Positions 1 through 64,000 of a stretch of 64,000 nucleotides of DNA are shown piece after piece (positions within the stretch are counted from its first letter, which is position 1; every line of letters starts with the position of its first letter). This DNA comes from Lachnospiraceae bacterium. GTDB taxonomy: Bacteria > Bacillota > Clostridia > Lachnospirales > Lachnospiraceae. Location: NCBI GenBank assembly GCA_910575155.1, contig CAJTDX010000001.1:1-64000 (forward strand), read 5' to 3'. Made by a program: the position numbers and the translations under genes. The notes below the pieces were generated by a model, which had not been told where the DNA came from, ran no database searches, and was given only the letters and a program-made list of their open reading frames with translations.

Positions 1-206
1 GGATGATCCTGGATCTTTTGACGAGGCTTGCAGGGAGGGAACGGCTTTTGGAAAAAGCAGATAAGACTGCATTTATAGTATCTGATAAAACTGGAATCAT
101 ATCAATTGTTTTCTTTCGCATAATAAGACCACCTTGTTCATTCGTAATAAGATCATTATGCACCAAAACCGTCAAATAGAAAACAAAAATTTATTCACTA
201 TTATTT
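1..206. other. Left edge: end of an adjacent element, no clear gene
   Basis: An open frame of 58 codons runs on the plus strand from an ATG at 3 to a TAG at 177-179. Its product is not recognised and no ribosome binding site can be seen because the window begins here. From about 207 the sequence becomes homologous to the right end of the IME at 13272-13640, so this stretch probably belongs to an older, related element next to it. Confidence 0.3.
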
Positions 207-391
207 CAGCAATGCTGTACTAGACGCTTAGTGGCATCTATTAACATAGAAAGTCCACAGATTGCATCTCTTATATCTCGTTGGAACGATTGAACAAAGA
301 ATTGGAAACTGAAAAAATTGACAGTGACGAATACAACATATGGATAGACAGTTTGATGAACTCATTTAATATTCCGATAGAGAACTATTAG
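207..391 (+). pseudogene. Decayed C-terminal remnant of XRE repressor
   Basis: This stretch matches the 3' end of the intact repressor gene at 12966-13466 nearly base for base, ending at the same stop. It lacks the N-terminal helix-turn-helix region. One A is missing after 'tggaacga', which shifts the reading frame. It is best read as the right end of a second element of the same family, left behind next to the attachment site. The flanking terminator and tuf 3' end are duplicated in the same order. Confidence 0.7.
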
Positions 392-426
392 CAAATATTT
401 TGATATATTTTCCTGATGAGCAAATC

Positions 427-450
427 TTTTAGAACCATATTAGAACCACA
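427..450. repeat. Arm-type integrase site (neighbouring element copy)
   Basis: A 24-bp motif made of two AGAACCA half-sites 10 bp apart (AGAACCA, four bases, AGAACCACA). Near-identical copies lie at 686-709 and 13503-13526, all close to the attachment cores. The position and direct repetition fit arm-type binding sites of a tyrosine integrase; this is inference. Confidence 0.5.
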
Positions 451-473
451 AGAGAATTTTTAGCTGTTTCACC

Positions 474-562
474 ACGTAAAAAGGCTTTCGGAGAAATCCC
501 CGAAAGCCTTGATTTTACTGAATAAATTATAATTACTCAATGATAGTAGCAACCCTGCCAGA
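474..562. repeat. Left attachment repeat (attL) of tuf-specific element
   Basis: 89 bp identical to 13550-13638. The repeat contains the tuf terminator hairpin and the last codons of tuf. Just beyond it, at 563-596, the sequence still encodes the EF-Tu C-terminus (whole tail [16 protein letters not shown]) but with synonymous codons, unlike the chromosomal tuf. This is expected if the element's attP carries a tuf tail from a different host strain. Confidence 0.8.
476..510 (-). terminator. Duplicate of tuf rho-independent terminator
   Basis: Stem AAGGCTTTCGG / CCGAAAGCCTT followed on the minus strand by a T run. It is an exact copy of the terminator after the intact tuf gene, carried in the left attachment repeat. 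Confidence 0.75.
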
Positions 563-685
563 CCCAACAGTCCTACCACCCTCACGATTCGTAGGGAACA
601 TAATCACAATACTTTTTCATATATTTCATTGGATTTTGTCTTTATATTCTCCTATTTCGACCGTATTATTTGAGACTTTCAAATT

Positions 686-709
686 TTTTAGAACCAAAAT
701 AGAACCACA
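686..709. repeat. Arm-type integrase site, left end
   Basis: Direct repeat of AGAACCA half-sites matching 13503-13526 and 427-450 except for three bases in the middle. It lies about 125 bp inside the left attachment core. The rest of 563-738 holds the tuf-like tail and no gene that I can support. Confidence 0.5.
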
Positions 710-738
710 AAATAATTATAGCATTTTCAGAATTACCC

Positions 739-2190
739 TCAATTTATACTTCCTATGTCCTCAATTTTTATATAATTCAAAATAGCTAATGCAGCATCAA
801 AACTTCCTCTATAATGCATATCTCGTTCATAAGTACATTTTGATATTACGTTTTTAAGTTTTTCAACATTTTCAACTCCAAACAAAACATACATTTTTTC
901 ACAATATTTTCGAGATTTCATCTTTTCCCACTCATACATTCTTTCTCCAGCATAAACATAACACGTCGGAAACCAACAACTATCTCTATATGATGTACTC
1001 TCACTTACCAAATCAAAGGCATTAAATACTTGATAAAGGAATAAGTCTGCCTGGGCTAATGTTTCCTTTGTATATATTGGATATTTTTCTCTTTCACAGC
1101 ATAATGTATTTCCCATCAAAGTAAATAAATCTTTTTTCTCTGATTCCGGTTTGTAATATTCCTCTATAGGTCTGCTGTAGTGTCTAAATCTTGCATAATT
1201 TGTTGGTTTAAAAGAACCGCCAAATCCTGAATCAATCAAAAAATATGTATTACTTAATACTTTATTCAATGTTTCATAATCTTCAAAATGTCTTAAAAAT
1301 GTTACTGTACAGATAAACAGTTCCCAAATAAGCGTTTTGAAAACATCGCACTCTATGTCGCCATAAGAATTTGCTTTGTCATTAAAAGTCTTAACACAAG
1401 TAAGCGTATTGTAAAATCTTTCAAATATTTCGCACAATAACCTTCCCATATCACAATCAGTTTCTAAAAGAGCATCCAAAAAGTCTAAAAAGTAATCTCG
1501 AACATTTTTTGTCTTCATCCATGTTTCATATACTTGTTGTCCAGCACTTAAGCCTTTATCGTAATAGGATTTTAATATTTCAATATACTGATCAATAAAT
1601 CGTCTGATTATTAGATTCTGTTTTCTAACATCGCTACTTCCTTTTAACTGCCGAACTAAATCCTGCAAAGGGAAAAGGTTTACACTATCTTCCTCTAGCC
1701 ACTCCGGTTTTGATCCCAATTTAGGTTTTTTAAATAATGGTTTTTCATATATATTCCGTAATAATTTTTCATATTCTGCTTCATACTGTTCCGCATTTGA
1801 TAAATCAACATAAATCCTTGATTTAATATAGACAGGAACATACGGATTTCCTTCCTCATCACACTCTGCAATAATAGGAATAAATTTTTCTTGATTTACT
1901 TTTCCATATATTTCAGTTGAAATAATAGCTGTTTCATCACCTACTCCCCCTTTTCTATTATTAGCTTTATCTGCATACTTTTGATCACAGACTATAAGAA
2001 CTTTGTCAACTTCTGGGTTATTGACGCACTGCTCCATAAAAGCATATTTATCTTGCTCTTCCTTTAAATCCCATTTATCCAAAACAACATCTACCCCATG
2101 TGACACCAAGCGCTCAGCTAATGGCATAGTTATATCATCGCTGCTCCAAGAATAGGATATAAAAACCTTTGGTATTTTATCTTCTTTCAC
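739..2190 (-). CDS. SEFIR/TIR-like domain protein, probable defence effector
   Basis: A 483-residue protein whose first ~150 residues form a SEFIR domain. It opens with KVFISYSW, has a helix with MPLAERLVSHGVDVVLDKW, and later FIPIIAECDE and YIKSRIYVDLS, all usual in bacterial SEFIR proteins. The remaining ~330 residues are helical and not recognised; they may be the sensor or the second effector part. The gene follows the restriction endonuclease gene by 57 bp on the same strand, so it may be co-transcribed. Bacterial SEFIR and TIR proteins often act as NAD-depleting or signalling parts of anti-phage systems; that role here is inference from family and neighbours. Confidence 0.8.
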   Translation of the reverse strand: MKEDKIPKVFISYSWSSDDITMPLAERLVSHGVDVVLDKWDLKEEQDKYAFMEQCVNNPEVDKVLIVCDQKYADKANNRKGGVGDETAIISTEIYGKVNQEKFIPIIAECDEEGNPYVPVYIKSRIYVDLSNAEQYEAEYEKLLRNIYEKPLFKKPKLGSKPEWLEEDSVNLFPLQDLVRQLKGSSDVRKQNLIIRRFIDQYIEILKSYYDKGLSAGQQVYETWMKTKNVRDYFLDFLDALLETDCDMGRLLCEIFERFYNTLTCVKTFNDKANSYGDIECDVFKTLIWELFICTVTFLRHFEDYETLNKVLSNTYFLIDSGFGGSFKPTNYARFRHYSRPIEEYYKPESEKKDLFTLMGNTLCCEREKYPIYTKETLAQADLFLYQVFNAFDLVSESTSYRDSCWFPTCYVYAGERMYEWEKMKSRKYCEKMYVLFGVENVEKLKNVISKCTYERDMHYRGSFDAALAILNYIKIEDIGSIN

Positions 2191-2247
2191 GTTCTTCTCC
2201 TCTTAACCTATTAAACTCTAAACATCCAACATATTTCTATATAATTT

Positions 2248-3165
2248 CTATCTCGGTCCTAAAAACTTATCCCCATTCAAATGTATCATATGCTCCGGCA
2301 TCTCCGCAATCCAGACTTCCGTTTCCCATGCCAAATTTTCTGAAAATCTCTTATAAGTCTTAAAATCAAGAAATGCTGTCACAAAGATTTTCCCTGCCGC
2401 TACACTCTTTGTCATTTCAGTTATTTCCAATATTCTTTTAGCGTCCATCGGACCTACGGAAGTCACTGATTCAATAAAATATATCCAGTCTTTATCTTCT
2501 CTGTACAAAACCACATCCGGCATCTTGTCATGCAAAGTTATTTCAAATCCCAATTCTTTTAACTTATCAACATTCTTTACCAAATCTTTCTCTATGGTAT
2601 CACCAACATACAAACATTCTGAATTGGGCGCAAATCGTGGCGCAAATTCCTCAATAATAGCCTTTTGCAGTTCATTGTGTCTGCCTATAGAAAATTGAAA
2701 ATCTGCTCCATTGATGCGCACCGGCATCATTGTCATTTTCTTTTTTGAAGCATACATGTCTACCAGTTTTTCATGATATTCCAAAAATCGACTTACAGAC
2801 TTTTGCCATTCTGATGTTTGAAATGTCCTTACCATCTGCAATGTTTCTTCTGTAAGCCTGTACCTGTAATTAGGACTGTTTGTGGCTTTTCCATTATCCT
2901 CTACAAGTGCGGCATTGCGAAAATGATGTAATGCCTGTTTACGAAAAGTTTCCCTGCTGTTTTCCGCATAAGTTGATCCATAATATGTATTCGCAAATTG
3001 GATAATATCATGGATACGAATCCACTCATTTCCAGCATCTTTCCATAATGTATCCGGCTTTATCCCTGCCATTGCCAACAGCACATAACAGCAAATATCT
3101 GCCTGCTGCGCTTTAGGCATTCCTAGCATTTTCAGAAGTTCTCTTGCCTCATCAATTTTATCCAC
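2248..3165 (-). CDS. BsuBI/PstI-type restriction endonuclease
   Basis: A 305-residue protein resembling the BsuBI/PstI restriction endonuclease family. The N-terminal half looks like a winged-helix DNA-binding part (WIRIHDIIQFANTYYG). The C-terminal half carries MPDVVLYREDKDWIYFIESV, consistent with a PD-(D/E)xK nuclease core (D...E). Family members cut CTGCAG. It overlaps the end of the methyltransferase gene by 8 bp, so the two are translationally coupled with the methyltransferase first. Specificity is inferred from family only. Confidence 0.85.
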   Translation of the reverse strand: MDKIDEARELLKMLGMPKAQQADICCYVLLAMAGIKPDTLWKDAGNEWIRIHDIIQFANTYYGSTYAENSRETFRKQALHHFRNAALVEDNGKATNSPNYRYRLTEETLQMVRTFQTSEWQKSVSRFLEYHEKLVDMYASKKKMTMMPVRINGADFQFSIGRHNELQKAIIEEFAPRFAPNSECLYVGDTIEKDLVKNVDKLKELGFEITLHDKMPDVVLYREDKDWIYFIESVTSVGPMDAKRILEITEMTKSVAAGKIFVTAFLDFKTYKRFSENLAWETEVWIAEMPEHMIHLNGDKFLGPR

Positions 3166-4645
3166 AGTATCCCTCCAATATCATATTACAGTTATTTTCT
3201 GACATATCATTACTTTTCATTAGTTTCCTGCCCATTTCCTGTATGCTTTCTAAATCAGGCACAGGCATTGCGTTTATTTCTGTTGAATTTACCTGCGTTG
3301 AACCATTTAGTATTCTATAATATTCATCGTAAAGTGTAGAATTAAAAATTACATATAATCCGTACACAAGGCACTCTGACATTTCCGTTATCAATCCATC
3401 TACAAAATTAATCTTGTTCTGTGTACTGATTTTCTTATACTGTGGATACTTCTTTGATAAATATACACCACACTGCAGTCTGCGCCTTTCTTCTTTTGCA
3501 GTAAAACGCTTGACAAACAAATAATTTCGATTATCCTGCATTAGTCCTTTTTGGTCAGTCACAACATACTCATGTTCTTTCTGGATAGGAAACTGCACTT
3601 CTCCTTGTTTGATATGTTGTGAATAAAAAAGCGGAATCGCACCTTCCTCTGCATCATCACGAAGTATCTCACGATTGCGAAAATCAACTGTCAATCCCGT
3701 TTTCATTTTCAGTCCAATATCCGGTAATGTTTTATCAAATCTATGCAATCGTTCCAACACAGAAACTTCTTTTTCATCTGTTACTAAATAAACATAATAA
3801 TCTTCTCCCGAAACCACAAGGCTATATGGCACTGTCAACGAAGTCAGATTATCAAAATCATTATTTGACTGCGAAGAAGAAATTGTAACCTTTTCTGGTG
3901 TTTCATTTGTCTTTTTTACTTTTATTATAATTGTTTCCTGCAAGACATCTTCTTTATCAAACACCTTATTCCTGCTTACGAATAAATGAATATGTTCTAA
4001 CTTCCCTTCTGTCAAAAAATACTGCCTAAACCGCTTAAAATATGCTCCAGAAGTCCATGAACGAGGGATAATATACACCATCTCCCCTTCGCTATCAAGA
4101 TTGAATAATCCCATTGCCGCAAAAATAAAATATAAATTGGGGGCGCCATAACAGACTTCCGGCATAGCCGTTGCTTCTGGCGCATCTTTAGGTATCTTCA
4201 TATATGGAGGATTTCCAATTACAAAATCATATTTCTTTGGTGCGAGATTGCCGCCTAACATATGATTGAAGTCTAAATATTGGCTTGTAATATAATTATC
4301 TGTGATAATGTGAATTTGTATGTCTTTTTTAGAATTTGCCTGGCAAGTATGCAAGTTCTCTTTTAACAATCGCAAAATGTTGTCATCATTTTCATAGCAG
4401 GTTAACTCTATCGTCTGAATAGAATTCATCTGTTCTAATCGTTCTAAAAGCGCACACGCCAATATGCCTGAACCTGCCCCTGCGTCTAAAATGCGAATCT
4501 TGAACAAATTTTCAGGAATAGTATATAGTCCAGCCATAAAACGTGCTGTCTCTTTACTTGTAAAAAACTGACCATATTTTTTACGCTCTTTTTTCGGCAT
4601 ATCATCAATATATCTGTTTGTACGTTCAATAATGCAATCTAACAT
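3158..4645 (-). CDS. Adenine-specific DNA methyltransferase (BsuBI/PstI type)
   Basis: A 495-residue N6-adenine methyltransferase. Motif I is ILDAGAGSGILACALLE near residue 48 (AdoMet binding) and motif IV is VIGNPPYMK near residue 140 (catalytic NPPY). A long C-terminal half would be the target recognition part. It protects host DNA from the endonuclease encoded immediately downstream, with which it overlaps. M.BsuBI and M.PstI methylate the A in CTGCAG. Start at ATG 4645, 18 bp after the retron RT stop, so the R-M pair may share transcripts with the retron. Confidence 0.9.
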   Translation of the reverse strand: MLDCIIERTNRYIDDMPKKERKKYGQFFTSKETARFMAGLYTIPENLFKIRILDAGAGSGILACALLERLEQMNSIQTIELTCYENDDNILRLLKENLHTCQANSKKDIQIHIITDNYITSQYLDFNHMLGGNLAPKKYDFVIGNPPYMKIPKDAPEATAMPEVCYGAPNLYFIFAAMGLFNLDSEGEMVYIIPRSWTSGAYFKRFRQYFLTEGKLEHIHLFVSRNKVFDKEDVLQETIIIKVKKTNETPEKVTISSSQSNNDFDNLTSLTVPYSLVVSGEDYYVYLVTDEKEVSVLERLHRFDKTLPDIGLKMKTGLTVDFRNREILRDDAEEGAIPLFYSQHIKQGEVQFPIQKEHEYVVTDQKGLMQDNRNYLFVKRFTAKEERRRLQCGVYLSKKYPQYKKISTQNKINFVDGLITEMSECLVYGLYVIFNSTLYDEYYRILNGSTQVNSTEINAMPVPDLESIQEMGRKLMKSNDMSENNCNMILEGYCG

Positions 4646-4663
4646 CGTTTACCTTCTTTTCAA

Positions 4664-5674
4664 TTAATCAAATCCTTGTTCCGTATTAATGCCAACATTA
4701 TGTATGTGCTTAGAAAGATACCTACCTTTTTCCCTTTTAGACCTATAAAATCTGTCTCTTGATAATTTCTTTAGCTCCTGCTCATAGCTATGGACGTACC
4801 TATATATTTCCAGAAAGATATCTGGTTCTATTTGTCTTAGCGAACATAAGGTTCCGTTAAGCTTTTCAATTTGATATATATTACTGCTTTTTTTACATTT
4901 TGCATATAACTCTATTATTTGTTTACGCTTACTATTAAGCACAACCTTTTTCCCTTGCTTTATTCCAACTCCGGTAACCACCTTAAAATCATTTACCTGA
5001 TAGTAATGATCCTTTTTACTTTTTGCCAATAGCCCATTCTTTCTTAATACATCGGAGACCCCATCTCTCAAGATGGCTTTAATCGGAAAATCAGAAGAAA
5101 ATGTCATATCATCTACGTAAAGCGAAAAATAGCAATTATATTCTTCTGCTAATTCATTTATTCTCTGAAACATACCACAGTATGTCCAGTATATAATTAG
5201 TTGGCTAGATGGGCTTCCTGTTGGCAATTTTCCATTATATGTCACTAACTCTGTCATAATCCACGCAATATCAGATGCCATATTAAAAGTTTGTGAAAAC
5301 ATTTGATAGATTCTGCTTCGCTGTGCTGAATCATAAAACTTTGATATATCCATTATTTTCACAAATCTATGTTTTAAATGCACCTCTGCATTTGTAATAT
5401 AGCTACATGATTTTTTACCTGATATTACCCATTCCGGCGTTATAATTCGTTTAAATAATTTACAAATATGTTTTTGTATATCCTTTAAATCTTCTGGTGG
5501 TACAGTAAAATGTCTTTCTCCATCTCCATTGGGCTTCGGTCTTGAAAATTCATTATAACAATAAGTATGTTCTTCCTTAAAATAGTTTTTAGGCAGATTT
5601 AAAAATTCTGCTAGCCTTCTTCTATTCCTCAACCGATACAATGGACTGTTCTCTATTGGATAACATTTATTCAT
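4664..5674 (-). CDS. Retron reverse transcriptase
   Basis: About 336 residues. The palm motif is YVDDMTFSS, preceded by LPTGSPSSQ, and the thumb carries VTGVGI, the VTG motif of retron RTs that reads the msr. An NAxxH motif (NAEVH in SYITNAEVHLKHRF), also diagnostic for retrons, precedes RT domain 3. The enzyme would prime at a branching G of its cognate RNA and make msDNA. I chose ATG 5674, which overlaps the stop of the HTH gene (ATGAATAA), because upstream codons lie within that gene. A candidate msr-msd lies at 6290-6445. Confidence 0.9.
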   Translation of the reverse strand: MNKCYPIENSPLYRLRNRRRLAEFLNLPKNYFKEEHTYCYNEFSRPKPNGDGERHFTVPPEDLKDIQKHICKLFKRIITPEWVISGKKSCSYITNAEVHLKHRFVKIMDISKFYDSAQRSRIYQMFSQTFNMASDIAWIMTELVTYNGKLPTGSPSSQLIIYWTYCGMFQRINELAEEYNCYFSLYVDDMTFSSDFPIKAILRDGVSDVLRKNGLLAKSKKDHYYQVNDFKVVTGVGIKQGKKVVLNSKRKQIIELYAKCKKSSNIYQIEKLNGTLCSLRQIEPDIFLEIYRYVHSYEQELKKLSRDRFYRSKREKGRYLSKHIHNVGINTEQGFD

Positions 5675-5972
5675 CTTCAAACTTACCAACTCTTTCAAGT
5701 ATTTTCAATAATTTCATTCCCGCTAATGCCACTTTCTGTTTTTTATCATTTTGTGCTTCAACATCATTTTCCAAAGCTTCTGCAAATAATAATAATGTTG
5801 ATTTTTTCATTTCAAATACGCTGGCATACTTATCTAATATATCCATTGTCGGCTGTTTTTTATTATTTTCTATTTCCGAAACATAACTTTGAGAAATTCC
5901 AAGTTTCTCAGCTAATTCAGCGGATTTATATCCATTAAAAATTCGTAATAATCTAAGCGCTTCTCCAACCAT
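5667..5972 (-). CDS. XRE-family HTH protein, retron partner
   Basis: About 101 residues with an N-terminal helix-turn-helix (SAELAEKLGISQSYVSEIEN) and a helical C-terminal tail. Start at ATG 5972, with GAAGGG eight bases upstream, is preferred over the in-frame ATG at 5990. It overlaps the RT start, so the two proteins are made together. Some retron classes pair the RT with an HTH protein that acts as effector or antitoxin-like regulator; which applies here is not visible from sequence. Confidence 0.8.
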   Translation of the reverse strand: MVGEALRLLRIFNGYKSAELAEKLGISQSYVSEIENNKKQPTMDILDKYASVFEMKKSTLLLFAEALENDVEAQNDKKQKVALAGMKLLKILERVGKFEDE

Positions 5973-6018
5973 AGATTTTCCCTTCTCCATCTATGCATAA
6001 AAAATAGATTAGTTGGCA

Positions 6019-6183
6019 TTAAAACAAGTTATCTAAAATCAACTCAATAATGGTTTTGCAAACATAGATAACAAATTTGCCAACCAATCTTACGATTGAT
6101 TTCTTGTTATTTCTACAGAATGCCACCACCGTTTCAATGCCGGATTTGAAAAATACTTTAACTTTTCTGCAAAACCTTTTCAT
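6019..6183 (-). CDS. Small cationic/hydrophobic protein in retron operon
   Basis: A 54-residue protein with a basic N-terminus (MKRFCRKVKVFFKSG) and a hydrophobic C-terminal stretch (FVIYVCKTIIELILDNLF). ATG 6183 has GGGGG nine bases upstream; the longer frame starting with TTG at 6246 lacks this. It lies between the candidate retron RNA and the HTH gene. A short membrane-active toxin is the simplest guess for such a composition, but I do not recognise the family. Confidence 0.6.
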   Translation of the reverse strand: MKRFCRKVKVFFKSGIETVVAFCRNNKKSIVRLVGKFVIYVCKTIIELILDNLF

Positions 6184-6289
6184 AGTTTCGCCCCCTTTCT
6201 CATCTTTATAATCAAAGACGCCATCCAAGAAAGGAATTCGAATCAAGGTCTTTTTTCAAATCACAAACTAATCAATCATTAAAGCGTGT

Positions 6290-6445
6290 TCCATCCACAC
6301 GCTTTGAGAACGCTATATACCATACTGCAGTATGTGATGTGACAATGCGCACATACCATATGGAACACGCATGATACTCGCTCCCCGGTTTAAATTTAAG
6401 GTTTCCCTTCCAAGCAATTTGCTCACGTTACATCTTCTGGATGGA
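6290..6445 (-). ncRNA. Candidate retron msr-msd RNA
   Basis: 156 nt directly upstream of the small ORF, HTH and RT genes. An 8-nt inverted repeat closes it (a1 TCCATCCA at 6438-6445, a2 TGGATGGA at 6290-6297). Next to a1 are two short msr-like hairpins, one AAGG-GAAA-CCTT (6398-6409) and one around AGCAA/TTGCT (6413-6423). The distal part forms a long interrupted hairpin (arms 6350-6363 and 6320-6336, loop 6337-6349) suitable as msd; one arm contains a 14-bp palindrome with CTGCAG. A sigma-A promoter ends about 25 nt upstream. Boundaries are approximate, and a competing hairpin at 6281-6305 includes a2. Confidence 0.7.
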
Positions 6446-6470
6446 TATACCTATTTGTTAAAGCACTATC

Positions 6471-6498
6471 AGTATAACACATAAGCAGAAAAAGTCAA
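6471..6498 (-). promoter_or_regulatory. Sigma-A promoter for retron RNA and operon
   Basis: TTGACT (6493-6498), a 16-bp spacer and TATACT (6471-6476) on the minus strand. Predicted transcription would start near 6464, about 20 nt before the a1 repeat of the retron RNA. Confidence 0.7.
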
Positions 6499-6609
6499 GA
6501 TATTTTATCGCTATTAGTGATATTTTTCAGATACCACATTCAACGTACCGCAACCATCAACTTTAAACATCGTTTCTAAATATTATGTCACCATTAATCC
6601 TCCCTCGCT

Positions 6610-6629
6610 ACATGGTGCTAGCACCATGT
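6610..6629. repeat. 20-bp perfect palindrome
   Basis: ACATGGTGCTAGCACCATGT reads the same on both strands. It lies in the intergenic stretch 6499-6757, upstream of the retron promoter and downstream of the coiled-coil gene. It may be an operator for a dimeric regulator. Nothing else in 6499-6757 is recognised. Confidence 0.5.
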
Positions 6630-6757
6630 CTATATGATTTTCAATAAAAAGAAAAAATACTGTCTCTTATCTACAACGTCTAAAAAATTACCTATTCCTT
6701 ATATAGAGATTAGCATCTTACGAAAGGATATAGAAATACCATTCCCTCCCTCACCTT

Positions 6758-7072
6758 CTACCAGATAAAATTCCGTTCCAACTTCTCTCTCTGCCCCTTT
6801 AACTCATTCTGCTTCTCATACAAATCATTACGCTCCTCACACAGTTTTTTCATTCGTTCTAGCTTTTCTCTGATGCCCTCCCGACACTCCGGCTCTATCT
6901 GTTTGTATTCCCCTGTCAGGCTACGAATTTTATTGTTATTCTCTTTCATCTGCTCCGAAACACATATCCAATCCACTATATTCTTTACTTCCATATCTGT
7001 TTCGTACAAATCTGTTTCTGTCAAAATCTTCGTGCATAGCCGCACCATCACTTTCTTTTCCGTATCCGTCAT
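6758..7072 (-). CDS. Hypothetical coiled-coil protein
   Basis: About 104 residues, highly charged. The C-terminal half is a predicted coiled coil (REGIREKLERMKKLCEERND). ATG 7072 has GGGAG five bases upstream; a TTG at 7084 overlapping the previous stop is an alternative. It closes the relaxase gene group. Family not recognised. Confidence 0.6.
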   Translation of the reverse strand: MTDTEKKVMVRLCTKILTETDLYETDMEVKNIVDWICVSEQMKENNNKIRSLTGEYKQIEPECREGIREKLERMKKLCEERNDLYEKQNELKGQREKLERNFIW

Positions 7073-7080
7073 ACTCTCCC

Positions 7081-7452
7081 TCAACTTTCATATCTAAAAA
7101 ATTCTCTTGCCAACGCTTCTGCCATAGCTTTACTGTATCCCTGCTTCAAATAGCCCTGAACAATCGTACCAAACATCCCTTTTACCATATCCGCTTCTAT
7201 ATCACAATAGGCTTGCAGCTCTCCCGACAATGCCATCGCAACATATTCAATCGGCTTATCATCCAACAGCTTATACAGCTTCGCAAGCGATTGTTCTATA
7301 GTATGCAGATTAGCTTCTATTTCTTCACATTTCAACTGCAAAATATTGCCGTCAGAATAATAAACTTCCACATAACCGTTATCCATGTTGTATTCACAAC
7401 CCATAATATTTTCCATAGAATACTGTTCGCTCCAATTTCCATTATCCATCAT
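7081..7452 (-). CDS. DUF6061-like accessory protein of mobilizable elements
   Basis: About 123 residues. The segment CEYNMDNGYVEVYYSDGNI followed by PIEYVAMALSGELQAY resembles small proteins (DUF6061, from memory) that accompany MobV relaxases in clostridial elements. Start ATG 7452 lies 17 bp after the relaxase stop; longer in-frame starts lie inside the relaxase gene. Function unknown. Confidence 0.65.
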   Translation of the reverse strand: MMDNGNWSEQYSMENIMGCEYNMDNGYVEVYYSDGNILQLKCEEIEANLHTIEQSLAKLYKLLDDKPIEYVAMALSGELQAYCDIEADMVKGMFGTIVQGYLKQGYSKAMAEALAREFFRYES

Positions 7453-7468
7453 ATCAATCCGTCCTTTC

Positions 7469-8848
7469 TTATCTGCCCATTCCATACGCTCTGCTCTGCT
7501 GTTTTTCACTCTGTGCGATTCGTTCCAATTCCCTTGCATTTGTCACAATAATATCAATTTTGTCTACCCCGACATATTGTTTCACACGCTCAAAATCATC
7601 CGCTTTTTCCTGCAACTGTTCTAATTTTACATACTGCTGATGTACCTTACTTTTATAGAAATCAATATCCTCTGCCTGTTTTGTGACTTTTGCCTTTAAC
7701 TGCTTAATCTGATCCATGAGGTTGACACATTTTATCGTAAGGCTTTTTACAATTTCTTTCAGCCTTTCCACAAGCGGCATAGCGTTCTTTTCCCGATAAG
7801 TCTTTGCGCTCATTAGTGCAGTTGGCTCCGGCAACTGCCATCTTGCATCTTCATCATAGACATATATGTTACGTTCCAACGCTACTTTAGAATCAGCCAT
7901 TTTCTCAATATCCTGCTGTAACTTTTTCTGATGCTGTTCCAATGCTTTATTATCAGACATCAGCTTTTCTCTGTTCTCTATCAATCCATCCGCCTGTTCC
8001 CTTAATAAATCATTGGTTGCGGAAAGCTCTGTTGTTTCTTGCCGGACAGCTTCATTCTCATGCTTTATCTTCTCCATTTCATTTTCAGCCAAGACTTGCT
8101 GATAAATAATGTGGGATAATTCCGCTTTATTACTGGATACCGCCTTTTCCAAATTTACGACTTCTTTCGCTCTCTCCTGTTTCTCAAAATCTAATACAGA
8201 TAAATGCTTATTGTGCGTTCCCATCTGTTTCCACCGTACCCCATATCTTTCCGCAACTTTTGAAAGTTCCTGCTTTTCTGATTCTATCCATTGATTCCAC
8301 TCCGTTGCGCTTCTTGTGCCGCCTTTAAACCCCTGCTCTGCCAGCGCACCTTTCAGTGATACTCTCGTATCAAGTCCACGGTTGCTGTTACGGATAAATG
8401 GAACAAAATCAATATGAACGTGCGGTGTTTCCTCATCCATATGCAGATGCGCCGAGAACACATATAGATTCGGATTTCTTTTCTGAAAATCTTCCATAAA
8501 TTCTATCAGTATATTTTTTGCAAGCTGCCCTTCTTCACTTTTGGCGTTCGTATCATCCTTATTTCCAATCTGAAGAATAACCTCGTGAAATAATTTCTCT
8601 TGCTTGCTCTGCCTTATCTTCTCATAATAATTGTCAATTTTCCGGTCACTCCGTTTCTGCTTTGCATTGTAACGCTCCAGCGCATCATCAAATAATTCGT
8701 GATATACCTTTTTAATATCTAAATGGCAGAACTCCATATTATATTTGCTCCGTTCCTTATCCACATTCTTTGCGCTGAAAGTCCTCGTATTATGGCTGAC
8801 AGAACCTTTTCCCATCATGCCGCTAATTGTCCTCTCCAATAATTTCAC
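7469..8848 (-). CDS. MobV-family relaxase (Mob/Pre)
   Basis: Up to 459 residues. The signature HLHMDEETPHVHIDFVP near residue 135 is the metal-binding histidine motif of MobV relaxases, and the N-terminus has the family's SVSHNTRTF region. The C-terminal half (~200-459) is a long coiled coil. The enzyme nicks oriT and starts transfer using a helper conjugation system. The start is uncertain: GTG 8848, a TTG seven bases downstream, or tandem ATGs near 8815-8818. Confidence 0.9.
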   Translation of the reverse strand: MKLLERTISGMMGKGSVSHNTRTFSAKNVDKERSKYNMEFCHLDIKKVYHELFDDALERYNAKQKRSDRKIDNYYEKIRQSKQEKLFHEVILQIGNKDDTNAKSEEGQLAKNILIEFMEDFQKRNPNLYVFSAHLHMDEETPHVHIDFVPFIRNSNRGLDTRVSLKGALAEQGFKGGTRSATEWNQWIESEKQELSKVAERYGVRWKQMGTHNKHLSVLDFEKQERAKEVVNLEKAVSSNKAELSHIIYQQVLAENEMEKIKHENEAVRQETTELSATNDLLREQADGLIENREKLMSDNKALEQHQKKLQQDIEKMADSKVALERNIYVYDEDARWQLPEPTALMSAKTYREKNAMPLVERLKEIVKSLTIKCVNLMDQIKQLKAKVTKQAEDIDFYKSKVHQQYVKLEQLQEKADDFERVKQYVGVDKIDIIVTNARELERIAQSEKQQSRAYGMGR

Positions 8849-8884
8849 ACCTTCCTATCTTCTCTATTCTTATCTGTTATATTT

Positions 8885-9146
8885 GTGCCGATAGGCACAG
8901 CCTTTGTTACTTTCTGCGAAAGTAACGCAAAAGCACTTTCGACAGGCTACGCTCTATCAAAAGTGCCTTTGCGCCCTGCCGGGGGCATTGCCACGCTTAC
9001 GCTGGCAAATAACTTTGCCTTTTCATCTACTCGCTTCATCCATGCGAAAGCGCATCTCAATCAAGTCCGCAACAATGCAAAGTCTATATATTTTGCAACC
9101 TTGCAATATTCATCTCCGCAAAATCTTTATAGTCTGCATTGTTGCG
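8885..9146. other. Structured intergenic region, candidate oriT
   Basis: No gene fits 8849-9158, but it is packed with inverted repeats: GTGCC/GGCAC (8885-8898), GTTACTTTC/GAAAGTAAC (8906-8914 and 8918-8926), GCACTTTCGA/TCAAAAGTGC (8933-8942 and 8957-8966) and a perfect 12-bp pair CGCAACAATGCA/TGCATTGTTGCG (9068-9079 and 9135-9146). It lies just upstream of the MobV gene, the usual place for a MobV oriT. A known nick sequence was not recognised. Confidence 0.45.
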
Positions 9147-9158
9147 TTCTTCCTTTTA

Positions 9159-9807
9159 TTACGGCTTGACCTTATCCAATTCCCAATACCAAGAATTGTT
9201 TATCTTCCTCGCCCGAATGCCAAGCTCCCTTTTTGCATTTTCCAATGTCCTCTTTGAAATTCCCTGCTCGTCAGCCATATCAAAAATCTCATTGCTCTGA
9301 ATTGCATCAGAAGTCAAAGCCAGTTCCCTAAGCAATCGCTTCGCCTGTTCCATTTTATTTGCTTTTGGGGCAATGCCGCCTAAGACTTCATCAGCCGTAA
9401 TCTCATAATCACCAAGCCATTGAAAACCATCCTCCGACAATGCAAATGCCTTCGGGTGTCCAAATGCTGCAAGATTATTTTTTATTTGCACCACTGCTCT
9501 AATATTTGGTTCTCCTTCAACCCTGCCCACCAATAATACGCTTCTTGCTACTGCGAAGAAATCAATCGAACCCATGCCCCGATACGCAGCCTTATTTCCT
9601 GCCGCTTTATTCATGTGACCGATAAGAATGATTGCACACTGATATTTCTCTGCTAACGCTCCTAATTTCTTCGTCATATCCCTTGCTTCATTTGCTCTGT
9701 TCATATCCATACCGCCACCAAGATATGCCTGTATTGGATCTAAAATTAACATTCTTGCTTTCGTCTTCACAATCGCCTTTTCCAATCGTTCATCAACCAT
9801 AGATAAT
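9159..9807 (-). pseudogene. RecA-like AAA ATPase, C-terminal part, split by IS
   Basis: Encodes the C-terminal ~215 residues of a RepA/AAA_25-type ATPase. Walker B-like LILDPIQAYLGGG and IILIGHMNKAAGNKA are visible, then a C-terminal winged-helix region (SNEIFDMADEQGISKRTL). Removing the IS and one copy of the duplicated AAT restores an uninterrupted frame (KEKSLLSMVDERLEKA). The original protein probably served replication or transfer of the excised element. Starts predicted inside the IS end are artefacts. Confidence 0.85.
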
Positions 9808-9885
9808 GGTGTTAGTATATAAGTGTGGACAGGAAAAGTCGAACAATCTATACTATCAAGTGAAAGAATAAAGGAGATGAAATGT

Positions 9886-10164
9886 ATGGCCAAAAACCAA
9901 AAATCTTATACCCCGGAATTTAAACAGCAGATCGTGGATCTGTACAATTCTGGAGGAACTTCGTATCCACAACTGGAACGTGAGTATGGCGTAAATCGGA
10001 GCACTATAAGCGGCTGGGTAAAGCAGCTTTCCCCAATTCGTGTATCAGAGGGTGAAACGGTTACCCTCAAGGAGTACAAGGCTCTCCAAAAAGAAATCCA
10101 ACGCCTTAAGATTGAGAATGAAATATTAAAAAAAGCGACCGCCATATTCGCAAAAGAACAATAG
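9886..10164 (+). CDS. IS3-family transposase OrfA (HTH)
   Basis: About 92 residues with the HTH_Tnp_1 pattern (YTPEFKQQIVDLYNSGG ... YGVNRSTISGWVKQL) and a C-terminal leucine-zipper-like helix. Start ATG 9886 has AAGGAG (9871-9876) nine bases upstream. Near its end the run A AAA AAA G (10128-10135) is a classic slippery site for -1 frameshifting into orfB. Confidence 0.9.
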   Translation: MAKNQKSYTPEFKQQIVDLYNSGGTSYPQLEREYGVNRSTISGWVKQLSPIRVSEGETVTLKEYKALQKEIQRLKIENEILKKATAIFAKEQ

Positions 10165-10229
10165 CCGAAATTGTTGCATTTATCCAGAATCACTTAACCA
10201 CCTACTCTGTATCCCAGCTTTGCAGTGCC

Positions 10230-11039
10230 TTGAAATTTCCAATGAGTACTTATTACAAAGCTCTGGTTTTTGTACCTTCAAACAAGCAGAAAGAGTACGA
10301 AAAATTTGGTCAGCAGGTGAAACGGGCATATGAGGATTCAAAACAAAGATATGGGGCTGTAAAAATATGTCGTATCCTTAATGATGGCGGAACATCCTGT
10401 AGCGTAAAACGGGTGCAAAGACATATGGCAGAGCAAGGGCTTCGTTCCATAGTAGTAAAGAAATATAATCATCATGCCAACCATGGTACCATACCAAACG
10501 GTAAAGTAAATATCCTAAAGCGCGATTTTCAGGCAGATACGATCCATCAAAAATGGTGTACAGATATCACATATATCCATGTGCAGAAGGAAGGATGGAC
10601 TTATCTGGCATCTGTTATGGACCTGTGCAGCCGCAAAATCATTGGGTATGCCTATGGGACATCTATGACAGCAGACCTGGCAGTGAAAGCGGTAGAAAAT
10701 GCCTGCCTGAACGTCAGGGATACAAAAGGGATCCTTTTGCACAGCGACCTTGGAAGTCAGTATACGAGCCAGGTGTTTGAAGATTGCCTAAACAGGAAAG
10801 GAATCCAGCATTCCTTTAGCCGTAAAGGAAATCCATACGATAATGCTTGTATCGAATCCTTCCATTCTGTATTGAAAAAGGAAGAAATATATCTTCATAC
10901 TTACCAAGATACAAAGGAAGCTCGTAGAGCAATCTTTGAATACATAGAGGGATGGTATAACCGAAAAAGAATACATAGCGCAATTGGTTACATAACGCCT
11001 CAGCAAAAGGAGGATGAGGAACTCAAAAAAGCAGCATAA
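10230..11039 (+). CDS. IS3-family transposase OrfB (DDE integrase core)
   Basis: About 269 residues from the first ATG, with an HTH_21 region followed by the rve catalytic core: TDITYIH (first D), LLHSDLGSQYTS (second D) and a C-terminal E in NACIESFHSVLKKE. The frame is open upstream to the orfA slippery site at 10128-10135, so the functional enzyme is probably the OrfAB fusion made by a -1 shift. Confidence 0.9.
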   Translation: MKFPMSTYYKALVFVPSNKQKEYEKFGQQVKRAYEDSKQRYGAVKICRILNDGGTSCSVKRVQRHMAEQGLRSIVVKKYNHHANHGTIPNGKVNILKRDFQADTIHQKWCTDITYIHVQKEGWTYLASVMDLCSRKIIGYAYGTSMTADLAVKAVENACLNVRDTKGILLHSDLGSQYTSQVFEDCLNRKGIQHSFSRKGNPYDNACIESFHSVLKKEEIYLHTYQDTKEARRAIFEYIEGWYNRKRIHSAIGYITPQQKEDEELKKAA

Positions 11040-11078
11040 TCTTTCGACTTTTTTTGTCTAAAGTATTGACATAGGTCC

Positions 11079-11425
11079 AATAAAGATTTTTCCTTTTCAT
11101 CAATAACCAATATCCTCTCACAGTCTGCTCCTGCCAGCTCCAATCTTGGTTTAACTGTATCTGCCAAACCATCTTCCGCACTCTGGTAAATTACATTCAC
11201 TGGCTCAGACAATTTCATCTCACTGTCTAATCCCTCTCCCTTTGATAGCCATGCCGCTATATTCAGCACAAGCGTTGTTTTTCCATCGCCCGGATCGCCT
11301 TGAATGATTGTCAGCTTTCCATAGGGGATAAACGGATACCACAACCAAGAAACTTCCTGCGACTGTATCTCCGACATTTTTATCATCTGTAAACCATTTT
11401 TTGTTTCTTCCATCATGCCCTCCAT
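11079..11425 (-). pseudogene. RecA-like AAA ATPase, N-terminal part, split by IS
   Basis: N-terminal ~115 residues of the ATPase whose remainder is at 9159-9807. It contains Walker A GDPGDGKTT near residue 45 and VNVIYQSAEDG. After the AAT duplication the frame runs into IS sequence and ends there. The GGAGG site at about 11419 favours the ATGs at 11416 or 11413 over 11425 as the start. Confidence 0.85.
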
Positions 11426-11436
11426 TGTTAAAAAAT

Positions 11437-11545
11437 TATTGTCGTTGGAAGAAACCTCTGCTATACTTGTATTGTGATTACTGATAACAGAGGTTTTCCA
11501 GTTATCATAAGTCCTGACAGTTGCCGCTGTTAGGGCTTTTTTTGT
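11437..11545. promoter_or_regulatory. Hairpins between integrase and ATPase genes
   Basis: Two structures fill this gap. AACCTCTG/CAGAGGTT forms an 8-bp inverted repeat around 11453-11496. A second hairpin, CCTGACAG/CTGTTAGG (11512-11532), is followed on the plus strand by a T run (11536-11543), so it looks like a terminator opposite to the genes around it, overlapping the integrase 3' end. It could block an antisense transcript or be part of an origin or leader RNA. Confidence 0.4.
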
Positions 11546-12588
11546 TGATTCAGCATATCCGCTACCTGTCTTTGCTGATTAGGATATAAATGCCCATAAG
11601 TATTCAATGTGATTTTTATATCCTTATGTCCTAACCGTTCTTTAATAATCAACGGTTGTACGCCCTGATTGATGAGATATGCTACGCTGCTGTGACGAAT
11701 ATCATGGACACGTATCTTTTTCACTCCTGCCTTTTCCGCCTGCCGCTTTAGCTTATGCTGCACTGCTTCAGCAACGATAGGAAAGATACGTTCATCATCC
11801 GGCAGCTTATATAACTTATCTACATATTCTTTTATTTCCTGTGTCAAGAACTCCGGCAATTCAATTACTCGCACAGATTGTTCCGTTTTTGGCACTGTAA
11901 TTACATCACGCCGCTCCGTCCGATAATAGGTCTTTGTGATGCTCATGCGGTTGTTCTGAAAATCTACGTCCGATTTTGTTAAGGCAAGTAGTTCTCCTTC
12001 CCTAATTCCTGTCCAGAACAGAATTTCAAAAATCACATAATAGCGGCTCCCAACCTCAATCGTGCCAATAAATTTGTCGTATTCCTCTTTTGTCCAAAAT
12101 TCCAGCTTATCCGCATCCGGCTTTCCCATCTTTTTCACTCTCTTGCATGGATTGTTTGACAAATTGTAAATACTGCTTGCATGAGTGAATAATGCAGTGA
12201 TTTGATTTTGCACCATGCGAAGATAAGTCTGCGCATACCCTTTTTCTCTCATTGCATTCTGCCACTGTATAATATCTGATGGAGTAATCTCATTCATTTT
12301 CTTATTTTCAAAATACGGAAGAATATGAGCTTCTATCATGTACCTTTTATTCTTAATTGAACGCTCTTTCAGCTCACCTTCCTTATCACGAAAATAAATT
12401 TCAACGAATGCTCCCAATGCCATATCCATGTTGGCATTAGCGGATAATTTGAAATTATTTTCCCACTCCAACGCTTCTTTCTTTGTTTTAAACCCACGTT
12501 TCTGCTTTTTCTTCTTGTTGCCCTGCCAATCCTCATAGTAGAACAGGCTTAACCAAGTATTCCTTTTTTCATCCTTATATGCTGGCAT
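11530..12588 (-). CDS. Tyrosine integrase of the tuf-specific element
   Basis: About 352 residues. The N-terminal arm-binding domain (MPAYKDEKRNTWLSLFYYED) is followed by an SAM-like core-binding domain and the catalytic domain with R (TGIREGEL), HxxR (HDIRHSSVAYLI), H (LGHKDIK) and the tyrosine in TLNTYGHLYP. Start ATG 12588 has AAGGAGGG eight bases upstream; the longer open frame lacks such a site. It is the enzyme that would recombine the 89-bp repeats in tuf. Direct AGAACCA repeats at both ends could be its arm sites. Confidence 0.9.
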   Translation of the reverse strand: MPAYKDEKRNTWLSLFYYEDWQGNKKKKQKRGFKTKKEALEWENNFKLSANANMDMALGAFVEIYFRDKEGELKERSIKNKRYMIEAHILPYFENKKMNEITPSDIIQWQNAMREKGYAQTYLRMVQNQITALFTHASSIYNLSNNPCKRVKKMGKPDADKLEFWTKEEYDKFIGTIEVGSRYYVIFEILFWTGIREGELLALTKSDVDFQNNRMSITKTYYRTERRDVITVPKTEQSVRVIELPEFLTQEIKEYVDKLYKLPDDERIFPIVAEAVQHKLKRQAEKAGVKKIRVHDIRHSSVAYLINQGVQPLIIKERLGHKDIKITLNTYGHLYPNQQRQVADMLNQQKKP

Positions 12589-12601
12589 CTGTTTTCCCTC
12601 C

Positions 12602-12796
12602 TTATGCTGTCTGCATTGTTTCATAACCGTAGAACTTCTTTTCCCAAAATGCTCTGGGAACTTTCCCTGCCACAATAATAAAGCCAGATTTCTCCAACTC
12701 TCCATTAAGCTGACGAATGACCTTATAAGCATGTCCTTTAGAAATTCCCAACTCATTAGCCACATCTTCCGCATCCATCATGTAATTTGACTTCAT
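12602..12796 (-). CDS. Excisionase-like HTH protein
   Basis: A 64-residue protein with a helix-turn-helix (AEDVANELGISKGHAYKVIR) similar to small DNA-binding proteins next to integrases in clostridial elements. It has AAGGAGG upstream of its ATG, lies 13 bp before the integrase start and shares its promoter. It most likely directs excision. Confidence 0.75.
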   Translation of the reverse strand: MKSNYMMDAEDVANELGISKGHAYKVIRQLNGELEKSGFIIVAGKVPRAFWEKKFYGYETMQTA

Positions 12797-12822
12797 ATAA
12801 CCCTCCTTACAATTTGAATTTT

Positions 12823-12911
12823 AATAGAAATATTTAATTTCTTGTATTTTTATCATAATATCTGTTTTTAGATATGTCAAGTAAAAATATTAAAATTTGA
12901 ATATTTCTATT
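12823..12911. promoter_or_regulatory. Divergent control region with inverted operators
   Basis: AATAGAAATATT at 12823-12834 and its exact reverse complement AATATTTCTATT at 12900-12911 bracket the promoter of the excisionase-integrase operon. The pair is a good candidate for binding by the XRE repressor encoded to the right. Confidence 0.6.
12852..12880 (-). promoter_or_regulatory. Sigma-A promoter of excisionase-integrase operon
   Basis: Consensus TTGACA (12875-12880), exactly 17 bp, then TATGAT (12852-12857). The spacer holds its own small inverted repeat TATCT/AGATA, possibly another regulator site. Confidence 0.8.
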
Positions 12912-12931
12912 TATTATTGTTAAAATTGTGG

Positions 12932-12937
12932 TATAAT
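12932..12937 (+). promoter_or_regulatory. -10 box of repressor promoter
   Basis: TATAAT 29 bp upstream of the repressor start codon at 12966, without a good -35 box at the usual distance. Confidence 0.45.
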
Positions 12938-12965
12938 AATTAAAAATCCAATGCGAGGTGAGAAT

Positions 12966-13466
12966 ATGCGAATAGCGCATTATTTACATGTAGACAAACG
13001 TTTGAAGTCCTTCCGTATGGGAGCTGATATGTCTCAAAAAGAAATGGCTGCGAAGTTGGAGCTGTCTGTTCCGACTTATTCTAATTACGAAAACGGTTAT
13101 AGTGAACCGCCTATGGAGGTAATACAAAAATTTTGTTCCATTATTGGTATTAAAGAAGAACTATTTTTTGGATACACAATTAAACCCAACGAAGAATTGA
13201 GCATTAATACATATTCAGATATTTTAAAGGTAATCATGGAATTGATAAGAGCAGGTATTCCTGTAGAATGTTCCACATCCGTCAATACTGCTACAAGACG
13301 CCTAGTGGCATCCATTAACATAGAAAGTCCGCAGATTGCATCTCTTGTATCTCGTTGGAACGAATTGAACAAAGAATTGGAAACCGAAAAAATTGACAGT
13401 GACGAATACAACATATGGATAGACAGTTTGATGAACTCATTTAATATTCCAGTAGAGAACTATTAG
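12966..13466 (+). CDS. XRE-family repressor of the element
   Basis: About 166 residues with an N-terminal helix-turn-helix (MSQKEMAAKLELSVPTYSNY). It is the only intact plus-strand gene of the element outside the IS and is divergent from the excisionase-integrase operon, the usual layout for a switch regulator. ATG 12966 follows GAGGTGAG. A decayed copy of its 3' end lies at 207-391. Confidence 0.8.
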   Translation: MRIAHYLHVDKRLKSFRMGADMSQKEMAAKLELSVPTYSNYENGYSEPPMEVIQKFCSIIGIKEELFFGYTIKPNEELSINTYSDILKVIMELIRAGIPVECSTSVNTATRRLVASINIESPQIASLVSRWNELNKELETEKIDSDEYNIWIDSLMNSFNIPVENY

Positions 13467-13502
13467 AAGATATTTTGGATATATTTTACTGATGAACAAA
13501 TT

Positions 13503-13526
13503 TTTTAGAACCATATTAGAACCACA
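13503..13526. repeat. Arm-type integrase site, right end
   Basis: Two AGAACCA half-sites 10 bp apart, same as 427-450 and close to 686-709, 23 bp from the right attachment core. Confidence 0.5.
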
Positions 13527-13549
13527 GAGCATTTTTGAATTGTTTCACA

Positions 13550-13638
13550 ACGTAAAAAGGCTTTCGGAGAAATCCCCGAAAGCCTTGATTTTACTGAATA
13601 AATTATAATTACTCAATGATAGTAGCAACCCTGCCAGA
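13550..13638. repeat. Right attachment repeat (attR) in tuf 3' end
   Basis: 89 bp identical to 474-562, covering the last 30 bp of tuf and its terminator. Because the repeat includes the stop codon and terminator, insertion leaves tuf intact. Confidence 0.8.
13553..13586 (-). terminator. tuf rho-independent terminator
   Basis: Stem AAGGCTTTCGG/CCGAAAGCCTT with an eight-base loop and a T run after it on the minus strand, 23 bp beyond the tuf stop. Confidence 0.85.
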
Positions 13639-14796
13639 ACCTACTGTACGTCCACCCTCACGGATAGCGAATGTAAGACCCTGCTCCATAGCGATCGGAT
13701 GAATCAGCTCAATGCTCATCTCTACGTTATCACCAGGCATACACATTTCTGTTCCGTCCGGCAAGTTGCAGACACCTGTTACGTCAGTTGTTCTGAAGTA
13801 GAACTGAGGTCTGTAGTTGTTGAAGAACGGTGTATGACGTCCACCTTCATCTTTGGTCAGAACATATACCTGAGCGGTAAACTTGGTATGGCAGGTAACA
13901 GTACCTGGTTTAGACAAAACCTGTCCTCTTTCGATTTCTGTTCTCTGAATACCACGAAGCAGCGCGCCAATGTTATCACCAGCCTGAGCTTCGTCTAACA
14001 GCTTACGGAACATTTCGATACCAGTTACAACTGTCTTCTTGGTCTCTTCTTTGATACCAACGATTTCAACTTCCTCGTTTACATGCAGAACACCACGCTC
14101 TACTCTACCGGTAGCAACCGTTCCACGGCCGGTAATGGTAAAGATATCCTCGATAGGCATCAGGAATGGCTGGTCAGTTGCACGCTGAGGATCCGGAATA
14201 TGCTCGTCTACTGCTGCCATCAGTTCCATAACCTTGTCGCCCCATTCTCCACTTGGATCTTCCAGAGCTTTCAGTGCGGAACCCTTGATGATCGGGCAGT
14301 CTGTAAATTCATACTCTTCCAGAATTTCAGTAATTTCCATCTCTACTAATTCAAGCAACTCTTCGTCGTCAACCATGTCGCATTTGTTCATGAATACAAC
14401 AATATAAGGCACGCCTACCTGACGGGATAACAGAATGTGCTCTTTGGTCTGGGCCATAACACCGTCAGTTGCAGCAACAACAAGGATTGCTCCGTCCATC
14501 TGAGCCGCGCCAGTGATCATGTTCTTTACATAGTCGGCATGGCCCGGGCAGTCAACATGTGCATAATGTCTCTTATCTGTCTCATACTCAACGTGAGCTG
14601 TAGAAATCGTAATACCTCTTTCTCTCTCTTCCGGAGCTTTGTCGATATTTTCAAAATCAGTAGCTTCATTTCCAGCAACTCTTTCAGATAAAACCTTTGT
14701 GATCGCTGCTGTTAAAGTAGTTTTACCATGGTCTACATGACCAATGGTTCCGATATTACAATGCGGTTTAGTTCTCTCAAATTTAGCTTTAGCCAT
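13609..14796 (-). CDS. tuf: Elongation factor Tu
   Basis: 395 residues, full length. G1 [10 protein letters not shown]3 DCPGH and G4 NKCD are all present, followed by the two beta-barrel domains and the conserved C-terminus [17 protein letters not shown]. It delivers aminoacyl-tRNA to the ribosome. It is the last gene of the str operon and also has its own promoter. AAGGAGG precedes the start. The 3' end is the insertion site of the element to its left. Confidence 0.98.
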
Positions 14797-14862
14797 TTTA
14801 TAACGTCCTCCTTAATTTTCTGCCCCTTTGGGCTGTCTCATAATATAAATCAGCTATTTATG

Positions 14863-14891
14863 ATTATATTCGATAATCATTGGATTTTCAA
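14863..14891 (-). promoter_or_regulatory. Internal sigma-A promoter for tuf
   Basis: TTGAAA (14886-14891), 17 bp, TATAAT (14863-14868) in the 113-bp gap between fusA and tuf. It would allow extra tuf expression independent of the operon promoter. Confidence 0.75.
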
Positions 14892-14909
14892 GTGTTTTCT
14901 TTACTTTCC

Positions 14910-17024
14910 CTATGCTTTTGCAGAAATAACTTTTTCCTGAACAGACTTTGGAACCTGCTCATATTTCTCAAAAAACATGGAATAATTTCCACGTCCCTGC
15001 GTCTTGGAACGAAGGTCGGTAGAATAGCCGAACATCTCTGCAAGAGGTACAAATGCACGTACAATTTTTCCTCCGCCAAGGTCGTCCATTCCTTCGATCC
15101 GTCCGCGGCGGGAATTGATATCACCGATTACGTCTCCCATATACTCTTCCGGCATGGTGACTTCAACCTTCATAATCGGCTCTAACAGCACCGGAGTCGC
15201 CTTCTTCATTGCTTCCTTAAATGCCATGGAACCTGCAATGTGGAACGCCATTTCGGAAGAATCGACTTCATGGTAAGAACCATCGTATACCGTAGCGTGT
15301 ACGCCCACAACCGGGAATCCTGCAAGGATACCGGCTTTGGTAGCTTCCTCAATACCTTCGCCTACAGCCGGAATGTATTCCTTGGGAATTGCACCGCCCA
15401 CAACTTCTGAATCAAATTTAAATAATTCTTCTCCATTGGCGTCCATAGGCTCAAAACGAACCTTACAATGTCCGTACTGTCCGCGTCCGCCAGACTGTTT
15501 TGCATATTTGTATTCCTGATCAATCGGTTTGGTAAATGTCTCTTTGTACGCTACCTGAGGAGCTCCGACATTTGCTTCCACCTTAAACTCGCGAAGCAGA
15601 CGGTCAACAATAATCTCCAGATGCAGCTCGCCCATACCTGCGATAATCGTCTGTCCGGTCTCTGCATTGGTATGTGCGCGGAACGTCGGGTCTTCTTCTG
15701 CAAGTTTTGCAAGCGCTTCACCCATCTTGCCCTGTCCTGCTTTGGTCTTCGGCTCAATGGCAAGCTCGATTACCGGTTCCGGGAATTCCATGGATTCCAG
15801 GATTACCGGGTGCTGCTCGTCGCAAATGGTATCGCCGGTACTGGTAAACTTGAAACCAACTGCCGCCGCAATATCTCCGGAATAAACTTTGTCAAGCTCC
15901 GCTCTCTTATTGGCATGCATCTGCAGGATACGTCCCACACGTTCTTTTTTGCTTTTGGTAGCGTTCAGTACATAAGAACCGGAATTCATTGTACCGGAAT
16001 ATACACGGAAGAATGCCAGTTTTCCAACGAAGGGATCTGTCATAATCTTAAATGCCAGCGCTGAGAACGGCTCGTCGTCAGAAGAATGTCTCTCCGTCTC
16101 ATTTCCGTCAAGATCCACGCCTTTAATTGCGGGGATATCCGTAGGAGCCGGCATATAATCAAGGATTGCATCCAACAACTTCTGAACTCCCTTGTTGCGG
16201 TAAGCAGAACCGCAGCACACCGGAACCGCCGTACATTCACAGGTTCCTTTTCTCAGGGCTGCTTTCAGCGCTTCCACAGAAGGCTCTTTGTCCTCCAGGA
16301 ATTCCATCATCAGATCATCATCTAATTCACAGACTTTTTCTACTAATTCAGAACGATACAATTCTGCATCATCCTTCATATCATCCGGAATATCGGTAAT
16401 GGAAATGTCGTCGCCCTTATCATCATTGTAGATATAAGCTTTCATTTCCAGCAAATCAATAATTCCTTTAAAATCATCTTCTTTGCCGATCGGCAATTGC
16501 AGAATAATAGCGTTTTTACCCAAACGTGTTTTTATCTGATCTACGGCTCCGTAGAAATTTGCTCCCAAAATGTCCATCTTATTGATAAATGCCATTCTGG
16601 GTACGTTATAGGTGTCAGCCTGACGCCATACATTTTCAGACTGAGGCTCCACTCCACCCTTTGCACAGAAGACGCCTACCGCGCCGTCCAGCACACGGAG
16701 CGAACGCTCAACCTCAACAGTAAAGTCAACGTGTCCCGGAGTATCAATAATATTGATACGATGCTCCAAGGCGTCAGCCTTAGGCTTGCAGTTCTCCTGC
16801 TCTGTCCAGTGACAGGTTGTAGCGGCTGAAGTAATCGTGATACCTCTTTCCTGCTCCTGCTCCATCCAGTCCATGGTAGCAGTACCTTCATGAGTATCAC
16901 CAATTTTATAATTAACACCGGTATAATAAAGAATACGCTCAGTCAATGTGGTTTTACCAGCATCAATATGAGCCATAATACCAATGTTTCTGGTTCTCTC
17001 TAATGGATATTCTCTTCCAGCCAA
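14910..17024 (-). CDS. fusA: Elongation factor G
   Basis: 704 residues, the usual length. It opens with [15 protein letters not shown] (G1), then DTPGHVDF (G3) and NKMD (G4), with domains II-V intact to the end. It drives ribosomal translocation. It lies between rpsG and tuf as in most bacteria. Start ATG 17024 has AGGAGG upstream. Confidence 0.98.
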
Positions 17025-17181
17025 GGTTTTTTCCTCCTAAATTTCAGACGGCAAAAACAATGTTCCCCTCCCTTTACAGGCCCGAACTATGGCCGCAGGG
17101 AGCGAAGTCTTCATTTCATATCCATATAAACGGTTCTTCATGAAATGAAAGACATACTGGCTTTGTGCATCGCAGATTATA

Positions 17182-17796
<615 letters not shown>

Positions 17797-17913
17797 CTAA
17801 AAAGAATGTACGCCTGCGCGCTTTCCAACACTAAACCTATAGCAGTCAATATTCATCAAGCCCCTGCTAAATGAATTTTTACACTTACTGTGATACTATT
17901 GGTCCGCCAAACT

Positions 17914-18336
17914 TTATTTCTTAGCGTCTTTTGGTCTCTTGGCACCATATTTGGAACGGGCCTGGCGTCTGTTTGCAACACCTGCGGTATCTAAAGTTCC
18001 ACGAATGATATGGTATCTGGTACCTGGTAAGTCTTTTACTCTTCCACCACGAATCAGAACAACGCTATGTTCCTGTAAGTTGTGGCCTTCACCCGGAATA
18101 TAGCTTGTCACTTCGATTCCGTTAGAAAGACGTACTCTGGCGATCTTACGAAGAGCAGAGTTAGGTTTCTTAGGAGTTGCAGTCTTTACTGCAGTACAAA
18201 CACCTCTTTTCTGAGGAGCAGAGAGATCTGTCGGGCGCTTTTTCAGGGAATTATATCCTTTCTGCAAAGCCGGCGCTGTAGACTTTTTCTCTGATGTCTG
18301 TCTTCCTTTTCTTACTAACTGGTTAAATGTTGGCAT
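17914..18336 (-). CDS. rpsL: 30S ribosomal protein S12
   Basis: 140 residues, start [12 protein letters not shown] with AGGAGG upstream. [11 protein letters not shown] and [13 protein letters not shown] are wild type at the lysines where streptomycin-resistance changes usually occur. First gene of the str operon. ATG 18336 is chosen over longer frames because it gives the family's N-terminus. Confidence 0.97.
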
Positions 18337-18386
18337 TCTTTTCACCTCCTGTAATCTTATATGCGTGCTCTTATACACGCTAAATC

Positions 18387-18415
18387 ATTATATAAGGATA
18401 AAACTGGTCTGTCAA
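18387..18415 (-). promoter_or_regulatory. Main sigma-A promoter of the str operon
   Basis: Perfect TTGACA (18410-18415), 17-bp spacer and perfect TATAAT (18387-18392), about 50 bp upstream of rpsL. Confidence 0.85.
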
Positions 18416-18487
18416 GAACTTTTGCGGATTTTTATTTTTTTCCTATATAAAAGGGACCGTAATTTTCCGCACGATCTGTATTTTTGT

Positions 18488-20836
18488 TTATTCCGTAATT
18501 AATTCTCTGACCTCCACCTTTTTAATTTTTGCTGAGGACAGAAAAGCAAAGAGGAAGAAGCATACGCTGGTCAATACCGTCGGCACTGCAAACGTAGCGG
18601 CGCGAAACGTCACCTGAAAGCTTGAAATTCCTACCAGTCTCAAAATACAGCTTAACATGTTTCCTGTAAAAACCGCTGCAGCCACACTGCCCGCCGCCGC
18701 TCCCAGTACAGCAACCATAAAAAATCTCACCGCAAACTGCAGACGCAGACGCGTGGATGTAAATCCCAGCGCCTTATAGATCCCTATGTCTCTTCGTTCC
18801 TTTAAAAAAGCTTTGGAACAGACCATATGCACTGTCACCAGGGCAAAAATCGCGGAAAATATATATACAACCAGCGTCATCGCATGGATGGCGAGCTGGT
18901 ATGTACTGTCCATGGACGTTTCATCATAAGAAGCTGTCAATATCTCCCCAAACTGCCGGTTCAGCTCCTCCTCGATCCCGGCTCCCTGAGACTGATCTTC
19001 CAGAATATATCCCAGATAAGATAAATGCATATCATCCAGTTTGGAAGCTGCAGATTTCGTCATACTGAAATTTACTCCGGCATCATTCATAAATTGATTG
19101 AAACCGGAAATAATATAGGTCTCTTTTCTGTCCCGGCAGCCTACCGATACTTTATCGCCGATTTTAAGCCCCAGATTATCCGCAGCGATTTCCGTTACGA
19201 TAATTTCATTGTCGTAGAGAGGAATCCTTCCTTTTGTTATTGCTTTGATATACTCCGCTTCATCGTAAATGCACGCCATAATCTGCTCTCCATTGATGGA
19301 CATATAATAATTTCCGCAGGATTTATAAGAAACCTGAAAATTCGTGTTATGGCGGATCATTTCCTCCACCCGGCGTATTTTTGCGTCAGAAACAGATTCT
19401 TTCAACTCAATATCCAGATCCGCATAAGCGATTCCCATAGCGTCCCATGCGGAGGTCGCTGTAATTACATTGGTCAACACCATCATGGTAGTCATAAAAT
19501 AAACAAGGATTCCCACAATGGCGATTACCCCGGCATACTGCTTTTTATCAGACGTAAACTGGCGGAATGCGAGACTGGCGGAAAGCAGTTTCTTACTGAC
19601 TGCCGCCTGAATCCTGCTGTCAAAATAAATCTCTTTTTTTATGCCGGCGATCGCTTTCACCGGAGAAATTCTGGCAATTTTTCTGGTGATTAGCAGAATA
19701 CAAATTACAGAAATCATAAGAACCATCAGCAGGATCCCGCCGCTTTTTCCTATAGATATTCCATGTTGCGGAATAATTCCTGTTATGGGCAAAAACAAAT
19801 CGCCAAGTGTTCTACATAAGGGGATTGCCGCCAATATTCCAATTACTGACCCCAAAATTTCGGCCGCAACATATTGTATCACAAAAACAGCCTGCATTTT
19901 TTCTGTTGTAAATCCCTGGGCCTTCATAATCCCAAAAACCGTATACTCCATGTCAATTCCTGTAGACACGCTGTGACACAGAACCACTACTACGGATACC
20001 AGCAAAAGTATTACAAAAACGATTAATATCATACATATAATTTTCGGAAACAGACAGGTATACATCGCCATCATTTCCCTGGTAATTGCGCCAGAACTCA
20101 TATCTGCAATTCCGGTATCCAAATTAATCTGACGGGCAAATCTGCCATCCGTCAGAAGACAGTCCTCATTTTTATAAACAGAAACAAATGTCAGAAAACT
20201 GCTGATGCCATCCGCCCGCCGCCCGGCTCCTTCAAGCTCCTCACACATGTTCTGATAATCCGCATGACTGAGAAATACGTTTTTCCAGCCAATGACAGAA
20301 GCTCCCATTTGCGGTTCTTCTATAATTCCTTTTATCCTGAATTCATAAGAACCGCCGTCTGTGGCAATGGCCAGAATATCCCCTGTTTCACAGGAAAAAT
20401 TGGTTTTCAGGCCCTGTGGAATATAAATTTCTCCATGATTCAGCTCCTGCGTTTCCTCAAAAAATCCGCTCCTCTCAGAATGAAACAGCCTGTATCCCGA
20501 CGGCAATTCCCGTATATAGACCGGATTGCTGTAAACTGCGCCGTCATAACTTACGTTCCAGGAGGCGATCGCTTCTTCCAGTTTTACAGATTTTACCAGC
20601 TCATGTCTTTCTACCTCTGCAATGAGGTCATCACTTAACATCTCCCGGTTAACCATACATACAACGTCCGCGGTATTTACACGCGCCTGCGCTTCGCTGA
20701 CGCCTTCATAAATATTCTCCCATACACTGAGAATCGCAGTCAGCGCCATGGAAATTATGGTCATAAGCAGAATAATGCTCATAAAGGAACCTTTTTTATA
20801 TCTGATATTGGCTTTCATAATCGTTAATATTTCCAT
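18488..20836 (-). CDS. FtsX-type ABC transporter permease
   Basis: About 782 residues with an N-terminal membrane segment, a large extracytoplasmic domain, and two FtsX blocks of three to four membrane segments (around residues 260-380 and 660-775). This two-block layout is typical of clostridial export or peptide-sensing ABC permeases. ATG 20836 follows GTGAGG; a GTG at 20845 is possible. The matching ATPase gene lies immediately upstream but is cut by the prophage, so the transporter is probably not functional in this lysogen. Confidence 0.85.
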   Translation of the reverse strand: MEILTIMKANIRYKKGSFMSIILLMTIISMALTAILSVWENIYEGVSEAQARVNTADVVCMVNREMLSDDLIAEVERHELVKSVKLEEAIASWNVSYDGAVYSNPVYIRELPSGYRLFHSERSGFFEETQELNHGEIYIPQGLKTNFSCETGDILAIATDGGSYEFRIKGIIEEPQMGASVIGWKNVFLSHADYQNMCEELEGAGRRADGISSFLTFVSVYKNEDCLLTDGRFARQINLDTGIADMSSGAITREMMAMYTCLFPKIICMILIVFVILLLVSVVVVLCHSVSTGIDMEYTVFGIMKAQGFTTEKMQAVFVIQYVAAEILGSVIGILAAIPLCRTLGDLFLPITGIIPQHGISIGKSGGILLMVLMISVICILLITRKIARISPVKAIAGIKKEIYFDSRIQAAVSKKLLSASLAFRQFTSDKKQYAGVIAIVGILVYFMTTMMVLTNVITATSAWDAMGIAYADLDIELKESVSDAKIRRVEEMIRHNTNFQVSYKSCGNYYMSINGEQIMACIYDEAEYIKAITKGRIPLYDNEIIVTEIAADNLGLKIGDKVSVGCRDRKETYIISGFNQFMNDAGVNFSMTKSAASKLDDMHLSYLGYILEDQSQGAGIEEELNRQFGEILTASYDETSMDSTYQLAIHAMTLVVYIFSAIFALVTVHMVCSKAFLKERRDIGIYKALGFTSTRLRLQFAVRFFMVAVLGAAAGSVAAAVFTGNMLSCILRLVGISSFQVTFRAATFAVPTVLTSVCFFLFAFLSSAKIKKVEVRELITE

Positions 20837-20846
20837 AAACAGCACC

Positions 20847-21095
20847 TCACCATTCCAGCGACGTCAGCCATGCGTTCACCTGCACTTCACGTCTTTTTTC
20901 ATCCTGCTGCCGGTACTCTGGCAGCGATAATTCTCCAGCAATTGATCCATCCTCAAGATACAGCAGCCTGTCAGCTCTCAAAGCCGCTTTCAGATCATGC
21001 GTTACCATCAGAATGCTCTGCCCGTTCCTGTTCAGATCTGTAAGCAGATTCAGCACCTCTATGGAATTTTGCCGGTTCAAAGCGCCCGTCGGCAC
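20847..21095 (-). pseudogene. ABC transporter ATPase, C-terminal stub cut by prophage
   Basis: About 82 residues beginning at PTGALNRQNSIEVLNLL, the part just after Walker B of an ABC ATPase, and including the switch histidine region SILMVTHDLKAAL. Walker A, the signature motif and Walker B are missing; just upstream the sequence turns into prophage DNA. The missing N-terminal part is expected beyond the other prophage end, outside the window. Confidence 0.85.
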
Positions 21096-21121
21096 TGTTC
21101 AGTTAGTACAACATAGAGAAC

Positions 21122-21148
21122 CCCCGGAAAGCCTGCTACCCTCCGGGG
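21122..21148. terminator. Hairpin at prophage left end
   Basis: CCCCGGA (21122-21128) pairs with TCCGGGG (21142-21148), with T-rich sequence after it on the plus strand. It lies between the prophage edge and its first gene and probably ends transcription there. Confidence 0.55.
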
Positions 21149-21153
21149 TACTT

Positions 21154-21318
21154 TTATTTTCTCCTGCTTTTGCTATACTCCCAGCACTCTTCTACTTCTT
21201 CACATTCATCACAAATCATTGCGCCATATGTCAATCTTCCGTTTTCCCTAAACATATTCCCAAAACATTTTGCGTGTGCTGTTTCTTCTGTGTCAGGTCT
21301 TCCGTTTACTGTTACCAT
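21154..21318 (-). CDS. Small cysteine-rich phage protein
   Basis: A 54-residue frame from ATG 21318 with AAGGAGG upstream to TAA 21154. It has four cysteines (AKCFG, MICDECEE, VEECWEY) that may bind zinc. It is short enough to be missed by length cut-offs, but the ribosome binding site and the fit between neighbours support it. Family not recognised. Confidence 0.6.
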   Translation of the reverse strand: MVTVNGRPDTEETAHAKCFGNMFRENGRLTYGAMICDECEEVEECWEYSKSRRK

Positions 21319-21330
21319 GTGCCGCCCTCC

Positions 21331-21909
21331 TTACTCTGCCACTATCGCTTCCGCTGCGGCTTGCGCCGCTTCCCTTGTATTCCATTTCAGGCAGTCGCCG
21401 TCCCTTAACTGCACGTCCCCTATGTATGCGTACCAATGCCGCCCGCCCCTGAATTGCTTTATCCTGATTTCCTCCCGCTTGAAGTGTGGGAATACAAGCT
21501 GTTTCCTGCGGCAGAACTGCACCGTTTTAATTCCCCATGTATGACCGCCAGCCTGATTGATGAAGACTGCCCCATGTTCCCGGATTGTTTCAAGCTCTCC
21601 CGCCCCTATTTCCATATTCAGGCAACGGAAGCCGTCAAATATAGTCCCCTCTACCTGCTGCGCCTTAATGATTGCACATTGAAGATATTTAAAGTCTTTT
21701 CTCTGCATTATCTCTATACGCTCTTGTAAGGGCATATCGTCAAGTAAATTATACCACTCTTTCCCTTCCTGCCTGAACTTCATATAAAGGTTTACCGCCC
21801 CTTCATATCTGCCGCCAGTCTGTTTGTGATAGTCTATAATCTGTTCAACGTCCGTTAGCTTCAACCACCACATTTCCCCGTCATAGATGAAAAGATATTC
21901 GTTTTCCAT
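21331..21909 (-). CDS. Hypothetical phage protein
   Basis: 192 residues, no recognised domain. The N-terminus is acidic with two adjacent tryptophans (YDGEMWWLKLTDVEQ), and the C-terminus has a WYAYIGDVQLRDGDCLKW segment. It lies between two small cysteine-rich genes. Start ATG 21909. Confidence 0.6.
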   Translation of the reverse strand: MENEYLFIYDGEMWWLKLTDVEQIIDYHKQTGGRYEGAVNLYMKFRQEGKEWYNLLDDMPLQERIEIMQRKDFKYLQCAIIKAQQVEGTIFDGFRCLNMEIGAGELETIREHGAVFINQAGGHTWGIKTVQFCRRKQLVFPHFKREEIRIKQFRGGRHWYAYIGDVQLRDGDCLKWNTREAAQAAAEAIVAE

Positions 21910-21921
21910 GCGCCGCCCCTT

Positions 21922-22119
21922 TCATACGAACTGCGTCATTGTGTCAATATACTTCTTCATGTCCCCGGCTTCCCAGTACCCGGCGCAAGAATCGCCGCCC
22001 CGCCTGCTCTTCCCGTCATTGCTACAGAAATACTTCCACGCCCCTTTTCCCTGTTCTTTCGGCATGGCAAGTCCGCAGCTCTCACACTTCCCCGGTCTTT
22101 TGTCCTTCTCCTTCTCCAT
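21922..22119 (-). CDS. Small zinc-finger-like phage protein
   Basis: 65 residues. Cysteines in KCESCG, FCSND and DSCAGYW suggest a treble-clef or zinc-ribbon fold. It overlaps the end of the RHH gene by 38 bp and is followed by the 192-residue gene. Role unknown. Confidence 0.6.
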   Translation of the reverse strand: MEKEKDKRPGKCESCGLAMPKEQGKGAWKYFCSNDGKSRRGGDSCAGYWEAGDMKKYIDTMTQFV

Positions 22120-22354
22120 CCGTCTGCCCCTCTCTTTCCATGCGCTGATACACGGCAGTTACAATGTAATCATTCAGGGATTGCCCGGCAGCGGAAGCCG
22201 CCCTTTCAATCTTCACTTTCTCCCCCATTTTCACAAACGGGTACAGCCTTTCATAATTCTTGCCGTTGAAAGTGTTCTTCGCCCTTGTCGCCGCTTTCTG
22301 CTGCCCTGTGTTCTTTGTGTCCGGCTTTTTCCCTTCCGTCTTCTTTTCCTCCAT
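22082..22354 (-). CDS. Arc-like ribbon-helix-helix protein
   Basis: 90 residues. A lysine-rich N-terminal tail is followed by KVKIERAASAAGQSLNDYIV, an Arc-type ribbon-helix-helix with its usual AxxxGxSLNxYI pattern. It is divergent from the plus-strand small gene at 22523, and the shared gap holds four copies of the TTACGCAAGTAT operator. It is the best candidate in view for the protein binding these repeats. Confidence 0.75.
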   Translation of the reverse strand: MEEKKTEGKKPDTKNTGQQKAATRAKNTFNGKNYERLYPFVKMGEKVKIERAASAAGQSLNDYIVTAVYQRMEREGQTDGEGEGQKTGEV

Positions 22355-22394
22355 CTGTCGCCCTCCTTCCTTTGGGTATGAATCATTATATCAC

Positions 22395-22491
22395 TTACGC
22401 AAGTATTACGCAAGTATACAAATTATACAAAGTTACGCAAGTATATTTGTATATCCTGCCTATTGAAAATATACTTGCGTAAGTATATGAT
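22395..22491 (+). promoter_or_regulatory. Operator array and promoter, copy 1
   Basis: TTACGCAAGTAT at 22395-22406, 22406-22417 and 22433-22444, and its reverse at 22471-22482. The last sits in the 17-bp spacer of a promoter with TTGAAA (22463-22468) and TATGAT (22486-22491) driving the gene at 22523. Copies 2 and 3 of this promoter lie at 23185-23270 and 56644-56740. Confidence 0.75.
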
Positions 22492-22522
22492 AGACTTATC
22501 AAATGAAAGAGAGGAAAACACA

Positions 22523-22747
22523 ATGAAGAAATTTGAAGTAGGCAAGGGATACAGCATGACAAGCGTATGTGACCATAACTGCGTATGGACTTATACAGTA
22601 ACCGCCCGGACAGCGCAAACAATCACCATTTCAGACGGCGAAAAAGTCCAGAAATGCCGGATAAGCAAGAAAATTTCTGAATACTGCGACGCTGAAACAA
22701 TCTACCCGTTAGGGCGTTACTCCATGTGTCCCAGCCTGACAGCGTAA
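22523..22747 (+). CDS. Small phage protein, paralogue of 56400-56606
   Basis: 74 residues starting MKKFEVGKGY. The N-terminus and the pattern VxxRTAxTIT match the 68-residue protein at 56400-56606 (MRTFEVGKRY, VKRTAKTIT). Both genes have the same operator-bearing promoter, so the gene and its promoter appear to have been duplicated as a unit. Function unknown. Start ATG 22523 follows GAGAGGAAAA. Confidence 0.65.
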   Translation: MKKFEVGKGYSMTSVCDHNCVWTYTVTARTAQTITISDGEKVQKCRISKKISEYCDAETIYPLGRYSMCPSLTA

Positions 22748-22808
22748 CCGATAATCGGGGCTGCGGCTCCTGCCGCTGCCCTCCCTGAAAAAGAAAGGAC
22801 CCTGAACA

Positions 22809-23147
22809 ATGATAAAACCTGAAAAAGCCGCTTACAGCCGTCTTGCACTGAATGAAGGATTGAAGCAATTAAAAGCCGTACACCTTACCGCCGCCCGGAA
22901 GAACTGCTATTACCCGATTTATTCCAACCTTAATGAAATTAAAAACTGGCTGGAAGACTACGGCGGGAACCGTCACGCTTTCTACTGCTATCACCTTGAA
23001 GAATACAGGAACCGTCTTTACAGCCACTACAAGGAAACAACAAAGGCTGATTTCGCCCGCCTTGCCCGCCTTGCAAAACGGGATATGACAGAAAATATAT
23101 TGTCTATCTTCCGTGAAGGGGAAGCCGGAAACGTGGATATTGTCTGA
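22809..23147 (+). CDS. Hypothetical phage protein
   Basis: 112 residues, basic and mostly helical (KNWLEDYGGNRHAFYCYHLE). AAGAAAGGA precedes ATG 22809. Second gene of the plus-strand block, ended by a terminator at 23154-23180. Family not recognised. Confidence 0.6.
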   Translation: MIKPEKAAYSRLALNEGLKQLKAVHLTAARKNCYYPIYSNLNEIKNWLEDYGGNRHAFYCYHLEEYRNRLYSHYKETTKADFARLARLAKRDMTENILSIFREGEAGNVDIV

Positions 23148-23153
23148 ACCCCT

Positions 23154-23180
23154 GCCCCGTCCCTGCGGGGCTTTTCTTTT
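23154..23180 (+). terminator. Rho-independent terminator
   Basis: GCCCCG/CGGGGC stem with loop TCCCTG followed by CTTTTCTTTT on the plus strand. It separates the first two-gene unit from the next operator promoter. Confidence 0.7.
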
Positions 23181-23184
23181 TATC

Positions 23185-23270
23185 TTACGCAAGTATACAT
23201 ATTGTACAAATATACTTGCGTAACTTTGTGTATTCTGCCTATTGAAAATATACTTGCGTAAGTATATAAT
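23185..23270 (+). promoter_or_regulatory. Operator array and promoter, copy 2
   Basis: Operator copies at 23185-23196, 23212-23223 and 23250-23261. Promoter TTGAAA (23242-23247), 17 bp, TATAAT (23265-23270). The run CTGCCTATTGAAAATATACT is shared with copy 1. It drives the gene at 23309. Confidence 0.75.
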
Positions 23271-23308
23271 AGTATCATAAGATGAAGCAAAGGAAAGGGG
23301 CAAATAAA

Positions 23309-23635
23309 ATGACAATAGCAAATACAATCCTTGAACAACTCGGCGGCAACAAATTTATCGCAATGACAGGCGCAAAAAACTTTGTATCAGACGGAAACAC
23401 GCTTCGCATGACGCTTCCGAAAAACCGCAGCAAGGCGAACCGCCTTTACATCACGCTTGACGCTTCCGACACTTACACAATGAACTTCTTCAAGTATACT
23501 GCCGGGCGGCTGAACAAAAAGACTTTCGCATGGTCCCCGGACAAGAAAGAAGACATTGAAAATATTTCCGGCGTATATGCAGATATGCTTCAAGATATTT
23601 TTACATCAGTAACGGGAATGTACACACATTTATAA
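23309..23635 (+). CDS. Hypothetical phage protein
   Basis: About 108 residues starting MTIANTILEQLGGNKFIAMT. The 'LGGNKFIAMTGAKNF' beginning followed by a short beta-rich body is a pattern I have seen in small proteins of clostridial mobile elements, but no function is known to me. Start ATG 23309 follows AGGAAAGGGG; operator promoter upstream. Confidence 0.6.
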   Translation: MTIANTILEQLGGNKFIAMTGAKNFVSDGNTLRMTLPKNRSKANRLYITLDASDTYTMNFFKYTAGRLNKKTFAWSPDKKEDIENISGVYADMLQDIFTSVTGMYTHL

Positions 23636-23690
23636 AAACAACGGGCGGCGGCTCTGCCGCCCCTCCAGCAAAGAAGGGAATGAAAGAAAA

Positions 23691-23957
23691 ATGATGATAG
23701 CAGAAAATTTCAATGATTTTGTAGACAAGGTATCAGAAGCGGAAAGAAGCGCACTGAATAGCCCCGCAGGTCAGGAACTTACACAAAAACTTCTTGAAAT
23801 GAAGCTGGCGCAAAACCCGCACATGACCCCAGAAGAATGGGCGCAAACAAAGTCAGAATTTATGACTTTCATGTTTACAGTGTTCGTGAAGGAAGTCCCG
23901 GAAGCCATGCAGGAACTAGGACACCACGTTTATAACGAACTGCGGAAAGAAAACTGA
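23691..23957 (+). CDS. Hypothetical phage protein
   Basis: 88 residues, mostly helical and acidic (DFVDKVSEAERSALNSPAG, NPHMTPEEWAQTKSEFMTF). AAGAAGGGA precedes the tandem ATGs at 23691 and 23694. Family not recognised. Confidence 0.55.
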   Translation: MMIAENFNDFVDKVSEAERSALNSPAGQELTQKLLEMKLAQNPHMTPEEWAQTKSEFMTFMFTVFVKEVPEAMQELGHHVYNELRKEN

Positions 23958-24010
23958 ATGACCGGGCGGCGGCTCCTGCCGCTGCCCTCCCTGAAAGGAA
24001 CGGTGAAATT

Positions 24011-24370
24011 ATGAAATTGAAATGGACTATGAACGGCGTAACCTTTAACCGCAGCAATTACCGCCCTGTGATTGCCCGCTTTGACAATACCACCTGCTGG
24101 CTCTCCCTCGCAGCCTGCACAACCACCAGCGGCTTCCGGGCGGCTGTCCGGGAACTTGCCGCCGCTTACGGCGCAAAAACCGTTGAACTGAAATATTTTT
24201 ATGACGACGACGACAACCGGACTGAAACAAATGTTGTTGACTTTATGAAGCTATATTCAGAAGAACTTGACAGAAGCTATTTTATTTTTAGAAATGAATT
24301 AAATGTGCCGTCCGGCACTCCCCGGAAATTTATAAACTATACGGAAAGTGAGATTTTCACAACCGCATGA
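24011..24370 (+). CDS. Hypothetical phage protein
   Basis: 119 residues starting MKLKWTMNGVTFNRSNYRPV. AAAGGAACG precedes the ATG. Last gene of the plus-strand block. No recognised domain. Confidence 0.55.
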   Translation: MKLKWTMNGVTFNRSNYRPVIARFDNTTCWLSLAACTTTSGFRAAVRELAAAYGAKTVELKYFYDDDDNRTETNVVDFMKLYSEELDRSYFIFRNELNVPSGTPRKFINYTESEIFTTA

Positions 24371-24399
24371 ACGCCCCGTATTTGCCCCACAAGCGTCAG

Positions 24400-24438
24400 A
24401 AAAGCCCCGCAGGTATATTTCCTACCTGCGGGGCTTTT
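24400..24438. terminator. Bidirectional terminator
   Basis: A perfect 16-bp stem, AAAAGCCCCGCAGGTA and its reverse complement, with a 7-nt loop. Both ends are A/T-rich, so it would stop the plus-strand block on one side and the minus-strand lysis genes on the other. Confidence 0.85.
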
Positions 24439-24473
24439 AGTCTGTCTGTGGGCTTGCGTGGCACGTCTGCGGG

Positions 24474-25025
24474 CTATTCTACTTCAATATGTGTCACGCC
24501 CTCTGCCGCTTCTGCCGCTTCCTCTGCCGTGATTGTCCCGGTTTTATTCCCGTCTGCGTCGTATACGTTCACTTTCCCTTCCTTGCTGTCCTCCAGCGCA
24601 CCTTCCGGGACTTCATCTGTCGCAACTGCGGCTTTCCCTGCCGCTGCGGGTCCTGTGTAAATATTCACTGTCGGAACCTGTGCCGCTTCTACCGCCTGCG
24701 GCTCTGCCACCGCCGCTTCCTTCTCCCCGGCTTTCATTGCGTTGTAGGCTGACTGTGCGATTGCCCGCAACTGGTCTTCCGTGACTTCAATCCCGGCTTC
24801 GTCTGCAATCTCTTTCAGCTTTTCGACAACTGCCGCCATCTTCTCTTCCCCTGTTTCCTTTTTCATGAACTCTTTCGCCCATACTACAAACTGCGCCGCC
24901 CACTGTGACAGCATATTCAGTTTGTCAATTACGTTTTTCGGAATGTTCGGGAATACATACTTCCCGATAACAAACGCCGCAACCGTAAGTCCTAACTGTA
25001 CCGCTAAAATGATAATGTCATTCAT
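24474..25025 (-). CDS. Phage holin (LLH family-like)
   Basis: 183 residues. One N-terminal membrane segment (IIILAVQLGLTVAAFVIG), then an amphipathic helix region (WAAQFVVWAKEFMKKETGEE) and an EDQLRAIAQSAYNAMK segment usual in LLH holins, with an acidic, low-complexity tail. It follows the endolysin gene and would time membrane opening during lysis. Confidence 0.75.
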   Translation of the reverse strand: MNDIIILAVQLGLTVAAFVIGKYVFPNIPKNVIDKLNMLSQWAAQFVVWAKEFMKKETGEEKMAAVVEKLKEIADEAGIEVTEDQLRAIAQSAYNAMKAGEKEAAVAEPQAVEAAQVPTVNIYTGPAAAGKAAVATDEVPEGALEDSKEGKVNVYDADGNKTGTITAEEAAEAAEGVTHIEVE

Positions 25026-25041
25026 CTTCTTTTCCTCCCTC

Positions 25042-26571
25042 TTATGCTTCCGGCAGCTTCAAGGTCTGTCCGGGGTGAATCGTGTTGTTTGCCAGCCCGT
25101 TCATGACTTTAATTTCATTGTAACGGGAACCGTCCCCAAGCTGCGCCGCCGCAATCGCCCACAAGCTGTCGCCCGGCTTTACTGTATAGGTTTTTACGCC
25201 GCTTCCCGGAATCCTGATTTTCTGCCCGACGTTTATAATATTCGGGTTTGCAATCCCGTTGTGGCTTGCCAGCTTCTGGTATGTAGTGCCGTACTTTGCG
25301 GCAATCTTTGAAAGCGTGTCGCCCGCCTGAACTGTGTAAACCTGTTCTGCGGAAGAAGCGGACCCGGAAGAAGGACTTCCGGAAGGAACGCTTGCAGAAG
25401 GAACGGACCCGGAAGGAACGCCGCTTGCCTTGCTTGCATAATCAGGCAGGCAATATCCCCGGATATAACGCCCGTTTACCTGCAACGCCCGTTCCCCCAC
25501 TTTATTGCTCATATTCCCTTCAATGACCGTAATTGTATTCCCGTTCACCGCTTCCACAATGCCGACGTGTTCAGGATATCCCGTACAGTCCCCCGCCCCG
25601 TTGTCGTCCCAGTCATACATGACAATATCTGCGGGCTGCGGTCTGTATGCGTCGTTCTCCTGCCAGCGTCCCTTTGCCCGGTACAGGTCAATCATTGCCC
25701 CGCACCCACATTCAGTCGGCATAATGTCCGTAAGCCCGCAGACGATACCGACAAAAGAAACGAACGTGGCGCACCATGCGTCCGTATACTTCACCAGATA
25801 GCCCCGTGCAATCGGCTTGTGTGCGTTGTACCCGTCAATAATCTTCCTGTGGCTCCCGTCCGCTTCATTGCTTCCCAGATAGCCCCGTGCGGTCTGCACT
25901 ACTTTGTTTCGCAACTCCTGTTCTGTCATAGTCTTTTTACCTCCTGTCTGATTATTGTTTGCAGCCCCGGAAGCCCCCTTGAAAAGCTCCTGTGCCTTTT
26001 TATATACAAGGTTCCTGCGGCTGCTGTATTTACCCATTACACGGTCAGCAAGTGCCGCCCCGTGTATGTGGTCAAGTTTTACTTTCCCGGCTCCCCCGGC
26101 TCTTCCCGCTGCGGTGTTCCCGACACGCTTTGAAGCTCCCGCCCCTCCCTGATTCTCCAAGTCTGCAAAATATACAAGGCTCTGCGGGTCTTCAATCCCC
26201 ATCTTTACGCCGTGCGTGACGTATGAAAGAATGTCTTCTTCTGCCTGCCGGTCCTGCGCCTGCTTCCCCTGAACGCTCCCCAGAACCTTTGACAGCTTCG
26301 CTTTTTCCTCCGCTGTCGCTTTCCTTCTTGACCAGTCGGAAGCCGTCATGATTTCCCGGTACAGGGTCCCTCCCAGAACCGCTTCCGCTCCTGCGCCCAT
26401 GCCCTGTACAATCTTTTTCAGAAGCGACAATGCCCGGTTCCCGTGCCACTGTACCTTGCCGACGCTCACCGCCCCATTATCATCAGCATTGACGGAAGCA
26501 TAATTTCCTTCATTCGCAAAGATAATTTTCGCCGCTTCCGCTGCAATCTCTCTTTTCAGCTCTTCTTTCAT
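25042..26571 (-). CDS. Modular endolysin: N-terminal domain, CHAP, two LysM
   Basis: 509 residues. The first ~200 ([20 protein letters not shown] ...) look like a separate catalytic domain, perhaps a muramidase, not identified with certainty. Residues ~215-375 are a CHAP amidase/peptidase domain with the catalytic cysteine in [10 protein letters not shown] and the histidine in [12 protein letters not shown] Ser/Pro/Gly linker with SGSxPSxSVPSGS repeats precedes two LysM domains ([33 protein letters not shown]) that bind peptidoglycan. Confidence 0.85.
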
Positions 26572-26585
26572 CTGTCCTTCCTCCC

Positions 26586-26984
26586 TTACTGTGAACCCAT
26601 GCCGGAAAAATCAGAAAGGGAACCGCACAAGTCCGGGTTCCCTTTCTTTATCTTCTCTAAATTTTCCGCTTTGCTCTTCCAGCAATAGAACGCAACCGCA
26701 AAAGCCGCAACGCCGCCCGTGAATGTCAGCAGGCTTGAAAGCTGGTATATGTCCTTTGCAACCACTACCCACACCGCAACCGCAAAAGCGATATAGTAGG
26801 TTATCATGATTGAAAAGACAATGATTTTTGTAACCTGTATCTTTTCCCGCTTCTGCTTCTTTGTCTGCGTCCTTGCCTGCGCCCTCCTGTACTTTCTTCG
26901 TGCCGCCATTATTCCCCGTGCGTTGAAAACGTACATGAATAAAGCGCATAACACGAACCCGGACGCAATCCATAAAACAATCAT
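26586..26984 (-). CDS. Three-segment membrane protein of lysis region
   Basis: 132 residues with membrane segments near 1-22, 52-75 and 82-100 and a very basic loop ([20 protein letters not shown]) between the first two. It overlaps the neighbouring gene's stop (ATGA), so the two are coupled. It could be an accessory holin; unrecognised otherwise. Confidence 0.6.
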
Positions 26985-27412
26985 TCGTCTTCTTCCTCCC
27001 TTTCCACAAGAAAATCATTCTTTTCACAACGGCGCATATATACATTGCTTACATACTTGTAAGCCATATCTACACGCCCGTTTTCCAGCTTGTTTGCTTT
27101 TATGTACTCTTCATAGTCGCTATGTGTTTCAAAGAAATTGTCAAATTCTTCTTTCGTGTGCTTCCTGCGGTTCATACATTCATTTGCAAAGGTCAAGATT
27201 TCATGCCGCCAGCTCTCCACCTTGTGCTGCTGCAAGTCCTTTTCTATCTTGTCAAGCTGTCCTTTTATATCATGATTCATCAATGCCCCTATGCGCTTTA
27301 TGATATACCGCACGGGCTGAAATTTAATGCCAGGGGTCAGGTCAATTATTATCCCTGCCGCCGCAAGCCACGCCAGAATCTCTTTCGCTGTCTGCAATAG
27401 CTCCTGTGACAT
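26981..27412 (-). CDS. Small phage protein with one membrane segment
   Basis: About 143 residues; a hydrophobic segment (ILAWLAAAGIIIDL) near the N-terminus and a charged helical remainder. ATG 27412 has GGAGG eight to nine bases upstream and lies inside the 3' end of the DGR reverse transcriptase gene. Possibly a holin or spanin-like accessory; not recognised. Confidence 0.6.
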   Translation of the reverse strand: MSQELLQTAKEILAWLAAAGIIIDLTPGIKFQPVRYIIKRIGALMNHDIKGQLDKIEKDLQQHKVESWRHEILTFANECMNRRKHTKEEFDNFFETHSDYEEYIKANKLENGRVDMAYKYVSNVYMRRCEKNDFLVEREEEDE

Positions 27413-28493
27413 TTCCGCATACCTCCTTTTTATACATTTCATTCAAACTTTTTCGCAGTCCGTAGCTTTCAAAATGTTTTAATATTCCCCGGTATGAAGC
27501 AACGCTTCTGTCAAGCGTGTCTTTGTCAATTTCACCTATTTTGTAGGCATGGAACATATATTGCAGCCGTCTTTTCAGCTTCTTTGCAGTCTTCTTCCTT
27601 AACTTCCTATGTGTCGCCCACACCCGGAAGCCTACAAACTCAATGCCCATACTTGTCGGGCGTATGCAGGTTTTCTTGTTTAACTGCAAATTCAGCTTCT
27701 TTCCCAGAAATACGGCTATGTCCTGTTTTACCTTCTCCAGATACTTTTTATCATCATGCAAAATTATAATGTCGTCCATGTATCGGATATAGAAGTGCAA
27801 CCTTAATTTGTGCTTGCAGAACTGGTCAAGCTCATTCAGATACAGGTTTGCGAACATTTGAGAAGTCAGGTTTCCTATAGGCAAGCCCACATCATCTAAC
27901 ATTCTGTCAAATGCAACGTCCCCTATATCTGCGCCCAACGGCAATCCGAACTTTGTATCTTCGCAGTCAATGATTTTCGCCATAAGGTCTAAAAGCGGCG
28001 GGTCGTCAATCATCTTTGCAAGAATCTTCTTCAAAATGCCGTGGTCTATCCTGTAGAAATACTTTGATACATCTAATTTCAGATAGTAGTATTTCTTCGG
28101 CTTCCTGTCGGTCTGCTTTAACCAATATTGCAGGCGGTCTATTGCCTTGTGCGTCCCCTTCCCTACCCTGCAAGCGTAACTGTCGAAAATGAACTTCTTT
28201 TCAAAAATCGGGTTCACCTGCCTGTATATTGCGTGCTGCGCCACCCGGTCTTTGAATAACAGTGACATTATCAGGCGTTTTTTCGGTTCGTACACATAGA
28301 AAATATTGTACCTTCCGACGCTGTATTGTCCCCATATCAATTCATTTTGCAGGATAATCAGGTTATCTTCCAGCCTGTCCGTATACTCCATAACGTCCTG
28401 TCTGTATCTTTTGCACTTGATAGCCGCTTTGTATGCACAAAACAGGTTTTCAAAGTCATAGATTTTCGGGAAAATTCCCCGTATCTTCTTCAA
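27342..28493 (-). CDS. DGR reverse transcriptase
   Basis: 383 residues. The catalytic YMDD (IRYMDDIIIL) is present, and the motif LPIGNLTSQMFANLYLN carries the SQ typical of DGR RTs in place of the QG of group II intron RTs. There is no maturase or endonuclease domain. With Avd it copies the template RNA, misreading adenines, and the product replaces the variable repeat. TTG start at 28493 follows AGGAGG at nine bases. It is the last gene of the DGR cassette. Confidence 0.95.
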   Translation of the reverse strand: MKKIRGIFPKIYDFENLFCAYKAAIKCKRYRQDVMEYTDRLEDNLIILQNELIWGQYSVGRYNIFYVYEPKKRLIMSLLFKDRVAQHAIYRQVNPIFEKKFIFDSYACRVGKGTHKAIDRLQYWLKQTDRKPKKYYYLKLDVSKYFYRIDHGILKKILAKMIDDPPLLDLMAKIIDCEDTKFGLPLGADIGDVAFDRMLDDVGLPIGNLTSQMFANLYLNELDQFCKHKLRLHFYIRYMDDIIILHDDKKYLEKVKQDIAVFLGKKLNLQLNKKTCIRPTSMGIEFVGFRVWATHRKLRKKTAKKLKRRLQYMFHAYKIGEIDKDTLDRSVASYRGILKHFESYGLRKSLNEMYKKEVCGNVTGAIADSERDSGVACGGRDNN

Positions 28494-28597
28494 TGGTTTT
28501 TACCTCCTGCAATCAAAAATGTGTCGGGCAAATTTACTCCGGTCCACCACTCCGTTTCAAACGTGATATATTCATTCAGCCTTTCGGCTGACTTTCG

Positions 28598-28633
28598 CCC
28601 TGTAAGACAAAATCCTGATTCTGTCTTACAGGG
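28598..28633. repeat. 12-bp inverted repeat in TR-RT spacer
   Basis: CCCTGTAAGACA (28598-28609) pairs perfectly with TGTCTTACAGGG (28622-28633) around a 12-nt loop. It is in the spacer between template repeat and RT gene, a part of DGR RNA known in the Bordetella phage system to be needed for cDNA priming. It may be part of that RNA. Confidence 0.55.
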
Positions 28634-28774
28634 TTACTAACTATCTTCCCGACAATTCAATCTTCTTCCTACGGTCCCCGGTTCCCCGGTCGCCTTTGGA
28701 ACGGAAAAGAACCCCTTTTAACCCTGTACGCACGGGACACGCTCACTTGTGAACGTGACTTCTGGCTGTAGAGG

Positions 28775-28887
28775 AAAAGCGGAACGGAAGGACACATTGT
28801 TGTTGACGTTAGAACGGGCGTTGTTCAAGTTCAACGCCGCCACTCCACCGTTGGAAGTGTTGTTGAAGCTCGAACCCCGGATAGGCA
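28775..28887 (-). repeat. DGR template repeat (TR)
   Basis: 113 bp aligned without gaps to the 3' end of the variable gene at 29440-29552 (offset 665). There are 11 mismatches, all at TR adenines on the minus strand (24 adenines present, none of the other 89 bases changed). Read in the target frame, TR would give Asn (AAC) or Ile (ATC) at all seven variable residues. It lies between avd and the RT gene, outside any gene; 28494-28940 otherwise holds only the hairpin at 28598-28633. Confidence 0.95.
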
Positions 28888-28940
28888 CGGCAAGTCCTCT
28901 ATAACGGTTCTTTCCCGATATGAAAAAAGCGGTTTCCCGC

Positions 28941-29351
28941 TCATTTCTTTAATGATTTATAATAGCCGCCAATCATGCAGCCTATTTCATTTATCTTGCG
29001 TGAAATATTCTCATACTTCCGCAAGGGCAGGCAGGGTTTCCGGCTCCTTGTATACTGCGGGTCAGCCGCAAGCCTTACAAGGTGGCGTAATACGTCAACT
29101 TCGTTGTCAAGTTCTCCCAGCGTCGTCTTCTTGTAGTGCTTATTTTCCAGTGTCACGACAAGCCGCAAAATTTGAAGCATTGTTTCCCGTATCTCTTCCG
29201 CAAGTCTTCTTTGCGCCCGTGGAAACTGTTCAAGCTCTGGTCCCGTGTATAGTATCAGCTCATAGACTTTATTTTTCGTCTTGAAGTCGTCTGCCGTCGC
29301 ATTGTCCCGTACCGGGTCAAGCTCCGGCAGTCCCTTTTCTTCTCCTGCCAT
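28941..29351 (-). CDS. DGR accessory variability determinant (Avd)
   Basis: 136 residues, helical and basic, with the four-helix-bundle pattern of Avd proteins (RRLAEEIRETMLQILRLVVT, LRHLVRLAADPQYT, INEIGCMIGGYYKSLKK). In Bordetella phage Avd forms a pentamer that binds the RT and template RNA. It is between the variable gene and TR, the normal place. Start ATG 29351. Confidence 0.9.
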   Translation of the reverse strand: MAGEEKGLPELDPVRDNATADDFKTKNKVYELILYTGPELEQFPRAQRRLAEEIRETMLQILRLVVTLENKHYKKTTLGELDNEVDVLRHLVRLAADPQYTRSRKPCLPLRKYENISRKINEIGCMIGGYYKSLKK

Positions 29352-29381
29352 ATTTCACCCGCCTTGTCTGTTTTGATAGAA

Positions 29382-29403
29382 AGGGCTTGCTGTCGCAAGC
29401 CCT
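29382..29403 (-). repeat. Hairpin/cruciform downstream of VR
   Basis: A 9-bp stem AGGGCTTGC/GCAAGCCCT with loop GACA on the coding strand, 36 bp after the variable repeat. DGR targets characteristically carry such a GC-rich stem with a GRNA tetraloop just past VR, needed for efficient homing. It could also act as a terminator. Confidence 0.85.
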
Positions 29404-29430
29404 CCCAGTGTATCAGTTATCAGTTTACAG

Positions 29431-30489
29431 TTATTCATAAAAAGCGGAACGGAAGGACACATTGAAGTTGACGAGAGAACGGGCGAGGTTCAAGGACAAC
29501 GCCGCCACTCCACCGTCGGAAGTGTTGTAGAAGCTCGAACCCCGGAGAGGCAGTCTTTCGCCGTTCGTCCTTGCCCAGTACCCGCCCGGTGAAGTCATGC
29601 CCGCTTCCGGGAAAAGTCCTGCTGCAATCAGAATTTTCGGTATTGTAACGCCCGTTACCGCTTCAACGCTCTTGAAATACTGGTTTCTCAAATAACTGTT
29701 TCCTTCGTCTGTCGTCGCAACTGTAACGCTTGTATTTATCCGGGGGCTGCTTGTCTGGCTTGTTCCGTCAATTTTCAATGTCCCTACGGTTCCCGGTTCA
29801 ACCAGCGTTCCGTCCGGCTTAATCGCTTTCCATTCGGTACTACTTACCCCCATACTGCAATCAGATTTCATTGCGTTTCCGTAAGGAATAATCTGTATTT
29901 CACCGTTTACCAGCCGCATACCTGACACCCATTCCCAACAATTCCCGCAAAGGTCAGCAATGCCCGCTGCGCTGTGGTCATGGTTCCATGTTACGGGTCC
30001 GCTTCCTGTCGCCGTCCTGCCGCCGCCGTGTGAACCGTCGATATATGTATTTACGCCCCGTTCCCACGCCTTTTCATAGCTTGCGTCCCAGTTCGTGTTC
30101 CCTCTCGGAATCGTTTTATTTTTTTCACACCATAACACAAGGGCGGCAAAAACGCCGTTCTGTAATAAGTGCCAGCCCTCCCCTTTGTTCCGGCTGAACC
30201 GTAAAGCGTCGTCAAAATTCACATACGCTTTCGGGTCCTTCATAGGCAGGGAATAGGCTCTGTCATTCACGACACAATTCAGGTACTTTGATACCCAAAT
30301 CACATTCTTTTCCACTCCTTCGACAACCCACCACGGCAAGGTTTCCTGTGTGCCGCCTGCAATAATATCAGAATACTTCATCTTCGGAACGCCTACCATG
30401 ATAGACGGCTTTCCTAAATCGTCAAGAATGACTTTGTTATGTCCTCCAAAAGACGCAACCGCAAGGGCTAAATCATCAAAATTTCCCAT
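29431..30489 (-). CDS. DGR variable protein, FGE/C-type-lectin fold, tail tip
   Basis: About 352 residues. The C-terminal ~200 residues have a formylglycine-generating-enzyme-like C-type lectin fold (GIADLCGNCWEWVSG), as in other DGR targets, and end in the variable repeat with residues L, Y, D, S, L, L and F where TR encodes I or N. A conserved scaffold (RGSSF, GGVAAL, FRSAF) surrounds them. Directly after the tail fibre genes, so most likely a receptor-binding protein. ATG 30489 follows GGGAGG; an upstream in-frame ATG lacks this. Confidence 0.93.
   Translation of the reverse strand: MGNFDDLALAVASFGGHNKVILDDLGKPSIMVGVPKMKYSDIIAGGTQETLPWWVVEGVEKNVIWVSKYLNCVVNDRAYSLPMKDPKAYVNFDDALRFSRNKGEGWHLLQNGVFAALVLWCEKNKTIPRGNTNWDASYEKAWERGVNTYIDGSHGGGRTATGSGPVTWNHDHSAAGIADLCGNCWEWVSGMRLVNGEIQIIPYGNAMKSDCSMGVSSTEWKAIKPDGTLVEPGTVGTLKIDGTSQTSSPRINTSVTVATTDEGNSYLRNQYFKSVEAVTGVTIPKILIAAGLFPEAGMTSPGGYWARTNGERLPLRGSSFYNTSDGGVAALSLNLARSLVNFNVSFRSAFYE
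29440..29552 (-). repeat. DGR variable repeat (VR)
   Basis: 3' end of the variable gene, 113 bp matching TR. The final 25 bp before the stop are identical to TR and would hold the initiation-of-mutagenic-homing sequence. Changed codons: AAC to TTC, CTC (twice), TCC, GAC, TAC, and ATC to CTC. Confidence 0.95.
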
Positions 30490-30491
30490 CT

Positions 30492-30830
30492 TTATACCTC
30501 CCATAAAATAATTGTGCAAAGTGTAACATCAAAGTCAATCGGAATCGGCACTTCCCGTGGTTCTTCGTTTTCGTCCACCCCGTCTTCAATCACATCATAG
30601 CGGCGGGCGGGAATGATAATTTGCGCTGCGTACTTCTGCGCCCTGCCGCCCGTCCCGATAACAATTCCGTTTTCGCTGTCAATGCAAATGTCCAGCGACA
30701 CTTCAAAATCTCTTTCCCGGCTTGCCAGATTTACAGAAAGTTCATCATCACCGAAAATAATCTTCTTGCCCTTCACTTCATACTGGATATGATTGCCGGG
30801 CATTTTTTCAACAACCTTGATTTTTGCCAT
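30492..30830 (-). CDS. Hypothetical tail-associated protein
   Basis: 112 residues, beta-rich (IQYEVKGKKIIFGDDELSVN). Immediately upstream of the variable protein gene, with which it may act in the tail tip. No recognised family. Confidence 0.6.
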   Translation of the reverse strand: MAKIKVVEKMPGNHIQYEVKGKKIIFGDDELSVNLASRERDFEVSLDICIDSENGIVIGTGGRAQKYAAQIIIPARRYDVIEDGVDENEEPREVPIPIDFDVTLCTIILWEV

Positions 30831-30831
30831 C

Positions 30832-30996
30832 TTATCTTCCTCCTTCTTTTACAACTTCACGGGTCCTTGCGGCTATGATTTCCGCTGCTTCCCGTTGTTC
30901 CGGGGTTCCTCTCCCCTTTACTCCAAAAGATTGCAGCACATACGCTTCATGCTGCTTTCTTTCTTCGCTCCTGATAATCACATTTGCGCCCTTCAT
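30832..30996 (-). CDS. Small tail-region protein
   Basis: 54 residues from ATG 30996, which overlaps the TGA of the previous gene (TGATG), to TAA 30832. Charged and helical (RSEERKQHEAYVLQSFG). The overlap at one end and the two-base spacing to the next ATG at the other argue for a real gene, though no function is apparent. Confidence 0.6.
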   Translation of the reverse strand: MKGANVIIRSEERKQHEAYVLQSFGVKGRGTPEQREAAEIIAARTREVVKEGGR

Positions 30997-31493
30997 CAGT
31001 AGAAGCCCCCCTTCACAAACACTTTCAGTTTGACTTCCTTTGCGCTTCCTGTATGCGCAATCTTGAAGCCGTTCGCCAGCTTCTCCGTTACTTCAATATC
31101 CCCGACGCAACCGCCGCTGTATTCCAGCACTTCCGCTGTCACGGTATAGTCTAAATGGTTTCTTTCTGTTTTCAGCGCAACGGTCTTCACGGAATCATTG
31201 AAGGGGTACTGCTGCCCGTTTGTCATGGTCAGAAGAATTGTTTCCCCGGTTTCATCTGCCGCCCGCTGGTTCATGTGAATTGTTTCCGTCGCCAGAAGTG
31301 CCGCAAGCTCCCCGGCGTTCGTTATGCCGTCTTCCATGTGGTTGAAGTTCGTTGCGCTCTGCGGGGTCCCCTGCTGCAATACCTCCCCTTCCACGGCTTC
31401 ATGCGTGATTGTCCCGTCGTCGTTTTCAATCTCTCTGTAACGGTTTTCATGCTCTGTAACATGGTCCTGCCACTGCTGCCATTCGTATGCCAT
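30996..31493 (-). CDS. Tail fibre-like protein
   Basis: 165 residues starting MAYEWQQWQDHVTEHENRY. The N-terminus resembles phage tail proteins that begin with a short helical anchor and a 'TPQSATNFNHMEDGI' segment common in clostridial phage fibres. In the run of fibre genes between tail protein I and the variable protein. Confidence 0.65.
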   Translation of the reverse strand: MAYEWQQWQDHVTEHENRYREIENDDGTITHEAVEGEVLQQGTPQSATNFNHMEDGITNAGELAALLATETIHMNQRAADETGETILLTMTNGQQYPFNDSVKTVALKTERNHLDYTVTAEVLEYSGGCVGDIEVTEKLANGFKIAHTGSAKEVKLKVFVKGGFY

Positions 31494-31495
31494 CT

Positions 31496-31807
31496 TTATA
31501 CCTCCTGTTCTACAAATCGGAAGACAAAACGGTATAACGCCCCTTCCTGCACATTAGAAAGCGTTATATCCTCCGTTTTATCTGCCCACAACTGCTTATT
31601 TTTGTTGTAAAGCTGTACCCGTTGAATTGTCGCTTCCGTCCCCGCCTGCGGCGTAATGTTCAGGTAAACCGCCACCCGCCCGTCTTTCAGGCGTTCCCGC
31701 CTGTGAATCGGGATTTTCTTCACTTCCTCATTCACCGTAACTTTTGCATACGCAATGTTATTGTCAAGAAAGCCTTTGAAGTCCTCTATTGCCTGTGGTG
31801 TCAGCAT
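31496..31807 (-). CDS. Hypothetical tail protein
   Basis: 103 residues, beta-rich C-terminal half (GRVAVYLNITPQAGTEATIQ). Two bases from the next gene, 16 bp after tail protein I. Probably a minor tail or fibre component. Confidence 0.6.
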   Translation of the reverse strand: MLTPQAIEDFKGFLDNNIAYAKVTVNEEVKKIPIHRRERLKDGRVAVYLNITPQAGTEATIQRVQLYNKNKQLWADKTEDITLSNVQEGALYRFVFRFVEQEV

Positions 31808-31823
31808 GGTTTTTCACCCCCTT

Positions 31824-33263
31824 TCAAAGTTTTCTGCGGCTCCCGCAAGGCTTGTTTGTATGCCTGAATACCTCCGCTTTCACCGTGCTTTCAATCCCTC
31901 CGCTTCCGGCTCCTTCTCCCGTGTTTCTGTCCGGCACGGTCCCGGCAGCTTTTACGGTATATAAAAAGCCGTCTGCGGCTTCTTCTGCCGCAATCCCGGC
32001 TTCGGAATTGCTCATGACAGTATTTCTTTCAGGCTTTGTCCCGGCAGCTTGCATGAAGAAGGGGAAGCCCTCTGCTTCCCCTTCTGCTTTTATATCCGTG
32101 CCGCTTCCCTGAAATACTGTGTTTCTGTCCGGGGCGGTTCCTGCTGCCGGGACTGAAAACGGCGTTCCTTCTGCTTCCGTCTGTGCTTCTATCCCTGCGC
32201 CCGTCCCTGCCCCTCTGTGGCTTCTCTGTGGCTCTTCTCCGGCGTTTATTTGTCCCGCAGGTGTATTTCTATGCCTGTAAGCCTTTAAAGCCGTTTCTGC
32301 GTCAATCTGCGTGTCTGTGTGCCTGAATACCGTGTTTCTGTCCGGGGCGGTTCCTGCTGCCGGGACTGAAAACGGTTTTTCCTCTGTTTCTGCCTGCGCT
32401 TCAATGACCGTCCCTGCCTGCGCCCCTCTGTAGCTTCTCTGTGGCTCTTCTCCGGCGTTTATTTGTCCCGCAGGTGTATTTCTATGCCTGTAAGCCTTTG
32501 AAGCCGTTTCTATGTCAATCTGTGCGCCTGTGTGCCTGAATATCGTGTTTCTATACGGATATGTCCCCGCCTGCGTCGGCAAAAAAATAAACCCCGCAGC
32601 GTCCGTCCCTACTACAATCACGCTTCCCGCCTGTACGCCCCGCCTTATCCTCTGCGGGTATGTCCCCGCCAGCAGGCTTCCCGTTGCCGGGTTTTTGTAC
32701 AGAAAGAAGTCTGTATGCGTTTCTACCCTGATACCCACGCTTGCCTGATATACAACTTCGTCCAAATGTGAAGAAAGCCTTTTGTACATCATCACGGCAT
32801 TTATAATTTCCTGAAAACTGGCTGTCACCCTGTTTTCCGTTACGTCGCATACAATGTGAAAGTGATGTGGTTCCCCTTCGTACTGATACCATTCTTCAAC
32901 TTCGCTTTGCGGGTACAGTGCGCCCAGTGCTTTTTCAACGGCATATTTTGTCCCCATCTTCTTATGGACTTTTACGCTGCTTTTCAGAATGTCCCGTTTT
33001 ACTTTCAGCGGAAAAGAATAGTCGTACCAGTCAACGTGCATATCGTATGCCAGAATGTCAATCAATGCTTCCGGCAGTTCGTCTATACGGGAATATATCA
33101 GCACATTTTCAATTTCCCCGCTGACCGTCAATGCTTCCTTTGTTACCGCTTCCGCAATCGCCTTGATTTTCGGGTCCTGCTTCAACGCCCCCGGCAGATA
33201 GTCCGCAAAATTCACCGTGTACATATCCCGCCCGGCGTTCCTTATTCCTTTGGGGTTAGGCAT
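31824..33263 (-). CDS. P2 gpI-like tail protein with repeat-rich C-terminus
   Basis: 479 residues. The first ~180 match phage tail protein I (DELPEALIDILAYDMHVDWY; MGTKYAVEKALGALYP). The remainder is unusual: repeated units containing AGTxPxRNTVF and YRHRNTPAGQINAGEEPQRS, from two 213-bp DNA repeats plus partial copies. Such repeats may extend the baseplate edge towards the fibres or bind them. It overlaps the gpJ gene by 8 bp. Confidence 0.85.
   Translation of the reverse strand: MPNPKGIRNAGRDMYTVNFADYLPGALKQDPKIKAIAEAVTKEALTVSGEIENVLIYSRIDELPEALIDILAYDMHVDWYDYSFPLKVKRDILKSSVKVHKKMGTKYAVEKALGALYPQSEVEEWYQYEGEPHHFHIVCDVTENRVTASFQEIINAVMMYKRLSSHLDEVVYQASVGIRVETHTDFFLYKNPATGSLLAGTYPQRIRRGVQAGSVIVVGTDAAGFIFLPTQAGTYPYRNTIFRHTGAQIDIETASKAYRHRNTPAGQINAGEEPQRSYRGAQAGTVIEAQAETEEKPFSVPAAGTAPDRNTVFRHTDTQIDAETALKAYRHRNTPAGQINAGEEPQRSHRGAGTGAGIEAQTEAEGTPFSVPAAGTAPDRNTVFQGSGTDIKAEGEAEGFPFFMQAAGTKPERNTVMSNSEAGIAAEEAADGFLYTVKAAGTVPDRNTGEGAGSGGIESTVKAEVFRHTNKPCGSRRKL
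32121..32546. repeat. 213-bp tandem repeats in tail protein I gene
   Basis: Two adjacent copies, 32121-32333 and 32334-32546, each 71 codons, with a partial third copy following. Differences are scattered. Copy number could change by recombination without breaking the frame. Confidence 0.75.
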
Positions 33264-34422
33264 TTTCTACACCCCCGTTCAAAACCTTCATTGTGTCCCG
33301 GACAATCCTTGCAACGTGTGTTTCCTCTACCACCTGAAATGTCGGTTTTCTTACTTCTACCCGCTTCACGCCTGCTGCCATGATTAACTGCGTCAGGTAT
33401 GACGGGTTTATGTCCCTTCCCATTTTCCCGGTCTGCCATTTTATGTATTCTTCCACCGCTGCCCTTGCTTCCCTGTCTGTAATGCTTGTGCTTGCCTGAC
33501 TGTTTCGGTTTATGTAATATGTCAGGTCTATTTCAAACGGGTCTTCCTCCGGCATTGATACCGTGACAATATCCGTCAGCGGGCGCACGTCGGAAGCGTT
33601 CAGGGCGGCTTCTATTTCCTCCAGAACTGCCTGCGTCGGCTGTTCCCCGCCTTGTAACAATACCCTAATATCTACCACCCCGGCTTCCGGGCTTGTTGCC
33701 GCAACGTCAGCTATTGCCGTGCTGACTGTCTTTGTGTGATAGATATAGCCGTTTATTGGACCCGCTGTTGAAAAGCTCTCCATGCTCTCCCTCATGCGCT
33801 CATAGTATGAAGTGTCGTCTTCCTCTCCTGCGCCGCCCTCTGTCTTTGTCACGTTTTCAGCTTTTAAATAATAGTCGTAAACGTCAACAATTTCTTTCAC
33901 CTGCCCAGGCGCAAGGTTATTCCCGACAATTCCCGCTGTCTGGCATTTCCCGTTGACTTCCCCGTATGTTTCCCCGGCTTTTATTTCAAGCTCTTCCGTG
34001 GTTTCAAATGTGATTTCCCCGTCAAATGTTATCCGTGTCCCCTGCGGGACAATTACGCTTTGATTCTGCGCCGCCGATATGTAACAACGGAATTTTGCAA
34101 CGGCAGGCGTGGCGGGCAGGCGTTCAATATCCTTGAAAAGCTCCGCAAGGCTGTCTAAATACTCCCCCTTTGCATACCGGGGAACATTCTTTTTTGCCGT
34201 TTCATTTATCAGCACTCTTTGTTGTACAATAATAGCGGCGCACCATGCAATAAAAAGACGCTCCGGGGAAGCCGGATAAACTTTGTATTTTTCCCGTTTC
34301 CCCTGCTTCACCAGCTCTTTGTTTACCAGCTCTTCATAAAGCGCAATCATATTGCTTTCAATCGTTTCTGTGTCCGTTTCCAGAAACTCAATGTCCGGGT
34401 ATTCCCTTTCAGGTTTCTTCAT
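33256..34422 (-). CDS. Baseplate J-like protein (gpJ)
   Basis: 388 residues. It has the baseplate wedge pattern: an N-terminal segment (SPERLFIAWCAAIIVQQRV), a beta domain (IVPQGTRITFDGEITFETTE) and ASTSITDREARAAVEEYIKW near the end. Followed by gpI and preceded by the gp25-like gene as in P2. Start ATG 34422. Confidence 0.9.
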   Translation of the reverse strand: MKKPEREYPDIEFLETDTETIESNMIALYEELVNKELVKQGKREKYKVYPASPERLFIAWCAAIIVQQRVLINETAKKNVPRYAKGEYLDSLAELFKDIERLPATPAVAKFRCYISAAQNQSVIVPQGTRITFDGEITFETTEELEIKAGETYGEVNGKCQTAGIVGNNLAPGQVKEIVDVYDYYLKAENVTKTEGGAGEEDDTSYYERMRESMESFSTAGPINGYIYHTKTVSTAIADVAATSPEAGVVDIRVLLQGGEQPTQAVLEEIEAALNASDVRPLTDIVTVSMPEEDPFEIDLTYYINRNSQASTSITDREARAAVEEYIKWQTGKMGRDINPSYLTQLIMAAGVKRVEVRKPTFQVVEETHVARIVRDTMKVLNGGVENA

Positions 34423-34744
34423 TTTCCGTCTGCACCCCCTCTATTTCTATTATTGGTATCAGCTTCCCCGTGAAAGCATTTTCTTCAAAGGTTATATCCC
34501 CCAGAATCGCCCGTGGCTCATATTCTTCAATCTGGTCATGCAACTGCCCCACCATGATATTTTTTACTACGGGCAACGGTCTTCCTATCAACTGCCCCGG
34601 AAGCCCTAACGCCCGCAGCAAAGGGCAGGTATTTTCCCATGTGTCTATTATGATTGCTACATTCTGCAATACTTCCTGATATTCATTTTTCGGGGATAGG
34701 TCAATATTTTTTAGTAGTGTTCCGTCACCTCTGATAATATCCAT
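34409..34744 (-). CDS. gp25/gpW-like baseplate protein
   Basis: About 111 residues (MDIIRGDGTLLKNIDLSPKN; YEPRAILGDITFEENA), matching the lysozyme-like gp25 baseplate family that joins tube and wedge. ATG 34744 follows AAGGTGATAAAG; longer in-frame starts overlap the gpU gene. Overlaps gpJ by 14 bp. Confidence 0.85.
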   Translation of the reverse strand: MDIIRGDGTLLKNIDLSPKNEYQEVLQNVAIIIDTWENTCPLLRALGLPGQLIGRPLPVVKNIMVGQLHDQIEEYEPRAILGDITFEENAFTGKLIPIIEIEGVQTENEET

Positions 34745-34749
34745 CTTTA

Positions 34750-35151
34750 TCACCTTTTCGGGTACTCTTTCAGGGTCACTTTTATGTTTGCCGCCCACAA
34801 ATTCCCTTTGTTGTCGAACCTCTGAAAGTCAACCGTCCCTTTCTGCATTACCCACTTGTAACTGCCGTATACCTTGCCGCCGATTACAAGCCGTTCTGCG
34901 TATCCCTTTCGCACCATCTCCCGCAGCTTTTTTATTTCCTTTAACGGGTTTACCCCTAAAAATACAGAAAGCGTCATAGAAAATGATATGCTTTCAATCC
35001 CCGGTCCCATGTATTCTAGCAGGTCAGCTTTTATGTGCCTGTCATGCGTTGCGTAATCAGCGGAAAAATCCCAGTTCATGCCGTCAAATGTTTTTACCGT
35101 ATTTTCCGACACGCTGAAAACAAGGCTCCCGAAACTTCCGATTTTTGCCAT
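34750..35151 (-). CDS. P2 gpU-like tail protein
   Basis: 133 residues starting MAKIGSFGSLVFSVSENTV, with MTLSVFLGVNPLKEIKKLRE, typical of the gpU tail terminator/baseplate family. It overlaps the gpV-like gene by one base. Confidence 0.85.
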   Translation of the reverse strand: MAKIGSFGSLVFSVSENTVKTFDGMNWDFSADYATHDRHIKADLLEYMGPGIESISFSMTLSVFLGVNPLKEIKKLREMVRKGYAERLVIGGKVYGSYKWVMQKGTVDFQRFDNKGNLWAANIKVTLKEYPKR

Positions 35152-35465
35152 TACATCACCTTCCCTACAATGTACCCTTCCCCGTCGCCGTCAGGAATCA
35201 TCAGGCACAAAACAAGGTCCCCTACTTTCGGGACCCACTCTGTTATATATGCTTCGTGGAAATGCCCTGCTTCCGTTTTTGTTTTATTCCCGGCTTTGTC
35301 CTTTTCCCCCGGAACTACTATTCTGGGTCTGACTAATATGTGAAGCTCCCCTGACACAATGCCGCCTTTATCCCCGAACTTCACCCGTGCTTTCATGGTT
35401 CCGTCATTCACGCTCTGCACGGTCCCTTTCCGTATCATGTTTTTTAGTTCGTTCATATCTGCCAT
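35151..35465 (-). CDS. Baseplate assembly protein V-like (spike)
   Basis: 104 residues with an OB-fold core (VQSVNDGTMKARVKF; WVPKVGDLVLCLMIPDGDGE). gpV forms the membrane-piercing spike; this copy is short and lacks a long C-terminal needle. It overlaps the gpD gene stop by one base. Confidence 0.85.
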   Translation of the reverse strand: MADMNELKNMIRKGTVQSVNDGTMKARVKFGDKGGIVSGELHILVRPRIVVPGEKDKAGNKTKTEAGHFHEAYITEWVPKVGDLVLCLMIPDGDGEGYIVGKVM

Positions 35466-36763
35466 TAATACCCCTCCAGAACCTGTTTTAAAGAAAGGTC
35501 TACCGTGTAGCCCCCTGTCAAGCTGTGCTTCGCCTGCGTTACCTTGTATTTTCTATCGAACTTCTGAAAGCCTTTTAATTTTACGGTCATTCCCGCTACA
35601 AATGAAACGTCGCCCACTACCTTCAAACTTGCTGTAAATTCCTGCGTGTTCTTTTCCCGCAGGCGTTTTTTTGCCAGCGTCTTCGCTTCCTCCGTGTTCC
35701 TGACTTTTTCGTTTATCTCCAGAACCTGCCCTGTCCCCGTGCTGCTGTCCGGCGTGTATGTATATTCAATGGTTTCTTTGCTGTCCGGGTCTGTATAAGA
35801 AACATGACAACTTGTGTACGCCGTATCTGTCAGGCTTGTTCCCAGTTTGTAGGATATAATATTTTTATCCCCGTATTTGAAAGTCTTTGCTGCGGGTTTT
35901 GCGTCATACTCCGCAGCGTCATATATTACAATTTTCAGCGTTGTCACTTTCAACGCCATTCCTGCGGCGTGGCATAGCTCCTGCAAAAACTTTACGTCCG
36001 ACGTTTGCACCTGCTCTTTTCTTTTGAATGTCGGATTGTCGCTTGCTTCATACATCAGGGAAAGCCCGCTGTCACCCGCTATTTGTTCCCCTATTGCTTT
36101 TAACGTGATATTTTCCCACGCCCTTGACTTTTTCTCTATCCGCATTGTGGAAGTGTACGGAATAGACGTGCTTTTCACGGTTACTTTTGTGGGCGGTCCT
36201 GATACGTCGATACCGTCTATTTCAAAAGTCCCGATATTCAAAGTTGCGTCTTTCCCTGTGTCGTTCCAGTTCTGCTGGACAAGAACCGCCGTTACAAGTT
36301 TCGGCTTTGCCCCCTGCTTCACTTCCTCCACGGTTTCAACTGCTGTACTCTTTGCCGTGCCGCCTGTCGTTATCCTGAATACCTGCCCCGGATAAATCAA
36401 ATTCGGGTTCGGTATGTTGTTTTCTTGTGCAATCTGCGGGTACTTTGTCCCGCTCCCTAAATACTGTGAAGCAATCGCCCACAATGTGTCACCCCGCTTC
36501 ACAACATAATTTATTACTTCTTCTTTCTGAACCTCTTTCACAACCTGCTTTGTTGTTTTTATGATTGTCGGCTTTACTTCCAGCCAGTCCCCCATCAGGT
36601 TCCGTTCCCGGTCTTCATACACAATTTGAAAATCATCTGTGCTTCCGTCTTCATTGTCCGTATAACTTGCGCTCACTAAATGCAACGCTATATTCTCTGG
36701 CACGTCTACATTTTCAAATTTCAGCTTTAGCACCACCCGCCGTGCAAGTCTTTTGTCGCTCAT
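35465..36763 (-). CDS. gpD/XkdQ-like tail hub protein with LysM insert
   Basis: About 432 residues. It matches late-control gpD hub proteins (LCHAAGMALKVTTLKIVIYD; VKLKGFQKFDRKYKVTQAKH). A LysM domain (YVVKRGDTLWAIASQYLG) near residues 95-145 is inserted. Start ATG 36763 overlaps the gpX stop (TAATG), favoured over an upstream start within gpX. Confidence 0.85.
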   Translation of the reverse strand: MSDKRLARRVVLKLKFENVDVPENIALHLVSASYTDNEDGSTDDFQIVYEDRERNLMGDWLEVKPTIIKTTKQVVKEVQKEEVINYVVKRGDTLWAIASQYLGSGTKYPQIAQENNIPNPNLIYPGQVFRITTGGTAKSTAVETVEEVKQGAKPKLVTAVLVQQNWNDTGKDATLNIGTFEIDGIDVSGPPTKVTVKSTSIPYTSTMRIEKKSRAWENITLKAIGEQIAGDSGLSLMYEASDNPTFKRKEQVQTSDVKFLQELCHAAGMALKVTTLKIVIYDAAEYDAKPAAKTFKYGDKNIISYKLGTSLTDTAYTSCHVSYTDPDSKETIEYTYTPDSSTGTGQVLEINEKVRNTEEAKTLAKKRLREKNTQEFTASLKVVGDVSFVAGMTVKLKGFQKFDRKYKVTQAKHSLTGGYTVDLSLKQVLEGY

Positions 36764-36978
36764 TAGATTAACAACCCCCTTTTCCACGGCGGCAGCTCCA
36801 TACTTTGTTTTTCCTCCACTTCCGGGATAGTCAGAACTACCCCGGCAGGGAAGATAAACATTGCGGCATAGTCGGCATTAGCTTTTATCAATTTGTCCGT
36901 ATGAAGGACGCTGCCCATCTGCGTGTACGCTATCTGGTCCCACATATCCCCGGATATTGTTGTATATGTCTTACTCAT
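36763..36978 (-). CDS. Tail protein X (gpX)
   Basis: About 71 residues (MSKTYTTISGDMWDQIAYTQ; PAGVVLTIPEVEEKQ), a LysM-like small tail protein of P2-type phages. It overlaps both the tape measure gene end and gpD. A run of ATGs upstream (to 37002) makes the start uncertain. Confidence 0.8.
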   Translation of the reverse strand: MSKTYTTISGDMWDQIAYTQMGSVLHTDKLIKANADYAAMFIFPAGVVLTIPEVEEKQSMELPPWKRGLLI

Positions 36979-39900
36979 GCCTTGACCGCCTTTCATCATC
37001 ATTTCTTTTGTCCAGAAGGTCTTCTACCTCCTGCAACAAGTTTCTATTGTTTTCCTCCAGCTTCTCTTCCAAGTCGCCCGCTTTGTCGCCATCAACGTAT
37101 ATTGTCGGATTGCTGTTGATTGTTACGCTATTCCCGCCGCCCGTTCCTGCGCCGCTCACTACTTCTGGCGGCTTTACTTCCGGCGCATTGTTCGTGGTAT
37201 TGTAGAATACCTGTGAAGCCGTCTGCCCGGCTCCTGCCGCCTGCGCCACCTGTCCGGCTGCGTTCTGTGCGCTGAATATGTCTTTTGTCTGTTGCGCCGT
37301 GTATACCGTCATTCCTGGCGCATTTGTTATCAGCTCTGGACCCTCTTCACCTGCAATGAATGTGTCCGGCGTGTTCTTTGTTCCTTTTGCAAAGGTCGGA
37401 AGTGTCGGAATGTTTATGCCCTTCCCTCCTACTCCCGGAACCCAGTCTGGAATCTTAATGCTGTTCAGTGCTGAAATAGCTCCGTTGATAACGCCTATAA
37501 TTCCATTGATAACGCCCGTTGCTATGGACTTTAGCCCGTCCCACGCTCCTTGAAATACCGACTTCACGCCCTCCCAAGCTGCGCCCCAGTTCCCGGTGAA
37601 AACTCCCGTGATAAACTGTATCAGCCCTTGAAAAATCTGCGTTGCCGCCTGCACCACACTTCCAATCGTTGTGAATACTGTTTGAAATACAAAAAGCACC
37701 TGCGGCAAAACCGCCTGTACCGTTGTAAGAATCTGTGTCAAAATCGGCTGTATGATAGTCCATATTGTCTGGAAGACGGTCTGCACTACAGGCAAGACTG
37801 CTGAAAGAACCGTTGTTATTATGGTCCCTAGCTGCTGTATGCCCTGCACAATGAACGGAAGTACCGTTGATACGATAAAGTTAAAAACTTCGCTGATAAT
37901 CGGTAAAACATACGTTTGAATGAATGTTATAACTTCGCTGATAATCGGCATAATGCCCGCAATAAAACTTCCTATGACCGGGATAATGCCGCCTATGAAG
38001 TCCGCTATTGCCTGAAAAATCTGCATTACCACCGGGGCTGCTGACTGTATGCCGCTGATAATTCCCGGAATGACCGTTGTAATCAGCACATTCAAAAACT
38101 GTTCGACAACCGGGACTATATGCGTTGTCACAAACCCTACAAACTCCCCTGCTGCCGCTACAACTTTCTGGAAAACGCCTGCAAAGGTATCAAATACCGC
38201 AACGCCCTTTTCCCCGAAAATCTCTTGTATCTTGTCCCTTGCCGCACCCAGATTTCCGTCTGAAAAAACGCCCTTGATTGTTTCGCCTACGCTTGTTACT
38301 ACTGCAACAATTTTGTCGAATATCTCAAGCCCCTTTTCTCCGAAAATATTTCCTACTGCTTCCCGGACTTTATCAAAGTTCTTCCGTAATAGCTGTACTG
38401 CCGTAATAACCGCAGTTACCACGCCTACTACGGGCAAAATCTTTCCTGCAATCCCTCCTAACGGTCCCAGAAGCGTCGAACCAATTTTTCCCAACGGTCC
38501 TAACGCCTTTTTTATGATGTTTCCTACCGGGGCAATGAATGACCCGATTTTTCCAAAACTGGAAGCAACCACCCTTCCGATTGACCCAAGCGGGGAACGT
38601 GCGACAATGCCGCCTATTCCTGACAGTGCCTTTCCAAGTATGCCGCCGATACCGCTAAACGGTTTTGTGATGAATCCGACAACTTTTGAACCTATGCTGG
38701 AAAGCCCGATTGCCTTTATCTTGAAAAGCTCCAGAACTCTCTGTGCGTCCTTTATCCCGCTTGCTATGTTCAGGAACCCCAGTTTTGCGGTCAGCCCTGC
38801 AATTCTCATTCCTGCAAGTGCCGCCGCTACTTTTAGGACTGTTTGAACCAGCTTCGGGTTCGCCTGCGCAAATTCTGAAACTTTTATCACGACCGCAGCC
38901 ACCTTGTCTGCAAGGTTCCCGACAATCGGCAGAAGGTTTTGACCCAGAACAATACCTAAATTTGCGATACTGTTCTTTGCCTTTTGCATTTTCGCTTCCG
39001 TGGTGTTTTCCATTTTCGCAAACGCTTCTTCCGTTGCGCCTGCGCTCTCAACCATTCCTTTTACAGATTCGTTGAATCCGTCCACACCGTTCGACAAAAG
39101 GGAAACTGCCGCTTTTCCTGCTTCTGCGGACCCGAACACATCAGACAGGCTTTTCCCGCTGCTTTCTGCCGCTTCCTGCATTATTCCCAGAACGTCGCCC
39201 AGGCTCTTCCCGTCTGCCATCAATTCCTTGAAGCTCTTCCCCGCTGTCTGCCGCAAAAGTTTGTCTGCTGTAGTCCCGGACTTTCCAAGCTCATTCAGCA
39301 TACTATTCATGTAAGTTGTGGTTTCTGCTGCCGCAATACCTTTGCTGGTCATGATTGCATAACCAGCCCCAAGCTGCTCTAATGCCACCCCGTTTGCGTT
39401 TGCTGTCGGTATGATTTTACCCATAACGCTTGACAGTTCGCCCACGGTCACTTTACCTTTATTTTGTATCTGAATAAGCATATCCGACACGTCGCCTACT
39501 TTTGACGCTTCCATTCCGTAAGCGTTTAGAATCGTCGTCAGAACGTCCAGCGTCTGCGAACTTTCCGCAAATCCCGCTTTTGCAAGTTTAGCTGAATTGC
39601 TAACAAAGTTTACTGCGTCCCCAGTCTTCTGCCCCGCTGAAATTGCATTGTAAACATCATCTGCAATAGCTTCGGCAGCAATCCCCGTCGTGTTTGACAG
39701 CTTCATGATTTCACTTGAAAGCTGTTCAAGCGGCACTTGCTTTGTGTCTGCAATCGTCCCGACTTTCGCCATAGCGGTTTCGTATTTCTGCGCCGCCTGT
39801 ACGGGTCCGGCGTATATCGCCGCCGCAACTGCGCCAACCGCCCCTATCGTTCCCATTAGCTGTGTCTTTGTAGCTGCTATATTCTCTTTTATTTTTGCCT

Positions 39901-40465
39901 GTTCGGAATTGATACGGCTTAAATTTTCTTGCGAACCCCGCAGCCGTTCATATGACCGTTGCAAGCGGGCGTTTGATTCTTCCAGATTGTCTGTGTCAAT
40001 CCCTGCGTCCCGTAGCTCCTGCGCCATCCGTTCAAGCTGTTCTTCTTGTGAGTGTATGCTGGCAGTGGTCTGTCGTATCTGGTTTTCATTGCTTTTCAGG
40101 CGTTCGGTATTCCTTGCGACTTCGTTTTCTTCCTTCACAAGCTGCGCTGTCAGTTCTCCCGTTGCGTCGCCTGTTTCTTCGATTTTCGCCCGCAGCCTTT
40201 CAGCGTTCGTCTGGTGTTGCTGTATCTTCTGCGAAACTTTTTCATGTTCCGCTTGCAGTTTTTCCAGCTTCCCCCTCTGCTGCTCTATGGCGTTTGAAGC
40301 CTTTGTGTAGCCGTCAACCTTTGATTGCATGGAATTTACGCTTTTTATGCTGTCCTGCAACTTGCGCTGTGTTTCAATCGCACCTTTGAAAGTGCTGTTG
40401 AAATTCCCGCCCAGTGACGCTTTCAGCTTAAAAAGAAGTTCAAATTCCTTCTGTGACCCTGCCAA
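36971..40465 (-). CDS. Tail tape measure protein
   Basis: 1164 residues. N-terminal coiled coil (~40-200), a TP901-type core domain (~230-480: YETAMAKVGTIADTK, SNTTGIAAEAIADDVYNAIS), then hydrophobic helices and Ile/Val-rich repeats (~580-950) and a Gly-rich C-terminus. It sets tail length and may insert in the membrane during DNA ejection. Preceded by the frameshifted chaperone. Confidence 0.95.
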   Translation of the reverse strand: MAGSQKEFELLFKLKASLGGNFNSTFKGAIETQRKLQDSIKSVNSMQSKVDGYTKASNAIEQQRGKLEKLQAEHEKVSQKIQQHQTNAERLRAKIEETGDATGELTAQLVKEENEVARNTERLKSNENQIRQTTASIHSQEEQLERMAQELRDAGIDTDNLEESNARLQRSYERLRGSQENLSRINSEQAKIKENIAATKTQLMGTIGAVGAVAAAIYAGPVQAAQKYETAMAKVGTIADTKQVPLEQLSSEIMKLSNTTGIAAEAIADDVYNAISAGQKTGDAVNFVSNSAKLAKAGFAESSQTLDVLTTILNAYGMEASKVGDVSDMLIQIQNKGKVTVGELSSVMGKIIPTANANGVALEQLGAGYAIMTSKGIAAAETTTYMNSMLNELGKSGTTADKLLRQTAGKSFKELMADGKSLGDVLGIMQEAAESSGKSLSDVFGSAEAGKAAVSLLSNGVDGFNESVKGMVESAGATEEAFAKMENTTEAKMQKAKNSIANLGIVLGQNLLPIVGNLADKVAAVVIKVSEFAQANPKLVQTVLKVAAALAGMRIAGLTAKLGFLNIASGIKDAQRVLELFKIKAIGLSSIGSKVVGFITKPFSGIGGILGKALSGIGGIVARSPLGSIGRVVASSFGKIGSFIAPVGNIIKKALGPLGKIGSTLLGPLGGIAGKILPVVGVVTAVITAVQLLRKNFDKVREAVGNIFGEKGLEIFDKIVAVVTSVGETIKGVFSDGNLGAARDKIQEIFGEKGVAVFDTFAGVFQKVVAAAGEFVGFVTTHIVPVVEQFLNVLITTVIPGIISGIQSAAPVVMQIFQAIADFIGGIIPVIGSFIAGIMPIISEVITFIQTYVLPIISEVFNFIVSTVLPFIVQGIQQLGTIITTVLSAVLPVVQTVFQTIWTIIQPILTQILTTVQAVLPQVLFVFQTVFTTIGSVVQAATQIFQGLIQFITGVFTGNWGAAWEGVKSVFQGAWDGLKSIATGVINGIIGVINGAISALNSIKIPDWVPGVGGKGINIPTLPTFAKGTKNTPDTFIAGEEGPELITNAPGMTVYTAQQTKDIFSAQNAAGQVAQAAGAGQTASQVFYNTTNNAPEVKPPEVVSGAGTGGGNSVTINSNPTIYVDGDKAGDLEEKLEENNRNLLQEVEDLLDKRNDDERRSRHE

Positions 40466-40481
40466 TCGCTTCCACCTCCTA

Positions 40482-40688
40482 TCACTTTTTATGTGTTAGG
40501 CGTTCCCGCTCCCGTGCATCTTCCCTTTCTACTTCATTCACGCTTTTAATCCAGCGGAAAAGTGCGGAAAGTGTAAGCTGCATAAAGAACGGTATAGGCG
40601 TGTTAGAAGCCCTTGCCAGTCTGTAAGCCTGTTTTCTGATAAAATTTCCGGGGCTGCTTACTTTTAATAGCCCGATTCTATTAAAAAA
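40482..40688 (-). CDS. Tail chaperone second frame (gpE' / GT-like), via -1 shift
   Basis: An open frame in -1 relative to the upstream chaperone, from the slippery site T TTT TTA at 40682-40688 to TGA 40482. It encodes about 65 residues (AYRLARASNTPIPFFMQLTL ... RERERLTHKK) with no ribosome binding site of its own. Fusion to the upstream protein would give about 196 residues, the usual arrangement just before the tape measure gene in P2-like and lambda-like phages. Confidence 0.8.
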   Translation of the reverse strand, partial: FFNRIGLLKVSSPGNFIRKQAYRLARASNTPIPFFMQLTLSALFRWIKSVNEVEREDARERERLTHKK

Positions 40689-41071
40689 CTTCTTGCCTGA
40701 TTCTTGATTTTCATGTACTCCCCAAGAGGAAGCCGCCTGATTTCATCAGCCCCCACGCCTGCTGCACGTGCGGCAAGCATGGTCTGGAATACAGACGACA
40801 CTTCCGGGGTCAGAACGTATTTGTTCTTGTCCTGCAATTCCTCTTCTATCGCTTCTACGTCTTCCCCTGTCAGCTTTTCAAAGTAGAATGTCAACGCCTT
40901 GTGCTTCTCTCCGTTAATCTCAACCGGGGCTTTGAAGGTGTGCGTGTAGTTCAGGCTGGTCTTTTTCTCTTTCTTCTTGTCTTCCATGCTGACAATCCCG
41001 GTTTTCTGCGCTTCCTTCATTTCCTCCGTGAACTCTTCCTGCTGCCCCTGTACAACCTTGTTATCTTCCAT
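40664..41071 (-). CDS. Tail assembly chaperone (gpE-like)
   Basis: 135 residues, acidic N-terminus and TLNY/TFYFEKLTGEDVEAIEEEL region typical of tail assembly chaperones. The slippery heptamer T TTT TTA (40682-40688) lies seven codons before the stop, so a fraction of ribosomes should make the longer fusion. Start ATG 41071. Confidence 0.85.
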   Translation of the reverse strand: MEDNKVVQGQQEEFTEEMKEAQKTGIVSMEDKKKEKKTSLNYTHTFKAPVEINGEKHKALTFYFEKLTGEDVEAIEEELQDKNKYVLTPEVSSVFQTMLAARAAGVGADEIRRLPLGEYMKIKNQARSFLIESGY

Positions 41072-41142
41072 CTTTTTACCTCCTAAAAATAGGCAGATAA
41101 AAACCAGCGGACCCTTCCGCTGGCTCTCTGCCTTTCCCTTTT

Positions 41143-41661
41143 TTATTTGCCAAGTGCCCTTCTTACGTCGCTAAGATAATCTGTCCCGTTGATATAATAA
41201 ATAAAGTTCAGCGGGTCAATTTCAATTACCTTCTTCCCGTCCAGATACAGTGCATAGTATGAAACGGCATATTCTCCGCTTGCGTCCGCTGCGGAAGCTG
41301 CCGCAAGTTTTCCAGGCGCAAACTTTTTCGGTACAACCTTCATAATGTGCTTTGCTGCAACCGTTTCAATTTTGCCTGTCTGCGTGTTCCTTACCTGTTG
41401 CGCCGCCCGCAGGTCAATATTATGTATTCTCGGTTCTGCCAGCCGGATTGCCGCTTTCGTGACCGTTCGGAAGTTCAGCGTCAGTGTCATTGCTTCGATA
41501 TGTCCCAATACTACCGCTTCAACATTCCCGGCAATCCCCGCCCCTGTAATCTCTTCCGCAAGGTTCGACACTTCCGGCAGCGTCGCTTCTGACATTCCCA
41601 GATACTCGTTTGCGTCCTCATATACTCTAAAATTTATAACAAGTTCATCAATCTTCGGCAT
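41143..41661 (-). CDS. Major tail tube protein (FII-like)
   Basis: 172 residues starting MPKIDELVINFRVYEDANEY, with the ending NFIYYINGTDYLSDVRRALGK, a good match to P2 FII-like tube proteins. It follows the sheath gene. Confidence 0.9.
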   Translation of the reverse strand: MPKIDELVINFRVYEDANEYLGMSEATLPEVSNLAEEITGAGIAGNVEAVVLGHIEAMTLTLNFRTVTKAAIRLAEPRIHNIDLRAAQQVRNTQTGKIETVAAKHIMKVVPKKFAPGKLAAASAADASGEYAVSYYALYLDGKKVIEIDPLNFIYYINGTDYLSDVRRALGK

Positions 41662-41678
41662 TTTTTAGCCCTCCTTCC

Positions 41679-43109
41679 TTATGCTGCCAGCAGGCTTGAC
41701 AGATAGGAAATATCATATTCAAGCACATATTCCATAAGCCGCAAAGGTGAAGGTGGCGTAATGTAGATATGGAATTTTGCCTTTCCTGACATTAACGCTG
41801 TCAAGCTGTTTTCCTCTTCCCGCAGTTCTACACGCCCGCCCACAATCTTTTCATCTGCCGTCAGTGCCGCCAGCCAGTCATTGATACCCTGCAAGATTGC
41901 GTCTATCAGCCGCCGTGTCAATTTTCGGTCAATGTGTGACCAGTAAGAAAGCGTGACTGTTTTTGCAACCCATTTGAACATACGGGAAATGCAATAGAAA
42001 TAGTCAACCGGGTCTGTATTCGCCGGGAAACAAGCCGTATAATCTCCCCAACTCACAAAACCGTTAATAAAGTTCAGCCCCGTAATAACCCCGTTGTCAT
42101 TCAGGAAATTCGCTTTCTGCACGTCAAGCACGACTTCTTCACCGTTTGCCAATACCATGCTGTCAGCCTGCAAGCTCTTGTTTGAAGCACTTTCGCAGGG
42201 GGTCCCGTCGCCCAGTGAACCGTCGTTGTCCGTCCGTGCCATCAATCCTGCCTGCTGCGTCGAAAAGTTGAAAACCCTGTCACCCAGTTTCAACTTCGGG
42301 AAGCATACTAATTCATTCGGCTTCATGAAGTTCTTTGACTGCTTCCATGCCGGAACTTCTGTGTAATATGTCGCACCGCTCCCTTCTTTCGTGTCTACGT
42401 CCAGAAGTGCGTCCGCTTCAAAAAGCCCGTTGATATTTTCGCCCTTTGCTGACATTACCGCTGCCACCTCCTGGTCATGTGACCAATTCGGACACAAAAT
42501 CAGGTCAGGAACAATCCTGTATTTCGGGAAGCAATCGTCAATCAGTTCAAGCCCCGTTGTCTTGTGCGTTGCTATGCTGTAACCTCCGATAATATCGGCT
42601 TTTGTCACCTTTGACGGGTCAACCTCCTTACATGATACCGTCATTTCCCCTGTCGTGTCCTCCACAAACTCAACAATGCAGGCTGTGTCATTGTAGAACA
42701 CTTCAAAGTCTGTGCCTTTTTCCTTCCCTTCAATCTCTACGCTTTCCGCAAGCGTTTCAAGCGGAAGCGCAATCTGGTTTTCCGCAACTTCGTATTTCTT
42801 CCCGCTCACTTCCTTTTTGTGCTTCGACGGGTCCAGAATGTTCACGAAAAACGCCGGGGACTGCTGATATAAAACAAACTGCGTGTAGACTGCTTCTGAA
42901 AGCCCGTACCCCTCCCAGTTGTCGGAATATCCCAATGCTTTCACGGCTTCTTCATAGTCATTCGCCATGATAACGTCGTTCACCTTCCCGCCTACCATAT
43001 GCGCCGGGGCAGCTCCTACCACAAACGGAATCCCCGTTGCTACGACTGTAGGACTTCCGACGCTTGTTTGCTGCTTTTTCGTGTCAATTCCATGTGTAAT
43101 ATCAGCCAT
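41679..43109 (-). CDS. Tail sheath protein (FI-like)
   Basis: 476 residues. TVVATGIPFVVGAAPAHM near the start and LMEYVLEYDISYLSSL at the end fit contractile sheath proteins. Its presence shows the phage is a myovirus. Confidence 0.92.
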   Translation of the reverse strand: MADITHGIDTKKQQTSVGSPTVVATGIPFVVGAAPAHMVGGKVNDVIMANDYEEAVKALGYSDNWEGYGLSEAVYTQFVLYQQSPAFFVNILDPSKHKKEVSGKKYEVAENQIALPLETLAESVEIEGKEKGTDFEVFYNDTACIVEFVEDTTGEMTVSCKEVDPSKVTKADIIGGYSIATHKTTGLELIDDCFPKYRIVPDLILCPNWSHDQEVAAVMSAKGENINGLFEADALLDVDTKEGSGATYYTEVPAWKQSKNFMKPNELVCFPKLKLGDRVFNFSTQQAGLMARTDNDGSLGDGTPCESASNKSLQADSMVLANGEEVVLDVQKANFLNDNGVITGLNFINGFVSWGDYTACFPANTDPVDYFYCISRMFKWVAKTVTLSYWSHIDRKLTRRLIDAILQGINDWLAALTADEKIVGGRVELREEENSLTALMSGKAKFHIYITPPSPLRLMEYVLEYDISYLSSLLAA

Positions 43110-43112
43110 CTT

Positions 43113-43511
43113 TTACTCCTCCTTCCTCTCATTTGCGGCAATGGAAGAAACAATATCCGTGTAATATTTGTTCAGAATGTTTCCTGCCGTTGCTGCCCTG
43201 TCCTTTTTCTCTGCCAGCTTTTCAACCGGGACAAGCATTTTCCCCACAAGCGGGTACTTCTCCAGAACCGCCGCAAGCTCTTTGTCTATTTCCTCCCTTG
43301 TCCCTATCAGGATTTTATTTGTTTTCAGAAGTCCGGCAGGCAGCGACGGTCCTATATATGCAAGCGTCACTGTTTCCCTTCCTTCTTTTTTCCCTCCTGT
43401 GGCTTCGTTATTTGCCCCAGAATCGGTTTTTTTGTCGTTCGTGGTATTATTTACCGTCTTTCCCTTTTCTGCCGCTCCTGCGGCTTCTGTGGCGTTCTTC
43501 TTTACTGCCAT
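43113..43511 (-). CDS. Hypothetical phage structural protein
   Basis: 132 residues. A low-complexity N-terminus rich in Ala, Lys, Asn and Thr is followed by a conserved-looking part (TLAYIGPSLPAGLLKTNKIL). It is in the neck/tail gene run just upstream of sheath, possibly a head-tail joining accessory. Confidence 0.65.
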   Translation of the reverse strand: MAVKKNATEAAGAAEKGKTVNNTTNDKKTDSGANNEATGGKKEGRETVTLAYIGPSLPAGLLKTNKILIGTREEIDKELAAVLEKYPLVGKMLVPVEKLAEKKDRAATAGNILNKYYTDIVSSIAANERKEE

Positions 43512-43993
43512 ATGTCCGTTACCTCCCTTTCCATTGTGGGTATTGACCAGTTAGTTACCATTTCGCCCAAATAATAGGGCTGTGTGCTGTCCGGGTACAC
43601 GATATATTCAAGCGGATATTGCAGTACGAACCGTTCTCCGACAACCCCGGCTTTTTCCAGTTCGCTCCTGATACGCAAAAGCACGTTCAGCACGTCAAAA
43701 GAACCTTCGCCGCCGTCCTCTGAATACGTTGCAACCACTATCCGTACTTTGCAGTTGCTTTCCTGCGGTTCCCCGTTCTCCTTGTCGTCCTTCCCGGTCA
43801 GGAATTGCAGAAGGATATACGGGATTTTCTCTGTCTGGTCCTCTTTTTTGGGAAGCCGCATTTTATACACATCTGCCGCCCGCTCTTTCACTTCCTGCGG
43901 GTTCCGGTTTCTTACTTTCACTTGCAGCTTAATATCTGCGGTTTTTTCTTTCACAAACTCTTCCAGGCACTCTAATAAATTTATAGCGGTCAT
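43502..43993 (-). CDS. Putative tail completion / neck protein
   Basis: 163 residues (VLNVLLRIRSELEKAGVVGE; YPLEYIVYPDSTQPYYLGEM). Size, position and the ending WSIP resemble tail completion proteins of clostridial phages. Overlaps its downstream neighbour by 10 bp. Confidence 0.7.
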   Translation of the reverse strand: MTAINLLECLEEFVKEKTADIKLQVKVRNRNPQEVKERAADVYKMRLPKKEDQTEKIPYILLQFLTGKDDKENGEPQESNCKVRIVVATYSEDGGEGSFDVLNVLLRIRSELEKAGVVGERFVLQYPLEYIVYPDSTQPYYLGEMVTNWSIPTMEREVTDIWQ

Positions 43994-43997
43994 TCCT

Positions 43998-44555
43998 CTA
44001 ACCTCCGTAACCGTTCAAAATGCGTTCTATCTCATGTTCCAGCCGTTCGTTTATGACTTCCTGCGCTTCTTCCTGTAGTTCCTGAACAATCCTTTCATTT
44101 CCTACCATCTGCGCCGCTGAAAGCCCCATCAGTTCATCTACAGGGAGCCTTTGCGGCGTTTCACGCTCAAAAACTCCCGTTCCGTGCCTCATGTTTGCAA
44201 TGAACGCTTCTTCAAACTGTGTGCCGCCGCCCTTTTTTACTGCTGCTTTTACCCGTCTTCCTACTCCGGGGGCTTTCGGCGTTACCTGAAATTTGTATAA
44301 CGGTATCTTGCAGCCCGCAAAAGTCACAACGCCTGCCAAATTGCTTGTGCTTGCCTTGCTTACCTGCATATTTGCCGCCGCTGTAAATGCGCTGCTCTGC
44401 ACTGTATACACTTCTTTCACCCGTTTTTTCGCCCCGGTCTTTACCCGTGACAATCCCCGGTTTATTGCGTTTGACAGCGCACGTTCCGCACCTTTCGGAA
44501 CTCCTGCCAGAATACGCTCCACCCGTTCTATCGCTTCCGCTGATACTTCAATCAT
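43998..44555 (-). CDS. Minor tail protein Z-like
   Basis: 185 residues. The N-terminal half (RALSNAINRGLSRVKTGAKK) matches prophage minor tail protein Z. Basic, with a helical C-terminus. It overlaps the upstream gene by four bases. Confidence 0.75.
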   Translation of the reverse strand: MIEVSAEAIERVERILAGVPKGAERALSNAINRGLSRVKTGAKKRVKEVYTVQSSAFTAAANMQVSKASTSNLAGVVTFAGCKIPLYKFQVTPKAPGVGRRVKAAVKKGGGTQFEEAFIANMRHGTGVFERETPQRLPVDELMGLSAAQMVGNERIVQELQEEAQEVINERLEHEIERILNGYGG

Positions 44556-44896
44556 TCTGTATACGCCCCCAGTTCAAGCACGATTTCCCCGGCTTCATAG
44601 CTGCTTTTTTCAATCACATAAGAAGATACCGCCCCGGCTTCCTCTATCTCGATTTCATGCCCTTTTTTCGGCACAATGCCCATATCTGCATGGGATATAT
44701 AAAGCATTGCTTCCGCTCTATATATCCCCTCTGCATTATCGCCGCCCGGCTTCTGCCTGTCTGTCCCTGTCAGGTGGTCAAGCACGGCAGGGACTTCGTA
44801 CTGCTGCCCGTCGTACCATATGCACATCATTTCCGCAAACTCTCCGGGGTTATGGAATGTTTTCAGGTCTTCTATTATCTGCGCTTTGAAGTCCAT
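44552..44896 (-). CDS. Putative head-tail joining protein
   Basis: About 114 residues (MDFKAQIIEDLKTFHNPGEF; KKGHEIEIEEAGAVSSYV), with a beta-rich C-terminal half, resembling small head-tail joining proteins. ATG 44896 overlaps the capsid gene stop (TAATG); upstream in-frame starts would lie inside that gene. Confidence 0.7.
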   Translation of the reverse strand: MDFKAQIIEDLKTFHNPGEFAEMMCIWYDGQQYEVPAVLDHLTGTDRQKPGGDNAEGIYRAEAMLYISHADMGIVPKKGHEIEIEEAGAVSSYVIEKSSYEAGEIVLELGAYTE

Positions 44897-45960
44897 TATA
44901 TTACCTTCGCCACAAACCAACTGTCTACGTCGTGCGGCACGGACAGCGGGGCAGAAGACAACTGCAAGAACCTTCTGGCTGGCTTTCTCTTTACCCATGT
45001 ATCAGGCACATATTTTCCCTCTACCGTGCGGAACTCCTTTGTATTTTCATCAATCAGAGTTATTGCGCCGTAATACATGGAATAGTTTGCATTGCTGCTG
45101 ATAAGAACAAGCTCACCTTCCGGGACAAGCGGTTTTTCCGTCGCTTTCTTCGGGTCCGGGTCTGTCCAGTCGTCAAGATACCATTCGTTGTATGTGTAAA
45201 TGTCAAGCCCTAATTCGTGAATAGTCCCGATATAGGTTACGCCGTTCGGAAGCTGCCGTGGCTGAATGACAGCAAGGTTATAATTTTTCACGTCCAGCAG
45301 GCTCTTCACCTTCTCATGGTTGACAAATACCGTTGCAACATCATCTGACATAATGCACATATCGCAATTTGTGAATCCTGTCTGCTGTACTTTCTTGTGC
45401 CACCGCTTCAAGTCTACTATCGGGTCAGAATCCTTCCCGGTCCACTTCTTTGCTGCCGTCGTGATTTCTTCCCGGTTCGTAAACTTGAAGTCAATTACTT
45501 CGTTCAGCCCCTCCCCGATAATCGGGATTTTCCCCATGAAGATAGACTGCACACACATCAGCTCTTCCCGGCGTGTAATCATTTCCCGCAGCTCCACAAA
45601 GTCACTTGACATTTTCAGAACTGCACGTTCCGCAGGGGTTCTTCCTGAAACAATGCTTTCCCCCGGCTGTCGCTTTAACAGATTGTCAACCGTTGTAATT
45701 TTATCAGGCGCAACCAAAGGCGGCTTGTAGCTCTTTGTTTCATACCCTGTATTTGCCACGGTTTTCCCGCCGATAAGTCTATGCACATACGGCGCAACCT
45801 TGCGGGAACCCTTTACAAAGTCCACGTCAACCGCTTCTGTTACAAAAGTTTCTTCATGCTTGAAGAAAGTGCTTCTGAAAAACGTATGCACCGGGGGCAT
45901 TTTAGAAACTACCCGCCCCATTGTCCGTGGGTCATAAATACTTACTGTTTCATTTGCCAT
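44896..45960 (-). CDS. Major capsid protein (lambda gpE-like)
   Basis: 354 residues. PVHTFFRSTFFKHEETFVTE, VAPYVHRLIGGKTV and the ending VSLPHDVDSW-like VPHDVDSWFVAKV fit the lambda gpE capsid family. Preceded by a decoration protein and a ClpP-like protease. Confidence 0.93.
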   Translation of the reverse strand: MANETVSIYDPRTMGRVVSKMPPVHTFFRSTFFKHEETFVTEAVDVDFVKGSRKVAPYVHRLIGGKTVANTGYETKSYKPPLVAPDKITTVDNLLKRQPGESIVSGRTPAERAVLKMSSDFVELREMITRREELMCVQSIFMGKIPIIGEGLNEVIDFKFTNREEITTAAKKWTGKDSDPIVDLKRWHKKVQQTGFTNCDMCIMSDDVATVFVNHEKVKSLLDVKNYNLAVIQPRQLPNGVTYIGTIHELGLDIYTYNEWYLDDWTDPDPKKATEKPLVPEGELVLISSNANYSMYYGAITLIDENTKEFRTVEGKYVPDTWVKRKPARRFLQLSSAPLSVPHDVDSWFVAKVI

Positions 45961-45976
45961 CTTTTTATCCTCCCTT

Positions 45977-46315
45977 TTAACCTAACTTCCGCAGGAAAAT
46001 TGACATTTTCCGCAGGGGTCCTTTTATGTCTTCTACCGTTACGCCATTCGGCAGGTTCAATGCTTCCTGAAAAAATTCCCCCGTCATGTAATATACAACT
46101 GGTTCATCTGCTGCCGCCGCCGCTGCCGTAATTCCCACAACATTTGCTGCCGTTTCTGCTGTCACCGCAACAATCTTTCCTTCTGCGTCTTCCGCTACGG
46201 GCATATGTTCTGCAAGCTCACCGCCTGCCGTCCCGCTTTCGGTCAGCGTCTGGAAGTCGCCAGCGAAAAAGTTTTTCGCTTCACACGTCCTTGTTTCAAT
46301 TTCGTACATTCCCAT
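45977..46315 (-). CDS. Head decoration protein (gpD-like)
   Basis: 112 residues, Ala-rich with the typical 'VVGITAAAA' middle and a C-terminal FLRKLG. gpD-like proteins stabilise capsids. Start ATG 46315 follows GGGAGGG; an ATG two codons further is possible. Confidence 0.8.
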   Translation of the reverse strand: MGMYEIETRTCEAKNFFAGDFQTLTESGTAGGELAEHMPVAEDAEGKIVAVTAETAANVVGITAAAAAADEPVVYYMTGEFFQEALNLPNGVTVEDIKGPLRKMSIFLRKLG

Positions 46316-46329
46316 TGTTGTCCCTCCCT

Positions 46330-47604
46330 TTATTTCACATCAGGAAACAAGCGGTCAATCGCTTCATTAAAGGGGTCTTTCCCTTCGCCGCCCTTCTCGC
46401 TTGCGCCTGTGCCTACGTCAGAAACGTGGCTGTCTGTTACGTCCTCTTCCCTGTTTTGCAGGTATGCGCCGCCCTGTTTCTTTTGTTCCATCACAATCTG
46501 CAATGCCATTTCCCCGGCAGAAATAGGGTTCACAAACTTTGCGTCATGCACAATGCTTTCAAACCCTCCCACCGCTGCGTCTTCCAGTGCCTTGATACGG
46601 TTTCTTTCCTCTTTCCGGGCATTATCTTCTATTGTTGCCGTCAAGTCGGGGTATGCCGCTTTCAATGCTTCAATCGTTGTGATTGCGTCTTTCGGTTCCA
46701 TCTTTTTTTCCTCCTTTTTGGGTTTATTTTCCGGCTGTCTGCCGTTTTGCAAACCTCCCGGCGTTGCTGCCGGGCTGTTTAACAACATTTTAGGAACGGT
46801 CTTGAAATTCCCCATGTCAATCGGTACAGAATTGACAATGATTCTTCCTGCGTTTTCAATGACCGTCTGGGCTTCCTCAAACATCAGTTCATCACAAAAA
46901 CCGTTTTCCACCGCTTCGTCGCCCGTCCACCATGTTTCATCTGACATAAAGCCGGATATTTCATCAGCCGTCTTTCCCGTTTTTACAGAATAGGCGTTTA
47001 TGATTGATTGTTTTATCACCTTCAATTCCTGCGCCATCTTTTCAAAGTCTTCTGCCCTGAACGTATCCCAGACGGTCATTGCCGGGTCATGAATCATGAA
47101 TACGCCGTTTCTCGGTATCTTTATTGTGTCGCCTGCCATTGCGATAATCGTGGCGGCAGAAGCTGCCCACCCGTCAACCTTCACTGTTATTTTTGCGCCG
47201 TGGTCCTTCAACCGTGTATAGATTGCGTTCGCTGCGAACACATCACCGCCGGGGCTGTTGATACGCACTACTATTTCCGGCACGTCCTCACCCAATGCCG
47301 CAAGCTCCCTGTTAAACTGTGCGGGCGTTACCCTGTCTTCCCACCAGCTCTGCTGGCTGCTGATAGTCCCGTATAGAAGCAATTCAGGCGGCTTTGTCGC
47401 CGTCCCCGGTACAAAGTCCCAGAATTTATTCTGTGTCACTCCGAACGGGCTTTTCTCCCTGCTTCCCGTCGCCGTCTTTCTGTTCGGCTGGCTCTCCGGG
47501 CTTTGTCCCGTTGTCGTCCTGCTGTTCTGCTGGTTCTCCGGGCTTTGCCCCGTTCCACTGCTGCCCGGCTGCGCTTCCGGGTTTTTGTTCCCCTGCGTTG
47601 ACAA
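46330..47604 (-). CDS. ClpP-like head maturation protease with scaffold tail
   Basis: 424 residues. Residues ~60-230 are an S14/ClpP-type protease with serine in GWAASAATIIAMAG and histidine in FMIHDPA. The helical C-terminal part (~290-424) is probably scaffold. The first ~55 residues are low complexity. The start is TTG 47604, with AGGAGG nine bases upstream; it lies inside the portal gene, giving a 179-bp out-of-frame overlap. Confidence 0.88.
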   Translation of the reverse strand: MSTQGNKNPEAQPGSSGTGQSPENQQNSRTTTGQSPESQPNRKTATGSREKSPFGVTQNKFWDFVPGTATKPPELLLYGTISSQQSWWEDRVTPAQFNRELAALGEDVPEIVVRINSPGGDVFAANAIYTRLKDHGAKITVKVDGWAASAATIIAMAGDTIKIPRNGVFMIHDPAMTVWDTFRAEDFEKMAQELKVIKQSIINAYSVKTGKTADEISGFMSDETWWTGDEAVENGFCDELMFEEAQTVIENAGRIIVNSVPIDMGNFKTVPKMLLNSPAATPGGLQNGRQPENKPKKEEKKMEPKDAITTIEALKAAYPDLTATIEDNARKEERNRIKALEDAAVGGFESIVHDAKFVNPISAGEMALQIVMEQKKQGGAYLQNREEDVTDSHVSDVGTGASEKGGEGKDPFNEAIDRLFPDVK

Positions 47605-49126
47605 TTTTCTTTACCTCCTTTAGTTTCTTTTCTTCCTGCTTTAGCTGTTCGCAATTACTGTAAAAGTCGCCGCCAGCCATCTCCATTGTTTCTGCGCTTC
47701 TTGTGGAAAAGCCGTTTTCAACCCTTGTTACCGCCGCCCCTACTTCCTGCACCGGGTTCAGAAGCCCCCGTGCCGGTCCGTTCCACTGCGCTTTGCAGTA
47801 TGCTTTCCGGCGCAACGGGTCTGTGAAGAATCCGGGGGCTTTTATCCTGCCTTTCGCTACCGCTTCCGCAAGCCATTCTTCATATACGGGCTGGCAAAAA
47901 TCGTTCGCCATCCATGCCCGGTACATTTTGAACATTTTCCACGCTTCTTCTAAAGCTCCCCGGCTTGCAGAATAGGAACTTGTGAAATGCTTTAAAAGCA
48001 ATTCATACGGAATTTCAAGTGCTGCGCCTATCTGTCGGCAGATAGCTTCCACAAAACCGCTAAAATTTTTGTTCGGTCTTCCGGGGTTTATATCATGCGC
48101 CTTTTCCCCTTCTGCAAGGTCAAGTATTGCGCCTGGTCCCAGTTCAAGACTGTTTTCGTCGTCTTCGTCAATCAAGTCTTCTTCCGCTATGCCGGACCCT
48201 ACAGGCTCCCCGTCTTCGTTTGATTCTTTTTCTATAAAGACAGTGAAAAGCCCCGATATAACCGCCGCTATCAATTCAGCGTCCGTGTACCGTCCTAACT
48301 GCTTCAATGCTTCTATGACCGGGGCAAGGAAGGGAACGCCCCGCCGCTGGTCTATCCTCTCCCGGCACATCAAATGCAGCACGTTCTTTCTTCCTGTCTT
48401 TTCCCCGTATGCTGCTACCCTCTGCCACTCCATGCGCTCATTTGCGTATGACAACGGGTGGTGTTTTGAAAAGTGATATGCTACCACCTCCCCGTCTTTG
48501 TCTACCTCAACGCCCCCGACAATCTGATTGTCGAATGTGTCAAAATTATTCGGGCTTGAAAGTCGGTCAGCTTCTACAAGCTGCACCCGCAAATCATAGG
48601 GCTGGTTTTTCCGCTTCTTTGTCGGAAGCAATACAAGCGTGTCCCCGGAAGCAAGCCAATTCAGGAAAGCCAACTGTTGCAACTCATAAAAATTGTCAAT
48701 CCTTGCCATGTCGCAATCCGGGCTTTCTGCCCACAATGCCCATTCCCTTGTTATTTCTTTCTCTAATTGCTGCGCCTGCGCCGCTGTCAGCTTCAATGCT
48801 TCTGCGTCCACCGTTGGTTTTAACATCAGCCCCCGCCCGACAACATTTGTACGCATTGTTTTTACTGCGCCCGTTGCAATCGGTACGCCCATGTATAAAT
48901 CACGGGAACGCTGCCGCAATATATAAAGATTGTCGTTTATGTCTTCACGGGCTGAACCTCCTGCATAATTCCACCCGATTAAAGACTTTTTTGTTGTGTT
49001 TGCGCCGTAATTGCTGTAACCGCTGTTCAAAATCTGCATTTTCTGTCTTGCGGCAGTTCTTTTCAATGCCGTCTGCGGCGCAATCGTGGCAATTACGCTG
49101 TCTATTGCCCTTGCTATGCCGTTCAA
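47426..49126 (-). CDS. Portal protein (lambda gpB-like)
   Basis: About 566 residues. RQRSRDLYMGVPIATGAVKT, LVEADRLSSPNN and RRGVPFLAPVIEALKQL are typical of lambda-type portals. A Gln/Gly/Pro-rich C-terminal tail of ~55 residues overlaps the protease gene. I chose TTG 49126 after AAGGTGAAGG; a longer frame to 49165 passes through a terminator stem. Confidence 0.88.
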   Translation of the reverse strand: MNGIARAIDSVIATIAPQTALKRTAARQKMQILNSGYSNYGANTTKKSLIGWNYAGGSAREDINDNLYILRQRSRDLYMGVPIATGAVKTMRTNVVGRGLMLKPTVDAEALKLTAAQAQQLEKEITREWALWAESPDCDMARIDNFYELQQLAFLNWLASGDTLVLLPTKKRKNQPYDLRVQLVEADRLSSPNNFDTFDNQIVGGVEVDKDGEVVAYHFSKHHPLSYANERMEWQRVAAYGEKTGRKNVLHLMCRERIDQRRGVPFLAPVIEALKQLGRYTDAELIAAVISGLFTVFIEKESNEDGEPVGSGIAEEDLIDEDDENSLELGPGAILDLAEGEKAHDINPGRPNKNFSGFVEAICRQIGAALEIPYELLLKHFTSSYSASRGALEEAWKMFKMYRAWMANDFCQPVYEEWLAEAVAKGRIKAPGFFTDPLRRKAYCKAQWNGPARGLLNPVQEVGAAVTRVENGFSTRSAETMEMAGGDFYSNCEQLKQEEKKLKEVKKIVNAGEQKPGSAAGQQWNGAKPGEPAEQQDDNGTKPGEPAEQKDGDGKQGEKPVRSDTE

Positions 49127-49154
49127 TCCTTCACCTTCTCCCGTTTTATGGCAT

Positions 49155-49178
49155 GAAAAAAGCACTGTTTCCAGTGCT
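49155..49178 (-). terminator. Leader terminator ahead of portal gene
   Basis: Stem AGCACTG/CAGTGCT with loop GAAA and TTTTTT after it on the minus strand. It lies between a candidate late promoter (49218-49234) and the portal start, so it would stop transcripts before the head genes unless read through. Confidence 0.75.
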
Positions 49179-49217
49179 TTCTTGCTGTTTTTTCAATCTT
49201 ACCAGTTTATATAATAT

Positions 49218-49295
49218 CAGCTTTTTCCGTGCAAAAAAAGGAAATAAAACGGCATTTCGGGCAATCGGGGGAAATTGCGGGCAATACCGGGCAAT
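49218..49295 (-). promoter_or_regulatory. Candidate late promoter with GGGCAAT repeats, copy A
   Basis: TTGCACGGAAAAAGCTG (minus strand, 49218-49234) is shared exactly with 52926-52942, followed by AT-rich TATTATATAA. Upstream lie ATTGCCC repeats, three in this copy (near 49259, 49278 and 49289). The lack of a normal promoter fit elsewhere suggests an activator. Confidence 0.55.
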
Positions 49296-49296
49296 T

Positions 49297-49533
49297 TTAC
49301 AAGTCCCGTATCACTCCCCGCTTTATCCTGTTTCTTCCTCCCTTGCGCTGCACATTCTCCAGCTTCTGTACTTTCCCGTTCCAATACTCTATAGCGTTCC
49401 TGATTTCTGTTAGGTTCGCCCGTGTCAGCGTCCGGGAACCGATTGTATAGCTCTGTCCCGTCGCAACTGTCATTTCCGCTTCCAGCCATACGTCTAAATG
49501 CTTTTGCGCTGTTTCAAGTGTAATTCCTGCCAT
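49297..49533 (-). CDS. Head-tail joining protein (gpW-like)
   Basis: 78 residues (ITLETAQKHLDVWLEAEMTV; GSRTLTRANLTEIRNAIEYW), matching small gpW-type head-tail connectors by size, sequence pattern and position between terminase and portal. Confidence 0.8.
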   Translation of the reverse strand: MAGITLETAQKHLDVWLEAEMTVATGQSYTIGSRTLTRANLTEIRNAIEYWNGKVQKLENVQRKGGRNRIKRGVIRDL

Positions 49534-51365
49534 TACAATATACCTCCGTTGCTTCTTCTCTTTTTTCTTTTCCTTCCTGCCGCCGCTCCTGCTGCCGCCG
49601 CTTTCTTTTCCTCCGGCTTCTTCAACGGAAGCTGCGTGATTTCGATTGCCGCCGTTGCATAGTTCCGGCAGTCTAACGCTTCATTCCTTTTGTGTTCCCC
49701 CTTGTCCTTCAGCTCCCATGCAAAGTACGGTCTTCCCATTTTGTACCGCAGTACCTTTTTTTCGGAAGTCAGCCCTTTAAAATATTTTTCGTCGTACCCC
49801 TTCCCCTGTTCTAACGGGAAATGACAGTACCCCGGACCCGGCGTTTCAAGTTTCAATCTGTCCATCAGCCAGCTTTTCCCTGTGTCAACGCCTATCGTGA
49901 AAAGGTATGCTTGTTCACGATTGCTTTTTGACGGTTTCTGTATGTACGCCGCTGCGCTGTCGTTGCTTCCCTTGATTGCAAACACTTTCCTGGCAAACCG
50001 TTTTTTGCAGAATTTATATACCCTGTTTGTGAAATGCCCGCCGCTGTCCATGCAGGTACAGACAATTTTCAGCTTTGTCCCGTCTTCCTTCGTGAAGGTC
50101 TGTGAAAGAAATGTGTCTAATTCCTCCCAGATTTTATCCCCGTGCAAGTCCCCGTATATTGCGGCGTACTTTATGCCCCAACTCTCATAATCAGGACCCC
50201 ACCCGACAACCTCAATTTCAAACCTGTCGTCCTGCGTATCAACTCCCGCTGTCAGGTACAGAACTTCTTCCGGGACTTCGCAACTATAGTATTCCCTGCG
50301 GTTCAAAAGTACGTCGTCGTCTACGCTTTCCCCGTCTTCTTCCCATGTCTGCCCCATCTCGGTATTTGTCCATACCTTCATTAGCTGCACATTCCCTTTT
50401 TTTACTTCCTCATTCGCTTCAATAAACTTTTCGACAACCTCTTTCCACGTTGTCAGTGTAGAAGCAAGTGTATTCAGGTGGAAGCCTTTCACCGGGTTTT
50501 CCGGGTCCTCATGTACAAATTTCCCTTCTGTATAGTGTTCCTTCCACTCCGCTTCGCTTGAAATGACACCGCATTTTTCGCAGGCATAGCGTATTTCTGA
50601 CAGGTCGTTTTTATCATAGACAACATTTCCCCATACAAGCGGCTGTAATTCCCCGCAGCACGGGCAGGGCGTGTTCCATTCTCCCCGGCTGCTGTTTTCG
50701 TATTCAATTTCTATCCGGGAAGCCCCCTTGATAGTCGGCGTTGAAATATCCACCTGCTTTTTGTTCCAGTACGTCGTTTGCCGCTTTGCCGCAAGTAGAA
50801 GCGGGTCCCCCTCTGCCCCTGCGCTTGCCGGGTATCCGTCTATTTCATCAGCAAGAAGAATCCTGACCGTATGGCTCCGCAGTCCCGTGGGGCTGTTCGC
50901 TCCTGCAATCGTAACGAACCCGCCCGGAAAAATCTTGTGCGTGATTGTGTTCCCGCTGCTTCTTGATTTATCGTCTATGCGCTCCGCAAGTACAGGCGTA
51001 CTCCGCAGCATTGGTGACAGCTTTTCTTTTGAAAATTTTTCTGCCATATCAATGGTGGGCTGTATAACCATTATCGGTGAAGGGTCGTAATGTATGTAGT
51101 ACCCTATCGGGTTCAAAACCATTGCGTCAGTCTTCCCCACCTGCGCCGCTGACATAATCACAACTTTTTTTATTGATATATCCGTGATTGCGTCCATGAT
51201 TTCTTTCTGGTACGGGGCTTTTGCTGTCTTCCACCTCCCCGGTTCCGCAGTCGTCCCGGCAGCAAGCCGCCTGAACTTGTCAGCCCATTCAGATAACGTC
51301 AGGTCTGGCGGCGGTTTTAGAACCTTGAATAGCCTGCGGAAAAGCTGCGCCGTGTTATCCCTCAT
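49533..51365 (-). CDS. Terminase large subunit (GpA-like)
   Basis: 610 residues. Walker A-like MSAAQVGKTDAM, Walker B-like RILLADEIDGYP, a zinc-ribbon region (CPCCGE, CEKCG) and the nuclease part (GVDTQDDRFEIEVVGWG) identify a GpA-family terminase. It packages DNA using cos-like or similar ends. Overlaps the small subunit gene by 11 bp. Confidence 0.95.
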   Translation of the reverse strand: MRDNTAQLFRRLFKVLKPPPDLTLSEWADKFRRLAAGTTAEPGRWKTAKAPYQKEIMDAITDISIKKVVIMSAAQVGKTDAMVLNPIGYYIHYDPSPIMVIQPTIDMAEKFSKEKLSPMLRSTPVLAERIDDKSRSSGNTITHKIFPGGFVTIAGANSPTGLRSHTVRILLADEIDGYPASAGAEGDPLLLAAKRQTTYWNKKQVDISTPTIKGASRIEIEYENSSRGEWNTPCPCCGELQPLVWGNVVYDKNDLSEIRYACEKCGVISSEAEWKEHYTEGKFVHEDPENPVKGFHLNTLASTLTTWKEVVEKFIEANEEVKKGNVQLMKVWTNTEMGQTWEEDGESVDDDVLLNRREYYSCEVPEEVLYLTAGVDTQDDRFEIEVVGWGPDYESWGIKYAAIYGDLHGDKIWEELDTFLSQTFTKEDGTKLKIVCTCMDSGGHFTNRVYKFCKKRFARKVFAIKGSNDSAAAYIQKPSKSNREQAYLFTIGVDTGKSWLMDRLKLETPGPGYCHFPLEQGKGYDEKYFKGLTSEKKVLRYKMGRPYFAWELKDKGEHKRNEALDCRNYATAAIEITQLPLKKPEEKKAAAAGAAAGRKRKKRRSNGGIL

Positions 51366-51837
51366 CTTCCCCGCCCTCCTTCGTTATCCTGTCAAAATCA
51401 GATAATTCTTCCAGCGTTTCATCAATCGCCGCTTTCATCAGCTTAAATATTTCCGTCTGGTCTTTCTTCTTCGCAAGAATCTGGCTTAACTTTGCAGGGA
51501 TAGCCAGAAGACGGGTCCTGAAATTTACAAGCGTATCTGTGACAATCTTTTCAATGTCTTCTGTCGTGTGAAGCTCATTCTTCCGCAACTGTAGTTCCAG
51601 CTCCTGATTCTCCCTTTTCGCCCGCACCAGCTTTGCCCGCTCCGTGTTGTAGTCCACCTTCTCTTCTGCTTCCGGGTTCTTCTGCCGCAGGAAATTTATA
51701 TACTGCTTTGTCGCCGTCTGCAAGTCATACAACCCCGGCTTGTATTCGGTCAATATCCCTTTGTCCCGCAGCGTCCGCACGTTCCTTTCCGTCATGTCCA
51801 GATACCGTGCTATCGCCGCCGACGTGTACAACTTCAT
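51355..51837 (-). CDS. Terminase small subunit (Nu1-like)
   Basis: About 160 residues. N-terminal winged helix (LYTSAAIARYLDMTERNVRT) followed by helices that bind the large subunit (VDYNTERAKLVRAKRENQEL). Start ATG 51837 follows GGGGG. Confidence 0.88.
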   Translation of the reverse strand: MKLYTSAAIARYLDMTERNVRTLRDKGILTEYKPGLYDLQTATKQYINFLRQKNPEAEEKVDYNTERAKLVRAKRENQELELQLRKNELHTTEDIEKIVTDTLVNFRTRLLAIPAKLSQILAKKKDQTEIFKLMKAAIDETLEELSDFDRITKEGGEDEG

Positions 51838-51969
51838 TTTTTGACGCACCCCCTTTCAAAATATTTCCCGGCAGAAACGGAAGCCGTTTTTTTCATTTCG
51901 TATCTAGGCAGGGTCTGGGCGTCCTCGTACCCGCATAGCTTCCAATCGGCTGAAAGAACCTACACCCAT

Positions 51970-52773
51970 TCAGTCGCCGTCCATCAAATCGTCAATGATT
52001 TCTTCCGTTTCATCATCAATAATGAACTCACCTGTTAATTTTTGTTTAGCAAGCTGATATTTTCTTTCTTCCAGCGACAATTTTCTTTCTTCCATCTCAT
52101 ATGACTTGATACTGTCTATCTGCTTTATGATACGTCCATGCAGGCGGTTCAGTTCTGCTTCTACCTTCATAGCTCTATCAAATGCACTTGATTTAATGAT
52201 AGTCTTCATTGCTGTCTTTAGCTTCTCTGTACCCCCTTCCGGGTCCTGCACCTGCCCTGTGTCAATGCCGCTGTCCTGCTCTCCCTGTACCTCTTCAAGC
52301 GTCTTCGGTACTGCCATATGTACCAGCTTATCAGCATAGAAAGCCCCCTCCGCTTCCGGGGCTGTGTACTGCTTCAATAGCCCCTCCAGATATGCCTTGC
52401 GTACTAACAGGCTTTGCAGCTCCTCCGTCATTTTCTCTATGCTGCCGCCTGGCTTTACCGCTTTTATTTTCTCCGCTTTCTCCGGGTCTATGTCGTCAAT
52501 CCCCGCTTGTGCAAAGGCTCCGTGTGTGACGGCGTTTTTATTTCCGTCCTTTTTAGGGGTCCTGCCTGCCGCATTTTTATTTCCCCTCTGCCCGCCCTTT
52601 TTCTTCGGGGCTTCTTTCAGGCGTTCTTCCCACTTGTCCTCTGATTTCCACTTGCTTATGCGGGCTTTCGGAACGCCTGCTGCCGCCGCAAGCTCTTCAA
52701 GCGTCATTTTCCCGCCGCTTTCTATGTACCTTTTCAAGCTCTGGTCCCGCTCCGGGTTCCTCTTTCTTCCCAT
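51970..52773 (-). CDS. Second terminase-small-subunit-like DNA-binding protein
   Basis: About 267 residues starting MGRKRNPERDQSLKRYIESG, with an HTH (TLEELAAAAGVPKARISKWK) then a KKGGQRGNKNAAG...HGAF segment common to PBSX/phBC6A51-type small terminase proteins. A Nu1-like small subunit is encoded downstream, so this phage has two candidates for DNA recognition. ATG 52773 gives the family N-terminus. Confidence 0.75.
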   Translation of the reverse strand: MGRKRNPERDQSLKRYIESGGKMTLEELAAAAGVPKARISKWKSEDKWEERLKEAPKKKGGQRGNKNAAGRTPKKDGNKNAVTHGAFAQAGIDDIDPEKAEKIKAVKPGGSIEKMTEELQSLLVRKAYLEGLLKQYTAPEAEGAFYADKLVHMAVPKTLEEVQGEQDSGIDTGQVQDPEGGTEKLKTAMKTIIKSSAFDRAMKVEAELNRLHGRIIKQIDSIKSYEMEERKLSLEERKYQLAKQKLTGEFIIDDETEEIIDDLMDGD

Positions 52774-52925
52774 GCCCTCTTTCACTTCCCTTCGTTCGTT
52801 TTCGCAGCTTTGCCCCGCCCTGATTTCGGAAATATAAAAAAATCAGGGTTTCAAAATCCCCGGAATATGAAGCCAGCCTTGCTTCCCCTGCATTTTGAAG
52901 CCCTGTTTCTTTCGCCTTATTATAC

Positions 52926-52953
52926 CAGCTTTTTCCGTGCAATGCCGGGCAAT
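52926..52953 (-). promoter_or_regulatory. Candidate late promoter, copy B
   Basis: TTGCACGGAAAAAGCTG (52926-52942) followed by GGTATAAT, giving a consensus -10 but no -35 at the right distance. ATTGCCCGG lies upstream at 52945-52953, as in copy A. It is between the sigma-like gene and the terminase operon. The rest of 52774-52925 holds a CCCTGATTT/AAATCAGGG inverted repeat. Confidence 0.6.
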
Positions 52954-52956
52954 CCT

Positions 52957-53436
52957 TCATTCCTTTATTTCGTATTCAGAAAGTATGCGGTTATTTTCAA
53001 AACCTTTCAGAAGCCGTTCCACCGCTCCGTCCCGGATATTTTTACACTGTCTTTCGCTGTAGTGCGTCCGCTCCGCTACCTGTTCCCACTTCATGCCGTG
53101 AAAATAATACCCGAAAACAACATTTTTTTGCTTCATTGTCAGCCGTGACACTTCTTTCAGGATTTCAACCTTTACTTTCTGCAATTCCTCTATTTCCTGC
53201 TGGTAACGCTGAATATCTCCCCGCACATACTCCGGGATATTCAATGCAAGCCGTTCTGTGGGGTCAGAATTTGCATATTTCCCCTTTGTTGTGTCGCTGT
53301 AGCCTACCCCCTGAATCGGATTGTAATATTGTTCTAAATCTGAAATAAAGCTGCGTCTTGACTTTATTTCTCCGTCAATCTCCTGGAACAATTCAAGCAA
53401 TTTCAGGACTTTGTTTTTGTTCATGGTCTTTGCCAT
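52957..53436 (-). CDS. Sigma-70-region-4-like phage transcription regulator
   Basis: About 159 residues. The C-terminal part (VFGYYFHGMKWEQVAERTHY, then SERQCKNIRDGAVERLLKGF) is a sigma region 4-like helix-turn-helix of the DUF1492/late-regulator type. It precedes the terminase genes and a candidate promoter, as late activators do. ATG 53436 follows AGGAGG at nine bases. Confidence 0.75.
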   Translation of the reverse strand: MAKTMNKNKVLKLLELFQEIDGEIKSRRSFISDLEQYYNPIQGVGYSDTTKGKYANSDPTERLALNIPEYVRGDIQRYQQEIEELQKVKVEILKEVSRLTMKQKNVVFGYYFHGMKWEQVAERTHYSERQCKNIRDGAVERLLKGFENNRILSEYEIKE

Positions 53437-53551
53437 CCCTCTTACCTCCTTCTTTCCACACGGCAAGGGCAATCACCGTTTCCGGCGTTGCCCTCTCTCC
53501 GTTTTCTTTCATGTTTTCCATAACCTCCGCAATATCCGCAAGCAATCCCAC
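53393..53551 (-). CDS. Small hypothetical protein between parB and regulator
   Basis: About 52 residues (GLLADIAEVMENMKENGERA; TPETVIALAVWKEGGKRDGK). It overlaps the regulator gene at its 3' end. The start is uncertain: GTG 53551 after GAAGG, or a start further upstream inside parB. Confidence 0.45.
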   Translation of the reverse strand: MGLLADIAEVMENMKENGERATPETVIALAVWKEGGKRDGKDHEQKQSPEIA

Positions 53552-53556
53552 TATGT

Positions 53557-54978
53557 TCAGCCTTCTTCCCTTCTTCTCAATTCCTGAACCGTAAATCCTA
53601 TAATGCAATAATCGTCTTCAAGCCCTGTCCAGTCTTCCCATACATACGTTATTTCTGTTACAATCTCCCGCCCCGTGGTTCTTCCTGCCGTGTACTCCTG
53701 CATTACCACCGTATCTCCTACCCTGTACCCGTCATTCTTTAACAGATAGAATGTCAGCGTTTCACTTGCAATTTCATTGTACTTTGAACCCGCCAGCGTG
53801 ATTTCATGCACCTTCTTTTCCGCTTCACTCGGTAACTGCTGCATTTTCTCTTCCTGCTGCTGTTCTTTCAGCTTCCTTGCCGTTTCCCGGTCAATTTCTG
53901 CCTGCTGTTCGTCGTACCGCTGTTCATCTGTCTTTCGGGCTTCTTCCCGGTTCACATAGGCATTGCAGGAAGTGACCGTGCTTTTCTTTTCGTGGCACGT
54001 TTCGTAATTTTCGCAGGAATAGCAAATTGAAGTGATATTTTCCGGCTGCGGGTCTTCGTATTCTTCCGGCTGGTTCATGAAGTCTTCCTGCTGCCCCTCT
54101 GTGGCTTCCTCTGCGCCCTCTGTGGGCGTTTCTTCCTCTTCTGCGTGTTCTTCCTTACCTTCCCCCGTTACGCCCGGCATAATGTCTTCTGTGAAGCTCA
54201 TTTGCCCCGGCATTTCCTTTCCGGCTTCCTCCCTCTGCTTCATTTCCTTTGCTTCCATCAATGAAAGCGTCCCGGCTTCCTCCACCCTGTCCGCTGCTTC
54301 CTCCTGCCCCGCTGCGCTCATGCCGCACAACTCAACCGCTACAGAAACATTGATAACGCTTTCTTTAAAGTATTTCATCAGGCGGGCAGAAAGATTGTTA
54401 TAAATGGACTTATACCGTCCCAGTTGCGCTTCCGTTGTCCCTGTTATCTCTGCAAGGACTTCACGGGTCCTTCCGTTCAGGCTGTATTCCTTTTTCAGCT
54501 CTTTTGCCAGTTCCTCTGCCTGAATTGCTTCCATCATCTTTTCCCAGTCGGTCTTATCCCGGAAGCGGTTTGCCATAATCAGTGCCAGGCGGTCCCGCAC
54601 GTCCGCTTTTTTGAAGATACAGGGGACAAACCGCATTTCCTCTTTTCCCTCTTCTAACAGGGAAAGTGCCGCAAGCCGTCTTCTATGCCCCGCAATCACT
54701 TTGTATTTGCCGTTTTCCGGGCGGCTTACCAGTAACGGCTGTAATATGCCCACAAGCTCAATAGAACGCTTCAATTCGTCGTCTACATGATAGAAATTGT
54801 CTTTCGACGGTACAAGGTCATGAACGTCAATATTCATAATGGCGTTTTCCTCTGCCTGCTGCGTGGCGTTGTCCTGCTGCCCCGCTGCGCTTTCCTGCTG
54901 CTGTCCTCCGCTTACTTCCTCCAGCTCCTTTGAACGGCTGTTCAATAAGTCTGTCAGGTTGAATTTTGCTTTTGCCAT
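53557..54978 (-). CDS. ParB-like partition protein
   Basis: About 473 residues. A ParB/Srx nuclease domain (~40-140: DLVPSKDNFYHVDDELKRSI, KVIAGHRRRLAAL) is followed by an HTH region (GRTREVLAEITGTTEAQLGR). The rest is Glu/Gln-rich with a cysteine cluster (SICYSCENYETCHEKK) not usual in ParB. ATG 54978 follows AAGGAAGG. Next to parA. Confidence 0.85.
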   Translation of the reverse strand: MAKAKFNLTDLLNSRSKELEEVSGGQQQESAAGQQDNATQQAEENAIMNIDVHDLVPSKDNFYHVDDELKRSIELVGILQPLLVSRPENGKYKVIAGHRRRLAALSLLEEGKEEMRFVPCIFKKADVRDRLALIMANRFRDKTDWEKMMEAIQAEELAKELKKEYSLNGRTREVLAEITGTTEAQLGRYKSIYNNLSARLMKYFKESVINVSVAVELCGMSAAGQEEAADRVEEAGTLSLMEAKEMKQREEAGKEMPGQMSFTEDIMPGVTGEGKEEHAEEEETPTEGAEEATEGQQEDFMNQPEEYEDPQPENITSICYSCENYETCHEKKSTVTSCNAYVNREEARKTDEQRYDEQQAEIDRETARKLKEQQQEEKMQQLPSEAEKKVHEITLAGSKYNEIASETLTFYLLKNDGYRVGDTVVMQEYTAGRTTGREIVTEITYVWEDWTGLEDDYCIIGFTVQELRRREEG

Positions 54979-55010
54979 CTCTTTTTCCTTCCTTTCCGTG
55001 TCCGATTCGG

Positions 55011-55775
55011 TCACATTTTCAGATATTCTTCAACCAGCTTTTTATAGTCCTGCGCCGCCCCGCAGCGGCTGGAATAAATCAAAATCGGCTTCCGCTCAAA
55101 TGTACTGGGTTTCATTTTTGCCGTGCGTCTGATATGCGTATCAAAAAGCGGGTATTTATTGCATACTTGCAGATATTGTTCCCCCTGCTGGTCTGCTTCG
55201 TTCAGTCTGTCATACTGTGTAATGAAGCACCCCCGGAAGCACAATGCCGGGTTCAGCTCTTCCCGTGCGTTTTCAATCTGTTCTGTCAGCTCTTCCAGTC
55301 CATCAAGTGAAAAGTCGTCAATCGTAATCGGCACTATCACATCATCAGAAGCAACTAGCGCATTTATCGTGCTTATGTTAATATCCGGGGCATTGTCTAT
55401 AATGCAGAAGTCGTATTGCCCCGCTACCTGCTGCAACGCTCTCTTGAACCGTGTCTGCTGCGGGCGGCTCTGGTCAAGCATTACTGACAGATTCGCCGTT
55501 GACAGGTTCATATTTGCCGTGATAATGTCTAACCCCTCATAGTCCGTATGCTGAATGACTGCTTCCATGTCAATTTTCCTGTCCGTCATTACCTCTGCAA
55601 CGCCCGCTTTGTCATAGCTGTGGCGGTTAAAGAACTTTGAAGCGTTCCCCTGCTTGTCGTTATCGACCAGCAGAACCTTCTTTTTGTGTACGGCGTTCAG
55701 GATATGCGCCATATTGACGCTTGAAGTTGTCTTTGCAACCCCGCCTTTCAAGTTGATAACAGAAATTGTCTTCAT
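55011..55775 (-). CDS. ParA/Soj-like partition ATPase
   Basis: 254 residues with deviant Walker A KGGVAKTTSS and VDNDKQGNAS, then CIIDNAPDINISTINAL. Together with ParB this is a plasmid-type partition pair, which suggests the phage spends time as an extrachromosomal replicon or uses the pair for another purpose. Confidence 0.92.
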   Translation of the reverse strand: MKTISVINLKGGVAKTTSSVNMAHILNAVHKKKVLLVDNDKQGNASKFFNRHSYDKAGVAEVMTDRKIDMEAVIQHTDYEGLDIITANMNLSTANLSVMLDQSRPQQTRFKRALQQVAGQYDFCIIDNAPDINISTINALVASDDVIVPITIDDFSLDGLEELTEQIENAREELNPALCFRGCFITQYDRLNEADQQGEQYLQVCNKYPLFDTHIRRTAKMKPSTFERKPILIYSSRCGAAQDYKKLVEEYLKM

Positions 55776-55824
55776 GTGTCCTTCCTCCTTGTATCTGGTA
55801 TGATATTTTTATTTTCCCAGTAGT

Positions 55825-55892
55825 GCGCCGGGCGGGAATCGGACCCGCCCCGCAGGTCTTCACACCTGCTACCCCTCTGCAGCTCCCGGCTC
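55825..55892 (-). ncRNA. tRNA-like structured element B
   Basis: 68 nt. A T-arm-like hairpin (GCGGG, loop TCCGATT, CCCGC), a strong middle hairpin (GCAGGT, loop GTGAAG, ACCTGC) and an acceptor-like pairing of GAGCCGG with CCGGCGC (one mismatch). It differs from element A (56331-56396) by a few substitutions and two inserted bases in the middle loop. It cannot form both a normal D arm and a normal anticodon arm. Its 5' part overlaps the last codons of the 141-residue gene. Confidence 0.5.
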
Positions 55893-56294
55893 TTCTCCGA
55901 ACAAAAACCCTTTGTCTACAAGAAATTTTATCCAGTCGCAGCCTGTCACGTCTTCTTCTTTGATGAATTGATAGAACGCTTCTTTTGTTTCAACTCCGTC
56001 TGCTTTCATGAAGCGTTCGGCGTTTTTTACTGCGTTTGTCTGAAAAACGTGTTCTGCAAAGAATATCTTTTCACATTCCCCGTAATCATTTACCCCGTAT
56101 TCTCCCCGCTTCCCCGGCGTTCTCATTAGAACCTTTACAACGGGCTTTTTGCTCTTGTTTCCTGTTCCCTTGCTGATAACAACTGCTTCACTGAATAACC
56201 AGCCATTCCAGCCCCTTCTTTGCTGTGAAAACTGTGTTCTAGGAACCTCTACTAAATCCCCCGGCTTCAACTTGCTGTATTCTGCTTTTTTCAT
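55869..56294 (-). CDS. Hypothetical phage protein
   Basis: 141 residues (YSKLKPGDLVEVPRTQFSQQ; WIKFLVDKGFLFGEEPGAAE). Basic N-terminal half and acidic end. The last eight codons are also the 5' part of tRNA-like element B, so the C-terminus may have been set by that element. Not recognised. Confidence 0.55.
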   Translation of the reverse strand: MKKAEYSKLKPGDLVEVPRTQFSQQRRGWNGWLFSEAVVISKGTGNKSKKPVVKVLMRTPGKRGEYGVNDYGECEKIFFAEHVFQTNAVKNAERFMKADGVETKEAFYQFIKEEDVTGCDWIKFLVDKGFLFGEEPGAAEG

Positions 56295-56330
56295 GCGCCC
56301 TTCCTCCTTGCGTCTGTTATTTCATTCAAT

Positions 56331-56396
56331 GCGCCGGGCGGGAATCGGACCCGCCCCGCAGGTCTTCACCTGCTGCCCCTCTGCTGCTCCCGGCTC
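56331..56396 (-). ncRNA. tRNA-like structured element A
   Basis: 66 nt between two small genes. Same T-arm-like hairpin, acceptor-like ends and middle hairpin as element B, here with a GAAG loop. Relative to B the base at the D-stem position changes (GCTGC to GCAGC), removing the D-stem, while the middle hairpin is kept. So it is unlikely to be a normal tRNA. Confidence 0.5.
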
Positions 56397-56399
56397 TCT

Positions 56400-56606
56400 T
56401 TATGCTTCTACCGTTTCACTTCCTGCAAAAAATACTTCCCTGCCGTCCCAGTTTTGTATTTTCACTTTCTTTTCTTCTCTCCTGCTTTCATTGTATCTTC
56501 CTGAATGGTGGATTGCCGCATATGTGATTGTTTTCGCCGTTCTCTTTACAATTTCAAATACAACTGCGTGTTCCCCGTATCTTTTGCCGACTTCAAATGT
56601 CCTCAT
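56400..56606 (-). CDS. Small phage protein, paralogue of 22523-22747
   Basis: 68 residues starting MRTFEVGKRYGEHAVVFEIV. It shares its N-terminus and promoter/operator with the gene at 22523. It is the first gene of the unit leading through the two tRNA-like elements to parA and parB. Confidence 0.65.
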   Translation of the reverse strand: MRTFEVGKRYGEHAVVFEIVKRTAKTITYAAIHHSGRYNESRREEKKVKIQNWDGREVFFAGSETVEA

Positions 56607-56643
56607 TCTTTTTTCCTCCGTTTGCCTGATTGATTATGTATTT

Positions 56644-56740
56644 ATTATATACTTGCGCAAGTATATTTTCAATAGGCAAACTGCACAATCTTACGCAAGT
56701 ATATTTGTTTATTTTTTATACTTGCGTAAGATATACGGGT
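56644..56740 (-). promoter_or_regulatory. Operator array and promoter, copy 3
   Basis: On the minus strand TTGAAA (56667-56672), 17 bp, TATAAT (56644-56649), with ATACTTGCGCAAGTAT in the spacer, preceded by GCCTA as in copies 1 and 2. Two more TTACGCAAG sites lie near 56690-56702 and 56719-56731. It drives the gene at 56606 and probably the tRNA-like/parAB unit. Confidence 0.75.
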
Positions 56741-56742
56741 TT

Positions 56743-56982
56743 TCAGACGGTCAGCCCGGCTTCCTTTGCCGTTATCAACGGTATGTATTCCCCGGACCCG
56801 TCAAGCTCATATGTAAAAAGAACTCTGTTTTCCCTCTGGAAATGTGTGCAGGCAATGTCTGTTATCTTCGCATATGTCGTCATATACAACGCCCCTTCCT
56901 GATTCTTTCCCGCTGGTGTAATAACCTGAATTTTGTCCCCGATTTCATACGGGCTTCTTGCGCTAAATGCCGCCACCTGCAT
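56743..56982 (-). CDS. Hypothetical phage protein
   Basis: About 79 residues (SPYEIGDKIQVITPAGKNQE; YAKITDIACTHFQRENRVLF), beta-rich. ATG 56982 has GGAGG nine bases upstream; the longer frame overlaps another small gene. It ends just before operator copy 3. Confidence 0.55.
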   Translation of the reverse strand: MQVAAFSARSPYEIGDKIQVITPAGKNQEGALYMTTYAKITDIACTHFQRENRVLFTYELDGSGEYIPLITAKEAGLTV

Positions 56983-57085
56983 TGTCCTTTTCCTCCATCT
57001 TCTTTTCATTCTGTTTTCTGACATACCACGCAACTTCCCGCAGTATGATAAACACAAGCCCCGCTGCCGCTTCAATCAATATCAC
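56963..57085 (-). CDS. Small membrane peptide
   Basis: 40 residues from GTG 57085 (GGAGG nine bases upstream) to TAG 56963. One membrane segment (AAAGLVFIILREVAWYV) and a charged tail. It overlaps both neighbours out of frame. It is below usual length cut-offs, but has a good ribosome binding site. Confidence 0.5.
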   Translation of the reverse strand: MILIEAAAGLVFIILREVAWYVRKQNEKKMEEKDNAGGGI

Positions 57086-57281
57086 TTTTGCTTTCCCTCC
57101 TGTTCTTCTCCCTCATTTGCGCCCTTGCCCGTTCAACGGAAGGTCTTATTCTGTTTACCGTCTGCAACTGTCTTTTTAAAAGCGGCTTGCGCTTCTCCGG
57201 CTGTTCTGCCGCTTTCTGCTGCCGTACTCTCTGCAATACCTCCTGTTTGCTCTGGCAATGCCTGTTCTTTCTCTTCCCCAC
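57072..57281 (-). CDS. Very basic small phage protein
   Basis: 69 residues, about 40 per cent Lys/Arg/Gln (KRKNRHCQSKQEVLQRVRQQ). Start GTG 57281 with GGAGG upstream. Perhaps nucleic-acid binding; not recognised. Confidence 0.5.
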   Translation of the reverse strand: MGKRKNRHCQSKQEVLQRVRQQKAAEQPEKRKPLLKRQLQTVNRIRPSVERARAQMREKNRRESKSDID

Positions 57282-57294
57282 TTCCTTCGCCCTC

Positions 57295-57828
57295 CTATCT
57301 TCTTTTCTTTTTCCCGTATTTCCTTTTCTTCTTTGTCGCCCGGCATTTCAAGAAAACGTCTTCTTTCGCCTTTGCAACTTCTTTCTGTACCCGTTCATGA
57401 TTTCTGTTGTCCTCTTCCTCCTGCACAACCTCCAGAACCTCTACCGCAGAAAGCGGGAATGTGTAAGTACAGCCAGGGTCATAGGTTCCCGCTTCCCAGT
57501 CAGCCTTGAAGCCCTCAAAATCATCTTCATAAGCGCAAAACGGGTTATATTGTTCCGCTTCATACATTGCAAGCATTACCCGGTTATCGTCTTCCTTCTT
57601 CCAGTTCCATAAGTGCCAGCTTTCGTGATTGTCATAGTCCCACATGCTTACCCATAGTTCTAATCCGTCCCACAATTCATCAGCTTTCTTCATGTGCTTG
57701 AACTGATTGGAAGTAAAGCCCTGCCCCTTGAACTCTTCCCGATAGTCCTTTACTTCCCTTCCTGCCGTATGAAGCCGCACAAATGCAACTTTCGGAAGAT
57801 ACGGCGGCTTTTCCCTGTCAACTTTCAC
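57295..57828 (-). CDS. Hypothetical phage protein
   Basis: 177 residues. Tryptophan-rich centre (WDGLELWVSMWDYDNHESWH) and a lysine-rich C-terminal tail. GTG 57828 overlaps the previous stop (GTGA). Not recognised. Confidence 0.55.
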   Translation of the reverse strand: MKVDREKPPYLPKVAFVRLHTAGREVKDYREEFKGQGFTSNQFKHMKKADELWDGLELWVSMWDYDNHESWHLWNWKKEDDNRVMLAMYEAEQYNPFCAYEDDFEGFKADWEAGTYDPGCTYTFPLSAVEVLEVVQEEEDNRNHERVQKEVAKAKEDVFLKCRATKKKRKYGKKKRR

Positions 57829-58049
57829 TTTTCCTTCCTCCTGTCTATCCTGTAGGCAATACGCATGATTGCTTCCATTGATTTTTTTATGTTTGCGTCC
57901 GTGTCTGCCGTAATACTTAACACGCCCGCTATATCCCGCAATTCCTCTGCGGTTTCTTCGTCTGACTTTTCAGCCAGACAGTCAGCGCATATTCCCTGCC
58001 CGTCCTCCGGCAGCGTCTTTCCGCAGATAATACATTTTTCACGGTCCAT
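57825..58049 (-). CDS. Small zinc-ribbon phage protein
   Basis: About 74 residues with CIICG ... CADC near the N-terminus, a zinc-ribbon pattern, then a helical part. ATG 58049 follows GAAGGTG. Function unknown. Confidence 0.6.
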   Translation of the reverse strand: MDREKCIICGKTLPEDGQGICADCLAEKSDEETAEELRDIAGVLSITADTDANIKKSMEAIMRIAYRIDRRKEK

Positions 58050-58063
58050 GCCCGCACCTTCTT

Positions 58064-58399
58064 TCACCAGTCCTGCATTTTCTTCACCTTTTCTGTCAAT
58101 GCCTTTTCCCTCTCTATCAACGCCCGGACTTCATACGGGGAAAGCCCTGTTTCCTCATACTCGAATAGCTTCTTTGCAGCCCGTACAACGCCCACATTCT
58201 GCTTTAGAACGGGTTTTCCGCTGCCTGTGCTTATCTCTGTAAGCCTTTCCCGTTTCCTGCCCTTCTTGCCCCTCTGTGGCTTCTCCTGCGCCTGCTGCCG
58301 GGCGGCAATCTTCGCCCCCTGTGAAACTATGGCATTATGCGGGATATAGCCCCGCATGGCGTTATTAGAAGCCCTGACCGCTGCTTTTTGTATGTTCAC
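58064..58399 (-). CDS. Hypothetical phage protein
   Basis: 111 residues, basic (QEKPQRGKKGRKRERL), with LFEYEETGLSPYEVRALIER near the end, a segment common in small clostridial phage proteins. GTG 58399 after AGGAGG. Confidence 0.55.
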   Translation of the reverse strand: MNIQKAAVRASNNAMRGYIPHNAIVSQGAKIAARQQAQEKPQRGKKGRKRERLTEISTGSGKPVLKQNVGVVRAAKKLFEYEETGLSPYEVRALIEREKALTEKVKKMQDW

Positions 58400-58412
58400 G
58401 TCTGCCCCTCCT

Positions 58413-58637
58413 TTAATTTGTGATTCTTAAAAACTGAAACATACAGGCTTCATCATGCAGAAGAATCACTTCCCCGTCTTCGTTCAGAGTAACAACCGTT
58501 AAAAATTTCGGCTTTGCAATCCCCTTTTCCTCTGCTTCAATCTCTGGTGGCGTGTCATTATACCTCCAGCACATATTCAGCGCATTATATACACGCTCTT
58601 TATAAACAACCTTAAAGCCCCGCATATCTATTCCCAT
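58413..58637 (-). CDS. Hypothetical phage protein
   Basis: 74 residues, beta-rich (MRGFKVVYKERVYNALNMCW; LTVVTLNEDGEVILLHDEAC). Three bases from the VRR nuclease gene. Not recognised. Confidence 0.55.
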   Translation of the reverse strand: MGIDMRGFKVVYKERVYNALNMCWRYNDTPPEIEAEEKGIAKPKFLTVVTLNEDGEVILLHDEACMFQFLRITN

Positions 58638-58640
58638 GTT

Positions 58641-59069
58641 TTAGCCCTCCTTCTGTGTTTTCCGGCTCTCTATTGCAGGATAGCCCGGAAACTGCAAATA
58701 CCCTGCAATTATCCTTTCCGCTTCCTCTGCCCCGTAACAAACCGCCGTGAAATATCCCTGTTCTTTCAGTGCTTCCAGCCATTCGTCCTGGCTGTCCGTC
58801 GTTTTGTTCCTGCCGTACTTCATTTCGATATACAGCCCGTGGAATCCGTTTCTTGCTACAGGCAAACATAAATCAGGAACGCCCGCTTTTACCCCCTGCC
58901 GCTTTAGGTTCGCCGCTTCCAGCGTGTTCCTGCTGCCGCCGTTCGGGATATGATAAATCAATTTCAGTTCCGGGTGGCTTGCCTGCTGCCATCCGCACCA
59001 CTGTATCACTGTTTCCTGCTCTGTCGCTTCGCTTCTCCTGCGGTTCTGCTGCCTTGCGTAATAGTTCAT
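58641..59069 (-). CDS. VRR-NUC domain nuclease
   Basis: 142 residues. IYHIPNGGSRN, AGVPDLCLPVARNGFHGLYI and EMKYGRNKTTDSQDEWL match VRR-NUC proteins, a PD-(D/E)xK group with the catalytic D and ExK. In phages these small nucleases work with replication helicases or recombination. Start ATG 59069. Confidence 0.88.
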   Translation of the reverse strand: MNYYARQQNRRRSEATEQETVIQWCGWQQASHPELKLIYHIPNGGSRNTLEAANLKRQGVKAGVPDLCLPVARNGFHGLYIEMKYGRNKTTDSQDEWLEALKEQGYFTAVCYGAEEAERIIAGYLQFPGYPAIESRKTQKEG

Positions 59070-59074
59070 TTTCT

Positions 59075-59290
59075 CTATCTCCCTTCTGTCAGCTTCTTAA
59101 CGTGTGAACTCTTAAACAGGCATGACTGGGGATTGATTAAGAAATAGCATTTCTGCGGTATGTACAAATTCGGGTCATTTCTGAATTGTTCTTCCCCTGT
59201 TTTATGCAGTTCCCCCTTGATAACGTCGTTGTCAAATAGCTTTATTGTGACGACTTTTCCCAGATACTTTTCTAACTCACTTCTTTTCAC
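59075..59290 (-). CDS. Hypothetical phage protein
   Basis: 71 residues (LGKVVTIKLFDNDVIKGELH), with a Sm/LSm-like beta pattern at the N-terminus. Start GTG 59290 overlaps the HD gene stop. Function unknown. Confidence 0.55.
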   Translation of the reverse strand: MKRSELEKYLGKVVTIKLFDNDVIKGELHKTGEEQFRNDPNLYIPQKCYFLINPQSCLFKSSHVKKLTEGR

Positions 59291-59859
59291 TCTTTCTTTT
59301 CCTCCCGTTCGTCAAAATGCGTCGCCATCATGTCTGCAAGATGAAGCATAACTGCCAGCTTGCTTTGCCGGAAAGCGTTGTCTAAATCATACCCGCCGCC
59401 CCTTGCGTAAAAGTCGTACTGCCCCATGTGCCACCTGATTGCCAGAATCTCTTCTTGTGTCAAGTGCATAAATTGTAAAATCAGGATAACGGACTTTTCC
59501 CCGTGTCCGGCAGGGAAATTCTTTGTCAACTGATATTCGTTTATGCCCTCAAACCCAACTTTTCTATATGCGTCTATCTTGCATAAATCATGAAGAAGCC
59601 CGCAGATTGCCAGCGTTTCTAAATCATAATTCAAAGACTGCTGCCGCCGTTCTTCCTCTGCGTTCATCTGTATAAGCCGCCGACACACATTTATTGAATG
59701 TTGCGCAAGCCCTCCGGGTTCCGCTCCGTGGTGTCGCTTGCTTGCCGGGGCTTCAAAGAAGCCGTTTGCGTCCATCCATTGCAGAAGGTCAGCCGCCCCC
59801 GGTCTTTTTATGTAGTTGAAATAGTTCTTGAATACCTGTATTGTTTCTTCCTGCTTCAT
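59287..59859 (-). CDS. HD-domain phosphohydrolase
   Basis: About 190 residues. The metal-binding HD is in ICGLLHDLCKIDAY, with an upstream histidine in GLAQHSINVCRRL and a later one in WHMGQYD. Probably a nucleotide or 3'-5' hydrolase of the phage early region. ATG 59859 is preferred to the longer frame, which overlaps the next gene. Confidence 0.85.
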   Translation of the reverse strand: MKQEETIQVFKNYFNYIKRPGAADLLQWMDANGFFEAPASKRHHGAEPGGLAQHSINVCRRLIQMNAEEERRQQSLNYDLETLAICGLLHDLCKIDAYRKVGFEGINEYQLTKNFPAGHGEKSVILILQFMHLTQEEILAIRWHMGQYDFYARGGGYDLDNAFRQSKLAVMLHLADMMATHFDEREEKKE

Positions 59860-59878
59860 TCCTCTTCTTCCTCCGCTT

Positions 59879-60046
59879 TTAATGCTTCTTTCTACATTCA
59901 GGGCATAAGACTTTCTTTCCCACGCTCCACCCGTTCTGCCTTGCGTATTCAACAAGATATATTTTTGACGGGAGCCATTCTTTCGGTTCTCTCCTGTATT
60001 CAATGGCTTTCCCACACTTGTCGCATGAATAGCCGCTATAAAACAT
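59879..60046 (-). CDS. Small zinc-finger-like protein
   Basis: About 55 residues with CDKCG and CPEC, a probable zinc-binding pair. ATG 60046 with GGGGGAAAG upstream. Overlaps the next gene by 11 bp. Confidence 0.6.
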   Translation of the reverse strand: MFYSGYSCDKCGKAIEYRREPKEWLPSKIYLVEYARQNGWSVGKKVLCPECRKKH

Positions 60047-60404
60047 TCTTTCCCCCTTTCCTCTTCCTTGACAGCCTTTCAAGCCGTCTGGAAAGCCTTT
60101 GTATGTTTCCGTATGTCCCGCACTCTTTACACTCTGCCTGCCCGTAATGACCGGGGCAAGCGTCGCACTCTTCCTGCTCTGCTTTCAGCATTGTTGCCGT
60201 GGTCGCTGCCTGAAAGAGTGTGTCCCCGTCAAATTGCTTTTCCTGCTGGTCCTGCTGCGGTTCTTTTAATTCCTCTTCGCTTATCCCGTATTTGCTTTTT
60301 ATCTTTTCATACAGCCGCCGTGCGTCCTGTCTTTCGCCGCCCACGCCCTTCTCTGCAAGGGCTTTCAGCTTTTTCAGTTTGTCCGCTGCCTGTTCTCTTG
60401 TCAT
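60036..60404 (-). CDS. DUF2786-like protein with cysteine cluster
   Basis: 122 residues. The N-terminal helix pair (KLKKLKALAEKGVGGERQDA; YGISEEEL) resembles DUF2786. The C-terminal part has CDACPGHYGQAECKECG, a likely zinc site. Function unknown. Confidence 0.6.
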   Translation of the reverse strand: MTREQAADKLKKLKALAEKGVGGERQDARRLYEKIKSKYGISEEELKEPQQDQQEKQFDGDTLFQAATTATMLKAEQEECDACPGHYGQAECKECGTYGNIQRLSRRLERLSRKRKGGKNVL

Positions 60405-60751
60405 GCCTGCTGCCCTCCGTATACTTCCACAAGCCCGCCTTTCTCCTGTGCAAGCTCCGTTATGCCCTCTTCAAGTGCAATCTGTATTTCCGCAAGCATA
60501 CCTTCTGAAAGCCCGTACCTGCTTCCGATAAAGATATATCTGCAATTCCTTAAAAGCTCCGTGCCTGCCGCCATCCCCTTTTCCCTTTGTTCCTGGTCCT
60601 CTTCGTTTAGTACCTGCGTCAAGTACAAGTGCGGCGTTATCGGCGTATATCCGCAGTCTAACGCAATCCGGGTCAACTCCCTTGCATACTCCGTGTTTCT
60701 CTCAATATCACCCCTGTACGGGCTGCATATATAGCATAATTTACTTTGCAT
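60401..60751 (-). CDS. DUF4406/nucleoside deoxyribosyltransferase-like protein
   Basis: 116 residues. CYICSPYRGDIERNTEYARE, YTPITPHLY and SRYGLSEGMLAEIQIALEEG form the Rossmann-like pattern of the DUF4406 family, related to nucleoside 2-deoxyribosyltransferases. It might modify nucleotide pools. Overlaps its neighbour by four bases. Confidence 0.75.
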   Translation of the reverse strand: MQSKLCYICSPYRGDIERNTEYARELTRIALDCGYTPITPHLYLTQVLNEEDQEQREKGMAAGTELLRNCRYIFIGSRYGLSEGMLAEIQIALEEGITELAQEKGGLVEVYGGQQA

Positions 60752-60766
60752 TTCCCTTCCCTCCTG

Positions 60767-61429
60767 TCAGATTAAGTCAAACAATGAAAGCTGCGCTTTC
60801 TCTGCCTGTATGCGCCTGTCTGCGTCCGTGTAATACCCTTCGTCAATCTCTATCGCATACCATTCAAACCGCAGGCGTTGACACGCAACCGGGCAAGAAC
60901 CGCTTCCGGCGTGTGTGTCAAGTATTCTGTCGCCCCGCTTTGCATAGCCGTTTGTCAATATCCATTCATACAGCTTCGCTGGCTTCTGTGTCGGGTGAAT
61001 CGTCCCTTCTTTCAGAAGTTCCACCCGGTTAAATGTGACAATCCTTGTCGGGCAGTCAAACGACGTGTAGGCAATTTCACAATCTGACATTGACAAGCCC
61101 CGCTGCCCTTTGTCCCAGATTATCCAGCCTTTATGCCCTGCTTTTAAGTGCTTCACAAAATAATTGCCGCCCCAGATAATCTGGTTTTCAGATACCCTTT
61201 CAAGCTCCCGGAAGTATTCTGCGCCCGGTATGCCTTTACTGTCCCAGTCCTTCTTTTCGTGTTCCTTCCTGCTTTGCTTTGGATTGCTGCACACTTTCTT
61301 TTTCTGTCCGTCATTGCCTATCCCATAGGGCGGGTCAACTATCGCAAGTTGAAAGAACTTATCCGGCATTTCCCGCATGACGGGCAGGCAGTCCGCATTT
61401 AAAAGCGTGTTCGGTTCATACCTCCACAA
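60767..61429 (-). CDS. DNA methyltransferase (DPPY class)
   Basis: 220 residues. Motif IV VDPPYGIG near residue 30 and motif I-like DTHAGSGSCPVACQRL near the end give the order of a beta-class N4-cytosine/N6-adenine enzyme. No restriction partner nearby, so it likely protects phage DNA. Start TTG 61429 after AAGGTG. Confidence 0.88.
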   Translation of the reverse strand: MWRYEPNTLLNADCLPVMREMPDKFFQLAIVDPPYGIGNDGQKKKVCSNPKQSRKEHEKKDWDSKGIPGAEYFRELERVSENQIIWGGNYFVKHLKAGHKGWIIWDKGQRGLSMSDCEIAYTSFDCPTRIVTFNRVELLKEGTIHPTQKPAKLYEWILTNGYAKRGDRILDTHAGSGSCPVACQRLRFEWYAIEIDEGYYTDADRRIQAEKAQLSLFDLI

Positions 61430-61435
61430 TCTTTT

Positions 61436-61903
61436 TCACCTTCTTTCTGTCTTACATTTAATGTCCGGCACGTCTTCCCCTCTGTAATACTGCCAGGACT
61501 GCGGCGGTCTTTTCAGCCCGTACAGGCTTAATTTGTGCGGCGTGTCGTATTCCTTCGCCTGTGACACTGACCAGCCCCACAAGGGCTTCCCGCTTTCTCC
61601 TGCGTACTCTTTCAACTGCTGCCCGGTCAGGCAGCTTGCCCCCGGAACATCTACTTCCAGCAATCCCGCCCGGCTCTTTACTTCCGGGATAGTCCGTATT
61701 TTGAAAAAGCTATTGCAGATAAATTCCCCTTTTATTTCCCCTGTCCCTGTCACATACACAAGAACCCTGAACGGACCCTTCCCGGCAGGACGTGTCTTCC
61801 TGATTTCAAGCTGCTTTTCTCCCGCCAGAATCTTCTTCCACCAGCGGTCATGCAAAGACAATATGATTGTGTCCGATTCGGACAACCTCTGCTTTTCAGC
61901 CAT
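61436..61903 (-). CDS. ASCH-like domain protein
   Basis: About 155 residues. IILSLHDRWWKKILAGEKQL followed by EIRKTRP is the start of an ASCH/PUA-like RNA-binding domain. ATG 61903 overlaps the end of the C5-methyltransferase frame by eight bases. Function unknown. Confidence 0.7.
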   Translation of the reverse strand: MAEKQRLSESDTIILSLHDRWWKKILAGEKQLEIRKTRPAGKGPFRVLVYVTGTGEIKGEFICNSFFKIRTIPEVKSRAGLLEVDVPGASCLTGQQLKEYAGESGKPLWGWSVSQAKEYDTPHKLSLYGLKRPPQSWQYYRGEDVPDIKCKTERR

Positions 61904-63120
61904 CTTTCCTTTCCTCCTGTTCTGCGGCAATTATTCCCCGGAAGACACGTTCTGCACACGGTACAGCAATACTGTTTCCCAGTGCTTTTATCCGTGCATT
62001 GCTTGACATTTCCTTTCCGCTTGCCCCGTACTGCGTCCAGTTATCCGGGAATCCGTCAAGCCGTTCACATTCTAACGGGGTCAGGGAACGGACCCTGTAT
62101 TTCTGCCGCCAGCTCTCTTCCGGGGCTGCCACGGCGTGTCTGTCGCTCTCTGTCAGCGTCGGGGAAATATCCTGCCCCACTCCCGTCTGATTGCCGCCGC
62201 TCCCCGCTTTCCTTCCCAGTACATTCCCGATAATCGTATATACGGGAAGAAGATAGTACCCCGTCTTTGCCGCCCCGCCGCCTGCCCGCCCCATCAGCGT
62301 CACGCTTTGTTTTGCGTCAATATATATCCTGTCGCCGGTCCGTCCAAAATCTAACTTTGTATGCTTCTTTTCTTCTCCCTCTTCAAAGTTCAGCTTCAAC
62401 TGTCCGTCTGCGCCTTGTGCCAGTCCTCCGCTATTACCTCCAGAAGCGCAATCCGCAGTTTGTCCGGCATATCCCGTTTCATATCCTCTGCCCTCTGCAA
62501 CATAGCCCAACACACTTTCGCACTCAAAAAGTATTTGTCCGGCACGGTCTGTTCTAAAATCTCTGACAAGATAGATTCGTTTTCGACGCTGGGGAACGCC
62601 CCAGTATTGAGCGTCCAACATTCTCCAAGCTGTACTTCCCCCCCCTGCTTCTAACCATTCCGGCATTTGCCCATCTTCCGCTTGCAGGCATTGGAATTGC
62701 GGTCTTTGTGATTTCTTCAAGCACCTTTTGAAAGTCCCTGCCTTTATTGCTTGAAAAAGCCCCTGCCACGTTCTCCCAGACTGCGTATTTTGGGTACTTT
62801 CCATTTGTCGCACACCTCATTTCATCAATAATTCTGACCGCTTCAAAAAACAGTCTTGATTCTGACCCGGCAAGCCCTTTCCCGTTCCCTGCTACACTCA
62901 AATTCTGACAGGGGGAACCAAAAGAAATAATGTCAACGGGCGGTATCTCTGCGCCGTTTATTTCCATGATGTTCCCTAACTGCTGCATATCCGGGAAATG
63001 TTTTGCGCTTATGTCTATGCAGTCCGCTTCAATTTCGCTTCCCCATACAGGCGTTATGCCCTGCCGCTTCGCCGCAAGCGGAAAGCCTGCTATCCCGTCA
63101 AATAAGCTCCCTAACGTCAT
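61896..63120 (-). pseudogene. C5-cytosine methyltransferase, frame broken at G8 tract
   Basis: The N-terminal part (63120 to about 62640) has motif I (GSLFDGIAGFPLA), catalytic SFGSPCQNLS and motif VI WENVAGAF. The rest (about 62640 to 61896) has motif VIII QRRKRIYLV and motif X ALGNSIAVP in another frame. The break is at eight G's (plus strand C 62638-62645); seven G's would join the frames into a protein of about 408 residues through SRGGSTAWRMLDAQYWG. Phase variation, true decay or a sequencing error are all possible. Confidence 0.8.
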
Positions 63121-63138
63121 TTTCCCCGCCCTCCCCTG

Positions 63139-63354
63139 CTATGAAAAGAAAGCTGCTGGCATAAGCTCATACCCGTCAATATCTTTGTTTTCAAGCGGCT
63201 TGTCATATTCGATATATCCCCACGCCATTCTTCCGATTTCCGGCACATATTCCCGGCTATTGAAATTGTGAATCAGCATTGCCGGATTGTCTTTCGGTTT
63301 CGGATATGTCCCCGGCATTACCGGGCGTTCTAAACTGTAATACTTGTATTTCAT
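63139..63354 (-). CDS. Hypothetical phage protein
   Basis: 71 residues (YYSLERPVMPGTYPKPKDNP; MAWGYIEYDKPLENKDIDGY). This compact pattern is common in small clostridial phage proteins, possibly anti-defence or defence related. No function known to me. Confidence 0.6.
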   Translation of the reverse strand: MKYKYYSLERPVMPGTYPKPKDNPAMLIHNFNSREYVPEIGRMAWGYIEYDKPLENKDIDGYELMPAAFFS

Positions 63355-63384
63355 TCTTTTTAGCTCCTTCCTTCAATCTCTGTC

Positions 63385-63588
63385 TTAAAATCCTGCTTTT
63401 CCCAGAATCAACTCCCGCTTTATCTGTTCTTCCGCTTTCTCTTTGTCGAACCCATTCGCCACAATTACCTTTGCAACGTGTTCTGTGCAATACGGGTATT
63501 TTGCAGCTATTTCAGAAGCCGCCTTTTTCATTTCCGGGTCAAGCCTGCTATATATCGGGTATGCCCTCTTTGATTCGTCGTACAGCAT
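63385..63588 (-). CDS. Hypothetical phage protein
   Basis: 67 residues, helical (LDPEMKKAASEIAAKYPYCT), no recognised domain. Four bases after the next gene's end. Confidence 0.5.
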   Translation of the reverse strand: MLYDESKRAYPIYSRLDPEMKKAASEIAAKYPYCTEHVAKVIVANGFDKEKAEEQIKRELILGKAGF

Positions 63589-63591
63589 TTT

Positions 63592-63888
63592 CTATCCCTC
63601 CAGCACAACTTTTGTATAAATCTCCATTGCAAGGTCGGAAAAAGAAAATTCGCTGATACTTTCAACTGGTACTTCCTCCCCTGCGGTCATGTACTCTGCT
63701 GCTCCTACTCTTTTTAGCTCTTTCCGGTGTATATCCGTTGACAATCCGTGCCGCTTGACTTCCCGGCTCCTGTCAATCTGCGTATATCCCAGACAGGCAA
63801 CAAAACCCCTGTAAAGCTCCCCTGTGTTATCTTCAACAATCAGCCTGTCACTTGGGACAGCTCCTTTCATAAACTCTTCCAGAATCAC
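63592..63888 (-). CDS. Hypothetical phage protein
   Basis: 98 residues (DRLIVEDNTGELYRGFVACL), beta-rich N-terminus. Start GTG 63888 after AGGAGG, overlapping the stop of the gene at the window edge. Confidence 0.55.
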   Translation of the reverse strand: MILEEFMKGAVPSDRLIVEDNTGELYRGFVACLGYTQIDRSREVKRHGLSTDIHRKELKRVGAAEYMTAGEEVPVESISEFSFSDLAMEIYTKVVLEG

Positions 63889-64000
63889 TTCTTTTTCCCT
63901 CCTGTTTTTCTGCCTTTTTTCTTTCCCGGCTTTTTATCCGGCTTCTTCCACATCTTCAAGTAGATATGCCAGCCCGTTTCTTCGTAGTAGACAGGTTCAA
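63885..64000 (-). CDS. C-terminal end of a phage gene cut by window edge
   Basis: About 37 residues visible (VYYEETGWHIYLKMWKKPDK, then a Lys/Gly-rich tail), ending at TGA 63885. The tail is strongly basic. The start lies beyond the window. Not recognised. Confidence 0.5.
   Translation of the reverse strand, partial: EPVYYEETGWHIYLKMWKKPDKKPGKKKGRKTGGKKK

Follow-up and report, generated by a model that had tools for sequence, protein, structure and literature searches.

A diversity-generating retroelement in a contractile-tail prophage

The DNA analysed here (the window, 64,000 nt) is the beginning of contig CAJTDX010000001.1 of a Lachnospiraceae bacterium. From 21093 to 64000 it is occupied by part of a prophage with terminase, portal, head, tail sheath, tape measure, baseplate and lysis genes; the prophage measures about 49 kb in all and continues to about contig position 70383. 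Its ends were placed from a split ABC-transporter gene and an att-like sequence, and the longest exact repeat found between the two end regions was 12 bp. The gene set is that of a temperate phage with a contractile tail (sheath, phrog_23; baseplate; terminase; portal; endolysin; holin; serine integrase, phrog_95), the sheath gene supporting the term “contractile” used in the preliminary description.

All parts of the diversity-generating retroelement (DGR) lie on the minus strand. The reverse transcriptase (RT; 27342..28493, 383 aa) matches phrog_1423 (E 4.5e-133) and RVT_1 (E 1.2e-21) and contains IGNLTSQ and YMDD, which we take to be DGR/RT motifs. It is separated from the template repeat (TR, 28775..28887) by a spacer (28494..28774) for which a consensus fold with covariation predicts a structured, Sp-like RNA; six sequences were aligned, one of them almost the same as the window, and 12 of the 66 predicted pairs survive two-sided changes in at least one sequence. 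Rfam at the gathering threshold gave no match between 27000 and 31000. The accessory protein Avd (28941..29351, 136 aa) is recognized by PF22296 (bAvd, E 7.3e-20) and phrog_3206 (“Avd protein of DGR”, E 1.2e-28), and the variable repeat VR1 (29440..29552) lies in the target gene T1. A repeat search returned TR and VR1 as a single 113-nt family, and repeat coordinates and length, cassette order and mismatch count all agree with those reported before: 11 mismatches over 113 bp, every one at one of the 24 template adenines and none at the 89 other bases, for which random placement gives a chance of 4e-9. The seven residues affected in T1 (325, 331, 335, 342, 345, 349 and 352) are always N or I in the TR form.

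T1 (29431..30489) encodes 352 aa of C-type-lectin/FGE type when read from the ATG that formed the right edge of the feature as first described; the reading frame reaches a TTG start at 30519. T1 matches phrog_2889 and is homologous over its full length to TaqVP of a Thermus aquaticus prophage, that is, of a different host (5VF4, PMC6328139; E 8.9e-61, residues 16–360 of the longer frame), and nine of the nine variable TaqVP residues map to T1 codons holding adenine in the TR form. The idea of a C-type-lectin-type target with its VR in the 3′ part is borne out by this sequence homology; Pfam FGE-sulfatase matches of T1, and likewise of the second target T2 described below, stayed below the cut-off. 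Homology to 5VF4 also took the place of a fold search, because the structure models were unusable (mean pLDDT 30.5 for T1 and 39.3 for a T2 homologue). From its place after the baseplate genes and its likeness to TaqVP, T1 is probably the receptor-binding tip of the tail and would act in host recognition.

With an RT of the DGR group, adenine-only TR/VR change, a lectin-type target, Avd, a GRNA hairpin and a predicted structured spacer RNA, the cassette is, by its sequence, a genuine DGR of a known kind. It shares with the DGR of phage BPP-1 (mtd/avd/TR/brt; NC_005357) the gene order, the adenine-only TR–VR change, Avd and the GRNA hairpin after the VR, and Brt is 36.5% identical to the window RT over 92% of the query. 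BPP-1, however, has one annotated VR, and here there are two.

A second target in the non-structural region

The preliminary description had read the locus as a complete DGR in a contractile-tail prophage diversifying host recognition. Completeness withstood each sequence test made, but the account was incomplete in that the same template also feeds a remote second target, T2, whose obvious role would not be host recognition. T2 (contig 65401-66438, minus strand) lies on the same contig beyond the window end, 36.7 kb away in the non-structural region, adjoining replication and methyltransferase genes. Its VR2, a third TR-like copy (contig 65449-65561), differs from TR by 14 adenine changes and one change at the last base. 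Eleven of the 14 substitutions are to G; G is, however, the most frequent replacement in either VR across the relatives (62/120 in VR1 and 66/110 in VR2, totals that include the G057 and G399 loci discussed below), so a strong G bias special to VR2 was dropped.

TR and VR2 share one contig, 35.7–39.4 kb apart, in five genomes or records, and the place of T2 is conserved over ten loci: Rep lies downstream in all ten, repressor-like and methyltransferase matches occur in nine each and a serine integrase in seven; rows from one small query ORF that was out of frame are not counted. Remote second VRs near methyltransferases are already known, since four gut prophage species are described in which one DGR has a second VR distal from the RT and beside DNA methyltransferase genes, as here (PMC12629997); two VRs per DGR are also described for the temperate Faecalibacterium gut prophages Lelie, Lagaffe_CP and CP11 (PMC11792537). 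The 3′ end of T2 is kept at the DNA level: in its tail codons Thr is ACT in 14/14 cases, against 21/203 elsewhere in T2 genes, and Leu is CTG in 14/14 at both sites, against 110/289 elsewhere.

As for function, we would first guess that T2 is another binding protein, one that is not part of the tail and is produced early in the lytic cycle. It is quite possible, if short of an even chance, that T2 is instead carried on the virion as a second adhesin, its gene merely standing apart from the tail module, and does not work inside the infected cell or on its surface: it is homologous to T1 across most of its length, it weakly matches the tail family phrog_5302 (E 8.6e-6) and no signal peptide was seen by eye. 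Its gene lies, however, between repressor and replication genes, away from the structural genes, and in a more distant phage lineage it stands beside methyltransferases, again away from structural genes. A PADLOC run on T2 returned no family.

The CTG array and hairpin behind the variable repeats

VR1 and VR2 are each followed by four CTG motifs spaced 7,7,8 and then by a hairpin with a GRNA loop; TR has neither array nor hairpin 3′ of it. Behind VR1 the array (ACTG ×4) occupies 29406..29431 on the minus strand, and the hairpin, AGGGCTTGC GACA GCAAGCCCT with a 9-bp stem, 29382..29403. Behind VR2 the array occupies contig 65413-65438 and the hairpin contig 65393-65408, both on the minus strand; the latter has a GACA loop and a 6-bp stem, shorter than the published 7–10 bp. 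Hairpins or cruciforms with GRNA loops are known after phage DGR targets (PMC3240598). Among relatives a perfect stem of at least 6 bp is absent after 3 of 13 sites of T2 type, and of 12 VR1 sites one lacks it. One VR1 hairpin has the loop GGCC instead of GRNA. A further four-motif CTG chain in the window (37250-37272, plus strand) stands without DGR context.

When viral contigs were searched for the array alone, 54 of 84 distinct ACTG arrays lay at DGR-like target ends (distinct meaning different over 110 nt, many being related by descent), and 42 of 95 TCTG-form arrays had an RT or hairpin. The scans covered 106/108 ACTG stretches, 104/104 TCTG stretches and, for the controls, 22/22 and 48/48. 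At least 16 hairpin-bearing arrays among the 80 stretches listed per scan had no RT nearby; 13 of them were examined and each lay at the end of a lectin-type reading frame, the remaining three being on contigs already known to carry T2 genes. Among the 13, L196, L201 and L232 are T1-like genes situated where a contig or stretch stops, so that the RT may simply have been cut off.

BPP-1 has no array or only a weak one, as do all 12 of the 12 more distant phage DGRs for which a repeat pair was found; the array is therefore not a universal DGR requirement. In BPP-1 the hairpin begins about 20 nt past the VR end as used here and no chain of three or more CTG is present; FP_Lagaffe, whose RT is 49.4% identical to that of the window, has a three-CTG array after its VR. 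For this comparison the end of some VRs was assigned manually, at the conserved VR terminus. Of 30 Avd-anchored loci, eight yielded a credible repeat pair in addition to that of the window, and 18 yielded none; the weak pairs of L101, L102 and L109 were judged spurious. Counted by eye, 9 of 14 DGRs (the window and 13 further TR flanks) have CAGAA no more than 60 nt behind TR, and pairing of the array with it was considered.

The array might be inherited spacer or terminator sequence and no recognition element, which we consider unlikely. BPP-1 stayed active after a 4-bp spacer swap (Guo 2011, PMC3240598), not every DGR has an array, and a control with the spacing order changed to 8,7,7 also found DGR ends (6/22), so the exact phase may matter less. 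On the other hand, motif and spacing persist while the intervening letters and the hairpin stems differ between lineages, the array is missing after TR, synonymous sites are fixed where it is coding, and the blind search for it finds DGR ends, compared with 0/33 for the reversed motif. The array probably acts as a recognition element. A four-motif CTG array before the GRNA hairpin, after the VRs and not after TR, is possibly new; no description of one was found in those portions of the literature that were searched. We give even odds to the broader proposal that, in the large class of DGRs widespread among phages of Bacillota, the retrohoming targets carry as a mark a CTG array (7,7,8) some ten bases before the GRNA-hairpin loop, that the two together form a recipient address by which one template serves several genes genome-wide, and that searching for this address alone reveals remote targets missed by RT-anchored surveys.

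One template serving two genes

Comparison of VRs among related genomes, suggested at the outset as a check, came out as predicted: in near-identical phages with identical TR, the VR/TR differences fall at adenines only. Over this phage and seven relatives, 93/194 template adenines are altered in VR1 and 95/194 in VR2, each against 1/694 other positions; the sole non-adenine change in either total is at position 111, at the edge, in one phage. The totals, summed by hand, cover positions 1–111 (112–113 were left out as boundary) of eight groups, namely six genomes or records and two contig pairs (2563367166 and 3300019370), each pair being contigs from one genome or sample and not one contig. 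Ten groups had been computed; G399 was left out: with 30 non-adenine differences, its T2 is not one served by the TR detected in the same genome. In G057, also left out, VR1 differs from its TR by 8 adenine and 2 non-adenine changes and the remote VR by 7 and 6, four of the latter at the 5′ edge; its T2 site has one broken motif in the array and no perfect hairpin, which indicates that the second target can decay. VR2 also follows non-adenine variants of its own phage's TR (L021/L058). Judged from these comparisons, both targets are rewritten, VR1 and VR2 changing in concert with their own TR.

It is improbable that this lysogen carries a fossil DGR, with old VR differences and an RT or template that no longer works. 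Decay does occur in this host, as the VR of another DGR cassette in its genome (contig C51) has lost its middle; here, however, the reading frames of RT, Avd, T1 and T2 are all open, several phages share an identical TR, and among them VR1 and VR2 vary at adenines alone, the rest of the VR showing no drift. The element would still be active. Least probable is that T2 is no live target and VR2 a one-off duplication of VR1 or TR: the T1/T2 homology does imply duplication or shared origin in their past, but the changes in VR2 differ from those in VR1, the non-adenine letters of TR are retained in VR2 of eight of eight phages (edge positions excepted), and VR2 has its own array and hairpin and tail codons fixed at the DNA level.

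We favour, with a probability of about 0.87, the reading that this is a complete DGR by which a temperate phage with a contractile tail diversifies two targets from one template. The parts, the adenine-only and concerted changes and the conserved site marks can be read from the genomes; the biochemical steps would follow BPP-1. By that analogy, a transcript of TR and the structured spacer would be copied by RT–Avd, with random bases placed opposite template adenines, and the cDNA would replace VR1 at the 3′ end of T1, whose C-type-lectin product is encoded directly behind the baseplate genes, and likewise VR2 at the 3′ terminus of the homologue T2. The conserved VR 3′ end, the CTG array and the GRNA-loop hairpin would mark the recipient sites.

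The retrohoming of mutated cDNA into the VR has been called incompletely understood (PMC12875486), and a short address that near and remote targets have in common and that does not follow TR would, if true, explain it in part. It would also permit RT-independent searches for targets; those without an RT, Roux et al. state, would escape their approach (PMC8144416). For the phage itself, a tail-region gene and a distant second gene are mutated at chosen letters, apparently altering what it binds, and the diversification of a non-structural protein along with one of the tail region raises the question of what the former must bind.

The retroelement and its prophage

A repeat search of 26000–32000 returned a single direct repeat family of at least 30 nt, consisting of the template repeat (TR, 28775–28887) and the variable repeat VR1 (29440–29552), both 113 bp long and on the minus strand, exactly where the preliminary description had placed them. 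Its claim that mismatches are confined to template adenines holds, as each of the 11 differences sits at one of the 24 A of the TR (chance under random placement, 4e-9). Translated in the target frame the TR reads PIRGSSFNNTSNGGVAALNLNNARSNVNNNVSFRSAF, from which VR1 differs at seven residues, the number previously given, and the order of the minus-strand genes for the reverse transcriptase (RT, 27342–28493), Avd (28941–29351) and the near target T1 (29431–30489) is likewise as described; the element is a diversity-generating retroelement (DGR), an already known kind. Its RT is less than 60% identical to that of each of the 149 matching records among the public phage records searched. The TR–RT spacer has a common predicted fold in six phages, where 12 of 66 pairs show compensating changes on both sides in one sequence or more; this is what one expects by analogy to Bordetella phage BPP-1, whose spacer RNA is described as recruiting RT-Avd (PMC12875486). 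Just 3′ of the TR, at 28759–28766 (minus strand), lies CAGAA; counted by eye, this motif, often as GCCAGAAG, occurs within 60 nt after the TR in 9 of 14 DGRs.

T1 matches TaqVP, the Thermus aquaticus DGR target (5VF4; 8.9e-61, residues 16–360, ungapped across the VR), which argues for the C-type-lectin type of fold proposed for it. The nine solvent-exposed variable residues reported for TaqVP (PMC6328139) correspond, mapped by hand from the 5VF4 alignment, to T1 325, 329, 332, 335, 342, 345, 349, 351 and 353; at each the TR codon contains adenine, and five are among the seven residues changed here.

Family matches to sheath, tape measure, baseplate, terminase, portal, major head protein, endolysin and holin bear out a contractile-tail prophage, and a large serine integrase is encoded at contig positions 68987–70363. 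The element interrupts a gene for an ABC-transporter ATPase, one part of which lies at contig 70384–70908 and the other at 20847–21092, where an FtsX-type permease adjoins and where we read what we take to be the H-loop. From this split gene we infer that the prophage extends from 21093 to 70383, about 49.3 kb. Elsewhere in the genome, a second DGR is found on contig C36 (7907–8014 and 8704–8811; RT of 399 aa, TR/VR changes mostly adenine), and a closely related cassette on contig C51 (stretch L014, 14881–14941 and 15631–15737) has lost the middle of its VR. A candidate type VI retron, seen as adjacent RT_VI and HTH_VI PADLOC matches (4664–5990, minus strand), adjoins a BsuBI/PstI-like restriction-modification pair (2248–4645) and a bSEFIR gene (739–2190); a Mob gene and a phage-type integrase are nearby.

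A remote second target

The TR, searched against the whole genome, occurs in three copies; the third lies 36.7 kb away within T2 (345 aa; contig 65401–66438, minus strand), where VR2 (65449–65561) carries 14 adenine changes and one last-base change. T1 and T2 align as profiles over 307 columns with a probability of 100, and T2 matches 5VF4 at 3.4e-28, with its VR portion weakly matched. TR, VR1 and VR2 share one contig in this genome and in G396, G397, G398 and G401, at TR–VR2 distances of 35.7–39.4 kb.

T2 sits in a group of small genes that has a divergent HTH repressor on one side and a Rep gene on the other; methyltransferases lie farther out. At ten related loci, some cut by contig ends, Rep follows T2 in all ten; a repressor-like match is seen at nine, the integrase at seven and one or more methyltransferase matches at nine. 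A C5 DNA methyltransferase at 61896–63120 (minus strand) is in two overlapping frames, one matching the N-terminal and the other the C-terminal portion of PF00145; in the related locus L057 its tblastn matches are likewise split in two. Multiple VRs are common, being reported for 271 of 948 DGRs (PMC6642488), and second VRs near methyltransferases, with suggested arms-race roles, have been described (PMC12629997); the remote target is a further case of a recently noted arrangement.

Comparison of VRs among related genomes, proposed earlier as a check, revealed the same specificity: three relatives with an identical TR (L016, L017, L019) differ from it in VR1 by 12, 12 and 13 changes, at adenines only. 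Over positions 1–111 in eight groups including the present phage, 93 of 194 template adenines are changed in VR1 and 95 of 194 in VR2, against 1 of 694 other positions in each, namely position 111 in one phage. VR2 also shares the variants that the TR of its own phage has at non-adenine positions, so it is rewritten from that TR and not merely inherited. One VR2 change, GGA to GGG, is silent, as fits a process that mutates any adenine rather than one of selection at chosen codons. The remote site of relative G057 is in decay; that genome also holds a tandem pair of T2-like genes, one with an interrupted reading frame (C88:125–2424).

Marks of the recipient sites

Four ACTG motifs spaced 7, 7 and 8, then a hairpin with a GACA loop, stand 3′ of both VR1 and VR2, and neither is present in the TR 3′ flank; VR2 has an additional CTG 8 before its array (register 8,7,7,8). 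The hairpin is the known phage DGR target element, described with a GRNA loop and a stem of 7–10 bp (PMC3240598), except that the VR2 stem has 6 bp. In relatives, a perfect stem of at least 6 bp follows 11 of 12 VR1 and 10 of 13 T2-type VRs; the three TRs listed all lack such a stem. The text of the hairpin section of PMC3240598 does not mention the CTG array, and no published account of it was found in the literature searched.

The T2 array is part of the reading frame and encodes DWKLVTEIL or variants of it. Its Thr codon is ACT in 14 of 14 related, hence not independent, sequences (21 of 203 elsewhere), and its Leu codon is CTG at two sites in 14 of 14 of these likewise non-independent sequences (110 of 289 elsewhere). 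By homology of the parts, mutagenic copying and homing would proceed as in the BPP-1 model, and the array might be recognized by RT-Avd or a host factor, or read in single-stranded form. Avd is a pentamer, which would make a repeated site attractive.

Distribution of the array and candidate remote targets

At least three in-phase CTG occur in 11 of 15 other DGR VR flanks, a set from which Vibrio ZX4290 and ACA1 (chains of 1 and 0) are left to the more distant DGRs; BPP-1, VP58.5 and two Bacillota have fewer. The chain never exceeds one in 14 TR flanks. Thirteen more distant phage DGRs were examined, ZX4290 and ACA1 included; none of the 12 that yielded a repeat pair has a chain of three, though some have looser YTG repeats. 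The window itself holds two chains of four, one after VR1 and one at 37250–37272 on the opposite strand.

A blind scan of viral contigs yielded 108 stretches with the ACTG array, 104 with TCTG, 22 with ACTG in the order 8,7,7 and 48 with the reversed motif. Once reduced to distinct arrays, 55 of 84 ACTG, 42 of 95 TCTG (ten passing the hairpin test), 6 of 22 of order 8,7,7 and 0 of 33 reversed arrays had a GRNA hairpin (with up to one mismatch) or an RT no more than 3 kb downstream. It may be that the DGR-linked cases of order 8,7,7 belong to longer arrays and were picked up in another register, as VR2 reads 8,7,7,8. A VR-like end also precedes 54 of the 84 ACTG arrays, and 26 have none of the three signs.

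For 22 of the ACTG arrays that combine a VR-like end with a hairpin, the stretch examined contains no RT up to 3 kb away; 12 of these have at least 3 kb of downstream sequence. Some lie in phages with 32 to 47% identity to T2 (L165, L198, L203, L213, L215). Methyltransferase genes adjoin L198, L213 and L214, a near copy of L213; in L203 and L217 the sole neighbour match is a weak methyltransferase match 6–7 kb off, and L165, L170 and L215 have no matches to the neighbour genes tested. The L165/L213/L215 group combines lectin-type targets, CTG array and GRNA hairpin without an RT in the stretch examined, which for L198, L203 and L217 covers less than 3 kb downstream. Judged from sequence, L165, L213 and L215, together with L170, L198, L203, L214 and L217, which are near copies or relatives of these, may be remotely placed DGR targets of further phages.
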